In this document: positions 1 through 64,000 of the stretch, in pieces | Position numbering within the stretch: the first letter of the stretch is position 1 | Layout: each line of letters opens with the position of its first letter | Assembly: GCA_903936705.1 (NCBI GenBank) | Contig: CAIZWN010000078.1 | Location: 1 to 64,000 of the forward strand | Reading direction: 5' to 3' | Source of the DNA: an uncultured Myxococcales bacterium | GTDB taxonomy: Bacteria; Myxococcota_A; UBA9042; DTJE01 | Length of the DNA: 64,000 bases | Notes under the pieces: generated by a model | Seen by the model: the letters and a program-made list of their open reading frames with translations, nothing else | Databases searched by the model: none | Told to the model about the DNA's origin: nothing | Program-made: the position numbers and the translations under genes

Positions 1-2
1 AC

Positions 3-851
3 TACGGCGTCCGTCTTGCAGGGGACGTCGGGTTGGAGCTTTCTGAAGGCTGGGCCGTCACCTACGAGGGTGTTATTCCCGGTGCGACAGGTTGCGGCCT
101 GTTCGAGGCCGAGCCTGATTCAGGGGTTGCCGCGTTCTTCCGGGATCCGACGGCCGACTTTTGCAAAGCCGGTGTGTTGGAGTCTGCAGACGCGCGTCCT
201 GGGGACCTGCTGGTTGTTGTGCCGGACCCAAGGTCGACTTGCGCCCAGGCTGCAGCCGAGGCTCTCGAATTCAGGATCGTAGGGGTTTGGCCCGATCGTC
301 TTGCAATCGTGCCAGCCTTTGTTTCGATCCCCCTGCCTGCGGCCGACTGTTTTGCCGAGCTGCCATTGGCCTATGAGATCCGGGCCTCCAGTTCCTGGAC
401 GGTTGTCGGTACGAAGTCAGGCTTCCTGCACAACCGCACTTCCGAAGGTGGCAGTTGCGTCGTCAGGCCCGACGCCGACGCCAGGTTTAACGGGCGAGCC
501 TTTACTACGCTTCCCGAGGACGGCGGGGTCGAGTTGCATTCCTGTCCGCTGCGGCTTGGTGACGTCAAGATCGGGGCCAATTGGGCGGCCTCTCGATTTT
601 CCAATATGGCATTTTCGTTCAACGTGGTTCCTGGCTGCCGTACCGTCAACCCAAGCGTGATTCCGCCTGTTCGTGATACACGCTTGACCGTCGAAGTCAC
701 ATCGGGCCGTTCGCCGGAATTCGTGATACTGGGCGGACTTCCGGATGAATTGGTGGTCACGAAGACCAAGATCTACGTGCTTGACGTCGGGATCGGGGTC
801 GTCTATCTGGTTGACGCCTCAGCGAACACGGTTTCTGGGTCGTGGTACTAG
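3..851 (+). CDS. Lipoprotein-like hypothetical protein, 5' truncated by window edge
   Basis: The reading frame is open from base 3, so the true start lies outside the window; the TTG at 33 is only an internal candidate. The visible 282 residues contain six or more scattered cysteines and many short beta-strand-like stretches. The last 35 residues (GLPDELVVTKTKIYVLD...VYLVDA) resemble a single YVTN/NHL-type beta-propeller blade. I do not recognise the family. It is co-directional with the vWA lipoprotein 150 bp downstream and may belong to the same envelope locus, but a separate promoter candidate sits between them. A secreted or surface location is inferred from composition and context only. 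Confidence 0.6.
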   Translation, partial: YGVRLAGDVGLELSEGWAVTYEGVIPGATGCGLFEAEPDSGVAAFFRDPTADFCKAGVLESADARPGDLLVVVPDPRSTCAQAAAEALEFRIVGVWPDRLAIVPAFVSIPLPAADCFAELPLAYEIRASSSWTVVGTKSGFLHNRTSEGGSCVVRPDADARFNGRAFTTLPEDGGVELHSCPLRLGDVKIGANWAASRFSNMAFSFNVVPGCRTVNPSVIPPVRDTRLTVEVTSGRSPEFVILGGLPDELVVTKTKIYVLDVGIGVVYLVDASANTVSGSWY

Positions 852-883
852 GCCGAGGGTAGTTTGTCGTTTGTCTTGTCCAA

Positions 884-926
884 ACGCGTCGAAGAGGCCA
901 AAAAAGCGTTGACTTTTTTGACGCGT
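884..926. repeat. Nested inverted repeat over promoter region
   Basis: ACGCGTC (884-890) is the reverse complement of GACGCGT (920-926). Inside it, AAAAAAG (900-906) pairs with CTTTTTT (913-919) around a 6-base centre. The arms surround the -35-like TTGACT at 909. It could be an operator or a hairpin, and it lies between the truncated gene and the vWA gene. Confidence 0.45.
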
Positions 927-938
927 ACCGGGATAAAC
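909..938 (+). promoter_or_regulatory. Candidate sigma70-type promoter for the envelope operon
   Basis: TTGACT at 909-914 and ATAAAC at 933-938 are 18 bases apart. A transcript from here would have a leader of about 55 bases before the vWA lipoprotein start at 1002. The -10 match is imperfect. Confidence 0.35.
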
Positions 939-1001
939 TACCGCGGCGAACGGGGCGGGGGCCGAATTCCTGCCGGAACTTTTAATTGCGGAGTGGGACT
1001 C

Positions 1002-3044
1002 ATGACGCGACTCCACCTCGGACAGCGGGTAAGGCGTGTTGCACCATGGCTTGGGGCGGCCATGCTGCTTCTAGGGGCCGTCGGTGCGTGCAATACGAAA
1101 TGGGAGGCGGTGCTAAGTTCATACCAGTTCAACACGATGAACTTCGTATCCGTTTTCCCGGCGCACCGTAACGCGGAAGGGAACTACGAACGTCAGTGCG
1201 TTCCCAACTCAGACAAGCCCGTCAACAGTCTTCTATTCTCGCTAAACCTGGTGGGCACCGACCCCAGCGGCCCCAACGCCGCCGAAAGCGAAAAGGAGCT
1301 TGACTGGTCTATCCGCCCTGGCGACCTCATCAAGATGGGTACGTCCAATCGATTCGAGGTCGTCGAGGGCAAGGATGGTTCGATTTCCGAGAGCCATTTT
1401 CGCGTTGACGTTCCCTGTTTTGAAACTTATCCCGACCCTGACCTTACCGATGCCGCCGATTGCCAGGGCATTACAGGCCCGCGAGACCAGGTTCCTGCCA
1501 AGCTGAGGTACGTCGGTAATTTCCCGGCCGGCAGTCTTCGCCCCGAGCCAACCGATCGTGACGCGTTGGCGTTGGCGGTCCTGGTTGATCAATCGGGGTC
1601 GATGAAGGGTTTCGTCGAACAGAATACCGGGGTCGAGGCCAAGAACGGCAGTTCCGGGCCCTGGGATGCCGCGAATTTCAGTGATGGAGCGTCCGATCCT
1701 GACAGCCAGAGGTTGACCGCCATTCGGAACCTGTTCAATTCCCTGCTGAACCCGTCGGATCGTGCTGGCTTGTTCAAGTTCGGCGAGGTGGTTGGTGCGA
1801 AACCCGCCATCGTGTGCGGTGATGCAGTTGGCCGGGACGGCAAGCCCATTCTGGACAAGGACGAGGCTGCCAGGCGCGGGCGTTGTTTCAATACGGACCG
1901 TCGCTTGACCCTCGACAGTGCCGATTTTGCCAAACTGTCCTCCGAGGCCAAGGGACGCACTCCTCTTTGGGCGGCCGTTTCGGATGTCTATGACTTCATG
2001 AAGTCTCCCGTTCCATCGCGGGTAAAGCAGATCCTGGTGATCGGCGATGGACCTGACACCTGTCACGACACCTCTCCCGACCGACGGAAGGTACTTCGCG
2101 ACCTCAATTCGAGGGGCGTCTACCAAGAGTTTGATCAGACACTGGGCTGCTCCGACGTTTCCTACGAGATGTTTCTTGAAAAGCTGTTGAATGACCAGAA
2201 TGACCCGAATCTTGTTCCTGTTCACATTTCGTTCATTCAATTCCAGGCGGTTGGTTATCGCGAGCGAGACCCGCGCCAGCAGGAGATTGCCTGCCGGACT
2301 GGGGGACACTACATATTCGTGAATTCGCAGGATTTCCTGGTTGATGGCCTATCGAAGAACGCCCTTGGAGATGCCCTTGGCATGGCGGTTCAGCAGATTC
2401 GCTATGCGCTGGCTGGTACCTGGACCTTGGCCCTCGATGTTTCGGATCTGTTCAGCGGTGCCGTTTCATTGGGTTCTGAATTGGCGGTGCAGGCCGACAT
2501 CTCCCTTCAACCTAACGTATTTAATGCCGCGGGTTCGTTGGCCAGTTTACGCGTAGGCTACCAGGACGCAACCAATCCGGATATCAGCATTCCCAAGCTT
2601 GATCGACGAGGTGCGGTTCGAGTTCCGTGCGCCACTGGTGTTGACGATTGTTCCTGGTATTCGGGGTTGGGCGATTGCCAGCTGGCGACCTGCCGTGCGG
2701 TTGACAATGCCTGCATGGTATCGCCGGTTGTTGCCACGAGCGACGTCTGCCAGACGACAGGTACATGTGTATCCGGTTTTGGTGCCTGTTCGGTCAGGAA
2801 CCTTTTGTGCCAGGACGAGCCGATGGATGAGTTGGGGAACTGGACCAACAAGGCCGAGGCTACCCCTTGCTGTGATCCTGTCGGAACGTGCTTTCGTGGC
2901 GAGTGCGTGACGATTTCCAATCCATGCAAAGTGATGTTGTTCGATTCTGCAGGGGGTTGTGGGGCCGAGATTAATCGTGCGAACGATGTAAGGTGCGACT
3001 CGGCTAATCCCGCGAAGGTTTGTAAGGACGGTGCCTGTGGATAG
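1002..3044 (+). CDS. vWA-domain lipoprotein, cysteine-rich C-terminus (CglB/CglD-like role possible)
   Basis: I place the start at ATG 1002, preceded by GGAG and followed by a lipoprotein signal: MTRLHLGQRVRRVAPW, a hydrophobic core, then LLGAVGAC with the lipidated Cys near residue 30. An upstream in-frame start at 864 would bury this signal. A von Willebrand A domain follows, with the MIDAS signature DQSGSM near residue 200, a TPLW segment and a strand ILVIGDGPD. The last ~120 residues are rich in cysteines (spaced CxxxxC, CC). vWA lipoproteins CglB and CglD serve as adhesion or outer-membrane partners of the Myxococcus gliding machine. The location directly before a beta-barrel and TPR genes suggests a similar outer-membrane role, which is inference. 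Length is 680 aa. Confidence 0.8.
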   Translation: MTRLHLGQRVRRVAPWLGAAMLLLGAVGACNTKWEAVLSSYQFNTMNFVSVFPAHRNAEGNYERQCVPNSDKPVNSLLFSLNLVGTDPSGPNAAESEKELDWSIRPGDLIKMGTSNRFEVVEGKDGSISESHFRVDVPCFETYPDPDLTDAADCQGITGPRDQVPAKLRYVGNFPAGSLRPEPTDRDALALAVLVDQSGSMKGFVEQNTGVEAKNGSSGPWDAANFSDGASDPDSQRLTAIRNLFNSLLNPSDRAGLFKFGEVVGAKPAIVCGDAVGRDGKPILDKDEAARRGRCFNTDRRLTLDSADFAKLSSEAKGRTPLWAAVSDVYDFMKSPVPSRVKQILVIGDGPDTCHDTSPDRRKVLRDLNSRGVYQEFDQTLGCSDVSYEMFLEKLLNDQNDPNLVPVHISFIQFQAVGYRERDPRQQEIACRTGGHYIFVNSQDFLVDGLSKNALGDALGMAVQQIRYALAGTWTLALDVSDLFSGAVSLGSELAVQADISLQPNVFNAAGSLASLRVGYQDATNPDISIPKLDRRGAVRVPCATGVDDCSWYSGLGDCQLATCRAVDNACMVSPVVATSDVCQTTGTCVSGFGACSVRNLLCQDEPMDELGNWTNKAEATPCCDPVGTCFRGECVTISNPCKVMLFDSAGGCGAEINRANDVRCDSANPAKVCKDGACG

Positions 3045-3161
3045 TTCCTGGACGAGCCCCTAGTGGGCTGGTGGGGCAGTCGGATGGCCGGCGGTCCCTG
3101 TTCGTTGGATTCTCCGGCGTTCTTGGCGCCGTGGGACTGGAACACATCAGCGAGGACAGAC

Positions 3162-3968
3162 ATGAACGGAAGGTGGGCGCTGCGGACCGTCATCGGCATC
3201 GTCATCCTGTGTGCCTGGATCCCCGTCGCATTTGCCGAGGAAGGCGCGTCGGCCCAGGAGGAACGTTCGGCCCTGGACAAGGATCTGGACAAGGTCTGGG
3301 GCAAGGAACGTGACATCAAGGTGATCCAGAAGCGGGTCTTCGAGAAGGACAAGCGGCATGAGGTCGGCCTTTTGCTGGGCGCCATTCCGAACGACTCGTT
3401 CTTCAATTTCTTCCCGGTAGGGCTGCGCTATGCCTACTTCCCGCTTGAATCGGTGGCGGTGGAGTTTTCCGGCGCATACGTTGCTTCCAGCCAAAGCCAG
3501 CTTCAGAAAGATATCAAGAGCTTCTCTACAGCCATCAAGACTGTGAAGCTTGGTGACCGGGTCGAGTGGTATGCCGGTGTCAACGCCCACTGGATTCCGA
3601 TTCACGCAAAGGTCAGTATTCTTAACAAGAAGCTGACATCGCTGGACCTTGGCGTGACAATCGGCTTCGGCTTGATTGGCTCGAAGGTCAACGAGGACAA
3701 CAAATGGGAGACCCGCTGGTCCTATGACCACGCAATTCCATTCAACATCCAGATGAACATCGGCCTCAGTCTTCACTGGTTCCTTACCGACTATCTGGCC
3801 ATTCGGCTGGATTACCGGAATTACATTTTTCCAGCCTATCCTGGGTCAACCAGCGTGACCAAGTCCGACGGTTCCGTGGTGCGAAACTACAATTCCGAGT
3901 GGGGCGACGTCCGTTCGCTTTCCGAGATTTCCATCGGACTCAGCTATTTGTCGCCGGCGCCGAAGTGA
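3162..3968 (+). CDS. Outer-membrane beta-barrel protein (NfsA/NfsB- or GltA/GltB-like)
   Basis: The start at ATG 3162 has a GAGGA site upstream and gives a clean signal peptide (WALRTVIGIVILCAWIPVAFA, cleavage before EEG). After a charged linker of ~50 residues the protein alternates polar and aromatic residues as in a small transmembrane barrel: EVGLLLGAIPNDSFFNFFP, LRYAYFPLESVAVEFSGAY, and a closing strand SEISIGLSYLS. This matches the myxobacterial outer-membrane beta-barrel family, whose members include GltA/GltB and NfsA/NfsB. 268 aa is normal for such barrels. It lies 79 bp before the NfsC/GltC-like gene, the same order as in Myxococcus. The A-versus-B assignment cannot be made from sequence alone. 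Confidence 0.78.
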   Translation: MNGRWALRTVIGIVILCAWIPVAFAEEGASAQEERSALDKDLDKVWGKERDIKVIQKRVFEKDKRHEVGLLLGAIPNDSFFNFFPVGLRYAYFPLESVAVEFSGAYVASSQSQLQKDIKSFSTAIKTVKLGDRVEWYAGVNAHWIPIHAKVSILNKKLTSLDLGVTIGFGLIGSKVNEDNKWETRWSYDHAIPFNIQMNIGLSLHWFLTDYLAIRLDYRNYIFPAYPGSTSVTKSDGSVVRNYNSEWGDVRSLSEISIGLSYLSPAPK

Positions 3969-4047
3969 TTCAAGAATCTTGCGGCGGCGCGGATTTTGGC
4001 CGCGTCGCAGACCGGGGATTCGGACCTTGCATGGAACGGGTGAGACG

Positions 4048-5976
4048 ATGAAGCGAACCCTGACGCAGGCGCTGATGGCAGCGTTGATTGTCGCTGGTCT
4101 TGCGGTCTCGGCGCCCCCTGTCATGGCCATCACCAAAGAAGAAGTGGTGACATTGGTCAAGCTGGGGATTCCCGAGGCGGATATCGTCAAGTCGATCGAT
4201 AAGGACCGTACGGTCTTCGACTTGAAGATTCAAGACATCCTGGAATTGAAGAAGGCCAGTGTGCCTGACGGCGTCATCAAGCACATGCTTGCGACCGCCC
4301 AAAGGGGCGCGCAGCAGCCTGGTGGCACGTCCGGGGCGACGCCCGCGGCCGCGCCAGGTGCCGTGCAGAAGCCTGGTGCAGCGCCCGTGGTCGTTGCACC
4401 TCCAGTGATCCGGGTAAAGACACCAGAAGAGATCCGTGCCGAGGAAGAGCGCCAGCGCGAAGAGGCTCGCCGCCTTGCCGAGGAAGCGCGCAAGGCCGAG
4501 GAAGCGCGGAAGAACGCCTATTCGATGGGCGTGCTGCGTCGGGGCCTTTCGCTGTCCGAGCAGGGCAAGTGGGTCGAGGCGCTGGTGGTGTTCCAGAAGT
4601 TCGTCCAGGAAGGCAATTTCGCGCCCGGGACGTCGGAAGCCTACAACGCGAAGTACGGTATGGCGGCTGCGTTGACGCAGGCCGGGTTGTACCAGTCCGC
4701 GGCCAAGTTGCTGGTTGAAGTCCTTCTGGAGGGGCCGGACAAGGCATTCTTCCGGGAGGCTTTCGGCAAGCTGCGCAAGCTGCGCAAGGAGATCATCTAC
4801 AATCCGCCGGACCTCGAGGAACTGACCAAGTTTCCGCTGGTTGGGTTCAGCACAAAGTTCCAGGACGAATTCAATTACGTTCTGGGTGAATTCTTCTATG
4901 ATTTTGCGAACTACCAGCGTGCACTGAAGCACTTTGAAGCGGTGTCGGTGGCCTCGCCAGATGCGGCCAAGTCGCTGTACCTGACCGGTCTGGTCCAGGT
5001 CCGTTACAAGATGTACAAGTCGGCAGTCGAGAACCTTCAGAAGTCGATCAATGCTGCCGAAGCGAACAAGAGCGATCCGGCTGTCATCGATCTGGCCTTC
5101 ATGGCACTGGCCCGTATCGCCTACGAGTCCGAGAACTACGATGCGGCAATCTTCTACTACAAGAAGGTTCCTCGCGATTCGATTCGCGCCAGTACCGTTT
5201 TCTACGAATTGGCGTGGACCTACCTGATGAAGGGTGACTACTCTCGCGCCTTGGGTTCCTTCCATGCCCTTCATTCGTCCTTCTTTGCCCAGACCTTCTA
5301 CCCGGAACTGTGGATTCTGGAAGCAAGGTCTTACGGCGATTTGTGCAGGTACGACAAGGCCGGCAAGGCGCTGCGGATGTTCGATCGCCAGGTTGCCTTG
5401 CACATTGATCCGTTGAAGCGATTCATGAAGGCCCAACGCCAGCCAGAGGACTTCTACGTGAATTTCGTGGCGTCGATCAACCAGCCCAAGGCCGGGGTCG
5501 AACTGCTTCCGAAGGAACTGGCCTACCCGATTCTTTCGAATGTCGAATTCTACAACCTTTACAGGACCATTCGACAGATCGAGGCCGAGGACAAGCAGAT
5601 TCGCGCTCAGGCATCCAGGCTTGGTCCCTTTGCCCAGGAAATGGCTGTAAAGCTGAACATCCTGAAGAAGGACGGCCTGGTTCGCAGCGGCGTGAAGATC
5701 CAGCAGATCCTGACGGAACTTGAGGCGGCCATCAGCGAGGCCCAGGTCCAGCAGACCGAAATCGAAGTCGATATCAACGCAGCAGCCATCGACGTGATGA
5801 CCGAGGAAATCAGATCGACGGTCGGCGAAGGCGAAGCTGCCGAAGCCAAGAAGGTCCGCGGCGGCAGCATCGCCATCGTGGGTGGCGACACCGAGGTGTG
5901 GCCGTTCCAGGGCGAGTATTGGGGTGACGAGGTTCCGTTCTATCGCAGCCTGCTGACCAGCCAGTGCAAGGAGTAA
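4048..5976 (+). CDS. Periplasmic TPR protein, GltC/NfsC-like
   Basis: ATG 4048 is followed by a Sec signal peptide (MKRTLTQALMAALIVAGLAV...VMA). Residues ~28-85 form a small helical domain (TKEEVVTLVKLGIPEADIV, later LELKKASVPDGVIKHML). Next come an Ala/Pro/Gly linker and a strongly charged coiled coil (EEERQREEARRLAEEARKAEEARK). From ~160 to ~480 there are degenerate TPRs, such as YSMGVLRRGLSLSEQGKW and SEAYNAKYGMAAAL. The C-terminus is helical and acidic. The 642-aa length, signal, and placement between a barrel gene and a ~1165-aa TPR gene match GltC/NfsC. It probably links outer-membrane barrels to the periplasmic scaffold. Family identity rests on layout and architecture. Confidence 0.72.
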   Translation: MKRTLTQALMAALIVAGLAVSAPPVMAITKEEVVTLVKLGIPEADIVKSIDKDRTVFDLKIQDILELKKASVPDGVIKHMLATAQRGAQQPGGTSGATPAAAPGAVQKPGAAPVVVAPPVIRVKTPEEIRAEEERQREEARRLAEEARKAEEARKNAYSMGVLRRGLSLSEQGKWVEALVVFQKFVQEGNFAPGTSEAYNAKYGMAAALTQAGLYQSAAKLLVEVLLEGPDKAFFREAFGKLRKLRKEIIYNPPDLEELTKFPLVGFSTKFQDEFNYVLGEFFYDFANYQRALKHFEAVSVASPDAAKSLYLTGLVQVRYKMYKSAVENLQKSINAAEANKSDPAVIDLAFMALARIAYESENYDAAIFYYKKVPRDSIRASTVFYELAWTYLMKGDYSRALGSFHALHSSFFAQTFYPELWILEARSYGDLCRYDKAGKALRMFDRQVALHIDPLKRFMKAQRQPEDFYVNFVASINQPKAGVELLPKELAYPILSNVEFYNLYRTIRQIEAEDKQIRAQASRLGPFAQEMAVKLNILKKDGLVRSGVKIQQILTELEAAISEAQVQQTEIEVDINAAAIDVMTEEIRSTVGEGEAAEAKKVRGGSIAIVGGDTEVWPFQGEYWGDEVPFYRSLLTSQCKE

Positions 5977-6075
5977 GTTGGAGGCAAGAGGCTGCCTTGA
6001 ACAGGAAGCCCTGCCAGACCAATTGTTGACAGCCAGGTCGTTGGCTTACGTTCTTGTCGAAATATTGAGGGACGG

Positions 6076-9000
6076 ATGAACAGGACGATCGGTTCGCTTC
6101 TGGTGCTGGGTTTGGTTGTCGGCGCCCCCGGGTTTGTCGTCGCCAAACCTGCAAAGGCAACAACCGAAATTAAGCCTGTCGAGCAACCGGCCGCCGTACA
6201 GCCGGCCGCCGTACAGTCGGCAGCTCAGCCGGCAGCGGCAAAACCGGCCGTGAGCCAGGGTGCGCGTTCGGGCAAGTACACGCTGGAACAGGCCGAAGCC
6301 CTGGTCAACGAAGCTGTTGCCGCCAAGATGAGGGCTATTTCTGACAAGCGTCGCGAAAATATCGTCAAGCTTCAGCAACTGTTGGACAATCCAGACTACC
6401 GCAAGGACCAGGATCGCGCGCCAAAGGTCATGCACATGCTGGCAGAAGCATACTGGGAAGAAGGACTGTACCAGTACCTTCAGAAGCGATCGGACTGGGA
6501 CAAGGCCATGGCGTCGTTCAACTCGGGGACCCTGGCCGAGCAGCCGGCCGAGCCGATCGAGAACTATTCCCAGTCTCTGGACTTGTACCGTCGCGTCCTG
6601 CGCGAGTTTCCCAATTACGTGCGTATCGACGAGGTCTACTACTACCTGGGCAAAGGCGCCGTCAAGGAAGGGAAGGCCAAGAAGGATCGTGCCCTGCAGA
6701 AGGAGGGCGTCGATTACCTGAATCGTCTGGTCCAGAACTACCCGAAGTCCCGATTCATCCCCGAATCGCACCTGGCCATGGCCGAGTACTACTTCGAGAC
6801 CAATTCCTTGCACTACGCGAAGATCAACTACGAGAAGATCATCCAGAACTTCCCGAAGACGTCGATGTACAACTATGCCCTGTACAAGCTGGGCTGGGTC
6901 TATTTCAATCTGCGCGAGTTCGATACCGCAATCGAGACGTTCCAGAAGGTGGTGTCGCAAGTCGCGAAGATCGAAGGAAAGGGCGTCATCGAGTTCAAGA
7001 ACCAGGCGTTGAACGACCTTGTTGTGACATATGCTGAAATCGACAATGGCTGGCAGCACGCGAAAGACTACTTCCTGAAGGTGCTGTCCGAGGAAGACGC
7101 TTACAAGAAGTTGCGGATGCTGGGTGACCTGTACCAGGGCCAGGACAAGCCGGTCGAGGCCGTTGCGCTGTTCAGGCACTTCATCGAGCGCGAAAAGACA
7201 ACCGCCAGCGTGACCGAGTACTACAAGATCATTCTTGGCATATTCAAGAACACGAACGACATGCCCAAGCTGGACGAGACGAGCATCGAGGCTCTGAACT
7301 ACTTCAAGCCGAACGGGACCTGGTGGACTGTGAATCGGAAGGATTCGGAGTCTGTCGCCGAGGCTGACGCCCTGTGTGAAGAGTACCTTTTGTACATGGC
7401 GAACTACTACCACCGCGGTGCGCAGAAGCTGAACAAGGCGGATCTCTACGCAAAGGCTGCCGAGAAATACTCGCTCTACCTTGGCCGCTTCGGGGAATCC
7501 AAGAATGCGTACGTGGTCAACTTCTACTACGCGGAAATTCTGTACGAGCAGATGAAGGACTTCACCCGGGCACTTGAGCAGTACCAGCGGGTCGTCGATC
7601 GGGACACGAAGGGCGACTACGTCGAGGACGCCGCGCTGGGTGTAATCTACTGTACCCAGGAACTTATGGTCACGGCCGGCCTTCAGGAAGTCGCCAAGAA
7701 GGGCAACATCGAAGTCGTGAAGGTCGACCCGAAGAAGCTTGATGCGCCGATTCCGGAGACAGACCTGCACCCGCTGGAAGTCTCGTACGTTGCTGGATCC
7801 GACAAGTACGTCGATCTGCTGACGGAACTGCTGAAGGACCCGGAAGTTCGGAAGAAGAACCCCCAGCGTGGCGAGAAGATCCCCGAAATCATGTACATTT
7901 CAGCCCAGGTGTTCTACCGCCACGGCAAGTTCCAGGATGCCGTCGAGCGCCTGCAGAAGCTGTTCGCCTACGACGCCAACTCGAAATTCGGTGCGTACGC
8001 GGTCTTCACCCTGCTGGACTGCTATCAGCGGTTGCAGCAGTGGCCCAAGGTCGAGGTGTGGGCGCGCAAGTTGATTGCGGCCAAGAACTTCACAGTCAAA
8101 CCCGAGAAGGACCTTCGCAAGATCGTCGCAATCGCGATGACCGAGAACGCCCGAGTGCTGTCGGTCGAGCGCAAGTTCGGCGAGGCATCGACCGAGGCGA
8201 TGCGCGTCTACGAGGAATTCAAGGGCAACGAGGAAGTGGCCTCCAAGGCGCTGTTCAACGTGGCCGCGCTGTACGAGGGCCAGAAGGAGCCGGAAAAGGC
8301 CATCAAGACGTATCTTCGGGTAGTCAAGGAATTCCCGAAGTCCGATGTGGCGCCGGAAGCCTTGTTCACAATCGGCATGATCTACGAGTCGCAGACGGAA
8401 TTCGAGAAGGCCGCTGCAACCTTCGAGTCGATGGACCAGTTCAAGTCTCTGAAGGAACCGGCTGCCGGCGATCCCCAGGAGAAGAAGGACGCCTGGAAGA
8501 AGGTGCAAGAGCAGATGGCAGACGCGCTGCAGAACGCCGGGCTTCTGCGCGAGGCGCTGGGCGGATACCAGGACGCCATCGAGGTCTACCAGAAGTTCGT
8601 CAAGCAGTTCCCGACGCTTCCCGAGACTGCCAAGACCGATCTTCGTATCGGCATTGTCTACGAGATGAAGGGTGATGGGGCATCCCTGCGCAAGGCGCAC
8701 GACGCTTACCAGGCCTGGCTGAAGAAGGACTACAAGCGGACCGAGATGACGGTCGAGGCGCTGGCCCGTGCTGGCGCATGCCTGAAGCAGATCGACAAGG
8801 TGAAGGAGCGCAAGAATGCGTCCTCCCTGTTCCAGCGCGCCACCGACGCCTTCAACAAGATCGGCGATAACGCCGACGCGTTGAAGGCTTCGAAGACCTA
8901 CGCCGCGCAGGCGTCGTTCGAACTGGCCGACTATCTGTACGACGACTTCACGTTGTTGACGATTCCATCGACTGCCGACCCGAAGGTTCTGAAGAACGCG

Positions 9001-9573
9001 CTGGGCGCCAAGGCCGAGGCGCAGCAGAAGGCCGAGAAGTCGTTCGATCAGGTACTGACGTACAAGGCTGGTGGCTGGTCTGCCGGTGCCTTGTTCAAGA
9101 TGGGCCTGCTGTACTACGACTTCTATAAGGAACTGGACAACGTCCCGATTCCCGACTGTCCATGCCCCGGTATCAGGCAGAAGGATTGCAAGACCGTTCA
9201 GCAGGCGTTCAAGGACGGCGACTTCGACACGATCAACAAGTTCGATTGGGGACCCGAGTGGATGACGGTCGCTCCGACCTTCCAGGACCAGTACCGGGCG
9301 ATTATCGAAGAGATCATGCGCCCCGTTCAGGAAAAGTCCCTTCGCGCTTTCGAGAAGGCTCTGAAACTGGCGCACGAGGAGAAGGTGTACAACAAGTTCT
9401 CCAAGCTTTGCGCCGAGTATGCAGTCAAGGTGAACCAGGACACCTTCCCGGTGGCTGGTGATTCCGAGGTGAAGGCCAACCACGAGAAGGACACATTGGC
9501 AACTACCTCATTCATTCGTTCGCTGCGCCGCGGCGGCATCGAGGTCAAGATGACCCAGGAGGCTTCGCGATGA
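6076..9573 (+). CDS. Large periplasmic TPR scaffold, GltD (AgmU)/NfsD-like
   Basis: ATG 6076 has GAGGGACGG upstream. Residues 1-23 are a signal peptide ending VVA. A short Ala/Pro/Gln linker with AVQPAAVQ-type repeats follows. The rest, to 1165 aa, is TPR: units such as LYRRVLREFPNYVRIDEVYY, YNYALYKLGWVYFNLREFD and ALFNVAALYEGQKEPEKAIK recur throughout. One cysteine patch (CPCPGIRQKDC) lies near residue 1034. The size and domain plan match GltD/NfsD, a periplasmic scaffold of about 1200 aa in myxobacteria. The 3' end overlaps the next start by 4 bp (ATGA), indicating translational coupling with the GltE-like gene. The 99-bp gap upstream contains a TTGACA but no convincing -10. Confidence 0.75.
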   Translation: MNRTIGSLLVLGLVVGAPGFVVAKPAKATTEIKPVEQPAAVQPAAVQSAAQPAAAKPAVSQGARSGKYTLEQAEALVNEAVAAKMRAISDKRRENIVKLQQLLDNPDYRKDQDRAPKVMHMLAEAYWEEGLYQYLQKRSDWDKAMASFNSGTLAEQPAEPIENYSQSLDLYRRVLREFPNYVRIDEVYYYLGKGAVKEGKAKKDRALQKEGVDYLNRLVQNYPKSRFIPESHLAMAEYYFETNSLHYAKINYEKIIQNFPKTSMYNYALYKLGWVYFNLREFDTAIETFQKVVSQVAKIEGKGVIEFKNQALNDLVVTYAEIDNGWQHAKDYFLKVLSEEDAYKKLRMLGDLYQGQDKPVEAVALFRHFIEREKTTASVTEYYKIILGIFKNTNDMPKLDETSIEALNYFKPNGTWWTVNRKDSESVAEADALCEEYLLYMANYYHRGAQKLNKADLYAKAAEKYSLYLGRFGESKNAYVVNFYYAEILYEQMKDFTRALEQYQRVVDRDTKGDYVEDAALGVIYCTQELMVTAGLQEVAKKGNIEVVKVDPKKLDAPIPETDLHPLEVSYVAGSDKYVDLLTELLKDPEVRKKNPQRGEKIPEIMYISAQVFYRHGKFQDAVERLQKLFAYDANSKFGAYAVFTLLDCYQRLQQWPKVEVWARKLIAAKNFTVKPEKDLRKIVAIAMTENARVLSVERKFGEASTEAMRVYEEFKGNEEVASKALFNVAALYEGQKEPEKAIKTYLRVVKEFPKSDVAPEALFTIGMIYESQTEFEKAAATFESMDQFKSLKEPAAGDPQEKKDAWKKVQEQMADALQNAGLLREALGGYQDAIEVYQKFVKQFPTLPETAKTDLRIGIVYEMKGDGASLRKAHDAYQAWLKKDYKRTEMTVEALARAGACLKQIDKVKERKNASSLFQRATDAFNKIGDNADALKASKTYAAQASFELADYLYDDFTLLTIPSTADPKVLKNALGAKAEAQQKAEKSFDQVLTYKAGGWSAGALFKMGLLYYDFYKELDNVPIPDCPCPGIRQKDCKTVQQAFKDGDFDTINKFDWGPEWMTVAPTFQDQYRAIIEEIMRPVQEKSLRAFEKALKLAHEEKVYNKFSKLCAEYAVKVNQDTFPVAGDSEVKANHEKDTLATTSFIRSLRRGGIEVKMTQEASR

Positions 9574-11051
9574 CGAAGCGTATTTTCACGGTTCTTGTCG
9601 GAAGCCTGGTTCTTGCCGTCGCCGCGTGGGGTTGCGAAACCATGCAGGTGAAGTCCGACCAGCCAGTGGGCATTGACAAGAATGCCACGGCCAAGAAGGG
9701 CGCCGAGCGGGAAGACCTCTCGATGCACGTGGTCCAGGTTCAGAAGGAACCCGAGTACGTCGAGGGCGTGGTCAGGGGCGCGCAGGATGCCTTCCGGCGC
9801 GGCGTCATTGCCGTGTCGCGGACGCCTCCGGACTATGCCGTCGGTCGGGCCTCATTCGAGGAGGCGATCCGCCTGGATGTGGCGTTCCTCGAGGCGTATT
9901 TCAACCTTGGCATGCTGTACGAACGCACGGGCAAGCCTCTGGAAGCGGTCAGCACGTACAAGCGCGCGATGGAGGCGAATCCCGGAAATCTGGATGCGCA
10001 GGCCAGCGTAGGCAAGGTGTATCTGGCCCTGGCCAAGCGGGCCAAGATTGATGGTGACGCAGCCAAGGCAGCCGAGTTCGAGGCCGAGGCGCGCAAGGTT
10101 TTCGATTCCGTCATCGTCCAGAATCCGGACAACGTCGCAGCCAACAATGCAATGGCGCTGTACTGGCTGTATCGTGGTGACAAGGCTACCGCCGAGGACT
10201 TCGTCAGGAAGGTCTTGCTGGTTCAGCCGCACAACGTCGTGGCGCTGAATACGCGCGGTTTGATCAACCTTCAGGCCGACAAGCTGAGCATCGCCAGATG
10301 GGTGTTCGAAGTGAAGGCTCTTCGTGAGGACGCCAATTCGACCGAAGCTCTGACCAACCTGGGACTGACGTACCTGAAGCAGGGAGCGACCCCCCAGGCA
10401 GTGACCTCGTTCGAGAAGGCAATACTGGTCGATCCGGACAACTTTGAGGCCCGGATGAACGTGGCTGCCATCTACCTGGACTACCTGCACTACCAGGCTG
10501 CGCTGGATCAGTACGATGCCGCCTTGAAGCTGGTGCCCGGCGATGCCGAGGCACTGATCGGATCTGGCTCGTGCCTGCTGGGTTTGCACAAGCCGGCCGA
10601 TGCCGCTGATCGCTGGAAGAGGGCGTTGGTTGCTGATGCCGATCGGGCGATACTCTACCTGCGCATCGGTCGTATCTACGAGAGTTCCTTGAATGATCTA
10701 GGCAAGGCGATCGAGAACTACGAACTGTATCTGGCGAAGGGCAAGCCGCCGGCGAATGACCCGATCCGCGGGAAACTGCCCGTGTTGAAGGAAATGAAGG
10801 CAAACGGCGGGAACATTCTGCCGCCCGATCCGCCAGCGGCCGAGGGTGCCGCTCCCGCCGCCGGTGCGACGCCGCCTGCCGCTACAGCCCCTGCGGCTGC
10901 ATCTGCCGGGGCTGCGGTTGTTCCGGCGCCTGCGGCTGCCCCTGCGGTTGCTCCTGCGGCCGCACCTGCGGCTGCACCTGCCGCAGCACCTGCTGCAGCA
11001 CCTGCTGCGAAAGCACCGGCTCGTGCAGTGGACGCGGTCCCTGGAAAGTGA
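9570..11051 (+). CDS. TPR lipoprotein, GltE (AglT)/NfsE-like
   Basis: The start at 9570 has GGAGG 8 bases upstream and overlaps the preceding stop. The N-terminus is a lipoprotein signal: MTKRIFTVLVGSLVLAVAAWGC, with the lipidated Cys at 22. Residues ~75-400 hold at least eight TPRs, for example FLEAYFNLGMLYERTGKPLEA and TEALTNLGLTYLKQGATPQA. The last ~80 residues are low complexity, mostly Ala and Pro in APAAAP repeats, ending KAPARAVDAVPGK. Such a tail can span the periplasm or bind peptidoglycan. A 493-aa TPR lipoprotein directly after a GltD-size protein is the GltD-GltE arrangement of Myxococcus. Predicted location is the outer-membrane inner leaflet. Confidence 0.75.
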   Translation: MTKRIFTVLVGSLVLAVAAWGCETMQVKSDQPVGIDKNATAKKGAEREDLSMHVVQVQKEPEYVEGVVRGAQDAFRRGVIAVSRTPPDYAVGRASFEEAIRLDVAFLEAYFNLGMLYERTGKPLEAVSTYKRAMEANPGNLDAQASVGKVYLALAKRAKIDGDAAKAAEFEAEARKVFDSVIVQNPDNVAANNAMALYWLYRGDKATAEDFVRKVLLVQPHNVVALNTRGLINLQADKLSIARWVFEVKALREDANSTEALTNLGLTYLKQGATPQAVTSFEKAILVDPDNFEARMNVAAIYLDYLHYQAALDQYDAALKLVPGDAEALIGSGSCLLGLHKPADAADRWKRALVADADRAILYLRIGRIYESSLNDLGKAIENYELYLAKGKPPANDPIRGKLPVLKEMKANGGNILPPDPPAAEGAAPAAGATPPAATAPAAASAGAAVVPAPAAAPAVAPAAAPAAAPAAAPAAAPAAKAPARAVDAVPGK

Positions 11052-11109
11052 GTAGAATTCGCGCGGTGTCACCCTGGGTCAACCTGGGTGGTACGCCTGG
11101 AGGTGCTGC

Positions 11110-11376
11110 ATGAAGACTTTCGGTTGGCTGCTGGCTGTGGTTGCTTTTCTGGTGTTCGCGGCTCCCGTAACGGCCGCGGAGCCTGGCAAGGGCAGTGGCG
11201 GCGTCAAGTCGAAGTTCTACGACTTCAGCGACCAGCTGATCGACGGCGATATCAAGAAGCCGACGACGCTGTACACCGACGCTCGTCAGCGCGTAAAGTT
11301 CGATCGCCTGTTGAAGCTGAAGAAGTCCTTCATGGACCCGATGCTGCAGACCGCGAAAGAACAGGTATTCAAGTAG
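11110..11376 (+). CDS. Small secreted protein at gltF/nfsF position
   Basis: ATG 11110 follows an ideal GGAGG with 6-base spacing. The 88 residues start with a signal peptide (MKTFGWLLAVVAFLVFAAPVTAA). The mature ~65 residues are basic and soluble, with a SKFYDFSDQLIDGDIKKP segment and a lysine-rich end (LLKLKKSFMDPM). I do not recognise a named domain. In Myxococcus the gene after nfsE/gltE is a small nfsF/gltF gene, so position is the main argument. It closes the plus-strand operon: its stop is 1 bp from the stop of the convergent membrane-protein gene. Confidence 0.65.
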   Translation: MKTFGWLLAVVAFLVFAAPVTAAEPGKGSGGVKSKFYDFSDQLIDGDIKKPTTLYTDARQRVKFDRLLKLKKSFMDPMLQTAKEQVFK

Positions 11377-11377
11377 T

Positions 11378-11911
11378 TCAGGGAGCCTTGTTCGGCCACG
11401 TGGTCCAGCGGACCGTTCCTGACTCCTCCTCCACCATGAATCGAACAGTTTCAGGCAAGTCGGATGCAGGAAGCGTCGTGCGGCGCTGCATCGTAACAAC
11501 GAAGGCACGGTCAGTGCCGTATTGACGGCCTTCCATCGGATCCATGCGCGGCAGGTAATCGGCGCGATGCACGCAAGGCATCGTGCCAAGGGCGTCAGCC
11601 AGTTCCTGGGGAGTCAGCGTCCTGGCCGAAGCCGACAAGTCTGTCAATGCCGGCGAACCGTTGCTGGCGCAAACCCTGTCGTACATCGCCAGCGCGTCCG
11701 AGAAAGGGCTGCGCTCGGTCTGGAACAGGAATGGAACCAGCGCCAGGAACAAGCCGAAGACAAAGACGACCGCGATAAGAGGCCACGAGCGCCGATGGAC
11801 GATCTCGCCCAGAAAGTTCGGTCGAGGCGCCGCGATTTCCGCCGGTTCGCCGTCGGGATCGTCAACTGGCGGCAGGTTCAATTCTTCAGGGTTGCGCGAA
11901 TCATCAGCCAT
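11378..11911 (-). CDS. Single-pass membrane protein of unknown function
   Basis: 177 aa. An acidic, proline-rich cytoplasmic N-terminus (~40 residues) is followed by one transmembrane helix near residues 44-64 (WPLIAVVFVFGLFLALVPFLF). A soluble ~110-residue domain follows, with two cysteines that could pair in the periplasm (RVCASNG, TMPCVH). No family recognised. The start overlaps the 3' end of the DUF2520 gene by 34 bp, so it is the last gene of the nadD operon. Confidence 0.65.
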   Translation of the reverse strand: MADDSRNPEELNLPPVDDPDGEPAEIAAPRPNFLGEIVHRRSWPLIAVVFVFGLFLALVPFLFQTERSPFSDALAMYDRVCASNGSPALTDLSASARTLTPQELADALGTMPCVHRADYLPRMDPMEGRQYGTDRAFVVTMQRRTTLPASDLPETVRFMVEEESGTVRWTTWPNKAP

Positions 11912-12741
11912 GCATCCTCCGGGAGGGTACCTGCATCGTGCAGGGCATTTGCCAATCGCTCGGCCAAATCGCGATACAGGCGAGCAAGTGAAGTGTCGTA
12001 TTCATCCAGCGCTTGGAGATTTGCCAGAACCGTTGCGGGGTCACATCGTGCAATTGGACCGGTGATGACGGCAGCGACCGGCCTGGCTCCCAGATTGTCC
12101 AGCAGGCTTTGCATCAGACGTGTCGAGACTACCAGGGAATCGGAAACGCCTGAGGCCTTCAAGGCGTCGGCCGCGGACCAGATCAGCGTGGCAGCAAGAT
12201 TGGCCGCCAGGACTGCCGCGGCGTGCGCCAGCGGCTTTCTAGCCGGGTCTATTGCGCACGTTTCGGCGCCTGCGGCACCGAACAGTGCGTGGGCCATCAG
12301 TTCGCCAGTCGGGTCGCCCTCTATCAGCACGGTGGACCCAGGCGGCATCGGGCGTACGGCATCGGCGGGCGGAAATGCAAGCAGAGGGTGGGCTGAAAAC
12401 CTGCCATACAAAGGGCCCGCGGCTTCCTCCAGGAGGGAGGAGGGCAGGGCGCCAGACAGGTGACCGGCGATGCTTGCTGGACCCAGAAATCCAAGGTCCT
12501 TGAGGGTTCTGGCCGTCTCAGCAATCAGGCGGTCCGGTACGGCCAGGATCCAAATCGAGGTGCCGTGTGGCAGGGACTGATCGCCGTACGATAGTACACG
12601 AACAGCGCCGACGCTCCGTCGCGATCCTCGGGTGACGAAGGTCACCGGGAATCCGGATGACGACATCGCCAGCCCAATGCCAGTTCCGGCCCGACCAGTG
12701 CCGACAATGACAACCGGACCGGGAGATCGAAGGTGACTCAT
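11878..12741 (-). CDS. Rossmann-like/DUF2520 oxidoreductase-type protein
   Basis: The start at 12741 overlaps the nadD stop (ATGA). The N-terminus has a dinucleotide-binding loop VVIVGTGRAGTGIG (GxGxxG). The middle holds a short HLSGAL segment and FSAHPLLAF; the C-terminal ~120 residues are all-helical, as in 6-phosphogluconate dehydrogenase-like folds (DUF2520). Related proteins are annotated as NADP-dependent oxidoreductase-like and resemble ketopantoate reductase/F420-oxidoreductase folds; substrate is unknown. Length 287 aa is normal. An upstream in-frame extension (to 13128) runs through nadD and is not credible. Confidence 0.78.
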   Translation of the reverse strand: MSHLRSPGPVVIVGTGRAGTGIGLAMSSSGFPVTFVTRGSRRSVGAVRVLSYGDQSLPHGTSIWILAVPDRLIAETARTLKDLGFLGPASIAGHLSGALPSSLLEEAAGPLYGRFSAHPLLAFPPADAVRPMPPGSTVLIEGDPTGELMAHALFGAAGAETCAIDPARKPLAHAAAVLAANLAATLIWSAADALKASGVSDSLVVSTRLMQSLLDNLGARPVAAVITGPIARCDPATVLANLQALDEYDTSLARLYRDLAERLANALHDAGTLPEDAWLMIRATLKN

Positions 12742-13316
12742 CCACGACCTCCAGTCCCGAACAATTCGTTCAGGCGAATGATGGCCAGTACCGCCTCGGA
12801 TACACGATCGGAAACGTCTGCCCCAATCGCGAGCTCCGAACGAATCAACGAGGACGATACCTCCGGGAAGACCGGTCCCACAGCTCGGGGATCGGGCTGG
12901 CCGCGCGCAAGAATCAACAAGCGAGCCAGATTGTTGACCTCGTTGAACTCGCGCCAGCGATCCGTCTCTGCGAGGATATCGGTGCCAACGACAAGGTGGA
13001 ACCTTGTGCCTGGATAGCGACCAACGAGGTAGCGCAAGGTCTGAACAGTGTAGGACGGCGGCGGCAGACGGGACTCGAGATCCAGCACACGGACCCTGCG
13101 ACCAAAGGGCGCGAAAGCGGCGCGGCACATTGCTAGTCGAAGTTCAAAGGGGGCGCTTTCCTTGTCGAACGCGTGCCTGAACACGGGTAGAACCCAGACC
13201 TGAGTGCATGGAGTGCACGACAGCACGTAGGAGACAGCCATAACATGGGCGCAGTGTGGTGGATCGAACGATCCGCCGAACAGGGCGACATCGCGGTGGG
13301 CTGGTGGTCGGGGCAC
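12738..13316 (-). CDS. nadD: Nicotinate-nucleotide adenylyltransferase
   Basis: NadD joins ATP and nicotinate mononucleotide to deamido-NAD in the cytoplasm. The nucleotidyltransferase signature is present (FGGSFDPPHCAH, where the usual last pair is GH; here it is AH). The second signature is SSSLIR near the C-terminus (ISSTxIR type), and FHLVVGTDIL matches the family's mid-strand. I chose GTG 13316 because GGAG lies 7 bases upstream and the resulting 192 aa is the family length; the long upstream extension has no family match. It heads an operon with the DUF2520 and membrane-protein genes. Confidence 0.85.
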   Translation of the reverse strand: MPRPPAHRDVALFGGSFDPPHCAHVMAVSYVLSCTPCTQVWVLPVFRHAFDKESAPFELRLAMCRAAFAPFGRRVRVLDLESRLPPPSYTVQTLRYLVGRYPGTRFHLVVGTDILAETDRWREFNEVNNLARLLILARGQPDPRAVGPVFPEVSSSLIRSELAIGADVSDRVSEAVLAIIRLNELFGTGGRG

Positions 13317-13405
13317 GAATCGGCTCCGGTATTGCACTCGTGATGGTAGCACCGCCAGCGCATCGGCGCTTGTGTGGAAGGCTGTTCGTAGGATGATGGC
13401 TACAA

Positions 13406-13443
13406 ATCGGCAGGATCTACGCGTATCGGCAGGATCTACGTGT
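13406..13443. repeat. Tandem duplication of a 19-bp unit
   Basis: Units at 13406-13424 and 13425-13443 are identical except for one base near the end (cgt versus tgt). The second unit includes the stop codon of the NamZ-like gene. It lies in the ~120-bp gap before nadD. Confidence 0.85.
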
Positions 13444-14614
13444 AAAGGAGAAATGGCTGTCGGGTCTCCTGGAACGTGACGGCTTCCGGTGCCATCAGGG
13501 ATGCCAGCTCCCACGGTGACGCGCCGGCCATGAGATCCAGGCGCAGCGATTCGTCGCCAAGCAGCAGATCCAGCGCCAGGCGATCATGGACGAACTCGTA
13601 GGCGTCCGTGCGCAGGGCGAAGTCGTCGGGATACAGCGACGCGCACGCCGCCAGAACGGCAAGACCAGTCAGCAACGGCCTGAAGTCCAGAACGCTGGTC
13701 ACCACAATCTGGGCTCCGCCACAATGGATACCTGACGCTTTGTCCAGATTGGGAGTGAAGAACGTGGGTCGAAAGGCCACGCCCGGGAGGTGCCAACGGT
13801 CGAGGAATGCAACCAGGCTGCGAGGGTCGCTGATGTAAGGTGCGCCGAAGACCTGGAAAGGGGTTGTCGTGCCTCGGCCTTCACTGATGTTTGAGCCCTC
13901 CAGCAGACACATCCCCGGGTAGACCAGGGCTGTTTCCCAAGTCGGGATGTTGGGGGACGGGGGAACAAACGGCAGTCCCGTGTCAGGCCACAAATGGTTA
14001 CGGCGCAGGCCCTCGCAGGGCAGCACAATCAGATCCAGATTGGGGCAGGAGGTGGAAACGTGCAGGCGCGCTGCCTCGCCGGCCGTCAACCCGTGTCGAT
14101 TGGCTATTGGCAGCCAGGACACAAAGGACTTCAGGTGTGGCCGCGGAAGATTGCCCTCGACAGCAAGTCCGCCGATCGGGTTCGGTCGATCGGGGACAAT
14201 GACCTGGACCCCGGCTGCGGCACAGGAATCCAGCGTCATTGCAAGGGTGGCAAGGTAGGTGTAGTAGCGGGCGCCGACGTCCTGTAGGTCCACTACGACA
14301 ACATCAAGGTCCTTCAGGATATCGGCCCGTGGGGCCAGCGAATCGGCATTGTCGCCGTAAAGACTGAGGACCGGCAGGCCAAGGTACGGGTCCACTGCGT
14401 CGCTGACCGGTTCCATGTAAAGGCGTTCGCCGAAAAGGCCGTGCTCGGGCGCCAGCAGCATTTGCGGACGCGTTCGAGTGTCGGCTGACAGTCGATCAAA
14501 GACGTACCGGAGATTGCCGTCGACAGATGCGGCATGGCAGACCATGGCCCAGCGGCGGCCGGAAAGAATGCGCTGAGCGTCGTCGCACAGGTGGTCTGCG
14601 CCGGTACGGACCAT
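13436..14614 (-). CDS. DUF1343 protein, exo-beta-N-acetylmuramidase NamZ-like
   Basis: NamZ enzymes cleave N-acetylmuramic acid from the non-reducing ends of peptidoglycan fragments. The family motifs are clear: LLAPEHGLFGE, VVVVDLQDVGARYYTY, VPDRPNP and NISEGRGTTTPF. I place the start at ATG 14614, which has GGAGG 6 bases upstream; ATGs at 14626 and 14635 are alternatives. With this start it is 392 aa and has no signal peptide, unlike many secreted members, so it may act on imported muropeptides in the cytoplasm. It lies just past the tRNA terminator, so its own promoter is not obvious. Confidence 0.85.
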   Translation of the reverse strand: MVRTGADHLCDDAQRILSGRRWAMVCHAASVDGNLRYVFDRLSADTRTRPQMLLAPEHGLFGERLYMEPVSDAVDPYLGLPVLSLYGDNADSLAPRADILKDLDVVVVDLQDVGARYYTYLATLAMTLDSCAAAGVQVIVPDRPNPIGGLAVEGNLPRPHLKSFVSWLPIANRHGLTAGEAARLHVSTSCPNLDLIVLPCEGLRRNHLWPDTGLPFVPPSPNIPTWETALVYPGMCLLEGSNISEGRGTTTPFQVFGAPYISDPRSLVAFLDRWHLPGVAFRPTFFTPNLDKASGIHCGGAQIVVTSVLDFRPLLTGLAVLAACASLYPDDFALRTDAYEFVHDRLALDLLLGDESLRLDLMAGASPWELASLMAPEAVTFQETRQPFLLYT

Positions 14615-14651
14615 CGGGACCTCCATGTGCCCCAAACAGGAACGCCGGGGT

Positions 14652-14685
14652 TCAAAAACGAAAAAGCCCCGGTTTCCCGAGGCTT
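14652..14685 (-). terminator. Rho-independent terminator after tRNA genes
   Basis: On the minus strand the stem AAGCCTCGG / CCGGGGCTT (14685-14664, one mismatch) with a GAAA-like loop is followed by TTTCGTTTTT. It starts 16 bases past the 3' end of tRNA-Asp. Confidence 0.85.
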
Positions 14686-14700
14686 CATCGCGTTCTTAAT

Positions 14701-14777
<77 letters not shown>

Positions 14778-14817
14778 AGCGTTTCAAGGAACCTGAATAC
14801 TTCAAACCCCGCGCCAG

Positions 14818-14890
14818 TGGGCGAAACAGGGCTCGAACCTGTGACCCCCGGCGTGTAAAACCGGTGCTCTGCCAGCTGAGCTATTCGCCC
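14818..14890 (-). tRNA. tRNA-Val (TAC)
   Basis: The minus strand reads GGGCGAATAGCTCAG at the 5' end with acceptor GGGCGAA/TTCGCCC, anticodon loop TTTACAC (TAC, Val), T loop GGTTCGAGCCC and discriminator A. CCA is not encoded, unlike the tRNA-Asp 40 bp downstream. Both probably come from one transcript. Confidence 0.95.
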
Positions 14891-14909
14891 GGGGCCTCAA
14901 AGCGCGGTG

Positions 14910-14939
14910 ACGATACAGGACACCCGGCTAGATTGTCAA
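14910..14939 (-). promoter_or_regulatory. Sigma70-type promoter of the tRNA-Val/tRNA-Asp transcript
   Basis: On the minus strand TTGACA (14939-14934) and TATCGT (14915-14910) are separated by 18 bases. The predicted start is about 13 bases before tRNA-Val, and the terminator at 14652-14685 closes the unit. Confidence 0.75.
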
Positions 14940-14950
14940 CTGAAAATTCG

Positions 14951-15226
14951 TCAGACCGGCTCGACCGATTCGACGCCCGGGACCATTTCCTTCAGTACGG
15001 ATTCGATACCGTACTTCAGGGTGTAGATCGCCGAGGGGCAGTGGGAACAGGCTCCCTGCAGACGCAGAAAGACGGTCTTGCCGTCCTCGGACACGTCCAC
15101 AAGCTCGCAGTCGCCGCCATCGTTCTGAAGCGATGGCCGAATCTGATCAAGCACTGTCTGAATCAACTGGCGGTGTTCAACTGGGTTTAAGGTCTGTGGG
15201 TTGGTCGCATTCCCTGAATCGGTCAT
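14951..15226 (-). CDS. NifU-like C-terminal domain protein (Fe-S carrier)
   Basis: 91 aa consisting of a single Nfu domain that carries and delivers Fe-S clusters. The cluster-binding CxxC is at Cys60 and Cys63 (LQGACSHCPSA), preceded by the conserved IRPSLQNDGGDCELVDV strand. GAGGAC lies upstream of ATG 15226. No iscU or sufB genes are adjacent. Lipoyl synthase, a user of such carriers, is 20 kb away in the window; that link is only general. Confidence 0.9.
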   Translation of the reverse strand: MTDSGNATNPQTLNPVEHRQLIQTVLDQIRPSLQNDGGDCELVDVSEDGKTVFLRLQGACSHCPSAIYTLKYGIESVLKEMVPGVESVEPV

Positions 15227-15349
15227 CTGGCGTCCTCGCCAATGAGACGGGGAAAACTAGCACATTAGATCGAGCCTTGCATCCAGATCCATCCTTTCCC
15301 CTTGTGGTCATTGGACTACAATCGCTTGGGATGCCGGCAGAGGTTACAG

Positions 15350-16882
15350 ATGGCGATCGTGCGGGTCGGGGATTGGTTGTCCCTTGAGGATCTGGTTGCC
15401 GTAGCCCGTTCCGGGGCAAAAGTGGAGCTTGCGGACGAGGCTGTTGAGCGCATCAGACGTGGGCGTGCGGTTGTCCTGGCGCATCTTGCTGACGAGCGGC
15501 CGCACTACGGGATCAACACTGGCTTTGGAGCCCTGGCTGAGGTGCCCATTTCGCTGGAGGACCTTGCCGCTCTGCAACTGAACCTGATCCGCAGTCACGC
15601 TGCGGGCGTCGGAGCTCCGCTGCCGATTGACGACGTGCGGGCGGCAATGCTGCTGAGGGCCCAGGTTCTGGCCACTGGCCATGCCGGTGTGCGGCCCGTG
15701 GTGGCCCAACGCATGATTGACCTGCTGAACGCCGGTATTCATCCTGTGATTCCATCGCGTGGGTCCGTGGGAGCTTCGGGCGACCTGGCTCCATTGGCCC
15801 ATCTGGCGCTGGTGCTGATTGGTGAGGGAAGCGCGCGAGTCGGTGACGAGGTGCTGCCGGGTGGCGAAGCACTGCGGCGCGCCGGCCTCGAGCCTCTTGT
15901 GCTGGAACCCAAGGAGGGTCTGGCGTTAGTTAATGGGACGCAGGTTCTGACCGGGGTCGGAGCCCTTGCTCTGGCCGATGCGGAACATCTGGCGGTCGCG
16001 GCAGATGTCGTCGGATCGATGACCCTGGAGGCGGTTCTGGGAACTCCAGATGCGTTCGACGCCCGCGTAGTCGAGGCGCGTCCCCACCCGGGCCAGATTG
16101 CATCAGGAGCCGCATTGCGAGGCCTGCTTGCAGACAGCCAGATTCGCGAATCACATCGTGGAGGGCAGCATCACAAGGTGCAGGACCCGTACTCGATCCG
16201 CTGCATGCCGCAGGTGCATGGTGCCGCGCGAGATGCTATGGCATGGATTCGCGGTGTGATTCAGATCGAGATGAACAGTGCCACCGACAACCCTCTTGTC
16301 TTTCAGGATGGAGCGATCCTGTCGGGCGGCAACTTTCACGGCGAGCCGGTCGCAATAGCGCTGGACCTGCTGGCGATTGCCACAGCGGAACTGGGTGCAA
16401 TCAGTGAACGTCGCGTCGAGCATCTATTGAACCCCAGTTTGTCGGAGGGCCTACCCCCGTTCCTGGCGTTTCATTCCGGGCTATGCAGCGGACTGATGAT
16501 TGCACAGGTGACTGCTGCAGCCCTCGTGTCCGAGAACAAGATCCTTGCGCACCCGGCATCGGTTGACAGCATTCCTTCGTCCGCCAATCGTGAGGACCAT
16601 GTCAGCATGGGTATGACCGCTGCGCTGAAGGCCAGGCAGATTGTCGACAACGTTCGACTGGTCCTTGCGATCGAGGCTCTTTGTGCGGCCGCCGGAATCG
16701 ACTTGAGGGCGCCCAGGCTGCCGGGACTTGGTGTGCGTGCGGCGCATGCCGTTGTTCGCGAGGATGTTCCTCCTGTCACGGGCGATCGGCCGATCTCGCC
16801 GGACGTCGAGGCGCTGGACAGGAGGCTGCGTCGTGGCGGTGGTCTGGTCGAGGCTGCTGTTGCAGCTTCGGGCCCTGCCTGA
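15350..16882 (+). CDS. hutH: Histidine ammonia-lyase
   Basis: HutH deaminates L-histidine to urocanate and ammonia. The self-forming MIO cofactor triad Ala-Ser-Gly is near residues 141-143 ([15 protein letters not shown]). The catalytic Tyr segment YGINTGFG is near residue 60. The substrate-selectivity pair Ser-His (IRSHAAGVG) and the REDHVSMG segment favour histidine over Phe or Tyr. I use ATG 15350, with AGAGG upstream, giving 510 aa, the family norm. hutU, hutI and hutG are not adjacent, so the rest of the pathway must be elsewhere. It converges on the sirtuin gene, 36 bp apart. Confidence 0.93.
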
Positions 16883-16918
16883 GAATCTGGATGGGCGGGA
16901 ACCTGTTCGTCCGCGTAG

Positions 16919-17659
16919 TCATCCGCCGGGAAGCAGCCTAGGCAACAGGTCGGCGGATTTTCCCAGGTGGACCTCGGCGAACCTGTTGGCGTTGGCTGGC
17001 AGTTCCAGGTTCACCAGTACGGTGCGAGCGCCCCTTGCAAGCGCAATGTCAACATATCCGGCCACCGGCCATACGGCGCCAGACGTTCCGATGGCAAGGA
17101 ACAAATCGCAGTCGGCGATAGCCTCGCGCGCTGCTGATTCGATCGCTGGATCCAGGTACTCACCGAACCAGACGATGTCCGGCCGCAACATGGACCCGCA
17201 TCCAGGGCAAAGGGGAACGTCCTGGAAGTGCAGAGAGTGGTCTTCCCATGAACACAGACCCTGGGCACATTCCGAACTGGAACAGCGTGTCTTGAACAGG
17301 GAACCGTGGACTGCCAGAACCCTCTGTGAACCAGCCCGCTGGTGCAGCCCATCGACGTTCTGGGTCACCAGGGTAAAACGTCCGCGGGAGGCCAGGAACT
17401 GTTCGAGGGCCGAAACGGCAAAGTGGCCAGGATTTGGATGGACGAGCGAAGCCTGCCGGCGCCGTTCGCTGTAGAAACGCCACACCAAACCTGGATTGCT
17501 TCTGAAGCCTTCCGGAGTGGCCACCTGCGAAACGTCGTGCTGTTCCCATAAGCCGCCTGAATCACGGAACGTGGCAATGCCCGATTCGGCCGATATGCCG
17601 GCGCCAGTCAGCAGCACTACCGACGAATCAGGCCGGATGTCCAGAGGCGGCAGATTCAT
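16919..17659 (-). CDS. cobB: Sirtuin, NAD-dependent protein deacylase (class III/CobB-like)
   Basis: A Sir2 enzyme that removes acyl groups from lysines using NAD. The NAD-binding motif LLTGAGISAESGIATFR (~17-32), TQNVDGLHQRAG (~99-110) and catalytic His118 (VHGS) are intact. The zinc site is Cys126, Cys131, Cys151 and Cys154. Tyr63 and Arg66 (FYSERRR) match the Tyr-x-x-Arg pair that binds succinyl/malonyl groups in class III sirtuins such as SIRT5 and E. coli CobB, so desuccinylase activity is likely. Start chosen at ATG 17659; a TTG at 17671 would add four residues. 246 aa. Confidence 0.9.
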   Translation of the reverse strand: MNLPPLDIRPDSSVVLLTGAGISAESGIATFRDSGGLWEQHDVSQVATPEGFRSNPGLVWRFYSERRRQASLVHPNPGHFAVSALEQFLASRGRFTLVTQNVDGLHQRAGSQRVLAVHGSLFKTRCSSSECAQGLCSWEDHSLHFQDVPLCPGCGSMLRPDIVWFGEYLDPAIESAAREAIADCDLFLAIGTSGAVWPVAGYVDIALARGARTVLVNLELPANANRFAEVHLGKSADLLPRLLPGG

Positions 17660-17833
17660 GAGGTTTCCCAACCCAGGTGCCTCGAGTTAGCACGCCGGGC
17701 ACGGCCAGTCAACGAACTGTCATCTGTTCGCAGGTGGCGCAAACTGCTTTCGGCCGAGTCGGAAAACGTTGTCGATGCCGGAATTCCTCATCTTTGCGCC
17801 AGTTGTCCTAGAATCCAGCGATGGAGGCTCAAG

Positions 17834-19492
17834 ATGGTAGGCAATCAGCAGCTTCGAGAGTTGCACCAGCGTCTCTACGAGGCCAATGAACGCCGAATTC
17901 GCGAGCTGGTAGGAACTCCTCGACGATTCACACACCAGGACCTTGACCGGTACGAATCCGATCTGGCCACGTCGATTCCGCTTGACTGGCAGCCTTCCAC
18001 GCCAGCAGTCCTTCGTGCGGCAATTCGCCATGCTCGCGTCATCCTAGTCGGGGATTACCATTCGTTACGCCAGTCGCAACGCGGTTTCTTGCGCATATTG
18101 CGGGCGGTGCGAGCCAGTAATTTCACGATCGGTCTGGAGTTTGTTTCGGCCCGCTATCAGAAATCAGTAGATGACTATGTCGCAGGCAGGATTGATGACG
18201 ACGTCTTCTTGCGGCGATCGGAATATGCCAGGTCCTGGCCGTCGTACCAGGTATGGCCGAACTTCAGGCCAATTTTTGATCATGCCAAAAGGCGAGGCGC
18301 GCGTGTTCTGGCGCTGGACTGCCCGTCATCGGAGTGCGGCACCGTATGGTCGCGATCAAGCTTTGCCGCCTGGCGAATAGCCGAGTCGGTACGCGAGAAT
18401 CCTTCCAGCAAGGTTGCGGTTCTGATCGGCGAGGCGCACCTTGCGCCAAACCATCTTCCCCTCGAACTGAAACGGTGCCTTGATCGCCTGGGAATTGTTG
18501 CCAACGTCCTGGTGCTGCACCAGAACCTTGACCAATTGTGGTTCGAGTTGATGGAGCGTGGAATCCAGGACAATGTCGATGCCGTACGCCTGGCGGATGA
18601 CCGTTATGCAGTGCTTGTCAGCACGCCGATTGCTGCCCAGGCTTCATTCCTCGCGGCCATGTCAGGCGAGGAGGCATCAGAGGCTGGCGATCGCGCTGCG
18701 GTCAGGCGCCAGTTCAAACACTACCTTTCGGCACTGGCCCGCTTTATCGGGATCCGTGCTGATTGCCTGCTTGATGGCGTGACGGTCTGCGGTCCAGGAG
18801 ATCTGGCTCCGGTTCAGGCGCTGGCGTCACAGTTTGATGCGGAAACGTTCCAGTTCATCAGTTCCCGGATCGAGGAAGGCGAATCACTGTGCCTGCCCGA
18901 AATGAACCTCGTGTACCTTGCCCACCTAGGGCCTACGCACATGGGAGAGGAGGCGGCTCATTTCCTGAAGGCACGCCTTGCTTCGGGACCGCTACCCGAT
19001 GAACCGATAGACTTTCTTTACGGACGGACGTTGCACGAGGCACTTGGGTACTTCGGCGCCAAGGTCTTCAATCCCAAACGAAAGCCGCCGACCGAATCGC
19101 TGTTGCGGCGTGTAGGGCGCCGTGAAAACGTCAATGACAGCCATGACGACGTGTCGCCCGAGTTGACAGTGGCTGTGCAACTGACCTCCTGGCATCGCGC
19201 GCGCCAGTGGAAGCGGAACTTCAGTCGCGATTCATTCGACGCGCACATCAAGTCATTGGGTCTTTCCGGGGGGGTTCAGGACCTGGGTCCTGATCTGCTG
19301 GTGCCTATCGTGCACCTGTTGGGATACGAGATGGGCGAACGTATCTGGATGGCATTTCGAATCGGCGAATTCCCGGACACTCGCCTGCAGTCCTTGTTTC
19401 GCGCCAACCTCGAAGCTCCCGGTGTCGCTTTCGACCTTTGGCATGGCTTGGCAAGCTCTCTGCGTTCGATTAGACTCCCGACTCGTTTCTGA
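17834..19492 (+). CDS. ChaN/TIKI-superfamily-like protein (haem-binding uptake fold), cytoplasmic
   Basis: Residues ~60-240 resemble the ChaN/EreA-like TIKI fold: ARVILVGDYHSLRQSQRGF (the usual GExHD region has Asp and His here), FTIGLEFVS, then VAVLIGEAHLAPNHLP with a second GExH. Two such motifs form the putative active or metal/haem site in this superfamily. The C-terminal ~300 residues are unfamiliar. No signal peptide or lipobox is present, unlike ChaN lipoproteins, so it is probably cytoplasmic. GGAGG lies upstream of ATG 17834. It ends 34 bp before the KOW protein gene and is likely co-transcribed. Function is unknown. Confidence 0.7.
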   Translation: MVGNQQLRELHQRLYEANERRIRELVGTPRRFTHQDLDRYESDLATSIPLDWQPSTPAVLRAAIRHARVILVGDYHSLRQSQRGFLRILRAVRASNFTIGLEFVSARYQKSVDDYVAGRIDDDVFLRRSEYARSWPSYQVWPNFRPIFDHAKRRGARVLALDCPSSECGTVWSRSSFAAWRIAESVRENPSSKVAVLIGEAHLAPNHLPLELKRCLDRLGIVANVLVLHQNLDQLWFELMERGIQDNVDAVRLADDRYAVLVSTPIAAQASFLAAMSGEEASEAGDRAAVRRQFKHYLSALARFIGIRADCLLDGVTVCGPGDLAPVQALASQFDAETFQFISSRIEEGESLCLPEMNLVYLAHLGPTHMGEEAAHFLKARLASGPLPDEPIDFLYGRTLHEALGYFGAKVFNPKRKPPTESLLRRVGRRENVNDSHDDVSPELTVAVQLTSWHRARQWKRNFSRDSFDAHIKSLGLSGGVQDLGPDLLVPIVHLLGYEMGERIWMAFRIGEFPDTRLQSLFRANLEAPGVAFDLWHGLASSLRSIRLPTRF

Positions 19493-19526
19493 GCGCCCGG
19501 CGTTGTTTCGCCGGTAGGAGTCGCCA

Positions 19527-20486
19527 GTGTCGTTCGGTGAATCGTTCAATGGTCTGGATGCCGCCTCCTTTGATGCGCTCGAGCCACGAAAGTGGTCCTC
19601 GAATGTTTTCAATATGGAAAGGATGCGTCTGCGTGACCAGTTGCGCTTCCTTGGGACCTCCATGGAAGCGGCGCTGGCGCACGATCGCCATCTTGCCTGG
19701 GACGTCACGCCCCATGCCCCAAGCGTGTTCAACGCCAAGAAGGTCAGCGAGTTGGTGCTTTATTTCACGCGATCCCAGGAACACCAGAAGGCCATAGCGC
19801 CGCTGCTGGACTCCAGGATTTCCCTGCCCGACCAGATTTCGGATGCGGGCGAACACCACCGACACCTGATCCTGGGTCTGCGTATAACCCACGATGGCGT
19901 CGAGGCCGGCCTGATGTGCCACTCGACGGCCTGGCTGGATGTGATGAATCTGCTGAACCGGTGCCGCCAGCCTTCGGAGTCCCTGGACTTCGTGCGGATG
20001 GTCAGGTCGATGCCGGAGGGATGCACGGCCCGCGTTGCGCCCGACCTGGAGGTGCCGGCTGCCGAGTTCGACACCGAACACCTCAAGCGGCTTGAGGAAG
20101 CCGTCCTGAACGAAAGCTTCCTCATCCGAATTGGTCGATGGATGCAGCCGGGCGACCCACTCCTGGCCTCGTCCACACTTCTTCCGTACCTTCGAATTCT
20201 GCTGCCGGGTTTGCTGCCGCTGTGGGACTTTTTCGCATGGCGTCCCGCCTCGAATTACCTGGTCGGTGCGTCGCCATCGGGTGGGGGTACCGTCAAGGAT
20301 GCTCCTGTCGTGTCGCACGATGGCGGGATCATTGATTTCGGCGTTGGAACAAAGGTGCGCCTGGTTGACGGCGTGTTCTCGGGCCGCACCGGGGTAGTTA
20401 TCGACATCGACGCGAAAGGCCACGTGCGTGTCCTGGTCGGGAAGGTGGCAATCCGCATGGACGCACGCCAGATGCGCCCCGTTTGA
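19527..20486 (+). CDS. KOW-motif-tailed protein of unknown function
   Basis: GTG start with GGAG 9 bases upstream. 319 aa. The first ~260 residues match nothing I recognise (MERMRLRDQLRFLGTSMEAAL, HHRHLILGLRITHDGVEAGL, a Trp/Phe-rich LPGLLPLWDFFAW). The last ~45 residues look like a KOW/SH3-like barrel as in NusG: GTKVRLVDGVFSGRTGVVIDI then VRVLVGKVAIRMDA. KOW domains usually bind RNA, ribosome or RNA polymerase partners. It follows the TIKI-like gene and converges with hslU 21 bp away. Role unknown. Confidence 0.65.
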   Translation: MSFGESFNGLDAASFDALEPRKWSSNVFNMERMRLRDQLRFLGTSMEAALAHDRHLAWDVTPHAPSVFNAKKVSELVLYFTRSQEHQKAIAPLLDSRISLPDQISDAGEHHRHLILGLRITHDGVEAGLMCHSTAWLDVMNLLNRCRQPSESLDFVRMVRSMPEGCTARVAPDLEVPAAEFDTEHLKRLEEAVLNESFLIRIGRWMQPGDPLLASSTLLPYLRILLPGLLPLWDFFAWRPASNYLVGASPSGGGTVKDAPVVSHDGGIIDFGVGTKVRLVDGVFSGRTGVVIDIDAKGHVRVLVGKVAIRMDARQMRPV

Positions 20487-20507
20487 TCCTGCCCGCAATA
20501 ACCTGCT

Positions 20508-21824
20508 TTACAGGATGTACCGGCTGAGATCCTCGTCCTTCAGGATGTCGCCCAATCGGGCCTTGACGTAGGCTGCCGTGATCGGGATTGTCTGGCCGCG
20601 TATGTCTGGGGCGTGGAAAGAGACCTCTTCCAGCACCTTTTCCAGCACTGTGTGCAGACGCCGCGCCCCGATGTTCTCGAAGCGGGCGTTCAGTTCGGCC
20701 GCGACTTCCGCCACAGCCTCGATTCCGTCGTCTTCGAAGCGCAAAGTCACGCCTTCGGTCACCATCAGTGCCTGGTACTGCTTCAAAAGGCTGTTCTCGG
20801 GCTCGCGAAGGATTCGAACGAAATCGTCCCGATTCAGGGACGTCAGTTCCACGCGAATCGGAAACCGTCCCTGCATTTCGGGGATCAGGTCCGACACCTT
20901 CGATACGTGAAACGCACCTGCGGCAATGAACAGAATGTGGTCCGTTCTGACGATGCCGTACTTGGTTGTGACCTGGGTGCCTTCGATGATCGGCAGAAGA
21001 TCTCGCTGGACCCCCTCGCGGGACACCTCGGGCCCGTGACCTCCCTCGCGTCCGGCGACCTTGTCCATCTCGTCAATGAATACTATGCCGTTGTTCTGGG
21101 CACGATCCAGCGCGGTCTTGTTGATTTTGTCCGGGTCAAGAAGGCGGTCTCGCTGTTCCACTTCGAAGGCGTGCATGGCGTCACGAACAGTCGCCTGACG
21201 CTGTCGTGTCTTGCGGGGCATCGAATTCCCCAGCATGTCCTGCAACTGCATTCCGACTTCTTCCATGCCTGCGTTCGAGAAAATCGACATCATGGGTGAC
21301 GAGTTGTCCGCGACATCAAACTTCAAAGGCCGATCGTCAAGGGTTCCGGCCTGCAACTTCTGCCGCACAACGTCGCGCGAATCCGCCCGCAGGTCCTCGT
21401 GCTGGGCGTACAGCGCGTCCATGACGTGATCCTCGGCCAGCGTCTTCGCTTGGGTTGATACCTTTGCCCCTTCCTCGGCCTTCAGCATGTTGACGCTGCA
21501 TTCAACCAGGTCGCGAATCATCCCCTCGACGTCGCGCCCGACATAGCCGACCTCGGTGTACTTGGACGCCTCGACCTTCACGAACGGAGCTCGCGCCAGT
21601 CGCGCCAACCGGCGGGCGATTTCGGTCTTGCCGACTCCTGTCGGGCCGATCATCAGGATGTTCTTGGGGGTGATCTCGTCGCGCAAGGGGCCATCAACAT
21701 GGATTCGCCGCCAGCGATTTCGCATCGCCACGGCAACCAGCCGCTTGGCGTCGTTCTGCCCGACGATATACCGGTCAAGTTCGACCAGGATTTCCTTTGG
21801 GGTCAGGTCTCGTTCGGCATCCAT
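20508..21824 (-). CDS. hslU: ATP-dependent protease ATPase subunit HslU
   Basis: HslU is the AAA+ unfoldase that feeds substrates into HslV in the cytoplasm. Walker A GPTGVGKT is at residues 60-67, Walker B IVFIDEMDKV is mid-protein, and the C-terminal DILKDEDLSRYIL tail inserts into HslV. The intermediate I-domain, between Walker A and B, is present. 438 aa is typical. The ATG shares one base with the hslV stop (TGATG); a GTG codon immediately upstream at 21827 is an alternative. It is the last gene of xerC-hslV-hslU. Confidence 0.97.
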   Translation of the reverse strand: MDAERDLTPKEILVELDRYIVGQNDAKRLVAVAMRNRWRRIHVDGPLRDEITPKNILMIGPTGVGKTEIARRLARLARAPFVKVEASKYTEVGYVGRDVEGMIRDLVECSVNMLKAEEGAKVSTQAKTLAEDHVMDALYAQHEDLRADSRDVVRQKLQAGTLDDRPLKFDVADNSSPMMSIFSNAGMEEVGMQLQDMLGNSMPRKTRQRQATVRDAMHAFEVEQRDRLLDPDKINKTALDRAQNNGIVFIDEMDKVAGREGGHGPEVSREGVQRDLLPIIEGTQVTTKYGIVRTDHILFIAAGAFHVSKVSDLIPEMQGRFPIRVELTSLNRDDFVRILREPENSLLKQYQALMVTEGVTLRFEDDGIEAVAEVAAELNARFENIGARRLHTVLEKVLEEVSFHAPDIRGQTIPITAAYVKARLGDILKDEDLSRYIL

Positions 21825-22387
21825 CACGGAAGTTCCTCCAGGGTGATCGATTCGTTCGTGAAGATGCAGATTCCAGCGGCAATCTTCATTGCGGTCCGTG
21901 CGATCTCCGCCGCTGGCAGTTGGGTGTGTTCCATCAAGGCCCTGGCTGCAGCCAGCGCGTATGGCCCTCCGGAACCGATTGCTATCACGCCTTCGTCTGG
22001 TTCGATTACATCACCAGCGCCCGTAATCAGGAAGGTCTTCTCGCGGTCTGCGACCAGCAGCATCGCGTCCAGCCGGCGCAACAGCCGATCCGTGCGCCAG
22101 TCCTTGGCAAGTTCGACTGCGGATCGCGCCAGATTGCCATTCAGGTCCTTCAGTTTGCCCTCGAACCGTTCGAACAGCGTGAAGGCGTCGGCAGTCGAAC
22201 CGGCAAAGCCCGTGATGACCTTGCCGCCATGGACCTTGCGCACCTTGCTGGCCGTATGCTTGAGAATCGTGTCACCGTAGGAAACCTGACCATCGCCGGC
22301 AACCACCACCGAGTCGTTTCGCCTTACGGCGATGACCGTGGTTCCGCGCAGGTTGTCCAAGGTTCTATCGAAGGTTCGTTCCGCCAT
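21824..22387 (-). CDS. hslV: ATP-dependent protease peptidase subunit HslV
   Basis: HslV is the N-terminal-threonine peptidase of the HslUV complex. The catalytic Thr is in [11 protein letters not shown], so a ~15-residue propeptide must be removed if ATG 22387 is used. I prefer 22387 because GGAG lies 6 bases upstream; ATG 22399 has no good site. The conserved [13 protein letters not shown] and [10 protein letters not shown] segments are present. Length 187 aa. It starts 38 bp after xerC and is coupled to hslU. Confidence 0.96.
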
Positions 22388-22425
22388 GTCGTTCTCCATT
22401 GCCGCATCAGGCGACAGTAAAAGTC

Positions 22426-23358
22426 CTATCCCTTCGCCCTAGGGTGGGAGTGATCGTACACGGCTTGCAGTCGCGCAAGCGTGACGTGAGTGTACTTCTG
22501 GGTTGTCGACAGACGCGCGTGTCCCAGCAGTTCCTGTATGTCGCGAAGGTCGGCACCGCCGTCCATGAGATGCGTTGCAAAAGAATGGCGCAGCGCGTGG
22601 GGATGCACGTGCCTGATCAAGGCGGCTTTTGCCACGGCGTTGTCGATCAGCCGGCCAACGCTGCGCACAGTAAGTCGGCCTCCGCGGAAGTTCAGGAACA
22701 ACGCACCCGGGTCCAGACCGCGTTTAAGCAGCGACGGGCGGACATCAAGCCATATTCGCAGGGCCGCCAGTGCTTTCGAGCCAACGGGAACGATGCGCTC
22801 CTTGCGCCCCTTGCCCATGACGCGGGCCTGACCGGCCTTCAGGTCGACGCTACCAACGTTCATTCCCGCCAGTTCCGATACGCGGAAGCCTCCAGCGTAA
22901 AGAAGTTCAAGGACGGCGCGGTCGCGCAAACCAAGTGGCGTCTTGGGGTCGGGCGCCTCCAGCAGGACGAACAGTTCGTCAACCGGAACGAAGTCGGGAA
23001 GACGGTTCGTCTTGCGAGGCCCTCTGATGCCAGCCCACGGGTTCGAGGCCACTATCCCCCTGCGCTTCCAGAATCGATACATTCCACGCACGGCAGACAG
23101 CTTGCGGGAAATCGAGGCTGGCCCGTGGCGCATCGTATCCATCGCCGCAAACCAGGATTCTATTCCTCGGCGGTCAAGTTCCATTGGCTCCAAACCGCTA
23201 CGCTGAAGGACCTCCATCAGTTCCAGACAGTCGGCGCGATAGGCCTTCAAGGTATGTGGGGATGCGCTGCGGCCAACCTCCATATGGACCAGATAGGATT
23301 GCAGGTGCTGATGCCAGGAAGGGGTGATCGGACTTTCCGGGGAAGGCGGCCGTGCCAT
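22426..23358 (-). CDS. xerC: Tyrosine recombinase XerC
   Basis: XerC works with XerD to resolve chromosome dimers at dif. All catalytic residues are in place: Arg159 (GGFRVSEL), Lys183, His254 and Arg257 (HALRHSF), His280 (LLGH) and nucleophile Tyr289 (QKYTHV). Start is at ATG 23358 with AGGG upstream, giving 310 aa; the longer frame extends into the lipoprotein gene. The xerC-hslV-hslU order is the codV-type operon known from Bacillus and many other bacteria, which argues for XerC rather than a phage integrase. Confidence 0.93.
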
Positions 23359-23383
23359 GAGCCCTATTGTGGTAATGCGCAGC

Positions 23384-24091
23384 TCATCCTGCAAGGGGAG
23401 AAGGGACATCCTGGATGACATCCTCAATGACATCTTCGATAACAGGCTGGTCAATCAAGCGCTGCTGGCAGAAACCGTCCAGGCAGTGTTCGGTCGACTT
23501 GCAGACGGTGGTGTTCCACTGCGAGGCGTTGAAGCTGCAAATACCAGACACTCTGTCTCCGCTGCAACGGGCTTCCTCTGGCGTGCAGCTCTCCTTCGCC
23601 TTGCACTCGTTCCCTTTGCAGGACATCCCGTTCTCGCAGGACGCAGACGTGCGCTTCCCATCGACGCAGACAGCCATTACATCGAAATTGCAAATCGGCA
23701 GATTCTCACCGGGGCTGCAGTCATCCGGACGGCAGGCGCCGGCATGGCAGGACTCGAATTTCGGACACTGGGAGAAAGATTGAACCATTCCGTCATCCGA
23801 ACAGACCCTCACGGTGTCGATGCCCTCGCACCGTTCCATCCCGGGAGGCGTGCAGATCCGGGAGACGCAGGCGCCAGCGAAACAATTACCGTCAGGAAAA
23901 CAGGGTCGCAAGTCGCTCAATCGGCGCCCGTCCTGTGTGCAAACAGCAGTGTAGTTGCCAAGACAGTATCTGGCGTCCGGGGTGCAAAGCGTTGCCGGCA
24001 GGACACTTTTGTCTTGTGAGGCGCATGACGAAGCCAGGAGGACTACCAGGCCAATTGCGAAAATCGAGGACCTCGGATTGAAAATGTACAT
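23384..24091 (-). CDS. Cysteine-rich lipoprotein
   Basis: I place the start at ATG 24091 (GGAGG upstream): MYIFNPRSSIFAIGLVVLLASSC is a lipoprotein signal with the lipidated Cys at 23. The 235-aa protein then has about 24 cysteines in repeated units of ~30-35 residues (patterns such as CFxGxCVxRxC, ESCHAGACRPDDC, NGMSCKGNEC, EHCLDGFC). This resembles disulfide-knotted surface lipoproteins common in Myxococcota. The C-terminal tail has a short repeat VIEDVIEDVIQDV. It is 25 bp upstream of xerC and may share its transcript, though the link is probably accidental. Confidence 0.75.
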   Translation of the reverse strand: MYIFNPRSSIFAIGLVVLLASSCASQDKSVLPATLCTPDARYCLGNYTAVCTQDGRRLSDLRPCFPDGNCFAGACVSRICTPPGMERCEGIDTVRVCSDDGMVQSFSQCPKFESCHAGACRPDDCSPGENLPICNFDVMAVCVDGKRTSASCENGMSCKGNECKAKESCTPEEARCSGDRVSGICSFNASQWNTTVCKSTEHCLDGFCQQRLIDQPVIEDVIEDVIQDVPSPLAG

Positions 24092-24198
24092 GTTGAAGTG
24101 ACCTCCGGACGACAAACCGGACGCTACCACAGCTGGCATTGCGCGTGGTAATGGCACGCGATGATATACTCGCATTTCTTGTTTGATGAGGCGCAAGG

Positions 24199-24483
24199 AT
24201 GGCAGGACCAGCGAAGCCCCCGGTTCCCTTGAAGGTGCGCGACGAAATCGCAGGCGGCGTTTACGCGAACAACATGATGGTCTCGCACACTCGCGAGGAA
24301 TTCGTGCTTGATTTCGTCTACCTTGCGCCAACCCAGGCCGTCCTGAATGCGCGTGTGATATCCAGTCCGGGCCATTTGAAGCGGATCATCAAGGCGCTCA
24401 GCGAAAACCTGCGGCGCTACGAAGATCAGTATGGTGCGATTCAGGAGGGCACCCCTCCAAAAAAAGACAAGACCGTGAACTAG
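24199..24483 (+). CDS. DUF3467 protein
   Basis: 94 aa matching the small DUF3467 family: YANNMMVSHTREEFVLDFVYLAP, then ARVISSPGHLKRIIKALSENLRRYE. Function is not established. The basic C-terminus (KKDKTVN) is unstructured. A TATACT-like -10 sits at 24165-24170. Divergent from the cysteine-rich lipoprotein and 77 bp upstream of malQ. Confidence 0.88.
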   Translation: MAGPAKPPVPLKVRDEIAGGVYANNMMVSHTREEFVLDFVYLAPTQAVLNARVISSPGHLKRIIKALSENLRRYEDQYGAIQEGTPPKKDKTVN

Positions 24484-24560
24484 GCTGCGTCCCCCAATTG
24501 AGGTCCGTCGCAAGACGTGGCGATTATTGAACCGGTGTGCAGGGGCCGGATGGGTGAAAG

Positions 24561-26201
24561 ATGTTCAGTGAAACGCCCGAGTTCCTGGAACGTGCGGCCG
24601 CCCGATCACACTGGCAACGCGTCGGGGTGCAGCGCAGGCGAGGAGTTTGTGTGCCGTTGTTCTCGCTGCGCAGCGGGCGTGATTGCGGGATAGGCGACGT
24701 GGGCGATCTCCAGGCGCTGGTCGATTGGAGCGTCCAGATCGGGGCCGAGGTCATCCAGTTGCTGCCGGTCAACGACATGGGGATGGACAACTGTCCGTAT
24801 TCAGCGGTCTCTGCGTTCGCCTTGGACCCTGTTTTCGTGGCACTTGACCGCATTCCAGGGCTTGCCGATGACATCGGTTGGCAGAATCGCGTCCGGGAAT
24901 GTTCTGCGGCGGCGCCTGGCGGCCCGCGTGTGTCCTGGCAGCCGGTGCGTCGCATCAAGCGAGAGTTGCTTGAGGAGGCATTGCGGCGGCTGGACGGAAC
25001 CTCGCTGCGAAAGACCCTTTCCGATTTCAAGGCGCGTAATTCGTGGCTTTTGGACTATCTTCCGTATCGTGTCCTGAAGGAGATCGAGGGCTACGCGTCA
25101 TGGGAAACCTGGGCGCCCCGCTATTCGGAACCAGGTGCCGTCGAACTGGCCTTGGCGACTCACGAAGACATTACTTCCCTGCACTTGTTTGCCCAGTGGG
25201 TTCTGGACGCCCAGTTCAGCCAGGCTCGTGAATACGCTGCCGCACGCGGGGTCATGATCGAGGGCGACATCCCGATCCTTGTTTCGCGAGACAGTGCCGA
25301 CGTTTGGCGTTTGCCTCACCTGTTCAATATGGACGTGTCCGCGGGGGCGCCGCCTGACATGTATGCCGAGGACGGCCAGAACTGGGGATTTCCGACCTAC
25401 AGGTGGGACGTGATGGCCGCGACCGGCTATTCCTGGTGGATCGAGCGCCTGCGCCACGCCGAACGATATTTCGACCTTTACCGGATTGATCATGTCGTCG
25501 GGTTCTTCCGAATCTGGACGATTCCTGCTGGCCATCAGACTGGCAGGGCAGGGCGCTTTGTCCCGGCCGAGGAATGGACCTGGGGCGCGCAGGGCCGCGG
25601 CATTCTTCAGATGATGCTGGATGCCAGTCGGATGCTGCCGTTGGCCGAGGATTTGGGTACGATTCCGGACGTGTGCCGGTCGACCTTGCTGGATATGGGC
25701 ATCTGCGGGTTCAAGGTCCAGCGATGGGAGAAGCGATGGCACCAGGACCGAGGGTTCATCCTGCCGCGCGACTACGTTCCGCTGTCCATGGCTACCTTGT
25801 CGACGCACGACTCCGAGATCCTGGCGCAGTGGTGGTTCGAGAACCCCGGTGAACGCAACGAGCTGTTTGGACTGCTGGGGCACGATGGATCTGCGCCATC
25901 GGCGCTTACACCAGGACTTCACAGGGAGATCGTTCGGTGGCTGTCGCTTGGGAGCCAGTTGTTCACCGTTCTGCAGATTCAGGAACTGTTGTGGCCGGAA
26001 GGTGCGTTGCCTGGAGATCCGGCTGAACATCGGATCAATTTGCCGGGCATCGTCAACGAGAGTAACTGGACCTGGCGCTGCCCAGTGCCAATGGAGAACC
26101 TGGTAGCCGATACCGACAGGGCCCAGGCCATCAGGTCAAACTGGTGCGAGTTGCAATCGGAGAACGCAGCGCAAGCCTCTAATTCCCTGAAAAGAAATTG
26201 A
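24561..26201 (+). CDS. malQ: 4-alpha-glucanotransferase (amylomaltase)
   Basis: GH77 enzyme that transfers alpha-1,4-glucan segments in maltodextrin/glycogen metabolism. The nucleophile Asp is in YRIDHVVGFFRIW (~309), the acid/base Glu in PLAEDLGTIPDVC (~361), and the third carboxylate in LSTHDSE. The N-terminal GIGDVGDLQALVDWS and LLPVNDMGMDNCPYS segments are typical. 546 aa is slightly longer than the bacterial norm. No glycogen phosphorylase or branching enzyme lies nearby. Confidence 0.93.
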   Translation: MFSETPEFLERAAARSHWQRVGVQRRRGVCVPLFSLRSGRDCGIGDVGDLQALVDWSVQIGAEVIQLLPVNDMGMDNCPYSAVSAFALDPVFVALDRIPGLADDIGWQNRVRECSAAAPGGPRVSWQPVRRIKRELLEEALRRLDGTSLRKTLSDFKARNSWLLDYLPYRVLKEIEGYASWETWAPRYSEPGAVELALATHEDITSLHLFAQWVLDAQFSQAREYAAARGVMIEGDIPILVSRDSADVWRLPHLFNMDVSAGAPPDMYAEDGQNWGFPTYRWDVMAATGYSWWIERLRHAERYFDLYRIDHVVGFFRIWTIPAGHQTGRAGRFVPAEEWTWGAQGRGILQMMLDASRMLPLAEDLGTIPDVCRSTLLDMGICGFKVQRWEKRWHQDRGFILPRDYVPLSMATLSTHDSEILAQWWFENPGERNELFGLLGHDGSAPSALTPGLHREIVRWLSLGSQLFTVLQIQELLWPEGALPGDPAEHRINLPGIVNESNWTWRCPVPMENLVADTDRAQAIRSNWCELQSENAAQASNSLKRN

Positions 26202-26226
26202 CAAATACCGGTCCGTTGGGTAATTT
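26198..26226 (+). promoter_or_regulatory. Sigma70-type promoter before zapA
   Basis: TTGACA (26198-26203) and TAATTT (26221-26226) with 17-base spacing. It overlaps the malQ stop codon. The predicted start near 26233 gives a 27-base leader to ATG 26260 and would almost exclude the upstream ATG at 26239. Confidence 0.7.
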
Positions 26227-26259
26227 CAACTGGACTTTGTGCATGGGGCAGTCGTGGCA

Positions 26260-26586
26260 ATGGAGCGTCGTACCGTTGAGGTTATCCTCCAGGGTCGTCG
26301 CTTTGTGCTGCGTACCGGTGCCGGGGACGATGATCTGAATGTTGTCGTCGCCTTCGCCGAATCCCGCCTCGAAGAAACGAACCAGGCGGCAGGCGGAATG
26401 GGGCCGCACGCGGTTTCATTGCTGACGCTGCTGGGTGTGTGCGAGGAACTGCTGCGCGAGCGTCGCAAGATCGATGGGCTTCGAGAGAAGATCAGGAACA
26501 AATCGTCCCGGATTCTCGAGATGCTGGAAGGCGTGCCGCGTGCTGATGAAGGGAACAGCCCTCCGGTCGGGGGGATGAGCATATAG
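26260..26586 (+). CDS. zapA: Cell division protein ZapA-like
   Basis: ZapA stabilises FtsZ filaments. The small N-terminal domain (TVEVILQGRRFVLRTGAGDD) and the following long helix (HAVSLLTLLGVCEELLRERRKIDGLREKIR) match ZapA, which forms antiparallel coiled-coil dimers. 108 aa from ATG 26260, chosen because the promoter start lies only ~27 bases upstream; ATG 26239 is the alternative. Followed by a structured RNA candidate and rny, an order seen in other deltaproteobacterial genomes. Confidence 0.8.
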   Translation: MERRTVEVILQGRRFVLRTGAGDDDLNVVVAFAESRLEETNQAAGGMGPHAVSLLTLLGVCEELLRERRKIDGLREKIRNKSSRILEMLEGVPRADEGNSPPVGGMSI

Positions 26587-26600
26587 ATCTTGGCGTTGCG

Positions 26601-26777
26601 TGGGACACTTTGATGAATCGCCGGGCTGCCAGCGTGGCGCCCGGACAGACGAAGGACCTGATTTGAGGCGCACTTGGCGCCTCGGCGTGGAAGCGGTCCT
26701 TGATGTCCCCTTGCCCGTTGGGCGGGTCGCAGGTTGCGATTCCCCTGTCCGGGTCGTCAGATCTGCTCATCGTCCCA
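26601..26777 (+). ncRNA. ssrS: Probable 6S RNA between zapA and rny
   Basis: The 317-bp gap from 26587 to 26903 holds a nested rod-like fold of ~177 nt, the usual 6S size. Pairings are TGGGAC/GTCCCA (26601/26772), GATGA/TCATC (26612/26767), CCCGGACAG/CTGTCCGGG (26640/26745), AAGGACC/GGTCCTT (26652/26695) and a perfect apical GAGGCGC/GCGCCTC with a 5-base loop (26665/26677). The 3' side has a large single-stranded region with a small GCCC/GGGC hairpin, reminiscent of the 6S central bubble. TATAGA at 26582-26587 is a suitable -10. 6S RNA next to zapA is a known arrangement. The rest of the gap shows nothing but the rny leader. Confidence 0.6.
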
Positions 26778-26903
26778 AGCCGGCAGCATTATGCGTGAAA
26801 AGGGGCGGTTCCCCGTGGAATCGACGTTGGAGAGGTCCCGGTTCATATAGTGCCGGGGCCCCGGGAGCAATTATTGGCTTCCGGATGAGAAGGAGGTTGG
26901 ACC

Positions 26904-28466
26904 GTGGACCCGATCATCTTGATGGTCCTCGGCGTTCTCCTTGGGCTGGTCCTGGGCGGTGGTGCTGCTTTTGCAGTCCTGCGCGGAAACATCCGCGCCA
27001 AGTCTGCTGAAGCTGACACTCGTGTGGTCGAGGCCGTGCGCGACGTCGAAAGACGTTGTGCTGCGGAACTGGCCAATTCCCAGGCGAATGCTCGAGGGGC
27101 CGAGGAGAAGGTTCGGAATCTGGATCGTGATCTGAAGGGTGCGCGCACCGAGGGTCAGAAGCGCGAAGAGAAGTTGGTCAAGCGCGAGGAAACGGTCGAA
27201 CGCAAGGCCGAGACTCTGACCTCCCGCGAGACCGAGGTGGTTCGTCGCGAGAAGTCCGTTGCCCAGAAGGAAGAGTCTATCGAGTCGAATGCCAAGGAGA
27301 ATGAACGCTTGGTGGTCGAGGCCCGGGCGACCCTTGAGCGCATTGCCGGCATGAGTGGCGACGAGGCCCGACGGTACATGACCGAGCGTTTGACCGAAGA
27401 GGTCAAGATCTCGGCCGCCCGGCAGATCAAGATGATCGAGGACGAAGCCAAGGAGGAGGCCGAGAAGCGTGCCAAGCGCATCATCGGCATCGCAATCGGG
27501 CGATACGCTGGCGAGTACACCAACGAACGTACCGTGTCGGTTGTCACGCTGCCCAGCGAGGAGATGAAGGGGCGGATCATCGGGCGCGAGGGACGCAATA
27601 TTCGCGCGTTCGAGGCCGCGACTGGTATCGATGTCATCATTGACGACTCGCCGGACACGGTGACATTGTCCGGGTTCAACCCGGTACGCCGCGAGATAGC
27701 GCGCCTGTCGCTGGAGATGCTGGTCAAGGACGGCCGAATCCATCCCGCACGGATCGAGGAGATCGTCGAGAAGAGTACCAAGGAAGTCGAACAGAAGATG
27801 AAGGAGGCCGGTGAGGATGCGTTGTTCCAGCTTTCGCTGGGCACGATGCACCCGGAACTGGTCAAGCTGCTGGGCCGGATGAAGTTCCGGACTTCCTACG
27901 GCCAGAACGTTCTGGCCCATAGTATTGAATGCGGCTTCCTGTCGGGTCTCATGGCTTCGGAACTGGGTCTGCCTGTCAAGGAAGCGCGTCGAGCCGGCCT
28001 GCTTCACGACCTGGGCAAGGCGATTGACCACGAGATTGAGGGGCCGCATGCCCTGACAGGTGCCAACGTTGCGCGCAAGTTCGGCGAGTCGGCCGAAGTT
28101 GTCCATGCAATCGCGGCTCACCACGAGGAAGAGAAACCGATGACACTGCTGGCGCAGATTGTCATCGCCAGTGATGCCATTTCGGGCGCTCGCCCCGGGG
28201 CCCGGCGTGAAAGCCTTGAGAACTACGTGAAACGCCTTGAGGATCTGGAAGGGATATCCAATTCCTTCCCGGGCGTCGAACGTTCGTATGCCATCCAGGC
28301 GGGCCGCGAGGTTCGTGTTCTTGTGGCGCACGAAAAGGTGTCGGATGACGGCGCGACCGTTCTGGCGCGCGACATAGCCCGAAAGATCGAGGAGAAACTG
28401 GCCTATCCAGGGCAGATCAGGATCTGCGTGATCCGCGAAACCCGTGCCGTCGAGTACGCGAAGTAG
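26904..28466 (+). CDS. rny: Ribonuclease Y
   Basis: Membrane-anchored endoribonuclease that starts mRNA decay. GTG start with a perfect AGGAGG 8 bases upstream. Residues ~3-22 form a transmembrane helix (ILMVLGVLLGLVLGGGAAFAVL), ~25-200 a long charged coiled coil, then a KH domain with GREG (~225, IIGREGRNIRAFE) and an HD domain with HDLGKAID (~367). 520 aa is the standard length. The tyrS start lies 49 bp downstream. Confidence 0.96.
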   Translation: MDPIILMVLGVLLGLVLGGGAAFAVLRGNIRAKSAEADTRVVEAVRDVERRCAAELANSQANARGAEEKVRNLDRDLKGARTEGQKREEKLVKREETVERKAETLTSRETEVVRREKSVAQKEESIESNAKENERLVVEARATLERIAGMSGDEARRYMTERLTEEVKISAARQIKMIEDEAKEEAEKRAKRIIGIAIGRYAGEYTNERTVSVVTLPSEEMKGRIIGREGRNIRAFEAATGIDVIIDDSPDTVTLSGFNPVRREIARLSLEMLVKDGRIHPARIEEIVEKSTKEVEQKMKEAGEDALFQLSLGTMHPELVKLLGRMKFRTSYGQNVLAHSIECGFLSGLMASELGLPVKEARRAGLLHDLGKAIDHEIEGPHALTGANVARKFGESAEVVHAIAAHHEEEKPMTLLAQIVIASDAISGARPGARRESLENYVKRLEDLEGISNSFPGVERSYAIQAGREVRVLVAHEKVSDDGATVLARDIARKIEEKLAYPGQIRICVIRETRAVEYAK

Positions 28467-28515
28467 CGCGGCCTGCGCAGGGGCCAAATCCCCCCTACCA
28501 GCGCGGAGCAACCCA

Positions 28516-29775
28516 ATGGACGAACGCAACCCTGTCATCGAGGCGCAACTGGCCGAGTTGCTGGTCGGTTCCGTCAAGTGCGAGACTTCGGCCGACCTGT
28601 ACCGCAAACTGGCGCGGTCGCAGGCCACCGGCATTCCGCTGGTAGTCAAGGCCGGCTTTGACCCGACTGCGGCGGATCTGCACCTAGGTCACACCGTCGT
28701 GTTGAGCCGGATGCGTCGGTTTCAGGAAATGGGCCATCAGGTCGTATTCATCGTCGGTGACTTCACGTCGCTGATTGGCGACCCTACAGGGCGGAATGAG
28801 ACCCGCAAGCCACTTACACCCGATCAGATTCGGATAAACGCCGAAACGTACACGGCGCAGGTGTTCAAGGTCCTGGATCCTGCAAAAACCATCGTTCGGT
28901 ACAACAGCGAATGGTTGCGTCCGCTGGGTGCCGAAGGTTTGATCCGACTTGCTGCGACCTATACCGTAAGCCGAATGCTGGAGCGTGACGATTTCAAGAA
29001 ACGATTCGCATCCGAGATTCCAATAGGAGTACACGAGTTCCTCTATCCCCTGCTGCAGGCCTACGATAGCGTTGCGCTGAAGGCCGATGTGGAGCTTGGC
29101 GGATCTGACCAGTTGTTCAACCTGCTGGTCGGTCGATCGCTGCAGCGTGACCACGGGCAGGAGCCGCAGGTCGTGCTGACGATGCCTCTGCTGGAAGGTA
29201 CTGACGCCAGGATGGTGGATGGCGTGCTGACCGGGTCCAAGATGTCCAAGTCGCTGGGCAACTATATAGGGGTTTCCGAGGAGCCTACGAACCAGTTTCT
29301 GAAGATCATGTCCGTCAGTGACGACCTGATGTGGCGGTACTTTGATCTGCTTAGCGCGCGGTCGTTCGCCGCGGTGGCGGGTTTGAAGGCGCTCTGCAAG
29401 GCGCATGAAATGAACCCGCGTGACGTCAAGGAGTCCCTGGCCGCCGAGATCGTTGGCAGGTTTCATGGTCAACCTGCAGCTGACGAAGCCAGGGCAGCGG
29501 CTACCCGCTGGTTGCGCGAAAAGACCGTGGCCGAGCCGGTTGAAAAGACCGTCCGTGCGCCTGCCGAGGGCATCCAGTTGGCGGTGCTGTTGCGAGAAAC
29601 TGGCTTGGCTGCATCGTCAGGTGAAGCACGCAGGCGCATTGCCGAGGGTGCGGTATGGCTGGATGAACAGCGAGTATCTGGCGAGCTGTTGCTGTTCCCG
29701 GGTGAGGTCAAGTCCGTGCGCTATGGTAAGAAGGTCTCTGCACGCATAACGGTCCTGCCCGATTCTGAGGGTTAG
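28516..29775 (+). CDS. tyrS: Tyrosyl-tRNA synthetase
   Basis: Charges tRNA-Tyr. Class I signatures: HLGH at ~56-59 (HIGH) and KMSKS at ~242 (GSKMSKSLGNYIG). FDPTAADLHLGHT and GGSDQLFNLLVGR are family motifs of the TyrZ-type enzyme. The C-terminal ~65 residues are an S4 RNA-binding domain (GLAASSGEARRRIAEGAVWLD). ATG 28516 with GGAG 9 bases upstream gives 419 aa; the longer frame overlaps the rny end and is unlikely. Confidence 0.95.
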   Translation: MDERNPVIEAQLAELLVGSVKCETSADLYRKLARSQATGIPLVVKAGFDPTAADLHLGHTVVLSRMRRFQEMGHQVVFIVGDFTSLIGDPTGRNETRKPLTPDQIRINAETYTAQVFKVLDPAKTIVRYNSEWLRPLGAEGLIRLAATYTVSRMLERDDFKKRFASEIPIGVHEFLYPLLQAYDSVALKADVELGGSDQLFNLLVGRSLQRDHGQEPQVVLTMPLLEGTDARMVDGVLTGSKMSKSLGNYIGVSEEPTNQFLKIMSVSDDLMWRYFDLLSARSFAAVAGLKALCKAHEMNPRDVKESLAAEIVGRFHGQPAADEARAAATRWLREKTVAEPVEKTVRAPAEGIQLAVLLRETGLAASSGEARRRIAEGAVWLDEQRVSGELLLFPGEVKSVRYGKKVSARITVLPDSEG

Positions 29776-29826
29776 CCGCCCGGTTGCCTATATCGCTGCG
29801 ACACCAGGAATCCTGGCAAGAAGATC

Positions 29827-30699
29827 CTAGTCGATGAAGCGTTGTTGAGATTCGTCTGGTTCCGGTCCATCGTGTTTCGGAGCTGCGACGGGTGGCGCTG
29901 CAGGCACAGAGGAGGGAACTTCTGCGTCCTTGGCAAGGGCCACGAGGTTGGCTTCGATACTCAGCTCGGAATCCGGCCCGATCTCGACGACTCGGGTCCA
30001 CGCTTCGTAACCTTCAGCAGTAACACGAACATCATGACGTCCCGGCAACAATACCAGCGGTTGTTCAAGGGGCAAGGGCTTCGCATCGGCGTCGTCCAAC
30101 ATGAACTTCGCGCCAGCAACGTTGCAGTGCACCGCAAGCCGGCCGGGAATAGCTTGCAGCTTCACGGTCAAGCGAGTTTCTCCACCCGGCAGGACAGCAA
30201 AAGTGCGTTTCGTGGTCACATAGCCGGCCTGCGAAACCTCGAGTTCGTGAGTGCCTCGCTTGATCTCAACCCCCGGCCATACCCTTGTTGGCAGGCCATC
30301 GACCAGCACCGTTGCGCTTGCCGGGACCACGGAAACGACAAGATTTCCAGTCAATCTGTCCAGAACGTCAGCAAGTCCTGCCTTTGCAAGAGCAATCTTG
30401 TCTGGATCGGTCTCGGTCTGGACCCAGCGCTCGTACAATCCTCGCGCGCCTGCCAGGTCTCGCTGCTTGTCGTAGATCCTTGCCATCTGACCTAGAAGGG
30501 CAGGCTCTGGATCCAGCTTGTATGCCTTTCGAAAAAGGTCCAGTCCCTGTTCAGCCTTGCCTAGTTCCAACATGACTGCCGCAACACGGGCAACGGCAGC
30601 TGACTTCTCCTTTGCCGATTGTGCAAAAACCGGGTCGGCAATCGATGCCAGACAGGCAGTTGCAAGACACCCAAAAAAGCCAAGCCACCAAGGCTTCAT
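29827..30699 (-). CDS. Secreted TPR/PEGA-domain protein
   Basis: ATG 30699 follows AGGGGG. A signal peptide (MKPWWLGFFGCLATACLASIADPVFA) precedes a TPR-like helical part (~30-110: AEQGLDLFRKAYKLDPEPALLGQMARIYDK). Two PEGA-type beta domains follow: LVVSVVPASATVLVDGLP...HELEVSQAGYVT and LAVHCNVAGAKFMLDD...HDVRVTAEGYEAW. PEGA domains are extracytoplasmic and often tied to surface layers or cell wall. The C-terminus is Pro/Ala rich. It is last in a minus-strand run after ybeY (85-bp gap). Confidence 0.8.
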   Translation of the reverse strand: MKPWWLGFFGCLATACLASIADPVFAQSAKEKSAAVARVAAVMLELGKAEQGLDLFRKAYKLDPEPALLGQMARIYDKQRDLAGARGLYERWVQTETDPDKIALAKAGLADVLDRLTGNLVVSVVPASATVLVDGLPTRVWPGVEIKRGTHELEVSQAGYVTTKRTFAVLPGGETRLTVKLQAIPGRLAVHCNVAGAKFMLDDADAKPLPLEQPLVLLPGRHDVRVTAEGYEAWTRVVEIGPDSELSIEANLVALAKDAEVPSSVPAAPPVAAPKHDGPEPDESQQRFID

Positions 30700-30783
30700 C
30701 AAACCCCCTATTGCGCCGTCAACCGGAGCCGAGACTCTAGCGCACCCGGTTCACCAGAGACAAGGTCATGACCTGGGAATTGC

Positions 30784-31236
30784 CTACCGCTGGGCCTTGG
30801 CAAGAATTCTTTTCTGCGCTGCGGTCATCCGTCGTCTGGATGATGGGTCCTGGTGATCATGACCCAGCAGGTGACACAGGCCGTGGACGAAAAGAAATAC
30901 CAACTCGTCATTGAAACCGTGAGTGGCATCCGAGTCAGGCACATGAATCGGCCCCTGGTCCTTCGCTCGCTCCAGCGAGATCACGACGTCCCCAAGCTCG
31001 TCGCTGGCAAAAGCAGCATCCTCGCCCTCGCGGGCCGAGAATGACAGCACATCAGTTGGCCGATCAATGTCTCGCCAGTCGCGGTTAAGGCGCCTGATTG
31101 CGGCGTCTGACACAAGGACAAGTGTCACATTTGAATCGCCTACCCCAGCGGCCTCGATGGCAGCATTCAGGCGAGGACGAACAGATTTGGTATCGACCGA
31201 AACCTTCCGTTGCCGATTCAGAATCGTCAATGGCAT
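30784..31236 (-). CDS. ybeY: Endoribonuclease YbeY (rRNA maturation factor)
   Basis: Metal-dependent RNase acting in 16S rRNA 3' maturation and ribosome quality control. The zinc motif H-x3-H-x5-H is present as His118, His122 and His128 (VHGLCHLLGHDH). NRDWRDIDRPTDVLSF and LGDVVISLERA are the two other family blocks. 150 aa, normal length. It is not next to phoH or era as in many genomes, but downstream of the DUF4388 gene. Confidence 0.95.
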   Translation of the reverse strand: MPLTILNRQRKVSVDTKSVRPRLNAAIEAAGVGDSNVTLVLVSDAAIRRLNRDWRDIDRPTDVLSFSAREGEDAAFASDELGDVVISLERAKDQGPIHVPDSDATHGFNDELVFLFVHGLCHLLGHDHQDPSSRRRMTAAQKRILAKAQR

Positions 31237-31285
31237 GAAAGCCTCCTCGTATAGTCGATTCCCGATAATCCAGGGTATTGACAGG

Positions 31286-32386
31286 TTACTTCGCTTCCTG
31301 ACCCTCCGGGATCGCGTTCAAACCCAATCGAATGGCTGCGCGGACGTCTCCGGGCAGAACAAAACGAAGGTCGGCAAGATCCTGGAACGAGGTCGCCTGG
31401 TGGTTGAAGGCCAGGTGATAAAGACGCATGGCTCCAAGAAGGCGTTGTTCGGGAGCCTCCCGGAGCAATAAGCGGTACGGGTCCGTCATTCCACCGACAA
31501 GCGGTGGTGCCGGGGCAATTCGACCTGTCCAGGACGCCCAGGCTATGCCAGCCACAAGGAATACAACTGCAGCAAGCAGGGCCACCAGCCGACGTAGTGC
31601 AGATCTTGATGCCCTTGCAGTTGTCGGAACGATGTCAGTGTTGCCGACCGCACGCACAAGCCCGGCTTCGTGCATCGACGCTATGGCACGGGATACTTCG
31701 TACTCGCTCTGGCATGTGGCCAGTGCAATGTCAGCAACGCACCGGCGGCCGTCAAGAAAGAAGTACACCTGGCGTTCGCCTGCGCCAATCTTCAGATCCT
31801 CCCAGCGTTCCTGTGCCTGGTCTGGTCGCGTTGCGGCGGTCCGGCCAAAAACATTGAGAGGGTCCGAAACGACCCGCCTGATGGATGGCAACTCCTGATG
31901 GCGCCTTTGTGCCTCACGCAAAAGAAAGGGTAGAGGAAGCGCACACGCCTCACGCAGGCCTCGAACAGGTGTCCATCTCGCCACGGGCTTCTGTGAGGGG
32001 TCCAGCAGCATGGCCACCACGGTTTCGCGGCACAAAGCTTCTCGCATCGTGGCCAGGGTTCCCTTCGAGACCAGGCCGGCAGGAACGACACCCTCATCCA
32101 GGGGGATGGATGCCTTGCGTGCGGCCCTTTCGACCGCAGGAACGTCCCGGTCCGAAATGATACCTGACCGGATCAGGGCTCCAAGTATTGCTGTTGATGA
32201 AGTCGCCGGATGCGAGACCTGGACAACGCGGCCATCCGAGACCACAAAACTGGCAGTCTCACCCCCTGGCATGTCAATTGACACCGTACCTTGAAGGTTC
32301 TGACGCATGGCCTGCACCAGCATGGAAAACATCAGCGGAGGCTCGGTCGGTCGGCCAACCTGATCTTGCAGGTTCTCTGTTGTCAT
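31286..32386 (-). CDS. DUF4388 (PATAN-like) membrane protein
   Basis: 366 aa. The first ~150 residues match DUF4388: MLVQAMRQNLQGTVSI, then a strand pair FVVSDGRVVQVSHP and the helical SSTAILGALIRSGI. A middle segment with DGRRCVADIALATCQSEYEVSRAIASMHEAGLV looks like a winged-helix fold, common after DUF4388. One transmembrane helix lies near 270-290 (LVALLAAVVFLVAGIAWASW), followed by a ~75-residue extracytoplasmic tail. DUF4388 is frequent in myxobacterial regulatory and gliding-related proteins. ATGA overlap with the TPR/zinc-ribbon gene upstream shows translational coupling. Confidence 0.8.
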   Translation of the reverse strand: MTTENLQDQVGRPTEPPLMFSMLVQAMRQNLQGTVSIDMPGGETASFVVSDGRVVQVSHPATSSTAILGALIRSGIISDRDVPAVERAARKASIPLDEGVVPAGLVSKGTLATMREALCRETVVAMLLDPSQKPVARWTPVRGLREACALPLPFLLREAQRRHQELPSIRRVVSDPLNVFGRTAATRPDQAQERWEDLKIGAGERQVYFFLDGRRCVADIALATCQSEYEVSRAIASMHEAGLVRAVGNTDIVPTTARASRSALRRLVALLAAVVFLVAGIAWASWTGRIAPAPPLVGGMTDPYRLLLREAPEQRLLGAMRLYHLAFNHQATSFQDLADLRFVLPGDVRAAIRLGLNAIPEGQEAK

Positions 32387-34488
32387 GATGTCCGGCTAAT
32401 CCAGGTATCGAGGGCCGAGGCCAAATATACCACCGCAAGCGCAATCGGGGGCCACAGCGGCAATTCAAGGCCCAAATCGCCGGCGTATGCCATGGTGTCG
32501 ATGACCGGAGGATGCGGTGTGACGACAACTCCTACGGCAAGGAACAGGACCAACAGCAGGAGAACGCCGCGAAGCGGCCGCCCGGCAAGCAACTGCCCCA
32601 AGCCGGGTATTGTCAGACAAAGCAAGGGATGAACGATTCGGGACCAATCCCGTTGTTGTTCACGGCGCCGCTGCAGCGCTACAACATCAAGAGGGTCCAG
32701 AAACGCAGGCTTGACCTGTTCAAAAAGACAGGAGGGGCAGTAATCGAAACCCGATGCCTCCCTATTGCATGATGGGCACGATACTGTCTGACATCGAGAA
32801 CATGATGACGCGAACGGCAGCAAACCTCGAACAATGGAGGCAAGTACCAGAATCACTAGGCCGAATAGGCCGATGGATGGAAGATAACCGACTGGGGTCC
32901 GGCCCATGACCCATGCGTTCATTGGTAGGGTAGGTGGCAGCGCCCACGGGTCCACGTCGGAAAACCACACGGTCCAGTCCGGAACAGAGGGCATACCAAG
33001 CTCGGCCATGACCAGCGACGGTGAACCGCATGCCGCCTCGGGTGAGGCAAGTGCTCGCATGCGCACCAGCGAATCAAGGTCGGCATTAGGAGTTGCCGCA
33101 ACGAGTGCCTGGAGGGATTTCTCCATGCCGATGCGGTCGCCCAGAAGCCCCTCTGACAAGGTCAACCCTCGCAGGACCGACGTGGAGCCAGGTGCCAGTC
33201 GCAAGGCGCGTTCGAATGCCTGCAGCGAAGCCGACGCCCGTGCCGTGTCCGGTCGCCCCTGATGACAGGAGACAAGGGCCAGACGCAACCTGATGTTGGC
33301 CAGGTCGGTCGCAACCACGCCGCTCTGATCGGTAGCAAATGGGACCAGTCGAGCCGCGGCCGCCTCGAGAGCCACTGGGGACATCGGCGCGCGCCTGGTT
33401 TCCATCCGAGCAAGGATGACCGGTGCCCAAGGCTCATCGGGATGCTCCAGGCTCCGGTGTGCAAAGGCCGGAAGTTGGTCGTCTCCTACCGACTCCTTTA
33501 GCGACGACCACATCAAGGCACCATCAGAGGACGCGACTCTGCCAGGCAGTAAAACCATTGCCCCCAAAAGGGGAAGGATTGCCACTGAAATGAATCCCGC
33601 GGCAATTGCGACACGTTCGGACCTTCCGGCATAGGGAAGGACCAGCACCATCCATACGGCGGCGGCTGGCACAAGGCCAAAGCCCATCACGATTGGCAAC
33701 AGCAGAACAAGCCCGACAAGCGATACGCCCAGGATCCTCGTGAGACCGGAACCGACGATGGCGCGAAACCTGCGTGACTGGGCCATCTCGAGGGCTGAAA
33801 ATGGGGTGGCCGGGGCCGACGGAAACAAGTCGCCGACATCATGTGCCAGCAGGCGACCGTGTCTTGTCAGAAGGGCCAGGCTCGATACTAGCAGGACAAG
33901 AATAATCGCACCTAGAAGGTAGGTTGCTGCATTGGCGGCGTGAATCGAAATGTCCCTGGGATGACGGCCGAAGGCGCTAAATGCCTCACCCAGAGCATTG
34001 GCTGCTGGCCCGATCCCGTCGAACCCGCGAAGGGCTTCTGTTCTGGCCTGCAGAATGCGCATTTCCGGGTCGTCCGGGGCAAGCCGCACGGCGGCTGCGA
34101 CAATGCGTGTGGCAACTCCCGACGGGATATTCGCGGACGCATCGGGGAATGCTCCGCGAAAGGCTGCCGCAATCGGACCAAGGTTGATGATTCCGGCCTC
34201 GTTTTTCAGTGCCTCAAGTCGAGACAGTGAAAGTTCGACCGCACTCATGTCTCGCCGCTGAAGCGACGACAAGAGTGTTCCGCCCTCGTGGGCAATACCT
34301 GGGGGCAGCGGGTAGACGTAGACGGGAGCGACTGAGGTTGGACCATGTGGCTCGGACGCCAATCCTCTGGCGGTTGGCAGGCAAACCACAAGGAAAAATG
34401 AAGCAATAAGGGTGCAGACCCACAATCGTGATGGGACGCGAGGACGCTGTTCCCCGATGGTAAACCACGGAGCTGGAATTACTTCCAC
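32383..34488 (-). CDS. Multi-pass membrane protein with TPR-like region and zinc ribbon
   Basis: I place the start at GTG 34488 with GGGGGGA just upstream; GTG 34506 is possible. A signal anchor (LWVCTLIASFFLVVCLP) leads to an extracytoplasmic helical part (~60-180). TM helices follow near 190-210 and 255-320. A TPR-like stretch (ARASASLQAFERALRLAPGSTSVLRGLTLSEGLLGD) occupies the middle. After another TM (~545-565) comes a zinc ribbon with paired CxxC (CSRCQTVSCPSCN...YCPSC). The last ~90 residues have TM helices with a PGLGQLLAGRPLRG turn, as in TM2-type proteins. Unknown function; coupled to the DUF4388 protein. Confidence 0.7.
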   Translation of the reverse strand: MEVIPAPWFTIGEQRPRVPSRLWVCTLIASFFLVVCLPTARGLASEPHGPTSVAPVYVYPLPPGIAHEGGTLLSSLQRRDMSAVELSLSRLEALKNEAGIINLGPIAAAFRGAFPDASANIPSGVATRIVAAAVRLAPDDPEMRILQARTEALRGFDGIGPAANALGEAFSAFGRHPRDISIHAANAATYLLGAIILVLLVSSLALLTRHGRLLAHDVGDLFPSAPATPFSALEMAQSRRFRAIVGSGLTRILGVSLVGLVLLLPIVMGFGLVPAAAVWMVLVLPYAGRSERVAIAAGFISVAILPLLGAMVLLPGRVASSDGALMWSSLKESVGDDQLPAFAHRSLEHPDEPWAPVILARMETRRAPMSPVALEAAAARLVPFATDQSGVVATDLANIRLRLALVSCHQGRPDTARASASLQAFERALRLAPGSTSVLRGLTLSEGLLGDRIGMEKSLQALVAATPNADLDSLVRMRALASPEAACGSPSLVMAELGMPSVPDWTVWFSDVDPWALPPTLPMNAWVMGRTPVGYLPSIGLFGLVILVLASIVRGLLPFASSCSRCQTVSCPSCNREASGFDYCPSCLFEQVKPAFLDPLDVVALQRRREQQRDWSRIVHPLLCLTIPGLGQLLAGRPLRGVLLLLVLFLAVGVVVTPHPPVIDTMAYAGDLGLELPLWPPIALAVVYLASALDTWISRTS

Positions 34489-34559
34489 GGATCCCCCCGG
34501 CCACACATACTTCGAAGGATCGGGGGCCGCCAGCCAGGACTACGCTGTGGGACTACGGA

Positions 34560-34661
34560 CTACTTGCCGCGCTTGCGACGTTCATGGCGCATCTTCTTGC
34601 GCATTTTTTCATACTTGTGCTTACGCATCTTCTTCTTGCGCTTCTTGATCACGCTGCTCAT
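34560..34661 (-). CDS. AURKAIP1/COX24-domain small basic protein (ribosomal type)
   Basis: A 33-residue gene below usual length cut-offs. It starts MSSVIKKRKKKMRKHKYEKM and ends RRKRGK; 20 of 33 residues are Lys, Arg or His. This matches the tiny AURKAIP1/COX24 family (mitoribosome mS38-like, bS22 in actinobacteria), which sits on the small ribosomal subunit. AAGGAG lies 8 bases before ATG 34661, and a strong promoter is found upstream at 34703-34731. Monocistronic, divergent from lipA. Confidence 0.9.
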   Translation of the reverse strand: MSSVIKKRKKKMRKHKYEKMRKKMRHERRKRGK

Positions 34662-34702
34662 TCACCCGACTCCTTGGGAAAAGATACCAAAACGCGGACA
34701 GA

Positions 34703-34731
34703 AATGTAGAGGGGTTGGCGGCCTTTGTCAA
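34703..34731 (-). promoter_or_regulatory. Sigma70-type promoter of the 33-aa ribosomal-type gene
   Basis: On the minus strand TTGACA (34731-34726) and TACATT (34708-34703) with 17-base spacing. The predicted start is about 35 bases before the ATG at 34661. Confidence 0.7.
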
Positions 34732-34849
34732 GAAGCCTTGTTGCCTGGTACGCAGCGGATAAGCAAAGCCTGGGGCAGGGGTGGTTCCATCTGCTGGAAA
34801 CACTCGTGGATTTCGTTAAAATGCGGCCGCTTTGCAGCGAGGGTATCTG

Positions 34850-35785
34850 GTGCCACGCGACTTGAATCGTAAGCCCGACTGGGTTCGGATGAGCATTCCC
34901 ACGGGCGGGATTGCCATGGCGATGCAACGCCGTCTGGCCCGATTGGGTTTGCACACTGTTTGCCAGGAGGCCAGGTGTCCCAACCAGGGTGAATGCTGGG
35001 GGGCTGGTACTGCGACCGTCATGATTCTTGGCGATACGTGCACTCGTTCGTGCACATTCTGCGCAGTCAAATCGGGTCATCCGGGTGGCCTTGTTGACGC
35101 CGATGAACCCCGTCGGATTGGCGAGGCGATTTCAGAGGCTGGCCTGGACTACGTCGTGGTGACGTCGGTTGACCGTGATGATTTGCCTGACGGCGGTGCC
35201 GGCCAGTTTGCCGCAACCATCGGGGCGCTTAGGCTGGCTGGCAAAGGAGTCCGGGTCGAGGTTCTGATACCTGGCTACGTGGATACCGCGCTCGCTGCCG
35301 TTGTCGATGCGGCACCCGACGTTTTGGCGCATAATATCGAGGTGGTGCGTCGTCTGACGCCCGAGGTCAGGGACCGCCGGGCGACCTATGATTCCTCGTT
35401 GAATACACTGCGCCAAGCGGTGCAGATGTCCCCGAGTATTCTGACGAAATCATCGTTGATGCTGGGATTTGGCGAGACTGCCGACGAGGTTTCAGAGTGC
35501 CTTCTTGATCTGCGACGGGCTGGCGTTCGCCTGGTAACGATAGGACAGTACCTGCGCCCGTCAGCCAGGCATCATCCGGTTGTTCGATATGTTTCTCCCG
35601 AGGAATTTGCCGACCACGAGCGCGAGGCCAGGTCGATGGGTTTCGAATTCGTTGCGTCAGGGCCCCTGGTCAGGTCGTCGTATCGAGCTGCAGAACTGTT
35701 TACGGCCAAGCGTCTTGGTATCGGCGCCGGAGGAATGGAGGCCGACGCTCGGCCGATGCCTCTGTCAGGACAGGACGATCAGTAG
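34850..35785 (+). CDS. lipA: Lipoyl synthase
   Basis: Radical-SAM enzyme that inserts two sulfurs into octanoyl groups on lipoyl domains. The auxiliary cluster cysteines are Cys38, Cys43 and Cys49 (CQEARCPNQGEC); the radical-SAM triad is Cys64, Cys68 and Cys71 (CTRSCTFC). The C-terminal RSSY serine that binds the auxiliary cluster is present (LVRSSYRA). I use GTG 34850 with GAGGG upstream; a TTG at 34832 is less likely. 311 aa. The 3' end overlaps the convergent deoC by 7 bp. lipB is not adjacent. Confidence 0.95.
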   Translation: MPRDLNRKPDWVRMSIPTGGIAMAMQRRLARLGLHTVCQEARCPNQGECWGAGTATVMILGDTCTRSCTFCAVKSGHPGGLVDADEPRRIGEAISEAGLDYVVVTSVDRDDLPDGGAGQFAATIGALRLAGKGVRVEVLIPGYVDTALAAVVDAAPDVLAHNIEVVRRLTPEVRDRRATYDSSLNTLRQAVQMSPSILTKSSLMLGFGETADEVSECLLDLRRAGVRLVTIGQYLRPSARHHPVVRYVSPEEFADHEREARSMGFEFVASGPLVRSSYRAAELFTAKRLGIGAGGMEADARPMPLSGQDDQ

Positions 35786-36504
35786 CCTCGCTCGCCAATG
35801 TTTCCAGTGACAATTGCAACCGAAGCGCTGGTTCCGATTCGAGAGGCGCCAGCACCGATCATCTTCAGAGCATCTGCCGTGGTGCGGATTCCGCCGGACG
35901 CCTTCACTTTCAGCGCATCTCCCACGGTCGCCTGCATCAGTGCGACGTCCCCAACGGTTGCGCCACCAGGCCCAAAACCCGTAGATGTCTTGACGAAATG
36001 GGCGCCGGCAAGCCGGGCCAATTCGCAGGCTGCCACCTTCTGATCATGGTCCAGGCATCCGGCCTCGATAATCACTTTGACACGGCACGGACTGGCTGCC
36101 AGCACGACACCTCGAATGTCATCAATCACGGCGGCACGATCACCGGATTTCAGGAGGCCCAATTGCAACACCATGTCGATTTCATCAGCACCATCCAGGA
36201 CCGCCTGGCGCGTCTCGAATGCCTTGACGTCGCTGCGCATGGCACCGAGTGGGAAGCCGACCACAGCAACAACCATGACTCCCGAACCGACAAGTAACTT
36301 CCTGCAGGTTTGAACGTTCACGCCATTTACGCAAACGGCTGCGAAACCGAACGATCTTGCCTCCGCGCAAATCCTGGCCATATCGTCTGGCGTTGCGTCT
36401 GCACGAAGCAGCGTGTGATCGATTCGGGCGGCAAGATCGCGTCGAATCTCATCGTCCGATAACCTGTTGACGTCATCTCGCGAACCGTTTCTGGATTCGG
36501 CCAC
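35779..36504 (-). CDS. deoC: Deoxyribose-phosphate aldolase
   Basis: Splits 2-deoxyribose 5-phosphate into acetaldehyde and glyceraldehyde 3-phosphate in nucleoside salvage. The Schiff-base Lys172 (HFVKTSTGF), the proton-relay Lys201 (KVKASGGIR) and Asp110 (ADEIDMV) are intact. GTG start with GGAAGGTG upstream. 241 aa, slightly long at the N-terminus. The upstream lipoprotein gene stops 6 bp away, so the two may be co-transcribed. Confidence 0.94.
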   Translation of the reverse strand: MAESRNGSRDDVNRLSDDEIRRDLAARIDHTLLRADATPDDMARICAEARSFGFAAVCVNGVNVQTCRKLLVGSGVMVVAVVGFPLGAMRSDVKAFETRQAVLDGADEIDMVLQLGLLKSGDRAAVIDDIRGVVLAASPCRVKVIIEAGCLDHDQKVAACELARLAGAHFVKTSTGFGPGGATVGDVALMQATVGDALKVKASGGIRTTADALKMIGAGASRIGTSASVAIVTGNIGERGY

Positions 36505-36510
36505 CGAAAT

Positions 36511-37116
36511 TCACCTTCCGTAGCCGGTCAGGGGATCCTTTTCGGTCAGGTCCTTCGCGAACGTCAAAACCAGGTTTCGGCCGACTGGTTCAGCCGTCTG
36601 GTCCGCGCGCTGATCGATAAGGTCGAACCGCACACTGCCGACAATCAGCCCCCCGGGGGCAAGATTGAACTTCTCGAGCGTCATGGTGCCTGACAATGCC
36701 ACCAACGGCTGGAGCGATGCTGGGCACGTGTCTCCAAGCAGCAGGGTAACGCGCGCCAGCTTGTCAAATGAAATCTCAGAGTCAGGGCTTAGGTCAAATG
36801 ATGCTCGGATGGCCGGCAGATCCAGGAACTGTAAAATCAGTTCATCGGAAATCGTTGGATCCCGCCATCCGCGACGCAGTTCCAGGGTTGCGTTCTCATC
36901 GGAATTCCGCAGCCATACGACGCTGTCGAATGTCATTGACAGCGGCTCGAATCGGCGTGCTTCGTCGCCTACACACGGGCTTACAACCAGGTACTCGCCA
37001 GTCAGCAGACTGGTCTGTGAGCTGCACGATACGAACGCCAGAAATGGCATGATCAACGCGAAGCATTCACGCTTGTGTATGAAGGACAACAGCGCGGCAG
37101 GAAAATGCCGGTTCAT
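36511..37116 (-). CDS. Putative lipoprotein of unknown function
   Basis: ATG 37116 preceded by GGGGGG. A long signal (MNRHFPAALLSFIHKRECF then ALIMPFLAFVSC) ends in a lipobox with the lipidated Cys at 31. The ~170-residue mature part is beta-rich with two further cysteines (VSPCVGD, GDTCPAS) that could pair. No known domain recognised. It shares a transcript direction with bactofilin upstream (84-bp gap) and deoC downstream (6-bp gap). Confidence 0.65.
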   Translation of the reverse strand: MNRHFPAALLSFIHKRECFALIMPFLAFVSCSSQTSLLTGEYLVVSPCVGDEARRFEPLSMTFDSVVWLRNSDENATLELRRGWRDPTISDELILQFLDLPAIRASFDLSPDSEISFDKLARVTLLLGDTCPASLQPLVALSGTMTLEKFNLAPGGLIVGSVRFDLIDQRADQTAEPVGRNLVLTFAKDLTEKDPLTGYGR

Positions 37117-37200
37117 CGCACCCCCCGAAAACGGGCGGGTTCGCCCCGGCGCAGACAGCAACCCGGAAGACGCAAGTGGCAGCCGGGAAGCGGACTGGCA

Positions 37201-37602
37201 CTATGCGCCGGAGGCCGTAGTACCGCCACCGACCGGACGGGTTGCCCCGTCCCGCCCTTCCATCACACAGTTGCCATCGAAAATCGCACCCTTCTGCACG
37301 ACCAGGCTTCCGGCTTGCATGTTGCCGCGAAGCTTGCCCGGGGCATGCAGTTCGATGCCCGTCTTGGCACGAATGTTCCCGACGACCTCTCCCTGGACGA
37401 CAACGGTATCAACGGTGATCTCGGCCTTGACCCTGGCCCCTTCACCTATGATCAACGTGCCGTCCGAGAAAATCTCGCCGGTAAATTTGCCGTCGATACG
37501 GACGATTCCCTCGAAAGTCAGCTTGCCCTCGAACTCGCTGCCTCGGCCGAGCAGGGCATTGACATCACCGGGGCGCGCAGGCCCCTGCGGACCGGAATTC
37601 AT
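37201..37602 (-). CDS. Bactofilin
   Basis: Bactofilins polymerise without nucleotide into cytoskeletal filaments that organise cell shape, polarity or chromosome segregation. The 133-aa protein has the right-handed beta-helix core in order: LLGRGSEFEGKLTFEGIVRI, GKFTGEIFSDGTLIIGEGA, VKAEITVDTVVVQGEVVGNI and KLRGNMQAGSLVVQKGAIFDG. The N-terminal ~15 and C-terminal ~20 residues are disordered. Start ATG 37602 with GAGG upstream; the long in-frame extension covers the divergent gene and is not real. Confidence 0.92.
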   Translation of the reverse strand: MNSGPQGPARPGDVNALLGRGSEFEGKLTFEGIVRIDGKFTGEIFSDGTLIIGEGARVKAEITVDTVVVQGEVVGNIRAKTGIELHAPGKLRGNMQAGSLVVQKGAIFDGNCVMEGRDGATRPVGGGTTASGA

Positions 37603-37666
37603 GTGTTTGACCTCGCTGTTGCTTGCGGCCGGCACCACCGGACGACCTCTGACTAGGAACCGCCGA

Positions 37667-37695
37667 ACATTAGTCCGAAGCTTTCGTCTAGTCAA
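37667..37695 (-). promoter_or_regulatory. Sigma70-type promoter of the bactofilin gene
   Basis: On the minus strand TTGACT (37695-37690) and TAATGT (37672-37667) with 17-base spacing. The leader would be about 58 bases. The facing gene at 37810 has TAGAAT at 37783-37788 but no clear -35. Confidence 0.6.
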
Positions 37696-37809
37696 TCCTG
37701 GTTTCGGCAGATCATTTCGGGCGGGCGTTTCAGGGCCGGGCAAACCTGCACATAGACATCGACGAGAGTCCCCCCACGGTGATAGAATAACGCGCCTCAG
37801 GAGGTCGAG

Positions 37810-40800
37810 ATGGCAGTCAAGTGCCCGTTTTGCGGCGACCGGATTGAAACCAGCGGCATCAAAGCGGCTGACCTGGTCACCTGCCAGACATGCCAAGCGA
37901 CTGTGGATGTCCTGCTTGCAGACCCAGTCCAGGATGACATTGGCTCTCCGGATGCCGTATCGCCGGCATCTTTTACGGGGCCGGTCAGAGATGTGCCCCC
38001 CGTTGAGGCAGATGTCGGGGTTGGATCGTACTCGCTGCGTTCGAACGACATGAAACACGCGAAGGAAGCGGTATTCGGCAGCACCTCAGTCCGTCCGCCA
38101 ACAGTCGAACGCACGTCGTCTGCAGCCCAGCCAGTCGCGGCTGGGCCCGCCGCAGACGACTGGCTCTCTGCGCCAGACCTTCGCAGCCAGCATGTGACCG
38201 TACCGCCGGTCGTTCCCAGGCTGATACCTACGCCCTCCCCGGTTCATCAAGAGCCTTCTGTCAGCCATCGTCCAGAACAGGTTTCTGTTGAAAAGGCACC
38301 TGGGAAGCCGTTCTCGGCGGAACAGGATTGGGCCGCATCCGACATGAACCAGACACTTGACAGGCTCAGCGGATTCCTTCTGGATCCAGCCGAGCTGGCC
38401 AACGATGCGGGCCTGGCGGTTTCGCCGGGGGCCGATGTCTCGGATCGACTTCCACCTGGCAGCGTACGTCTTGATGATTTGAACCTTTCGTTTGACGACC
38501 TTCAGCCACTCAAGTTTCAGGAAACTTCAGGGGCTTCTCGTGCTGCAGGCGATCCAGGAACAACGTTGGATATCGATGCTGTGATGCGCCAGGAATCTTC
38601 TGTCGACAGCATTCCTCGTTGGGTCGAACCGAATCCCGAGGCGCAGCGCGGCGTGCCCAATTCCGAGTCGCCGTGGCACATGTCGCCATCGTCGAAGTCG
38701 GCTGATATTGGCGGCGCCAAACAGCCTTTGCCCTCTGACGGCAGGAAAGTGATCGAGGACGATCCTTGGGCGGTTTCGGAACTCAAGCCAGCGACCGCCC
38801 CGGCGGGAATGGATTTCGGTGGTCATTGGGGCACGCAGCCACCGGTTGATTCGGGGCAGGGCAGCCAATCGTCGTTGGAATACGATTTTGCGGCGCCAGG
38901 TGCGCCTCCTGACAGTTTCGGCGCCTCGCTTTTCGATGGCGCCACGTCTGCCTCGTTGCAGATCGAGATTCCCTCGAAGGGATCAACATCTTCCCGGTCT
39001 GCCGAAATTGCCCCGGCTGGCGCTGCGCCGCTTCCGGTTGGAAGGGCTGCGAATGGAGATAGGAAGAAGCGCAGAAAATCCGCGTCGACCGCTGATGGCC
39101 GTTCCATTGCCAAGCCGCTTCTTGTTGCAGGGCTTCTTGTGATTCTGGTTGGAGTGATTCTGGGCCAGACTGAATATGGTTACTTTGGGATTGGCCTGCT
39201 TGGCAATGGCTCGTCCAGCCAGGCTGTTCGCAGGGCGGTCACTCCCGGAGGTGGTCCAGGAAGCGGATCTGGCGGCGTTCCAGCCGCGATGCCGGACCGG
39301 CGTGATGCCTGGCAGAAAGAGATTGTTCGAATTCAGCGTTTGCTGGTCGATAGTCCCAAGGACGAGACCCTGCGAGCTGAACTGCTGGTAGTCCTTTCCC
39401 GCCTGCGTGAACGCTTTCCATCCGTCCTGGCAGCAGATCCTGCGCTGTCGGCCAAACTTCAGGAGTTGCTTGCTCAGGTCAGCATGAAGGGCGACGCGGC
39501 TGATCTTGTGAGGGCAGCCGATCTCATGACTGCCGGCAACTGGGCCGAAGCCAGATCGCTTGTCGATCGGCTGCAGGCCGTGGCATCTTCTGATCCGTAC
39601 GTTCCCTATCTAGCCGGGAAAATAGCGATAGGTCAGGACCGGTTCGATGATGCGCTGAGGGCTTTCGACAAGGCTCTGGCAAAGGATTCATCGATGGTGG
39701 CCGCCACGTACTTCAGCGGCTATGCCCAATTGAAGAAGCAGGAATTGGTGAAGGCCCGTTCGTCCTTCGAGGCCGTCCTTGCCCGCGAAGCCGATCACCT
39801 GTCTGCACGCCTGGGGCTTGCAGAGGTGTTGCTGGCCTCAAGCGACCTCGAGGGTGCAGCGCGTCTTTCAAACGAGGTGATTGCAAAGGGGCAGCCTGGG
39901 GTGGACTCGGACGAGCTGTTCGGGGCAAGGGTTCTGCTGGCTCGGGTCGAGGACCAGCGCGGGGCGAAGGATGCGCGTTTGAAGGAACTGCGTGCCGCGC
40001 TTGGAATTCGACCTTCCGATAGCAGCATTGCGGTGGAGGTGTCCAGGCTGCTGCGGGCCGAGGCCAAGACCGGCGAGGCGCTGGGTGTTCTGACTGCTTC
40101 CCGCGAGGCACGTCGCGACAGCGAGCAATTTCTTTCGGCCTATGCCTCTGCAGCCTTTGCCGATGGCAAGCCGGATCTGGCCGAGGTAGCCGTTCTCGAA
40201 GGGCTTCAGAAATATCCCAAGTCCTCGGTGTTTCACGTGCTGAGAGGCAGGCGCGAACTTGATCAGCGGCGTCTTCGTTCGGCAGTTTCGTCGTTTGATG
40301 CCGCATTGCAGGTTGATCCGTCCGCGGTTGATGCATGGGTGTTGATGGCTCAGGGGCTAACTGCCGAAGGCCGTCTGGGCGAGGCCGTCGAGCGGTTGAA
40401 GGAAGGGCTGACGAAGACAGGGCAGTCGGTCAGTCTGCTTCTTGCGCTGGCCGCGATCCAGAAGGACCAGCACGACATGGTAGGCGCTGAAACAACTCTG
40501 AGGTTGGCCGTATCCAAAGACCAGGATAATTCAAAGGCGGCCCAGGACCTTGGCTTGATCGTCTTGTCCCAAGGGAGGATGGAGGAGGCCGCGAAGATCC
40601 TGATGGATATTGATATCAGGCGGCAATTGGATCGTGACGGCGTTCTTGGTCTGGCTCGTGCGCTCATGGGTCTGCGTCAGGCGGCGAAGGCGCGTGAGGT
40701 TCTTCAGCGTGTGCACGACTCCCTGATTGACGATTGGGATGTTACGGCCGAGTTGGGGCGCGCCATGTTCGAATCCGGGCAGGATGCCGACGCCGAGTCG

Positions 40801-41535
40801 ATTCTGCGAAAGGTTTTGCAGCAGCGCCCAACCCACCACGTCTCGTTCTACTATCTGGGCCGGCTTCTGACTGCGCGTGGAGACCGCAAGGGGGCGATTG
40901 ATGCCTTCGAGAACTCCATTCGTGCAAACTCGCGCAACACTTTGCCTCGTATCGAACTGGCGCGAATCCACATGGAGCTTCGTGACAACGAGTCCATCCG
41001 GCTGGCAAAGGCACAATTGGACGTCGTGATCGGGGCCTACTCCAGGAACGAGGTGGCCGAGGAGGATCGTGACCCTGACGCTTATCTGATGCACGGCCGC
41101 ATTCTTTTCGACGAACAGAAGTACACACTGGCCATGAAGGATTTCGAGTCTGCCTTGGCCAGGGCACCGACCCGCGTTGATATCATGGTGGGTTTTGCAC
41201 GCACCTTGTTCGAGGCCGCCAGGTACGATGATGCTCGCCCCTATCTCAGGCAGGTTCTCGGTCGGGATTTGCAGCATCCCGAGGCCAACTATCTGATGGG
41301 ACGCATACTTGTACGCGAAGGGAAGAGTCGTGAGGCCAGGGTGCATCTGGAGCGTGTTGTGCAACGGGATGCGCGTTCCTTCCCCGAGGCATATAGATTG
41401 CTGGGCATGATCTATCGTGACGAGGGGCTGAACGCGCTGGCCCGCACTTCGTTCCAGTCCTTCCTGCGCTATGCCGACCCTAAATCGGGTGAGGCCGAAG
41501 AGGCTCGCCAGCTTCTGGGGCGAATGCGCCACTAG
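37810..41535 (+). CDS. Zinc-ribbon, single-TM, TPR protein
   Basis: 1241 aa with GGAGG upstream of the ATG. The N-terminus is a zinc ribbon (VKCPFCGDRIETSGIKAADL, then CQTCQ), the MJ0042-like type common in myxobacteria. Residues ~45-430 are disordered, Ser/Pro/Asp rich, and may hold docking sites. A basic stretch (KKRRKSAS) precedes one TM helix (~437-457, LLVAGLLVILVGVILG). From ~495 to the end there are ~18 TPRs, for example PYVPYLAGKIAIGQDRFDDALRAFDKAL and FYYLGRLLTARGDRKGAIDAFENSI. Topology suggests cytoplasmic ribbon and periplasmic TPRs. Divergent from bactofilin. Function unknown. Confidence 0.75.
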   Translation: MAVKCPFCGDRIETSGIKAADLVTCQTCQATVDVLLADPVQDDIGSPDAVSPASFTGPVRDVPPVEADVGVGSYSLRSNDMKHAKEAVFGSTSVRPPTVERTSSAAQPVAAGPAADDWLSAPDLRSQHVTVPPVVPRLIPTPSPVHQEPSVSHRPEQVSVEKAPGKPFSAEQDWAASDMNQTLDRLSGFLLDPAELANDAGLAVSPGADVSDRLPPGSVRLDDLNLSFDDLQPLKFQETSGASRAAGDPGTTLDIDAVMRQESSVDSIPRWVEPNPEAQRGVPNSESPWHMSPSSKSADIGGAKQPLPSDGRKVIEDDPWAVSELKPATAPAGMDFGGHWGTQPPVDSGQGSQSSLEYDFAAPGAPPDSFGASLFDGATSASLQIEIPSKGSTSSRSAEIAPAGAAPLPVGRAANGDRKKRRKSASTADGRSIAKPLLVAGLLVILVGVILGQTEYGYFGIGLLGNGSSSQAVRRAVTPGGGPGSGSGGVPAAMPDRRDAWQKEIVRIQRLLVDSPKDETLRAELLVVLSRLRERFPSVLAADPALSAKLQELLAQVSMKGDAADLVRAADLMTAGNWAEARSLVDRLQAVASSDPYVPYLAGKIAIGQDRFDDALRAFDKALAKDSSMVAATYFSGYAQLKKQELVKARSSFEAVLAREADHLSARLGLAEVLLASSDLEGAARLSNEVIAKGQPGVDSDELFGARVLLARVEDQRGAKDARLKELRAALGIRPSDSSIAVEVSRLLRAEAKTGEALGVLTASREARRDSEQFLSAYASAAFADGKPDLAEVAVLEGLQKYPKSSVFHVLRGRRELDQRRLRSAVSSFDAALQVDPSAVDAWVLMAQGLTAEGRLGEAVERLKEGLTKTGQSVSLLLALAAIQKDQHDMVGAETTLRLAVSKDQDNSKAAQDLGLIVLSQGRMEEAAKILMDIDIRRQLDRDGVLGLARALMGLRQAAKAREVLQRVHDSLIDDWDVTAELGRAMFESGQDADAESILRKVLQQRPTHHVSFYYLGRLLTARGDRKGAIDAFENSIRANSRNTLPRIELARIHMELRDNESIRLAKAQLDVVIGAYSRNEVAEEDRDPDAYLMHGRILFDEQKYTLAMKDFESALARAPTRVDIMVGFARTLFEAARYDDARPYLRQVLGRDLQHPEANYLMGRILVREGKSREARVHLERVVQRDARSFPEAYRLLGMIYRDEGLNALARTSFQSFLRYADPKSGEAEEARQLLGRMRH

Positions 41536-41578
41536 TACCAGGTATCACGAACCGGCAAATTGGCAGCACGTCACGATC

Positions 41579-44500
41579 TCAAGTAAGACTGGCCGTTCCG
41601 GGTCCCAGCAGGCGTTCAATTTCAAGAATGATCTCGTCACAGGGATTTACCTGCCACTGCATGCCGGCACGCAGGGTCAGTTCACCCACATCAGGAAGCC
41701 GAAGCCGCAGTTCAAGCGGGCATGACCCCTTGAATCGTCTGGCGACCTCGCGCAGGCTGTCGATTGTCGTATCGCGAACCATGGCCATGTCCACGCGAAC
41801 GACCACCGCCTTGGCCATGGACTTGCGAGCCGCTTCAAGGCGTTCAATGGAATTGACCGTCAGCCGCACATGCTGGTCTTCACCCTCCATGTGAACATTG
41901 CCGGCTATAAGGACAGGGTCCTCTAGGTCAGTCAGAGCATCAAGTTGCGGCAGCGTACGTCCGCCAACAAAACACTCGACCTGGCCTGTGGCGTCCTCGA
42001 TGGTCAGGTAGGCAAACCGGTTGCCGCTGGCCTTTCCGACCTTGTCGTTGCGATCCAGTACTATTCCAGCAATCCGTATCGACTCGCCCTCATTCAGCGA
42101 TGCCATATCGCCAATCGGGGTCAACTCGAATCGTTCCAGTCGCCCCGCAAATCGGTCCAGCGGATGCCCGCTGATGTAGTAGCCAATCGCTTCGCGTTCG
42201 TATGCAAGGCGCTGTCTATCCGGCCATTCGGGAACGTGAGGCGGTCCCACGTCCACGGCCTTCGAGACTGGAAGCGCGTCGAACAAACTACCCTGGCCCG
42301 AATCTCGTTCCTCGCGTCGACGGACGGCATTCGACAAAAGAATATCCAGGCCCTCCACAATCGCCGCCCGGGTGTGCCCAAAGCCGTCCATGGCACCGCA
42401 TCGCGCAAGGGCCTCGATTACCCGCTTGTTCACCTTGCGCGTATCTACGCGGGACAGAAAATCGGTTACCGAGCTGAACGATTCGAGGTCCCTTGCCTCC
42501 TGGATAGCCTCGACTGCCGAGGTTCCGATGCCCTTCACGGCGGTAAGCCCGAAGCGGATGGCTGCCTTCCTGCTTCCTGACCCGTCGTCGGTATCCTCGA
42601 CCGTAAAGTCCGATGTAGAACTGTTGACGTCCGGCGGAAGAACCGGCACGCCCATCAGCCTGGCCTCGTGAATAAAGCGCATTACCTTGGCCTGGTCGCC
42701 CTTTTCGGCAGTCAGCACGGCACACAGGAACTCGGTCGAATAGTGGGCCTTGAGGTACGCCATTCGATAGGTCACATATGCATATGCAGCACTATGACTC
42801 TTGTTGAAACCGTACTCGGCGAAATACTCCATGTTCTTGAAAAGATCAGAGGCCTTGTCGACGTCTATGCCCCTGGCCGCGCAACCAGCAAGAAAAGGCT
42901 CTCGCTGCTCCTGCAGCGCTGGAAGATCCTTCTTTCCCATGGCACGTCGAAGGATGTCCGACTGCCCAAGGCTGAATCCCGCAAGACGGGACGTGATCAG
43001 AATGACCTGCTCCTGATACAGGATCGTTCCATACGTGTCCTGCAAGATTGGCTGCAATTCGGGAATGGGGTAGGAAGCTGTCTTCTCACCGTGCTTCACG
43101 GCGATGAATTCCTTGTCCATCCCGGAACCCAAAGGCCCCGGCCGAAAAAGAGCTATGATCGCGATGATGTCCTCGATTCGATCGGGCCGCAGGCGCCGCA
43201 CCAACTCGGTAATGCCGCGTGTTTCGAGTTGGAATACTCCTGCCGTTGCCCCCGTACAAATGAGGTCGAAGGTTGCCCGATCGTCCAGCGGGACATCCTC
43301 GATGCGAAACGACGGATTCCCCCTTGCGCGAATGGTCTTGACGGCGTTGCTGGTGACTGTCAGAGCTGTCAAACCAAGAAAGTCGAACTTGATCAGGCCG
43401 ACGTAGTCCAGGTCCTTCATGTTGAACTGCGTCACCACAGAACCGTCGTCAGTCACGAACAGCGGCGCGTATTCCTCGATGGGACGATCCGCGATGACCA
43501 CGCCTGCGGCATGTTTGCCTGGCTGCCGCGCAAGCCCCTCCAGCCGAAGTGCCACGTCCCAGAGTGTCTTGTACGTGCGGCTGCCGTTGATCAACTCCTG
43601 AAGGCGGGGTTCCATCGACCAAGCCTTGGCCAGCGTCATATCGACGGCCTCGGGAATCAGTTTGGCGATTGCGTCGCCCTCCTGGAATGTCAAACCAAGC
43701 ACTCGTGATCCGTCGCGAATAACTGCTTTTGCCTTCATCGCGTTGAAGGTGATGATCTGACAGACGCGCTCGCGTCCATAGCGCTCGGTAACGTATTGAA
43801 TGACCTGGTCACGCGACTCCATGCAGAAATCGATGTCGAAATCCGGGGGACTGATTCGTTCGGCGTTGAGGAAACGCTCGAAGAGAAGGTCATAAAGCAT
43901 CGGGTCTATATCTGTGATTCCAACCGCGAAGGCAACGAGGGATCCTGCCCCAGACCCACGGCCCGGCCCGACGGGAATGTCATGCTGTCTGGCCCACGCG
44001 ATGAAGTCGCGAACAACAAGATAGTAGGCGTCGAAACCCAGCCTGATTATGACATCCAGTTCCCTTTCGGCCCGGTCCTGGTAGGCCTTCTGATCCGGTT
44101 CCCGACCCAGGCGTCTGGCCTCGGCCAACCGGTTGGCCATGCATTCATGAGTGATCTGTCTAAGATGGTCGGCCACACTCTGTCCGTCGGGAGGCACGAA
44201 TACCGGAAAGTGATGATGCTTGGTGGTCAACAGTGAGTGCGGATCAATCGATTCTGCGATTCGAACCGTGTTTTCAAGCGCCTCGGGAAAATCGCGGAAC
44301 GATTCTGCCATCTCGTCGGGCGAAGCCAGATGAAACGAGTTCAATGGCAGTGTCTTCAGCGCCTCGGGCGTCAGCGTGCGCTTCATTTCGATAGCCACGA
44401 GAACGGCATGGGCGGCTGCATCGTCGCGAGCAAGGTAGTGGGCGTTTGCAGTAGCCACAAGCGGAATACCCGTCTCGCGGGACAGTTCGGCAAGGGCGAT

Positions 44501-45052
44501 GTTGGTCCTGGTCTGCTCGGCCAATCCATTGTTGGCGATCTCCAGGAAGTACCCTCCCGGACCAAACACTTCAGCGTGCCAGGCTACTGCCTCGCGGGCG
44601 GTATCGACATCGCCACGCAGGAGTGCCTGGGGAACCTCGCCACCCAGACAACCTGACAGCGCGATCAACCCCTTGGCATACGCAGCCAGAGCGTCCCGAG
44701 TAATCGCAGGCAGGGCATCCTTCTGAAATGGTTGCGTATAGGCGCGCGACAGCAGCGAACGCAGGTTGGAAAACCCCTCGGGGTTGCGGCACAAAAGCAC
44801 GAGGTGGTTGCGTCGGCCGCTGTCCGGATCGACAACGACTATCTCGGACCCAAAAATCGGCTTGATGTCGATTCCGATCTTGTCGTTGTGGCAAGCCTTC
44901 AGAAACTGAAGCGCCCCGAACAGATTCATGTGATCCGTCAAAGCGACGGCGGTCATCCCCTGGCTGTTTACCTGGCGAACCAGATCATCAATTCGTATAG
45001 TCGAATCCAGAAGACTGAACTGGGAATGAACGTGCAGATGCACGAAATTCAT
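41579..45052 (-). CDS. dnaE: DNA polymerase III alpha subunit
   Basis: Replicative polymerase. The PHP domain (FVHLHVHSQFSLLD, ALTDHMNLFGAL) is followed by the palm with PGRGSGAGSLVAF and catalytic PDFDIDF (~404). The thumb/fingers contain QVILITSRLAGFSLGQSD and FNKSHSAAYAYVTYRMAYLKAHY. Near 975-1050 is an OB-fold (IRIAGIVLDRNDKV). 1157 aa matches DnaE1. I chose ATG 45052 with GGAG 7 bases upstream over TTG 45070. A strong hairpin lies in the leader. Divergent from the giant TPR gene. Confidence 0.97.
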   Translation of the reverse strand: MNFVHLHVHSQFSLLDSTIRIDDLVRQVNSQGMTAVALTDHMNLFGALQFLKACHNDKIGIDIKPIFGSEIVVVDPDSGRRNHLVLLCRNPEGFSNLRSLLSRAYTQPFQKDALPAITRDALAAYAKGLIALSGCLGGEVPQALLRGDVDTAREAVAWHAEVFGPGGYFLEIANNGLAEQTRTNIALAELSRETGIPLVATANAHYLARDDAAAHAVLVAIEMKRTLTPEALKTLPLNSFHLASPDEMAESFRDFPEALENTVRIAESIDPHSLLTTKHHHFPVFVPPDGQSVADHLRQITHECMANRLAEARRLGREPDQKAYQDRAERELDVIIRLGFDAYYLVVRDFIAWARQHDIPVGPGRGSGAGSLVAFAVGITDIDPMLYDLLFERFLNAERISPPDFDIDFCMESRDQVIQYVTERYGRERVCQIITFNAMKAKAVIRDGSRVLGLTFQEGDAIAKLIPEAVDMTLAKAWSMEPRLQELINGSRTYKTLWDVALRLEGLARQPGKHAAGVVIADRPIEEYAPLFVTDDGSVVTQFNMKDLDYVGLIKFDFLGLTALTVTSNAVKTIRARGNPSFRIEDVPLDDRATFDLICTGATAGVFQLETRGITELVRRLRPDRIEDIIAIIALFRPGPLGSGMDKEFIAVKHGEKTASYPIPELQPILQDTYGTILYQEQVILITSRLAGFSLGQSDILRRAMGKKDLPALQEQREPFLAGCAARGIDVDKASDLFKNMEYFAEYGFNKSHSAAYAYVTYRMAYLKAHYSTEFLCAVLTAEKGDQAKVMRFIHEARLMGVPVLPPDVNSSTSDFTVEDTDDGSGSRKAAIRFGLTAVKGIGTSAVEAIQEARDLESFSSVTDFLSRVDTRKVNKRVIEALARCGAMDGFGHTRAAIVEGLDILLSNAVRRREERDSGQGSLFDALPVSKAVDVGPPHVPEWPDRQRLAYEREAIGYYISGHPLDRFAGRLERFELTPIGDMASLNEGESIRIAGIVLDRNDKVGKASGNRFAYLTIEDATGQVECFVGGRTLPQLDALTDLEDPVLIAGNVHMEGEDQHVRLTVNSIERLEAARKSMAKAVVVRVDMAMVRDTTIDSLREVARRFKGSCPLELRLRLPDVGELTLRAGMQWQVNPCDEIILEIERLLGPGTASLT

Positions 45053-45082
45053 CAACTTCTCCACAGACAAATACAGGCTCGC

Positions 45083-45102
45083 CCCGACCGGCTCCGGTCG
45101 GG
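45083..45102. other. Perfect inverted repeat in dnaE leader
   Basis: CCCGACCG (45083-45090) and CGGTCGGG (45095-45102) are separated by GCTC. The stem lies about 30 bases upstream of the dnaE ATG. No T-run follows on either strand, so it is not a classical terminator. Confidence 0.6.
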
Positions 45103-45209
45103 TTCCAAAGGGTAGCAGCCGGATGCGACGAAGGGAAGCTTCCGAGACTGGCGGTTGGTACCCCGGTCAACCGGGAATTCTGGACTGATTCACGCAGTGT
45201 TACTTGCCT

Positions 45210-45237
45210 TTGCGGCCCGCCTTGGGTTACATAATAC
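45210..45237 (+). promoter_or_regulatory. Weak candidate promoter for the giant TPR gene
   Basis: TTGCGG (45210-45215) and TAATAC (45232-45237) with 16-base spacing. The leader would be about 30 bases. Confidence 0.3.
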
Positions 45238-45273
45238 GCGCAACTTTTTTGTCCTGGATCGTACGAGGTGGGG

Positions 45274-48200
45274 ATGGACGTCAATGAACTGCGGCGGCTT
45301 CTTGACGACGTGGCCGCCGGCCGCAGGACCGCCGAGGCACTGGATCGTGTCGCAGGGGGGCTGACACGTGATGATTTGCGTGAGGCTCTCGACTACGTGG
45401 GTGAACGCGTCGGACTTGCCGACGAGGCTCACGACATCGAGTCGTGGACCCGCCTGACGGGGGACCTTCTCTACCGCTGGGCACTGGGTTCTGACGACGA
45501 CATTTCCGGTCTGCTTGCCGCCACTTCGGCCGACCTGTTTCGCAAGGACCTGCAGGATGTCGAGGCGGCCGAGGCGGCGCGAATCGTTGCTGCAGTCCGT
45601 TCCCTGAATCCGGTTGCCATGACCACGCTTTTTGATTCGATCGGAGACGAACTTGCCGAGGAGCCTCGTATTCGTTTGATTCGCGCACTCTCGGTACTGG
45701 GTGACGAGCCGACACGGGTTCGTTTTCAGCCGATGCTCGAGAGCGCGATGGAAGCTGGAAGGCTGCGACTTGCGCGCGATACGGCGCATTCCGGAAGGCT
45801 CGAGCAAGCCAGGGAGTTGATCAACAACGACGGTCTTATCGCCGAAATAGTCGCCTTGCTGGACCAGCATATCGAAGCCTCCCCTGGCGACCTCGAGGCC
45901 CTGTCCTTGATCACCGGAGCCCTTGTCAAGGCTGGGCGCGATGACGAGGTCGAATTCAGGTATCGCCGGGGGCTGGATTCGCTGCAACACTCAAAGCAAG
46001 TAGAGGTCTTGTTCGAGTTGGGCCGATTTCACCGTGAGGTCCGGCATGATCTTCTGTTGGCCCGCGGCGCACTAGAGGAGTCTCTGGCCCTTGACAAGGC
46101 TAATTCAGCCGCGCTGGAACTATGGGTGTCGGTGATGGGCGATCTGGGGCTGGCCGACGAGGCACTCGCCTCGCTTGAAAAGCGCAGGCTGGAGGCGTCA
46201 GGCACCATTGACGAGGCCCGGGTCCTGCCGGTTCTGGCTCGGGCCTACCTGGCCTCGCAACGACCCGATGATGCCGAGCGAACCTGGCGCAGGGTCAGGG
46301 CAATAGACCCCAGGAACGTCGCTGCGCTGCGGTTCTACGAGGAATACCACCGATCGCGTGGCGACTTCCAGACGCTTTTCACGACGTTGCAGTTTCAGCT
46401 GTCTGTCGTGGAGGACCCGGAGGAACGTGTTCGGGTAAATCGTCTGATGGCCGCAGTTGCCGAGGAAAACCTGAAGAACCCCGAGCGCGCCGTCGAGGCG
46501 TGGAAGCGCGTTCTTGCTATCAGGCCCAACGACTCGGTAGCCGAGAAGGCATTGATGGACCTGTACCTGCGCCTGCGAAAGTGGCACGCGCTGGTCGAGT
46601 TCCACAACGAGCGTTTTCGACGGCTGCCACCTGAGGCCGTCGACGAAAAGGTCGTCACACTGTTCAAGATCATCGAGAACTACCAAGACCCGGATCGGCT
46701 GCCTAGTACGGATAACGTTCTGGCGACCTATGCGCGAATTGTCGAGGTTTCCCCGACACACAAGGAAGCGCTTGATACCCTGGCGCGCGGCTACCAGGAT
46801 CGCGAACGTTGGCCCGACCTTCTGAAGGTGCTGCAGAAGAAGGTTCTGGTTACCGAGGATCCGGTTGAGTTGCTCGAGATGTTCCAGCAGATTGCCGAGA
46901 TAGCAATCACAAGGATGTCGAACGAGACCCAGGCCATTCCGTTCCTGGAACGAATCCTGGAACTGGATCCCGAAAACCTGGCTGTGGTTCAGCGCCTGAA
47001 GACAATCTACCAGCACAAGCACAACCAGGAAAAACTATACGGCATGCATCTGCGCGAGTTGAAGATGCTCGCCGGTCCCGGGCGCGAGCAGGTCCTGATT
47101 GCCGCCGCCACGATGGCCCGGGATCGCCTGTTGCGCTATGACGAGGCTTTGCGACTATTCGAGGAACTCCATCGCACGAATTCGAACTCGCGCGAGGCCC
47201 GCGAGAACATGCATCAGTTGTACGCGCGCCTCGAGCGCTGGCAAGACTATGCCAGCTTCCTTGCGGAGGAGGTCGAGCGTCCGATGCCCGCGCGGCGTCG
47301 AATCGAACTGATGCACAAATGGGGCGAGGTTCTTGCGGACCGCCTGGGCGAGTCAGGCAAGGCCCGACTGGTGTTTGAACGCGTTCTTACGATAGACGCG
47401 GCCGATGACATCTCGGCCAGGCGACTTGAGCAGATCTATTTGGATCTGGAGGACCTGCCAGCGCTGCAACGTCTCTTTTCAGGGCGGCAGGATCTTCGCT
47501 CGTATGTTGCTCTGCTGTCGCAACGCGAGGCCAAGGAGGATGATCCTTCTCGCAAGGTGGCACTGAATCTCGCCATGGCGCAGGCGTGCGAGAATGATCT
47601 TGGCGAGCCGTCGCGAGCTGCTCGCTACCTGGAGAAGGCTTTTTCGCTGGACCACGGTCTGGTTGACGTTGGGAGACGATTGCTGGCTGCGTGCGAGGCG
47701 CAGGGTGACCTGGAGCGCGTATCGGCAATACTTCGCGACCTTGCTCCAGCGGTGGTCGAGTCGGATGAGCGCCTGGACCTGTTTCTGCGTTTGCACGACG
47801 TCCTCGAGCGACTGGGCGACCATACCGGCGCGTTCCATGCCGGTACTGATGCCGTACGCGTGGCAATGACCCTCGGGCGCGTTGCTAGCGCCCTGGAAAA
47901 GTTGAGGGCAACTGTTGTCAGTGGTGGCCTGTGGCAGGAATTTGCCGGAGTCCTGCAGGAGGTTTCAGCGGCGACAATGGACGCTGATTTCCGGCAGGAA
48001 TTGCTGCTGGAATTGGGACAGATATTCAAGGGGCGCCTGCTGTTTCACGACGAGGCATGGGACGTTCTGGAGCGGGTTCTGGACCTGGACCCTGGAAACC
48101 TGACGGCCATGGATCTTCTGGAAGACATTGCCCTTCAGAGAGAGGATTGGACCGGTCTCGAGAACGTGCTGCGCAGGCGGATCGACGTTGCCCGTAACGA

Positions 48201-51200
48201 GGGTGAGGCGCGGGATATCAGGATGCGCCTTGGTCGTTTGTACGAAGACCTTCTGGGCGATGACGGTGCTGCGGCGGAATGCTATGTTCAAGTTGTCCAG
48301 GCGACTTCCGGTGATCGAGAGGCCTTGGCCGGCCTGCACCGTACCTACGAGCATACCGAGCGCTTTGTCGATCTGGCCGATGTCATCAGGATGGAGATAG
48401 CTGCGGCGGCGGGTATCGAGTGGGAACGGTTGCGTCTGCAAGCCGAGCTTGCGCAGCTTTCTTGGGAGCATCTTGACGATGTGGACGAGGCTCTGCGTCT
48501 TTTGCAATTGTCGTTGGGGTCCGAGTCGCACGCTCCCGAGGCATTACGGCAGTTGCGCGTTCTGTTTGATAGACGTATCGCACGTGAGGCTGCTGCCAAT
48601 CTGATGGCGCCGTATTTCCGCAATGCCGGGCGGACCGATGAGTTGCTGGACCTTTTGCATGCTCGTCTGGATGACATTGCTCGTCCCGAGGCAGCGGCCT
48701 CGATCCTGATGGAGATGGCAGACATTCGGGAACGTGCAAAGGGCGATCCCGCTGGCGCGTTCGATTTGATCGAGGCTGCGGTATTACGCCACCCTGTCGA
48801 GTCGTTTGTAGAACGTTTGTGCCTGCTGGCCGATGCCACGGGACGGCATCGTGAAGCGGCTATCGCAATCGGCAGATGGGTTGGAATTGTTCCGGAAGGA
48901 ATAGCGATCAGTGACTCTACCATTCCCGATGCGGCAAGGGAGGCCAGGTTCTCGCTGGTTCTTGGGCACCTGTACGCAGAACGTTTGGACGAGCCTAGGC
49001 TTGCGATCAAGGCGCTTGAAAAGGCGCTTCCGTTTGATGCCGGTGACGAGTCTCTATTGCGCACATTGCTGGAGTTGTACCGCCGCGTGGGCGATCGCGA
49101 TTCGGCTATGCAGACCTTCGATCATCTAGCCGACGCTGCCGTTTCGACCCAGGCGCGGCGCGTTGTCCTGTTGTCCCGGGCCCACTATGCCCGCGAGCAG
49201 GGTTGCGACGATGATGCCATCGACACGCTGCAGCACGTCCTTGATCTTGAGGTTGGTGATGATGCCGCAGCCGACCTGGAAGTGCTGCTGGAAAAGAATG
49301 AGCACTGGAGTGAACTGGTCCGTTTGCTTGAGCGTCGCGAGGGATGGACCGGCGAGCCTGTCGCTCGTGCGGAACTTATTCGGCGCCAGGCCATCATTCA
49401 GAGCGCGAGGCTCAACAGGTTGGACCGGGCTGCCGACCTGTTGCGGCGGGCACTGGTCGACGATCGCGATCGCGAGGATTTGAGGGTTGAGGCCGAGGCT
49501 TTGGCCCTGCGCCACGAACTACCGGGATGGCGCGATTGGGCACCTGCGCTGCTGGCGATATTGGAGGAGATATTCCGCGGTGATCCTGCCGCGATGGATC
49601 GACTGGCGCGCGTCTACCGGGCCAAGGCCGACTGTGCCGCCTCCCCCTGGGAGTGCGTTGTGGCCCTGAACGAGTTGGCTGCGCTGGAGCGGGAACGAGG
49701 GAACCTGGATGCAGCCTTCGCTGCACGGGTCAAGGCCTTGCGGACGATGCCGGACGACGGATCGCTTGCCGATTCCGTCGTGGAGGCCGGTGAAGAAGCT
49801 GGCAAACCCGAGAGCGTGGTCGAGGCCCTCGAGTCAGTGGCGCCCACGGCAGGAATCGAGGGGCGGGTCAGGATGCTGCTGTGTGTGGCTCGAACATGGA
49901 GAACACGGCTGGACGATGCGACTCGTGCCATGGCGATATATGACCAGTTGCTGGAACTGCAACCAGGGTCGATGAGCGTCATGCGCGAGGTCGACGACCT
50001 GCTGCATGCCCAGGGACGTGAGGCCGAGCGTATTCCGCTGCTGACCGAGATGGCTGTTGCAGCTCCGACGCTTGACGAGCGTCGCCAGACACACCTGACG
50101 ATCGGTATGCTGTGCCAGACAACTGGGGACTTCGATGGGGCGGTGCGGGCATTCAGGTACGTACTGGATCGGCGTCCATCGGAGGACACCCTTGACCAGT
50201 CATCCCTTGATGCTGCCCTGCGTCTGCTTGGCCTGGCCGAGACTTTGGGCCGCGTTCGCGATTCGGTTGATCTTCATCTTCTTGTTGGACGTGCAGGTGG
50301 CGAGCCCGCGGGCCATCGTCTTCATCTTCTGGCAGCAGCCCGTCTTCTGATGGATACCCTGAACGATTCGTCCGAGGCCAACCGTGTGTACGATGAACTC
50401 CTTGCGCTTGACCCGCTGGATCTGGAGGCGCGCAACGAGTCGAAAATCATCGCTCGGAATTCCCCAGACGGTTCACGGCTATTGATGCTGCTGAAGGACG
50501 AATTGTCGCATGCTCCAGATGCCATCTCCCGGGTTGATCCCCTGATGGAACTGGCCGACATTCACCTGGCGGCCGGCGAAATGGGTCGTGTGGATGCGCT
50601 GGGCTGCCTGTCTGAGATTCTGGAAACTGTTCCTGCTCATTCAACGGCGCTTGAACGACTGGACTCGTTGATATTGGACCCATCATCCGGGGCTGAACCC
50701 GCCGGGCTGCTGCTGACGGCGTCTCAGCGGACCGGCGATGTCGCTGGGCTGGCCCGAGCCCTGCGCTGTCTGATCAGTCTTTGTGACCAGCCGACCGAGG
50801 CGGTTGAACTTCGTATTCGCCTTGCAGTCAGCCTTAGAACGCTTGGAAGATGCGACGAGTCGCGTACCGTTCTTGAAGAGGCGTATCGATTCTCGCCCCA
50901 GTCGGACAAGGTATTCGCTGCCCTGACCGAAGCGCTGGAGTCTGATGGCGTACTTGGAGGGCTTTCCGGGATAACCCTGTCTGTAGTTGGCTCGATCGAG
51001 GAACCTTCAGCCCGTCTGTCTGCCCGCCTGCGAGCCGCCGCTGTGCTGTTGCGGGCTGGTCTTGCCGACGAGGTTGTCGCACTCCTTGAGGCCAACGTTC
51101 TTGAACTTGAATCCGACATTCCCTCGCTCGAGATGCTGACTCTTGCATTCGAGACGCTGGGACGTCCCGACAAGGTACTTGAGACCCTTGAGAACACCGC

Positions 51201-54200
51201 CAGGGTCCACCACGAACCCGCGGTTCGTCGTGAAATCAGGCGTCGTTGCGCCATGTTGGCCGAACTGGAGATGGCTGATCCAGTCAAGGCTACTGGATTC
51301 TGGTGGCTTGTACTCGAAGACGAGCCTCTGGATTCCGAAGCGCTGGTCAAACTTGCACAGTTGCAGGATTGTGCGCGGGATTGCGACGGGTGCATCCGCC
51401 TTGTTCGCCATGAACTTGCCAAGCGCCAGGGCAGCGGGTTGCAGTCGGATATTGTGCGCCAGATGGAGCTTAGACGCCGTCTGGTACTGTTGACACTCGA
51501 CGCGGGTTTCACTGCTGATGCCGTGACTGCGGCGGTTGATTTGTTGGAATCCGGAACCAACGAAGGCATCGACTTGACGGTTGCCCGTCGTGCCTACGCT
51601 GAAGCCGGGACGCCTCCGGAGCTTTTCCTCGCACTTTCGTCGGCCTACGAGGCGGTTGTTGATCGCGATGGCTTGCTGGATCTGTACCGCTATGCCGCCG
51701 GAATGGATTTGGCCATTCCAACGAAAGTCGAGGTGTTACGTCTGGCGGTAGATATCGAAGAATCGCTTGGTCGTGATGACGACCTGTTCGAGGATCTTAC
51801 GGTCCTGATCGAGATCGATGCAGCTGACTCTGTTCAAAGAGCTCGACTGGAAGCTGCTGGTCGGAGGATTGGTCGTCTTGATGGCGTGCGGAATTCGTTG
51901 GTGGCCGCCTTCGAGTCATTGACTGATCGGCCGGAGTCTTTCGATGTTGCGATGGCTCTTGCGCGGATTCTTCAGGACGATCTTGGTCGAGAGGATGATG
52001 CTGCCGACTGGTTGAAACTTGCCTTCTTGCGGCGCCCAGGTGACGCGCAGGTCATCGAGGCTCTTTCGGCCCTCTACTCGCGGCTGTCGCGATTCGCTGA
52101 TCTTGCTCACCTGTTCGAGAACCTTGGAGACTTGGAGCAGGGCGTTGATGAACGCTTGGCGTTCTACTTCAAGGCCTACGACGTCATGCGCTTTCGCGTA
52201 AAAGATCCAACCGGCGCGACCAATATTCTCAAGAAGGTGCTGGACCAGGAACCTGGTAATCGTGGGGCGCTGGAGGGCCTGGAGTCCCTGGCCCGCGAGA
52301 CGGGTGATTCCGGCGCGCTGTGCTTGTGGCTTGGTCGAAAGGCCGAGATGGCTACCACTCCTTCCGACCGGCGATCAACGCTGCTGGAGTTGGCAACGGT
52401 TCAGGAGGGTGTTCGTGATGATGCCTCGGCTGCCATTGTCACGCTATGCCGTCTTGTAGAGGTTGATCCGCAATGCGACGAGGCCTGGCGTCGGCTTGAG
52501 GGTATTTATGTCGCGACCCAACGATATGAGAATCTAGCCGATCTTTACGAGCAACAGGCTGCGCTTGCTGCCAGTCGCGAGGATACTATCGAATCCTTGA
52601 AGAAGGCGGCGGGGATCTGCGAAAGCCGCCTTGGTGATCCGGGACGGGCAATATTGTTGCTGCGCAGGATCCTGGATGCGGATTCCGGGAATGCCTATGC
52701 GTTTTTCCGGCTCAGCGAATTGCTGGATTCCGCAGATGACGCTCTGGGCCTGGTCGAGTTGCTGGTCGCACGACTGGCCCATACGGTGGCATCCTCGGAG
52801 ATTGTCGATCTGAATGCCCGCGTGGGCATGTTGTGGGCCAACCGTTTGGGTGACGATGCCAGGGCTGTCGAACACCTCAAGGCCGCGCTGGCAATTGATC
52901 CATTCCACGCGACTGCCAGGGCTGGGCTCGAGAGGCTGTTGGATTCGACTTTGGTCGCCATGGAAGCTGCCCTGGTTCTTGAGGGTGTATACGAGGCGGC
53001 CGGAGATTACGCGCTGCTATGCGGGGTCCTTGAGCGAGAGATTCCTCAGATGGTTGGCAGTGCCGAACGCGAGAGTGTTCGGATGAGGATTGCCGAGGTT
53101 CGCTCGGAACGTGTTGGCGATATTTCTGGAGCGGTTGAAACACTGGCTGACGTTCTGTTGGACAACCCTTCGAACAAGGAAGCTGCATCGCGTTTGGTGA
53201 TTCTGACGGAGCGCATCGGGACGTGGGACCGACTGACAACCTTGCTGGCAGAGTGCGCGGGCAGGGCCGAGTCCCCTGACGATCGAATTCGACTCAGGCT
53301 GGCGGCAGCCGAGATTGCCGAGCGAAATCAGCACCAGCCTTCCTTGGCGGCGCAGATCTACGCAGCACACGTTGCAGAAAATCCAACGGACGACCTGGTG
53401 CTGGGCGAACTGGACCGTCTGTACCAGCAACTTCGACGCACCGAGGATCTTGTAGGCATTCTGAAGATGCGCGTTGCATGTGCGGGCGAGGCGGTGCCTG
53501 ATGATCTGCGTTTACGGCTTTCTGCCTTGCTGTCCCAGGACGGCGTCGAGGTTGATGGCGCAGTCGAGCAACTAGGCCGGGTACTGGAAGGCCGACCCGG
53601 GCACCCCGAGGCTATTCGCCAGCTTTCCACTTTGGCTTCCGATCCGGTCGCTGGTCGGCATGCACTTGAGGTCCTGCGGTCAGCGTTCAGGAGCGTGTCC
53701 GATGACGAAGGGCTTCTTTGGGCAGTCGAACGCCTTATTGACGTTGCGTCGGATTCGTCGGACGTGGTGTCGTTGCACGACGAAGCCGCTGATGCGGCCA
53801 TGCGCCTGGGTCGTCGTTCCGTAGAGGTCGAACACCTGGGGCGCGCCCTGGGGTTGGTCCCATCGGATGAAGGCGTGCTGGTTCGATTGATCAAGGCTTC
53901 GCGGGAAGGTTCTTTGCAGGCGACTGCTTTTGGATACCTTTCATCTGCAGCCAGCGGAGCTTCGTGGCCGGAGTTGGAGAAATCCTTGCTGTTGCAGGCC
54001 GTCAGGCTTGGCGTTCCGGTCGGGGTTCCTGCACAGGCGATTGAAACCTCGCTGCAACGAGTAATGGCGATTGATCCGGTCTGCAAAGAGGCACTGCTGG
54101 CCCTGGACAAGATGTACGAGGCCGGTGCAAGAGGCGTCGAGTTGGCAGGAGTATTGGATCAAAGGCTTCGTCTTGATCTATCGCCTGACGAGCGAGTCGA

Positions 54201-55851
54201 AGTACTTTCGCGCCTGGCTCACCTGTCCGAGGAAAACGGTGATTTCGCGCGGGCCGCAGGTCTTCTCGAAGAGATAGCCGGTATTCGCCCGGACATGCCC
54301 GGCCTTCGATCGTTGCTTCGACTGGCGCAGGCCGTTGACGATCCCTTAGGACAGATTCGTGCGCTCGAGAGGCTTGCAGATCTGGAGGTTGAATCCGACA
54401 GTCGCGTGAGTTGCCTGCTGGAAGCAGCGTCGCTGTGGGAAAACCGGCTGCAAGACAAGACGGCGGCAGTCGCAACGCTCGAGAAGGTTTGCGAGATCGA
54501 TCCCAGGAACGCGGCGGCGTGCATTCGTCTGGAAAAGTTGTACGACGACCTGGGAGAGTACGGCTCGCTTGTCAGGATGCTGACCGAGATATCAGATTCG
54601 GACGCGCCTGATCTTGAGCGGCGCAATGCGGCGATGAAGGCTGCTGCAATCACGGAAACCCATCTTGACGACCTTCACGAGGCCGTTGGTCTTGTGAAGC
54701 GTGCTGCCGAGCTGGATCCTGACGACGATTCGGTACTCGATGAACTGATTCGCTTGTTTTACCGGAGCGAGGACTGGACCAGTCTGGTCGGCGTTCTGCG
54801 GCGCAAGGCTGTCCGCATGGTCCAAAAGTCCGACCAGGTGGCGTTGCTGGCAAAGGCATGCGACGTTGCGGTCCACCGGCTTGGCGATTTGGTCATGGGC
54901 GGGGGGCTGGCACGACAAATCATGGCCCTTGAACCGCAGCACCCGCGGGCTTTGCTGACATTGGCGCGGCTGATGGTCCAGCGGGATCAAAACGAGGAGG
55001 CGGCCAGTCTTTTCCAGCGCCTTGCTCAAAGTGCTACCGACCCGGACGAGCGGGTGGACGCTCTGGTTGGCCTGGCTCGACTGCGTTTTGCGGCGGGTGA
55101 TCGCGGTGATAGTGTCAGAAAGGTGTTGCAGGAGGCGGCAAAGCTGCGCCCCCAGAATGTCGAAGTAAATCGTTTTCTGAAGAAGCTGTACCTGGAGTCC
55201 GGCGAACACCATGCTTTGATCGAGGTGATGCTGCGCGAGCTGAAACAGGCCAAGGACGATGCCGAGCGCGCCTCGATATGCATGGACGTGGCGGACATCT
55301 ACCTCAAGCAGATGAACGACGGAGAAAAATTCCTGCAATGGGCCGAGGAGGCGCATCGTTTCGGTCGCGACGACCCACGTGTTGTCGGGGGGATTGTTCG
55401 ATACCATCTGCAGTCTGGCGAGCCGCATCGGGCGGTGCCGTACCTCGAATGGCTGGTCAACTATCTCGAGAGCACACGTCGGCTGAAGGAACTGCCGCCC
55501 TTTGCCTTTGAACTTGCACGCATCGTTGAGTCCCTTGGCCAGCAGGACAAAGCCATCCAGTACTATCGCCTGGCTCACGAGCACGACGCCGGTAACGTGC
55601 CCAATTCAATGGCCCTGGGCCGCCTGTATCTGGCCCGCGGTGAGAACGACAAGGCGCTGAGGATCTTCCAGCCGCTGATCCTGCGCATGGACAGCCTGGC
55701 CTCGCCCGCGCGCATTGAACTGCTGATATCACTGTCCAAGGTTCACGTTGCGCAGGGCGACAAGAGGAAGGCTCGGCAGTTCGTTCTGCGCGTCCTGCAG
55801 GAGGAACCCGCGAATGCCGAGGCCCAGGCGCTGTTGTCCAAGGGACTGTGA
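45274..55851 (+). CDS. Giant cytoplasmic TPR solenoid protein (about 3525 aa)
   Basis: One open frame of 10.6 kb. ATG 45274 has GAGG 7 bases upstream; GTG 45268 is an alternative. The whole length is helical repeat: canonical TPR units such as DEARVLPVLARAYLASQRPDDA and GNVPNSMALGRLYLARGENDKA alternate with ~110-residue super-units (pattern W..L...L..R...A..). I see no signal peptide, TM helix or enzyme domain, so a cytoplasmic scaffold is likely. Codon use looks like its neighbours. Protein partners are unknown. Similar giant TPR proteins occur in myxobacteria, but without a characterised role. 107 bp separate its stop from the proline dehydrogenase ATG. Confidence 0.85.
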   Translation: MDVNELRRLLDDVAAGRRTAEALDRVAGGLTRDDLREALDYVGERVGLADEAHDIESWTRLTGDLLYRWALGSDDDISGLLAATSADLFRKDLQDVEAAEAARIVAAVRSLNPVAMTTLFDSIGDELAEEPRIRLIRALSVLGDEPTRVRFQPMLESAMEAGRLRLARDTAHSGRLEQARELINNDGLIAEIVALLDQHIEASPGDLEALSLITGALVKAGRDDEVEFRYRRGLDSLQHSKQVEVLFELGRFHREVRHDLLLARGALEESLALDKANSAALELWVSVMGDLGLADEALASLEKRRLEASGTIDEARVLPVLARAYLASQRPDDAERTWRRVRAIDPRNVAALRFYEEYHRSRGDFQTLFTTLQFQLSVVEDPEERVRVNRLMAAVAEENLKNPERAVEAWKRVLAIRPNDSVAEKALMDLYLRLRKWHALVEFHNERFRRLPPEAVDEKVVTLFKIIENYQDPDRLPSTDNVLATYARIVEVSPTHKEALDTLARGYQDRERWPDLLKVLQKKVLVTEDPVELLEMFQQIAEIAITRMSNETQAIPFLERILELDPENLAVVQRLKTIYQHKHNQEKLYGMHLRELKMLAGPGREQVLIAAATMARDRLLRYDEALRLFEELHRTNSNSREARENMHQLYARLERWQDYASFLAEEVERPMPARRRIELMHKWGEVLADRLGESGKARLVFERVLTIDAADDISARRLEQIYLDLEDLPALQRLFSGRQDLRSYVALLSQREAKEDDPSRKVALNLAMAQACENDLGEPSRAARYLEKAFSLDHGLVDVGRRLLAACEAQGDLERVSAILRDLAPAVVESDERLDLFLRLHDVLERLGDHTGAFHAGTDAVRVAMTLGRVASALEKLRATVVSGGLWQEFAGVLQEVSAATMDADFRQELLLELGQIFKGRLLFHDEAWDVLERVLDLDPGNLTAMDLLEDIALQREDWTGLENVLRRRIDVARNEGEARDIRMRLGRLYEDLLGDDGAAAECYVQVVQATSGDREALAGLHRTYEHTERFVDLADVIRMEIAAAAGIEWERLRLQAELAQLSWEHLDDVDEALRLLQLSLGSESHAPEALRQLRVLFDRRIAREAAANLMAPYFRNAGRTDELLDLLHARLDDIARPEAAASILMEMADIRERAKGDPAGAFDLIEAAVLRHPVESFVERLCLLADATGRHREAAIAIGRWVGIVPEGIAISDSTIPDAAREARFSLVLGHLYAERLDEPRLAIKALEKALPFDAGDESLLRTLLELYRRVGDRDSAMQTFDHLADAAVSTQARRVVLLSRAHYAREQGCDDDAIDTLQHVLDLEVGDDAAADLEVLLEKNEHWSELVRLLERREGWTGEPVARAELIRRQAIIQSARLNRLDRAADLLRRALVDDRDREDLRVEAEALALRHELPGWRDWAPALLAILEEIFRGDPAAMDRLARVYRAKADCAASPWECVVALNELAALERERGNLDAAFAARVKALRTMPDDGSLADSVVEAGEEAGKPESVVEALESVAPTAGIEGRVRMLLCVARTWRTRLDDATRAMAIYDQLLELQPGSMSVMREVDDLLHAQGREAERIPLLTEMAVAAPTLDERRQTHLTIGMLCQTTGDFDGAVRAFRYVLDRRPSEDTLDQSSLDAALRLLGLAETLGRVRDSVDLHLLVGRAGGEPAGHRLHLLAAARLLMDTLNDSSEANRVYDELLALDPLDLEARNESKIIARNSPDGSRLLMLLKDELSHAPDAISRVDPLMELADIHLAAGEMGRVDALGCLSEILETVPAHSTALERLDSLILDPSSGAEPAGLLLTASQRTGDVAGLARALRCLISLCDQPTEAVELRIRLAVSLRTLGRCDESRTVLEEAYRFSPQSDKVFAALTEALESDGVLGGLSGITLSVVGSIEEPSARLSARLRAAAVLLRAGLADEVVALLEANVLELESDIPSLEMLTLAFETLGRPDKVLETLENTARVHHEPAVRREIRRRCAMLAELEMADPVKATGFWWLVLEDEPLDSEALVKLAQLQDCARDCDGCIRLVRHELAKRQGSGLQSDIVRQMELRRRLVLLTLDAGFTADAVTAAVDLLESGTNEGIDLTVARRAYAEAGTPPELFLALSSAYEAVVDRDGLLDLYRYAAGMDLAIPTKVEVLRLAVDIEESLGRDDDLFEDLTVLIEIDAADSVQRARLEAAGRRIGRLDGVRNSLVAAFESLTDRPESFDVAMALARILQDDLGREDDAADWLKLAFLRRPGDAQVIEALSALYSRLSRFADLAHLFENLGDLEQGVDERLAFYFKAYDVMRFRVKDPTGATNILKKVLDQEPGNRGALEGLESLARETGDSGALCLWLGRKAEMATTPSDRRSTLLELATVQEGVRDDASAAIVTLCRLVEVDPQCDEAWRRLEGIYVATQRYENLADLYEQQAALAASREDTIESLKKAAGICESRLGDPGRAILLLRRILDADSGNAYAFFRLSELLDSADDALGLVELLVARLAHTVASSEIVDLNARVGMLWANRLGDDARAVEHLKAALAIDPFHATARAGLERLLDSTLVAMEAALVLEGVYEAAGDYALLCGVLEREIPQMVGSAERESVRMRIAEVRSERVGDISGAVETLADVLLDNPSNKEAASRLVILTERIGTWDRLTTLLAECAGRAESPDDRIRLRLAAAEIAERNQHQPSLAAQIYAAHVAENPTDDLVLGELDRLYQQLRRTEDLVGILKMRVACAGEAVPDDLRLRLSALLSQDGVEVDGAVEQLGRVLEGRPGHPEAIRQLSTLASDPVAGRHALEVLRSAFRSVSDDEGLLWAVERLIDVASDSSDVVSLHDEAADAAMRLGRRSVEVEHLGRALGLVPSDEGVLVRLIKASREGSLQATAFGYLSSAASGASWPELEKSLLLQAVRLGVPVGVPAQAIETSLQRVMAIDPVCKEALLALDKMYEAGARGVELAGVLDQRLRLDLSPDERVEVLSRLAHLSEENGDFARAAGLLEEIAGIRPDMPGLRSLLRLAQAVDDPLGQIRALERLADLEVESDSRVSCLLEAASLWENRLQDKTAAVATLEKVCEIDPRNAAACIRLEKLYDDLGEYGSLVRMLTEISDSDAPDLERRNAAMKAAAITETHLDDLHEAVGLVKRAAELDPDDDSVLDELIRLFYRSEDWTSLVGVLRRKAVRMVQKSDQVALLAKACDVAVHRLGDLVMGGGLARQIMALEPQHPRALLTLARLMVQRDQNEEAASLFQRLAQSATDPDERVDALVGLARLRFAAGDRGDSVRKVLQEAAKLRPQNVEVNRFLKKLYLESGEHHALIEVMLRELKQAKDDAERASICMDVADIYLKQMNDGEKFLQWAEEAHRFGRDDPRVVGGIVRYHLQSGEPHRAVPYLEWLVNYLESTRRLKELPPFAFELARIVESLGQQDKAIQYYRLAHEHDAGNVPNSMALGRLYLARGENDKALRIFQPLILRMDSLASPARIELLISLSKVHVAQGDKRKARQFVLRVLQEEPANAEAQALLSKGL

Positions 55852-55970
55852 GCCTTCGCATTCATACGCATCGTACTTGTGCATTTGTCCTCGGAATGGG
55901 GTTGAACTTCATGGCATTGAGGTGCTAATACCCCACGTCTTGTCAGGGCTTTACGCCTGTGAGGCGCACG

Positions 55971-56867
55971 ATGTTCGGCTGGCTGTTGACGCGGATGTTG
56001 CCGTTTGTGCCGATGCCGTTGGTCAAGGCCATATCTTCGCGATACGTGGCCGGCGTGACGCTTGGCGAAGCCGCGGGCAGGGTAGGGTTGCTGAATGGGC
56101 AGGGCTATAAGGCCACCATCGACATTCTGGGCGAGGATGCAAAGGACGCCGCGCACGCAGATGGCACGGTGCTTGGCTATCAGAATGTTCTTGCGCGCAT
56201 CATGGCTGACGGTCTGGATTCAAATATCAGCGTCAAGCTGAGCCACCTGGGTATTCGCCTGAACCAATCTGATGCAGAAGCGCGATTGTCCCGCATTCTG
56301 GACACCGCGGCAGGTCTTGGCAGTTTCGTCCGGATCGACATGGAGGATTCTGGGCTGACAGGCACGACCCTGGATCTTTATCGAGCTTTGCGCACGAAGT
56401 ATCCGCATGTTGGAACCGTGCTGCAGGCCGCCTTGCATCGGACTGCCGATGATGCCAGGGCGCTTGCTGCAGAAGGCGCGAATCTGCGCCTGTGCAAGGG
56501 AATCTACCGTGAGCCCAGGGCGATTGCGTTCCAATCAAAGGCGGATATCCGGCAGTCCTACCTTGAAACGGCCGAGGTTCTGCTGTCGGCTGAACGGACC
56601 TACACGGCGTTTGCAACGCACGATCGCGTGTTGCTGCAGCGCCTCCTTGAACTGACGCAACGCATGGAAGTACCCAGGGACAGGTTCGAGTTCCAGGCAT
56701 TGCTGGGCGTCCCGGTCGATGATGTATTGTCCGGACTGGTGTTCAATGGCTACACTGTCCGCTGGTACGTACCGTTCGGCGAGGAGTGGTATGCCTACAG
56801 CACCCGTCGACTGAAGGAGAACCCGAAAATGGCCAGCTACATCGTTCGTCATTGGTTCGGAAGATGA
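55971..56867 (+). CDS. Proline dehydrogenase
   Basis: Monofunctional flavoenzyme that oxidises proline to pyrroline-5-carboxylate at the membrane. The barrel shows ISVKLSHLGIR, FVRIDMEDSG, VLQAALHRTADD, LRLCKGIYREP and FEFQALLGVP; the last two carry substrate/FAD-binding residues. The C-terminal VRWYVPFGEEWYAYSTRRLKENP is the family signature with the two substrate-binding arginines. ATG 55971 is used; GTG 55959 would add four residues. 298 aa. The stop overlaps the nadB start (ATGA). The ribosome-binding site lies within a small hairpin. Confidence 0.92.
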   Translation: MFGWLLTRMLPFVPMPLVKAISSRYVAGVTLGEAAGRVGLLNGQGYKATIDILGEDAKDAAHADGTVLGYQNVLARIMADGLDSNISVKLSHLGIRLNQSDAEARLSRILDTAAGLGSFVRIDMEDSGLTGTTLDLYRALRTKYPHVGTVLQAALHRTADDARALAAEGANLRLCKGIYREPRAIAFQSKADIRQSYLETAEVLLSAERTYTAFATHDRVLLQRLLELTQRMEVPRDRFEFQALLGVPVDDVLSGLVFNGYTVRWYVPFGEEWYAYSTRRLKENPKMASYIVRHWFGR

Positions 56868-58480
56868 CTACAGACTTCCTGGTCCTGGGCAGTGGGATTG
56901 CGGGGCTGTCGTTTGCCCTTGAGGCGTCCACGTTCGGCCATGTTGTTGTTGCCACCAAACGCGAGGCGGAGGAATCCAATACGCGATACGCCCAAGGCGG
57001 TATTGCGTCGGCAATGGGCAAGGACGATTCGTTCGAACTGCATATCGAGGACACGATGCAGGCAGGGGCTGGCCTTTGCCACGCCGACACGGTCGAGCTG
57101 TGTGTTCGTTCGGCACCAGATCGGATTCGCTGGCTGGTCGACCTTGGTGTGTCGTTCTCGAAAGTGGCTCGGGACGAGTCTGTCGAGTTCGATTTCGGAC
57201 GCGAGGGAGGGCATTCCCGCAGGCGCGTGCTGCACGTCGAGGATCTGACAGGACGCGAGATTGAAACCGTCCTGGTGGAACGGTGCCGGGCATCATCGAA
57301 CATCACGTTTCTTGAGGACACACTGGGCATCGATCTGTTCCTGTCCAGCGATCCGTCGGGCCGGCCTCGGGTCGGCGGTGCATTCGTGCTGGACCGTAAT
57401 ACCGGAGTGGTAACCGCAGTTGCTGCCCGCGCGACGATCCTGGCAACCGGTGGTGCAGGCAAGGTCTACCTGTACACGTCGAATCCCGACGCCGCTACTG
57501 GCGACGGCGTGGCGATGGCATACCGGGCGGGCGCGCGGATTGCGAACATGGAGTTCTTTCAGTTCCACCCGACGTGTCTGTACCACCCCAAGGCGAAATC
57601 GTTTCTGTTGTCCGAGGCGCTGAGAGGGGAGGGCGGGATTCTGCGCAGGCTCGATGGGCAGAGGTTCATGGAATCGGTCCACCCGCTGAAGGAACTGGCG
57701 CCGCGTGACGTGGTGGCTCGCACCATCGACGCCGAGATGAAATCGACCGGCGACGACCATGTCCTGCTGGACATGACACATCTGAAGCGCGAGTTCCTGG
57801 AACAACGCTTCCCACACCTGCTGGGAACGTGCCTGAAGTACGGAATCGACATGCGATCGGAACCGGTTCCGGTCGTTCCTGCAGCGCATTATCAGTGCGG
57901 TGGCGTGCAGGTTGACGATCGCGGCCGATCCTGTCTGCCTGGCTTGTACGCGATCGGCGAAGTGGCCAGTACTGGCCTGCACGGCGCCAACCGACTGGCC
58001 TCGAACAGTCTTTTGGAGGCGCTGGTATTTGCCCACCGGGCGGCCGACGACCTTCGGGAGGCCAGGGCGCTGTTGCCGAATCCTGTCGAAGCGGCGCTGC
58101 CGGCCTGGATGATCAACGGAGCAACGCCTTCTTCGCGATCCGAGAGCGTCATGGTGTCGCAGGACTGGGACGAAATTCGCCGATTGATGTGGAACTACGT
58201 AGGCATCGTTCGCTCGAATCGCCGCCTGATGGCAGCCCGGCGCCGCCTGGACATACTGCATGGAGAAGTGCACGAGTACCTGCTGTCAACGCCATTGACT
58301 CCCGATCTGGCCGAGCTGCGCAACCTGTGCCGCGTTGCGCGCCTGATCGTGGAAAGTGCGATGAAGCGCCAGGAGACTCGAGGCCTTCACGTCAATCTGG
58401 ACTACCCAGGATGCGACGACAAGCGGTGCAGTTCAGACACGATACTGTGGGCCGGTGTACGGACCGAGTTGGTGTTCTGA
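56864..58480 (+). CDS. nadB: L-aspartate oxidase
   Basis: First step of de novo NAD synthesis: FAD-dependent oxidation of aspartate to iminoaspartate. The FAD-binding motif LVLGSGIAGLSFALEA is at the N-terminus. Further blocks are NTRYAQGGIA, FFQFHPTCLYHP, ALRGEGG and YAIGEVASTGLHGANRLASNSLLEALVF. Start ATG 56864 overlaps the proline dehydrogenase stop; the upstream frame inside that gene is not real. 538 aa, normal. nadA and nadC are not adjacent, but nadD is at 12.7 kb. Confidence 0.95.
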   Translation: MTTDFLVLGSGIAGLSFALEASTFGHVVVATKREAEESNTRYAQGGIASAMGKDDSFELHIEDTMQAGAGLCHADTVELCVRSAPDRIRWLVDLGVSFSKVARDESVEFDFGREGGHSRRRVLHVEDLTGREIETVLVERCRASSNITFLEDTLGIDLFLSSDPSGRPRVGGAFVLDRNTGVVTAVAARATILATGGAGKVYLYTSNPDAATGDGVAMAYRAGARIANMEFFQFHPTCLYHPKAKSFLLSEALRGEGGILRRLDGQRFMESVHPLKELAPRDVVARTIDAEMKSTGDDHVLLDMTHLKREFLEQRFPHLLGTCLKYGIDMRSEPVPVVPAAHYQCGGVQVDDRGRSCLPGLYAIGEVASTGLHGANRLASNSLLEALVFAHRAADDLREARALLPNPVEAALPAWMINGATPSSRSESVMVSQDWDEIRRLMWNYVGIVRSNRRLMAARRRLDILHGEVHEYLLSTPLTPDLAELRNLCRVARLIVESAMKRQETRGLHVNLDYPGCDDKRCSSDTILWAGVRTELVF

Positions 58481-58493
58481 AGATTGATTTCGT

Positions 58494-58859
58494 TCAGGAA
58501 ACCGCTCCGGTCGGCTTCCATGACTCGACTATCTCCCGAACCCTGACAGAAACCCGCTTACGGTTCAATGGATCCGTCCGACCTGCCGCGACCAGGGCAG
58601 GCCAGTCAGTCAACGTCCAGCGGACGTGCTCGATCAGCGCGTTGCGAACCGTTTCGTCATGAGTGACACGGGCTTCACGTTCCTGGACCTTGGGGGAACA
58701 AGTCCTGCTCCAACGCAGCGCGGCTTCGCGCGCGATGTCCTCGGGGCACGCCGAAAACAGCTCGCGAATTCGCAAGGTGAATATCCCGACAGCCCTGGCC
58801 GACCGAGGGCTTAGACCTTCCTGAACGCCATCGCCGGGTCCCTTGTGCTGGTCGTCCAT
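58494..58859 (-). CDS. Small orphan protein
   Basis: 121 aa with no recognisable domain. A GGAGG lies 8 bases before ATG 58859, which supports translation. The protein is basic and mostly helical (VGIFTLRIRELFSACPEDIAREAALRW, VRNALIEHVRWTLTDWPALV). It fills the gap between nadB and the activase gene in opposite orientation. No signal peptide. A wrong call is possible. Confidence 0.6.
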   Translation of the reverse strand: MDDQHKGPGDGVQEGLSPRSARAVGIFTLRIRELFSACPEDIAREAALRWSRTCSPKVQEREARVTHDETVRNALIEHVRWTLTDWPALVAAGRTDPLNRKRVSVRVREIVESWKPTGAVS

Positions 58860-59008
58860 GCCATCGACCTCCAGATGAAGCGAAGCATACTACCTCGAAT
58901 ACGACAAATTCGGCTTAGCCAGCCCACAATGGGCTCGAATACCCCAGTCGATTGACAGCCCCGATCTGGCGCGATATTAGCCGCTGGCCCTAGGAAGGAG
59001 TTGTGTCG

Positions 59009-62000
59009 ATGCCAGATAAGAAGGCGCCGCAGCACTATCTTGGGTTGGACCTTGGTGCAGCGGCTGTCAAGGCTTGTGTTTTTGACATCGGTGGCCGGAT
59101 CCTGATCAAGGCGCACGTGCCGGTGGTATCCGGTCCGATTGTGGCGCTTCAGGAGGTACTGCAGGCCGTAGAAACCACGCTGGCTGGGCGCCCAATCAAG
59201 GTTGGAGTGACCGGCCAGGGCCGTGAATCCCTGGACTCGATTCCAGGTTGTGTCTCCGAGAACGAGGTTCTATGTCTGGTTCGGGGCGCCGCGGGAATCG
59301 ACGTATCCGTGCGTGCTCTGATAGAGGTTGGCGGGCATACGGCACGCTGGATCTCTTTTGACCGGGACAGGGCCGGGACACCTCGACTGGGGGACTTCTC
59401 GCTGAACGACCAGTGTGCCGCCGGGGTCGGAGCCTTCCTGGTCCAGCAGGCCAGCCGCTTGAAAATGGACATTTCAGCATTCGGCCTGGCTGCGGCGCGG
59501 GCCGCCACGGGCGCCTCACTCGCGGGACGTTGCGCGGTATTCGCCAAGTCCGACATGATCCATCTGCAGCAGAAGGGCGTCCCGATCGACGAGATTGCCT
59601 ATGGACTTTGTTTGGCGTTGGCCCGGAATTTCGTATCGACGATTCTGAAGGGGCGGCAGACGCCTACTCCGGTTGGGCTGGCCGGTGGTGGAGCCCTGAA
59701 CCCCGGGATGGTTCGCGCTTTTCGCGAAGTGTTGGGGTTGGACGAGCGCAGTGTTATAGCCCTTCCGGAAGCAATGTTCCTGGGGGCCATCGGAGCTGCC
59801 AGCCTGGCCCGCGAAAGTTCAACCGTGACCAGTCTGGACGCAGTTCTTAGGGCCGTAACGGTCGTGAATAACCAACCACGGGTGGCCTCCATCCTGGTTG
59901 CGGGGGACGTTGTCGCAAACGCTCCAGCGAGTGTCTTTCCAACATATCCGGACGGTAATTTCGAGGCCTTTCTGGGAATTGACGTGGGATCGGTCAGCAC
60001 GGACCTCGCCCTGGTGGCGCGTGACGGGTCGGTTCTTGACGGCGTCTATCTTCAAACGCGCGGCAGGCCAATCGAGGCAATGCGCGAGGGTCTTCATGTC
60101 CTGCGGAATCGCCATGGCGAACGGCTTCACGTCGTTGGAATGGGCTCGACTGGCAGCGGTCGTCATCTTGCCGCCCGACTTCTTGGAGCGGACCTGGTCA
60201 AGAACGAGATTACGGCGCAGTTGGCTGGCGCACTTCATTTCTTTCCCGATGCGGACGCCGTGTTCGAAATCGGTGGGCAGGATTCGAAGTTCATCCGGTT
60301 GGAGGGAGGGCGATTCGCTGACTTCAACATGAACAAGGTCTGCGCCGCCGGAACGGGATCGTTCCTGGAGGAACAGTGCGAGCACCTGGGGCTGGACGTA
60401 AGGACCGACTTTGCGCCGCTGGCAGCCCGCAGCACATGCCCATCGGACCTCGGGGCCCGGTGCACGGTTTTCATGGAAGCCGAACTGGTCAACGCGCGCC
60501 GAGCCGGAGCCGACCTTCCGGATCTGGCCGCGGGAGTCGCGGATGCCGTGGCCCGCAATTATCTTCAAAAGGTTGTTGGCCAGGATCCCGTCGGACCCAA
60601 CGTCGTGTTCCAGGGGGGCGTAGCCTCGAATGCTGCTGTCGTGCGCGCATTTGGCAGGCTTTTGGGCCGACCAGTTTCGGTTCATCCTCACAACGGCATA
60701 TCGGGTGCGATCGGCGTGGCGTTGCTGACAAGGGACTCGATAGGAGATCGGCCAACGACCTTTAAAGGTTTTGACTCCATCGGTCACCACGAAACCCGAA
60801 CGTTCGAGTGCCACCACTGCGAAAATCGTTGCGATGTCACGCAGGTTTCGGTCGGCGGCGAGCATGTCCACTTCGGCGACACTTGCGAACGGTACACAGT
60901 TCGAGACTACCACTCGAATTCCCGTGACCACGGAGTGCCCGACTTGTTCGCCGAGCGCGAGGCACTGTGGTCGGCCAGCCTGGCCGATGCCAGCCGCGCC
61001 GACTGTGTCCGCGGCACGATAGGGATTCCTCGGGCCTCCGTTTTTCTGGAGTATCTGCCGTTCTGGGCTGCGTTCTTCGGGCGCCTGGGCTTCAAGGTGG
61101 TCGTTTCGGCATCAACCAGCATGCGGACGCTTGATCTGGGAACCCGGCATCTGCCGGCGGAAACCTGCCTGCCGATCAAGTTGGCGTTCGGTCACGTGGC
61201 GGCGCTGCGACCGCTGGGTGCGGACGTCGTGTTCCTGCCTTCCCTGGTGGCACTGGAGGATTCAGCCGGCAGGGCGGCATATGGCTGTCCCTATACGCAG
61301 GCAGTGCCATTCATGGTTCGAGCGGCCATGCCAGACCCGATTCTTGCGCCCGAGGTTTCGCTGTTCGGCGGGTTCGAAGTGTTTGCCTCCGGTATGGCCA
61401 GCACCGCGGAAGAACTGGGGATCAACCCCGACGAAATGGAGATCGCCTTTGAGCAGGCGAGAACCGCCCAGGAAGCTTTTCGAATTCGTCTGCACAATCG
61501 AGGCCGCGAGGTGCTGGAATCGGACTTTGACAGGGCTTTGATCATTCTTGGTCGCCCCTACAATTTGTCGGATCCATTCCTGAACCTGAACCTTGCTCGC
61601 CACCTCGCCAGACTGGGTGTTATTGCGATTCCGCAGTCGTTTGTCTCGGCCGACCACATTGATCTGGAGTCTGCCGGGAATGATAACCTTCCTTGGCGCT
61701 TTCCCCGCGAAGCCACACGAGTTGCCCTTGCCACTGCAGGAGACCCACGTCTTGATTATGTTCTAGTGTCAAATTTTGGGTGCGGTCCTGACGCCTTCCT
61801 TCAAAAGCATATCGAGTCCAGCCTTCCCGATCGGCGCATCCTTGTCCTTGAGTTCGACGAACACCGAGGAGAGGCCGGGATGGTAACGCGTCTGGAGGCA
61901 TTCCTGGACGAGGCGTCGCAGCCCGGCAAACGCGATGCCATGCCCGTGCAACGGTCCCGTGCCTCCGGTCCTCGCCTGGGGGCTGATTCCCACTTTGCAG

Positions 62001-63181
62001 GGCGCCGCATCTACGTCCCCCTGTTCTCGGACCACGCGTATGCCTTCGCTGGCGTGGCGCGATACCTGGGTGCCCAGGCCGAGGTCCTGCCGGCACCAGA
62101 CGCCACCGTTATGGCGGCCGGCGAGGAAGCAGGCTCCGGCAAGGAGTGCCACGCGTTCACCATGATGCTTGGCGACGTGGTCAGGCTGGCCCAACGGCAC
62201 TCCGATCATTCTCCAGCAAGCTTCTTCATGCCAGGCACCTCGATCCCCTGCCTGCTGTCACAGTTCGCTGATGCCTTCCGGCTGATCTTGGAGGAACGCG
62301 GGCAGCGTGGACTGACGATCCTGGCCCCCAACACTCGTCAACTGATGGGGCTGCTGGGTCTGGGTGGTGCCGGACAGTTGTGGCGGGGTTTGGTGGTGGT
62401 CGATGCCCTTGTACGCTGGCTGTGCGGCACCCGTCCGTACGAGATCAAGCCTGGAAGCACCGACATCGTGCATCGCGAGAACCTTGTCGATCTGGTTGAA
62501 TCCCTGGCCATCGACGATCTGCCCGGGTACCTTGGCCGAGCTTTAGGCCGTATGGAAACGGTAGCCGTTGATCGCCGTGAGAGGCGTCCCGTCATCGGCG
62601 TTGCCGGAGACATCTACACTCGCGTCAACCAGTCAGCAAACCTGGAACTGTGGAGACGCCTTGAATCCATGGGCTGCGAGGTGTGGCCCGCGCCGTTCCT
62701 GATAGACAACGTCGAATTCGGATTCTCCCAGGAATTGGGTCTCAGCCTGCGGTCCGGGCGCTACCAGGACGCCCTGGTCGCCGGTCTTATGATGCTGCGC
62801 AAGAATTTGAAGGCATGGAGCATCCGGCGACGTTTTTCGCCCTTTCTTGTTCGCTCGGTCGAACCAGGATACGACGAGGTTCTGCGACTGGCATCACCTT
62901 ACGTGGGGCCCGAGTCCCAGGAACTTCTTCTGCTGAACGTGGCCAAGATGGTGGACTTCGCGCAAAACGGTGCAGATGGTGTGATCAACGCAATGTGCCT
63001 CAACTGCATGGTTGGGACTGCCTCGGCTTCGATGATTTCGGGAATCGGGCGTGATCATGGAGGCATTCCCATCGTAAACATGATGTTCAGTGGCACGGAA
63101 ACCTCTACCATGAGAACGAAGATCGAAACGTTTGTGCACCAGGCCCGGGAATTCAAGAACAGCCGCCTTGACGTCGCGTAG
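59009..63181 (+). CDS. Acyl-CoA dehydratase activase fusion (BcrAD/BadFG + DUF2229 + HgdB-like)
   Basis: ATG 59009 has AAGGAG 8 bases upstream. 1390 aa. Residues ~12-270 and ~322-590 are two ASKHA-fold BcrAD/BadFG domains (YLGLDLGAAAVKACVFD; FLGIDVGSVSTDLALV). In the second, EIGGQDSKFI and the cluster-binding Cys of NKVCAAGTGSFLEEQ are intact; the first reads EVGGHTARWI and NDQCAAGVGAFL. A cysteine module (CHHCENRCDV...CERY) leads to DUF2229 (HLPAETCLPIKLAFGHV) and an HgdB-like end (NAMCLNCMVG). Related proteins are activators of 2-hydroxyacyl-CoA dehydratases or benzoyl-CoA-type reductases. No partner dehydratase subunits are adjacent. Confidence 0.88.
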   Translation: MPDKKAPQHYLGLDLGAAAVKACVFDIGGRILIKAHVPVVSGPIVALQEVLQAVETTLAGRPIKVGVTGQGRESLDSIPGCVSENEVLCLVRGAAGIDVSVRALIEVGGHTARWISFDRDRAGTPRLGDFSLNDQCAAGVGAFLVQQASRLKMDISAFGLAAARAATGASLAGRCAVFAKSDMIHLQQKGVPIDEIAYGLCLALARNFVSTILKGRQTPTPVGLAGGGALNPGMVRAFREVLGLDERSVIALPEAMFLGAIGAASLARESSTVTSLDAVLRAVTVVNNQPRVASILVAGDVVANAPASVFPTYPDGNFEAFLGIDVGSVSTDLALVARDGSVLDGVYLQTRGRPIEAMREGLHVLRNRHGERLHVVGMGSTGSGRHLAARLLGADLVKNEITAQLAGALHFFPDADAVFEIGGQDSKFIRLEGGRFADFNMNKVCAAGTGSFLEEQCEHLGLDVRTDFAPLAARSTCPSDLGARCTVFMEAELVNARRAGADLPDLAAGVADAVARNYLQKVVGQDPVGPNVVFQGGVASNAAVVRAFGRLLGRPVSVHPHNGISGAIGVALLTRDSIGDRPTTFKGFDSIGHHETRTFECHHCENRCDVTQVSVGGEHVHFGDTCERYTVRDYHSNSRDHGVPDLFAEREALWSASLADASRADCVRGTIGIPRASVFLEYLPFWAAFFGRLGFKVVVSASTSMRTLDLGTRHLPAETCLPIKLAFGHVAALRPLGADVVFLPSLVALEDSAGRAAYGCPYTQAVPFMVRAAMPDPILAPEVSLFGGFEVFASGMASTAEELGINPDEMEIAFEQARTAQEAFRIRLHNRGREVLESDFDRALIILGRPYNLSDPFLNLNLARHLARLGVIAIPQSFVSADHIDLESAGNDNLPWRFPREATRVALATAGDPRLDYVLVSNFGCGPDAFLQKHIESSLPDRRILVLEFDEHRGEAGMVTRLEAFLDEASQPGKRDAMPVQRSRASGPRLGADSHFAGRRIYVPLFSDHAYAFAGVARYLGAQAEVLPAPDATVMAAGEEAGSGKECHAFTMMLGDVVRLAQRHSDHSPASFFMPGTSIPCLLSQFADAFRLILEERGQRGLTILAPNTRQLMGLLGLGGAGQLWRGLVVVDALVRWLCGTRPYEIKPGSTDIVHRENLVDLVESLAIDDLPGYLGRALGRMETVAVDRRERRPVIGVAGDIYTRVNQSANLELWRRLESMGCEVWPAPFLIDNVEFGFSQELGLSLRSGRYQDALVAGLMMLRKNLKAWSIRRRFSPFLVRSVEPGYDEVLRLASPYVGPESQELLLLNVAKMVDFAQNGADGVINAMCLNCMVGTASASMISGIGRDHGGIPIVNMMFSGTETSTMRTKIETFVHQAREFKNSRLDVA

Positions 63182-63345
63182 ATGGAATATTTGTGACATC
63201 CCAGCCAGAATAGGCCTGTACTTCGGGGATCGGGGAATACTCCGGTGGGCTGGCGGGTTTCAACCGGCTAATGCGGCCATATCTGTGCCGCCCCCATTGC
63301 ACGGCGTTCTGTTTTCGCCATTCAAGGATGGAGAGTCCCTAATCG

Positions 63346-63996
63346 ATGATTGAATCATTTGTTCAGTTGCTGTCCAGCGAGTCGATCCTGGCAGCCCATG
63401 CATTCGTCCTGCTGGTACTGCTGTTATGCGGGCTGGGGCTGCCGCTGCCCGAGGACGTGGTGCTGGTTACTGGCGGCGCACTGGCGTGGCTTGCTCATCC
63501 CATCGATCCGACTACATTTTCAGTTATGCTGACCGATGCCGGTCTGTGGGCGATGATCGGAACCGGGACAGTCGGTTGCCTTGCGGGAGATATGATTCTA
63601 TTCATGGCAGGCAGAAAATTCGGTTCGAGGATCGGCGAAATACCATTGCTGCGTCGAATCCTGTCACCCGCCAAGCAACTGCGCGTCGAGGCAATGACGC
63701 GGAAGTACGGCAGGCGGGTAGTGTTCATGGCGCGATTCATGCCCGGACTGCGGTCCCCGACATTCTTCATGACAGGGCATGCAGGACTCTCGATTTGGAC
63801 GTTCCTGCTGTTCGACGGACTGGCCGCGTTACTGTCGGTGCCTCTGCTTGTCAGCGTGGGCTACTACTTTGGCGACGACCTGCGAATCGCTGCGCAGGTC
63901 GCTGCCCGCTTCAGCCACTATGTGCTGGCGGCCGTATTGATCGCTATCGCGCTTATGGTGTTGCAGGCCTGGCGCCGGCGACGTGCCAAACGTTGA
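63346..63996 (+). CDS. DedA family membrane protein
   Basis: 216 aa, GGAG upstream. DedA proteins act in lipid-carrier or phospholipid flipping at the inner membrane. Typical segments: the re-entrant LLLCGLGLPLPEDVVLVTGGAL, GDMILFMAGRKFG and the signature VVFMARFMPGLRSPTFFMTGHAGLS with the conserved Arg and Gly. Four to six hydrophobic helices and a basic C-terminus (WRRRRAKR). The 164-bp gap upstream contains nothing I can name. Confidence 0.9.
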   Translation: MIESFVQLLSSESILAAHAFVLLVLLLCGLGLPLPEDVVLVTGGALAWLAHPIDPTTFSVMLTDAGLWAMIGTGTVGCLAGDMILFMAGRKFGSRIGEIPLLRRILSPAKQLRVEAMTRKYGRRVVFMARFMPGLRSPTFFMTGHAGLSIWTFLLFDGLAALLSVPLLVSVGYYFGDDLRIAAQVAARFSHYVLAAVLIAIALMVLQAWRRRRAKR

Positions 63997-64000
63997 TGGC

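Follow-up and report, generated by a model that had tools for sequence, protein, structure and literature searches.

Is the operon at the start of this contig a trans-envelope machine that has lost its motor, or one part of a larger machine whose remaining genes lie elsewhere in the genome? The account of how myxobacterial gliding motors grip the outside depends on a single adhesin, CglB. In Myxococcus xanthus its gene is unlinked to those of the machine; to our knowledge, CglB has been reported only from Myxococcales. In the window (the whole 64,000-nucleotide stretch analysed here), the gene of a von Willebrand factor A (vWA) lipoprotein heads the operon, whereas in the M. xanthus Agl-Glt system it lies apart from the machine.

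Six collinear plus-strand ORFs were found at 1002-11376, with gaps from the vWA gene to gltF of 117, 79, 99, -4 and 58 bp (Table 1). All six products that an earlier note on this DNA had listed were present: a vWA lipoprotein, an outer-membrane (OM) barrel, TPR proteins of 642, 1165 and 493 aa, and an 88-aa secreted protein. The ATGA coupling that it had placed between the two largest genes joins the 1165-aa and 493-aa genes instead, the start of gltE overlapping the stop of gltD. Because the contig starts at window base 1, the upstream gene at 3-851 is truncated. In the window's family, the operon probably begins with this gene; in 10 loci of the family, a homologue precedes the vWA gene in the same orientation. 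Pfam and NCBIfam searches of its product gave no match, and the AlphaFold model of the homologue at locus L055 (pTM 0.69) resembles beta-propellers such as YncE. The gene 3′ of the operon (11378-11911, minus strand) is convergent and unrelated. A scan for promoters and terminators gave no excess over shuffles.

Table 1. Features of the operon and its upstream gene (window positions).
Feature	Position	Strand	Model or basis
3′ part of second lipoprotein gene (beta-propeller)	3..851	+	relatives 703-797 aa
vWA (integrin I-domain-like) OM lipoprotein, 680 aa, CglB-like candidate adhesin	1002..3044	+	
OM beta-barrel, GltA/GltB/NfsA/NfsB kind	3162..3968	+	TIGR04565
GltC-like periplasmic TPR protein, signal-bearing, 642 aa	4048..5976	+	NF033756
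GltD-like giant periplasmic TPR protein, signal-bearing, 1165 aa	6076..9573	+	TPR families, blastp, tree
GltE-like TPR lipoprotein, signal-bearing, 493 aa	9570..11051	+	NF033758
CglF/GltF-like small secreted protein, 88 aa	11110..11376	+	NF033764

Profile searches with the window proteins gave matches to Glt or OMP models for the barrel, GltC, GltE and CglF/GltF. The barrel matched OMP_myx_plus with E 4e-20 and 72.4 bits, above the cut-off of 60. GltC matched its model with E 3.6e-51 (profile 124-621 of 622), GltE with E 5.2e-23 (other TPR models scored about equally) and CglF/GltF with E 3.3e-12 over 8-84; the scores of 174.7, 81.7 and 46.3 bits were under the NCBIfam equivalog cut-offs of 450, 225 and 90, respectively. 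The GltC cut-off was passed by only 1 of 373 phylum genomes in the searched sets, among which no M. xanthus genome was reached. GltD was identified from its TPR content and its length, together with blastp and its place in the tree; the last two relate it to the GltD proteins of a reference Glt cluster and of set B, a second Glt-like set in the same genome. In M. xanthus, GltC, GltD, GltE and GltF have 673, 1191, 471 and 89 aa, close to the lengths found here. The similarity of GltC, CglF/GltF and the barrel thus exceeds generic TPR resemblance, and the description of the locus as a divergent Glt/Nfs-type trans-envelope set held. The outcome that the earlier note had named as refuting it, TPR proteins with no more than generic TPR similarity to the Glt/Nfs families, did not occur.

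The vWA lipoprotein has its lipobox Cys at Cys30, MIDAS residues at D196-S198-S200/T320/D349 and a Cys-rich C-terminus. Searched alone, it gave no support for the Pfam vWA domain (E 0.1) and nothing significant in Pfam, NCBIfam or PDB sequence searches. VWA_2 (Pfam) was matched in 8 of the 22 members of its family, in which the MIDAS residues were widely retained (DxSxS in 21/22, T/S in 19/22, D in 22/22). The predicted fold matched the integrin I-domain, with target-normalised TM up to 0.70. Family members and predicted fold together support the assignment of a putative vWA domain. More distant homologues, vWA lipoproteins of 411-560 aa, head Glt operons in other families (prob 99.9, E 1.4e-33). 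An NCBIfam search of the vWA family members matched no CglB model, and no CglB-like protein was found in the class of reference genome G084, where a single genome was covered. Judged by description, the lipoprotein is probably a relative or equivalent of M. xanthus CglB. Both have an OM lipoprotein signal, a vWA domain with MIDAS and a tie to Glt components; the window protein differs in its length (680 aa), in its Cys-rich extension at the C-terminus and in being encoded inside a Glt operon. CglB is a surface adhesin of M. xanthus focal adhesions. Five OM components of the M. xanthus gliding machinery co-purify with it, and it is unmasked upon engagement of the inner complex (PMC12288465).

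Of 37 named loci from other Myxococcota, 25 have the vWA gene followed by the barrel gene (and by C-D-E-F as far as contigs reach), indicating that the arrangement is not due to chance. Operon order was retained across these 25 loci at vWA identity as low as 26%. The vWA lipoprotein had previously been taken for an addition to the Glt/Nfs set; it is present, but far from being an odd addition it is the conserved first gene of this lineage. In three other families, a distant, shorter vWA form heads such operons, which mostly end in GltJ. Within the window's family, identity is mostly 75-90% for AglR, 53-55% on average for GltC/D/E, 43% for the barrel and 34.5% for the vWA protein, the least conserved operon product in 13 of 14 loci. 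Conservation thus drops from inside to outside and is lowest in the vWA protein, as expected for a surface adhesin. That a vWA/MIDAS lipoprotein is joined to transducer genes across distant Myxococcota supports the link between adhesin and transducer on independent genetic grounds, and it offers numerous natural variants of the interface between adhesin and barrel for study.

The locus had been described as lacking its motor and as a reduced version, and the motor, GltG and GltJ genes are indeed outside the window. A search of the rest of the genome for AglRQS, GltG and GltJ, proposed in the earlier note, found counterparts of them all. On contig 44, a GltG gene (NF033760, 8.2e-46; myxo_SS_tail, 2.5e-27) lies immediately before an AglR-AglQ-AglS-like triplet of adjacent genes, which encode a TolQ-like protein of 249 aa (MotA_ExbB, 6e-29) and two that are TolR/ExbD-like, with 158 and 193 aa (ExbD, 2e-19 and 2e-13); the M. 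xanthus proteins have 245, 162 and 194 aa. This linkage of gltG to the motor genes is a difference from M. xanthus Agl-Glt. Unlike GltG of M. xanthus Agl-Glt, this motor-linked GltG has no FHA match, and its N-terminus is hydrophobic instead. GltJ is encoded on contig 79 (NF033761, 8e-22; GYF_2, 1.5e-12; Zn_ribbon_4, 5e-10; TonB-like tail), beside two more TIGR04565 barrels of 89.6 and 58.8 bits (cut-off 60). The reported absence of GltI is true of the window only: contig 75 encodes a 3589-aa GltI-like protein that shares 28% identity, over 1050 aa, with the C-terminal part of a GltI-like protein belonging to a full Glt cluster. A giant TPR protein in the window (45268-55851) was rejected as GltI, as it lacks the GltI C-terminal match that the contig-75 protein has. 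The Glt and motor genes of M. xanthus are likewise split, over clusters G1, G2 and M1 (PMC3169522). Unless contigs 44 and 79 derive from contamination, the genome refutes a reduced, motor-less Glt/Nfs system, which we regard as very improbable. Contamination of the assembly is 1.16%; it was rejected as the source of the motor genes, since close relatives keep the GltG-AglR linkage.

The position of the motor, GltG and GltJ genes outside the operon would also fit a static adhesion or envelope-bridging complex, a fixed scaffold for the adhesin, made up of the vWA, barrel and TPR proteins, that no motor drives. In many class members, moreover, the 1.5 kb around GltG showed no AglR. However, GltG of the motor-linked type is present in 52 of 53 relatives, its linkage to AglR is maintained throughout the window's family, and in three other families GltJ is mostly the last gene of the adhesin operon itself. 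We consider a static scaffold distinctly improbable.

Of the parts of M. xanthus Agl-Glt, GltC, D, E, F, the barrels, GltG, GltJ, GltI-like, AglRQS-like and a vWA OM lipoprotein have counterparts in the genome. In our judgement, the operon rather probably specifies one half, outer-membrane and periplasmic, of a force-transmitting machine that is of the Agl-Glt type but forms a distinct lineage, with motor, GltG, GltJ and GltI-like protein encoded on other contigs. Our best reading is a distinct, old Agl-Glt lineage dedicated to the operon-encoded adhesin, with gliding as the likely output. Assembled in one complex, the proteins would use proton flow through the AglRQS-like stator to drive the inner-membrane transducers GltG and GltJ; the periplasmic TPR proteins GltC, GltD and GltE, with GltF, would relay the force through the periplasm as far as the OM barrels. 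These would hold or expose the vWA lipoprotein at the surface, where its metal-ion-dependent I-like domain may grip an external ligand, so that motor movement would be turned into gliding, by traction on a surface, or into displacement of a surface polymer. Against this reading, the scores of GltC, GltE and CglF are far under the equivalog cut-offs, the motor-linked GltG is without FHA, MglA/MglB were not found, and the Glt-like sets on contigs 83 and 73 could compete for one motor.

MglA and MglB control gliding in M. xanthus. A profile search of the genome found no Robl_LC7 (MglB), and matches to Arf models, which are not MglA-specific, were Obg, IF-2 and FeoB only; the Robl_LC7 cut-off was exceeded in 5 of 52 class genomes. 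At the sensitivity used, the polarity GTPase MglA and its GAP MglB look absent, a difference from M. xanthus Agl-Glt that makes gliding regulated as in M. xanthus unlikely. The need of the machine for MglA/MglB becomes testable here. The same result fits an Nfs-like machine, which would move surface polymer around the cell in envelope or coat assembly, with the vWA protein binding the polymer rather than the substratum. The barrel-C-D-E-F order equals nfsA/B-C-D-E-F of the M. xanthus nfsA-H operon, and in M. xanthus Agl-Nfs the gliding motor can also drive a coat-assembly complex (PMC3858216). However, neither NfsG nor NfsH was found in the window operon, an adhesin-like vWA lipoprotein comes first, and related operons end in GltJ, which is outside the described nfsA-H set. 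Nfs serves the spore coat, whereas the window lineage has no known link to sporulation. We consider an Nfs-like function unlikely.

In GltC and GltD trees, vWA-operon rows formed one clade (SH-aLRT 97-100) that stands apart from set B. When the reference Glt cluster was forced together with these rows, p-AU was 0.067 for GltD and 0.032 for GltC; this cluster, which contains GltI and GltJ, appears to group marginally with set B. The trees lean to placing the window set in a lineage paralogous to the GltC-D-E-F-G-I-J cluster. We tentatively suggest, as a possibility short of an even chance, an ancient separate Agl-Glt lineage, spread across Myxococcota, in which a fast-evolving integrin-like adhesin comes first in the transducer operon and which, in the window's class, would work without the MglA/MglB polarity switch; the M. 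xanthus arrangement, with a separately encoded CglB and control by MglA, would then be a derived mixture. Two further Glt-like sets are present in the genome, on contigs 83 and 73. The former, set B, comprises GltC, a GltD/E fusion, GltF, GltG with an FHA domain, and TPR, and neither a vWA gene nor a barrel gene was seen adjoining it. It has the same core proteins as the window operon but matches the NCBIfam models more closely, with 307 bits for GltC and 286 for GltG.

Six collinear genes lie near the beginning of contig 78, with which the window begins (assembly 4.85 Mb, 84 contigs, 96% complete). The gaps between them are 117, 79, 99, -4 and 58 bp, in order, and an ATGA overlap joins the 1165-aa and 493-aa genes. 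Since a promoter/terminator scan showed no excess of sites over shuffled sequence, co-transcription is suggested by order and spacing alone.

Coordinates of the operon and of other features discussed
Feature	Location	Strand
Second lipoprotein, 3' end only in window, upstream of vWA	3-851	
Six collinear genes	1002-11376	+
Lipoprotein (vWA), 680 aa	first gene of 1002-11376	+
Barrel	ATG at 3162	+
TPR proteins with signal sequences, 642, 1165 and 493 aa	within 1002-11376	+
Secreted protein, 88 aa	last gene of 1002-11376	+
Giant TPR protein, 3527 aa, without GltI C-terminal domain	45268-55851	+
TolQ-like gene, no TolR-like gene detected nearby	L006:8150-8857	-
Motor-adjacent GltG, ~4 hydrophobic N-terminal segments where FHA domain would be	L008:7083-8858	

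NCBIfam profiles matched the barrel above cut-off (TIGR04565). Matches below the equivalog cut-off were obtained for the 642-aa protein (GltC, 3.6e-51, spanning most of the model), the 493-aa protein (GltE, 5e-23) and the 88-aa protein (CglF/GltF, 3e-12). Generic TPR models confound the GltE match but leave those of GltC, GltF and the barrel unaffected. No model covers the 1165-aa protein, which corresponds to GltD in size, position, blastp results and tree placement. The lengths of the four proteins follow those of M. xanthus GltC/D/E/F, which are 673/1191/471/89 aa (PMC3169522). The divergent Glt/Nfs likeness proposed in the earlier note thus extends beyond generic TPR similarity.

The vWA assignment is weak for the window protein on its own; at family level it is firm. 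The lipobox cysteine is invariant across 22 homologues, of which 8 give a VWA_2 match, and the MIDAS residues are retained (DxSxS in 21, T or S in 19, D in all 22). In the AlphaFold model (pTM 0.78) the fold resembles that of integrin I domains, target-normalised TM scores reaching 0.70. A profile search across the phylum gave strong vWA matches only in the window's class; weak matches outside it include 411-560-aa lipoproteins with lipobox context CDSTV or CDTVA. Profile-profile comparison with distant lipoproteins, whose alignment was built from hits of the first profile and is not an independent family, covered 382 columns from lipobox to C-terminus (probability 99.9, E 1.4e-33). vWA was the least conserved operon member in 13 of the 14 loci compared, mean identities being 34.5% for vWA, 43% for the barrel and 53-55% for GltC/D/E. 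Several class genomes also carry second vWA paralogues away from Glt genes (L069, L070, L076, L079, L081, L085, L087, L088).

A scan of ~85,000 species provided 37 named loci. In 25 of these, vWA is followed by one or two barrels, GltC, GltD, GltE and GltF as far as contigs extend; in the rest, either the contig stops or the vWA gene is an additional copy unlinked to the operon. In named collections, the window's relatives are MAGs from uncultured Myxococcota. The distant vWA form likewise stands first in three other families (G061; G077, G079 and G080; G082), followed by barrels, GltC, GltD, GltE, GltF and, where the contig reaches, GltJ. The second lipoprotein gene directly upstream of vWA is conserved in the window's family (L053-L062); its product had no Pfam or NCBIfam match, and a full-length homologue is predicted to form a beta-propeller. 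Glt operons from three public MAG records labelled Klebsiella pneumoniae (L071), Anaeromyxobacter dehalogenans (L059) and Oligoflexales (L057) group inside the window's Myxococcota clade; the labels are probably wrong, or the records contaminated.

The source genome holds two further Glt-like sets: set B on contig 83 (L049), with GltC, an apparent GltD/E fusion of 1417 aa, GltF, GltG with FHA, and TPR; and the very divergent set C on contig 73 (L050). In GltD (38 rows) and GltC (39-40 rows) trees, the vWA-operon rows all formed a single clade (SH-aLRT 97-100) that excluded set B; A/B labels were given by best blast hit, which biases the grouping, but vWA rows were all found via their vWA neighbour. 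Both types also occur in genome G080, making the duplication an old one. The full reference cluster of G084, the sole genome among 373 over the GltC cut-off (483 bits), reads barrel-GltC-GltD-GltE-GltF-GltG-TPR-GltI-GltJ without vWA and groups with set B; constraining it to the vWA clade was disfavoured by no more than a narrow margin (p-AU 0.067 for GltD, 0.032 for GltC). The window operon probably represents a lineage within the Agl-Glt/Nfs class that is headed by a candidate adhesin.

The earlier note had described this operon as being without its motor; the genome encodes one elsewhere. Two of its four MotA/TolQ/ExbB proteins sit in ExbB-ExbD-TonB-like loci and one is TolQ, with no TolR neighbour detected. 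The fourth, on contig 44, directly follows a GltG-like protein (NF033760, 8e-46) and precedes two TolR/ExbD-like proteins, the AglR-AglQ-AglS pattern of M. xanthus at near-identical lengths. In this GltG a hydrophobic N-terminus replaces FHA; GltG of this type is present in 52 of 53 relatives and adjoins AglR in 12 of 30 loci examined within 1.5-kb flanks, almost all loci from the window's family among them. AglR contacts GltG in M. xanthus (PMC3169522). Contig 79 encodes GltJ (zinc ribbon, GYF, TonB-like tail) adjoining two TIGR04565 barrels, and the C-terminal 1050 residues of a 3589-aa protein on contig 75 align with the GltI-like protein of a complete Glt cluster. For the three sets together, a single AglRQS-like triplet was seen; in M. 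xanthus, Glt and Nfs can share AglRQS (PMC3858216).

By homology to M. xanthus, the AglRQS-like motor would act through GltG/GltJ on GltD/GltE/GltC/GltF, these on the barrels, and the barrels on the vWA domain and an external ligand. The genes of this chain are present and conserved; the complex may assemble, expose vWA, transmit force and support gliding. Against a plain gliding role stand the three Glt-like sets and the missing MglA/MglB. No MglB (Robl_LC7) turned up in the genome, whose Arf-type matches are Obg, IF-2 and FeoB; as the search had neither an MglA-specific model nor a clean positive control, absence of the pair is only probable. Robl_LC7 exceeded the cut-off in 5 of 52 class genomes, and an MglA-like GTPase adjoins only one of four roadblock loci inspected; at L219, L221 and L222 the neighbour is a metallo-hydrolase-like gene.

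M. xanthus CglB, a vWA-domain surface adhesin to which the window's lipoprotein may be related, co-purifies with five outer-membrane gliding components and becomes unmasked once the inner complex engages the outer one (PMC12288465). A 2011 survey reported it only from Myxococcales other than Anaeromyxobacter (PMC3169522). One paper (PMC12204202) credits the vWA gliding adhesin to AglZ yet cites the study on CglB; the two names seem to have been confused.
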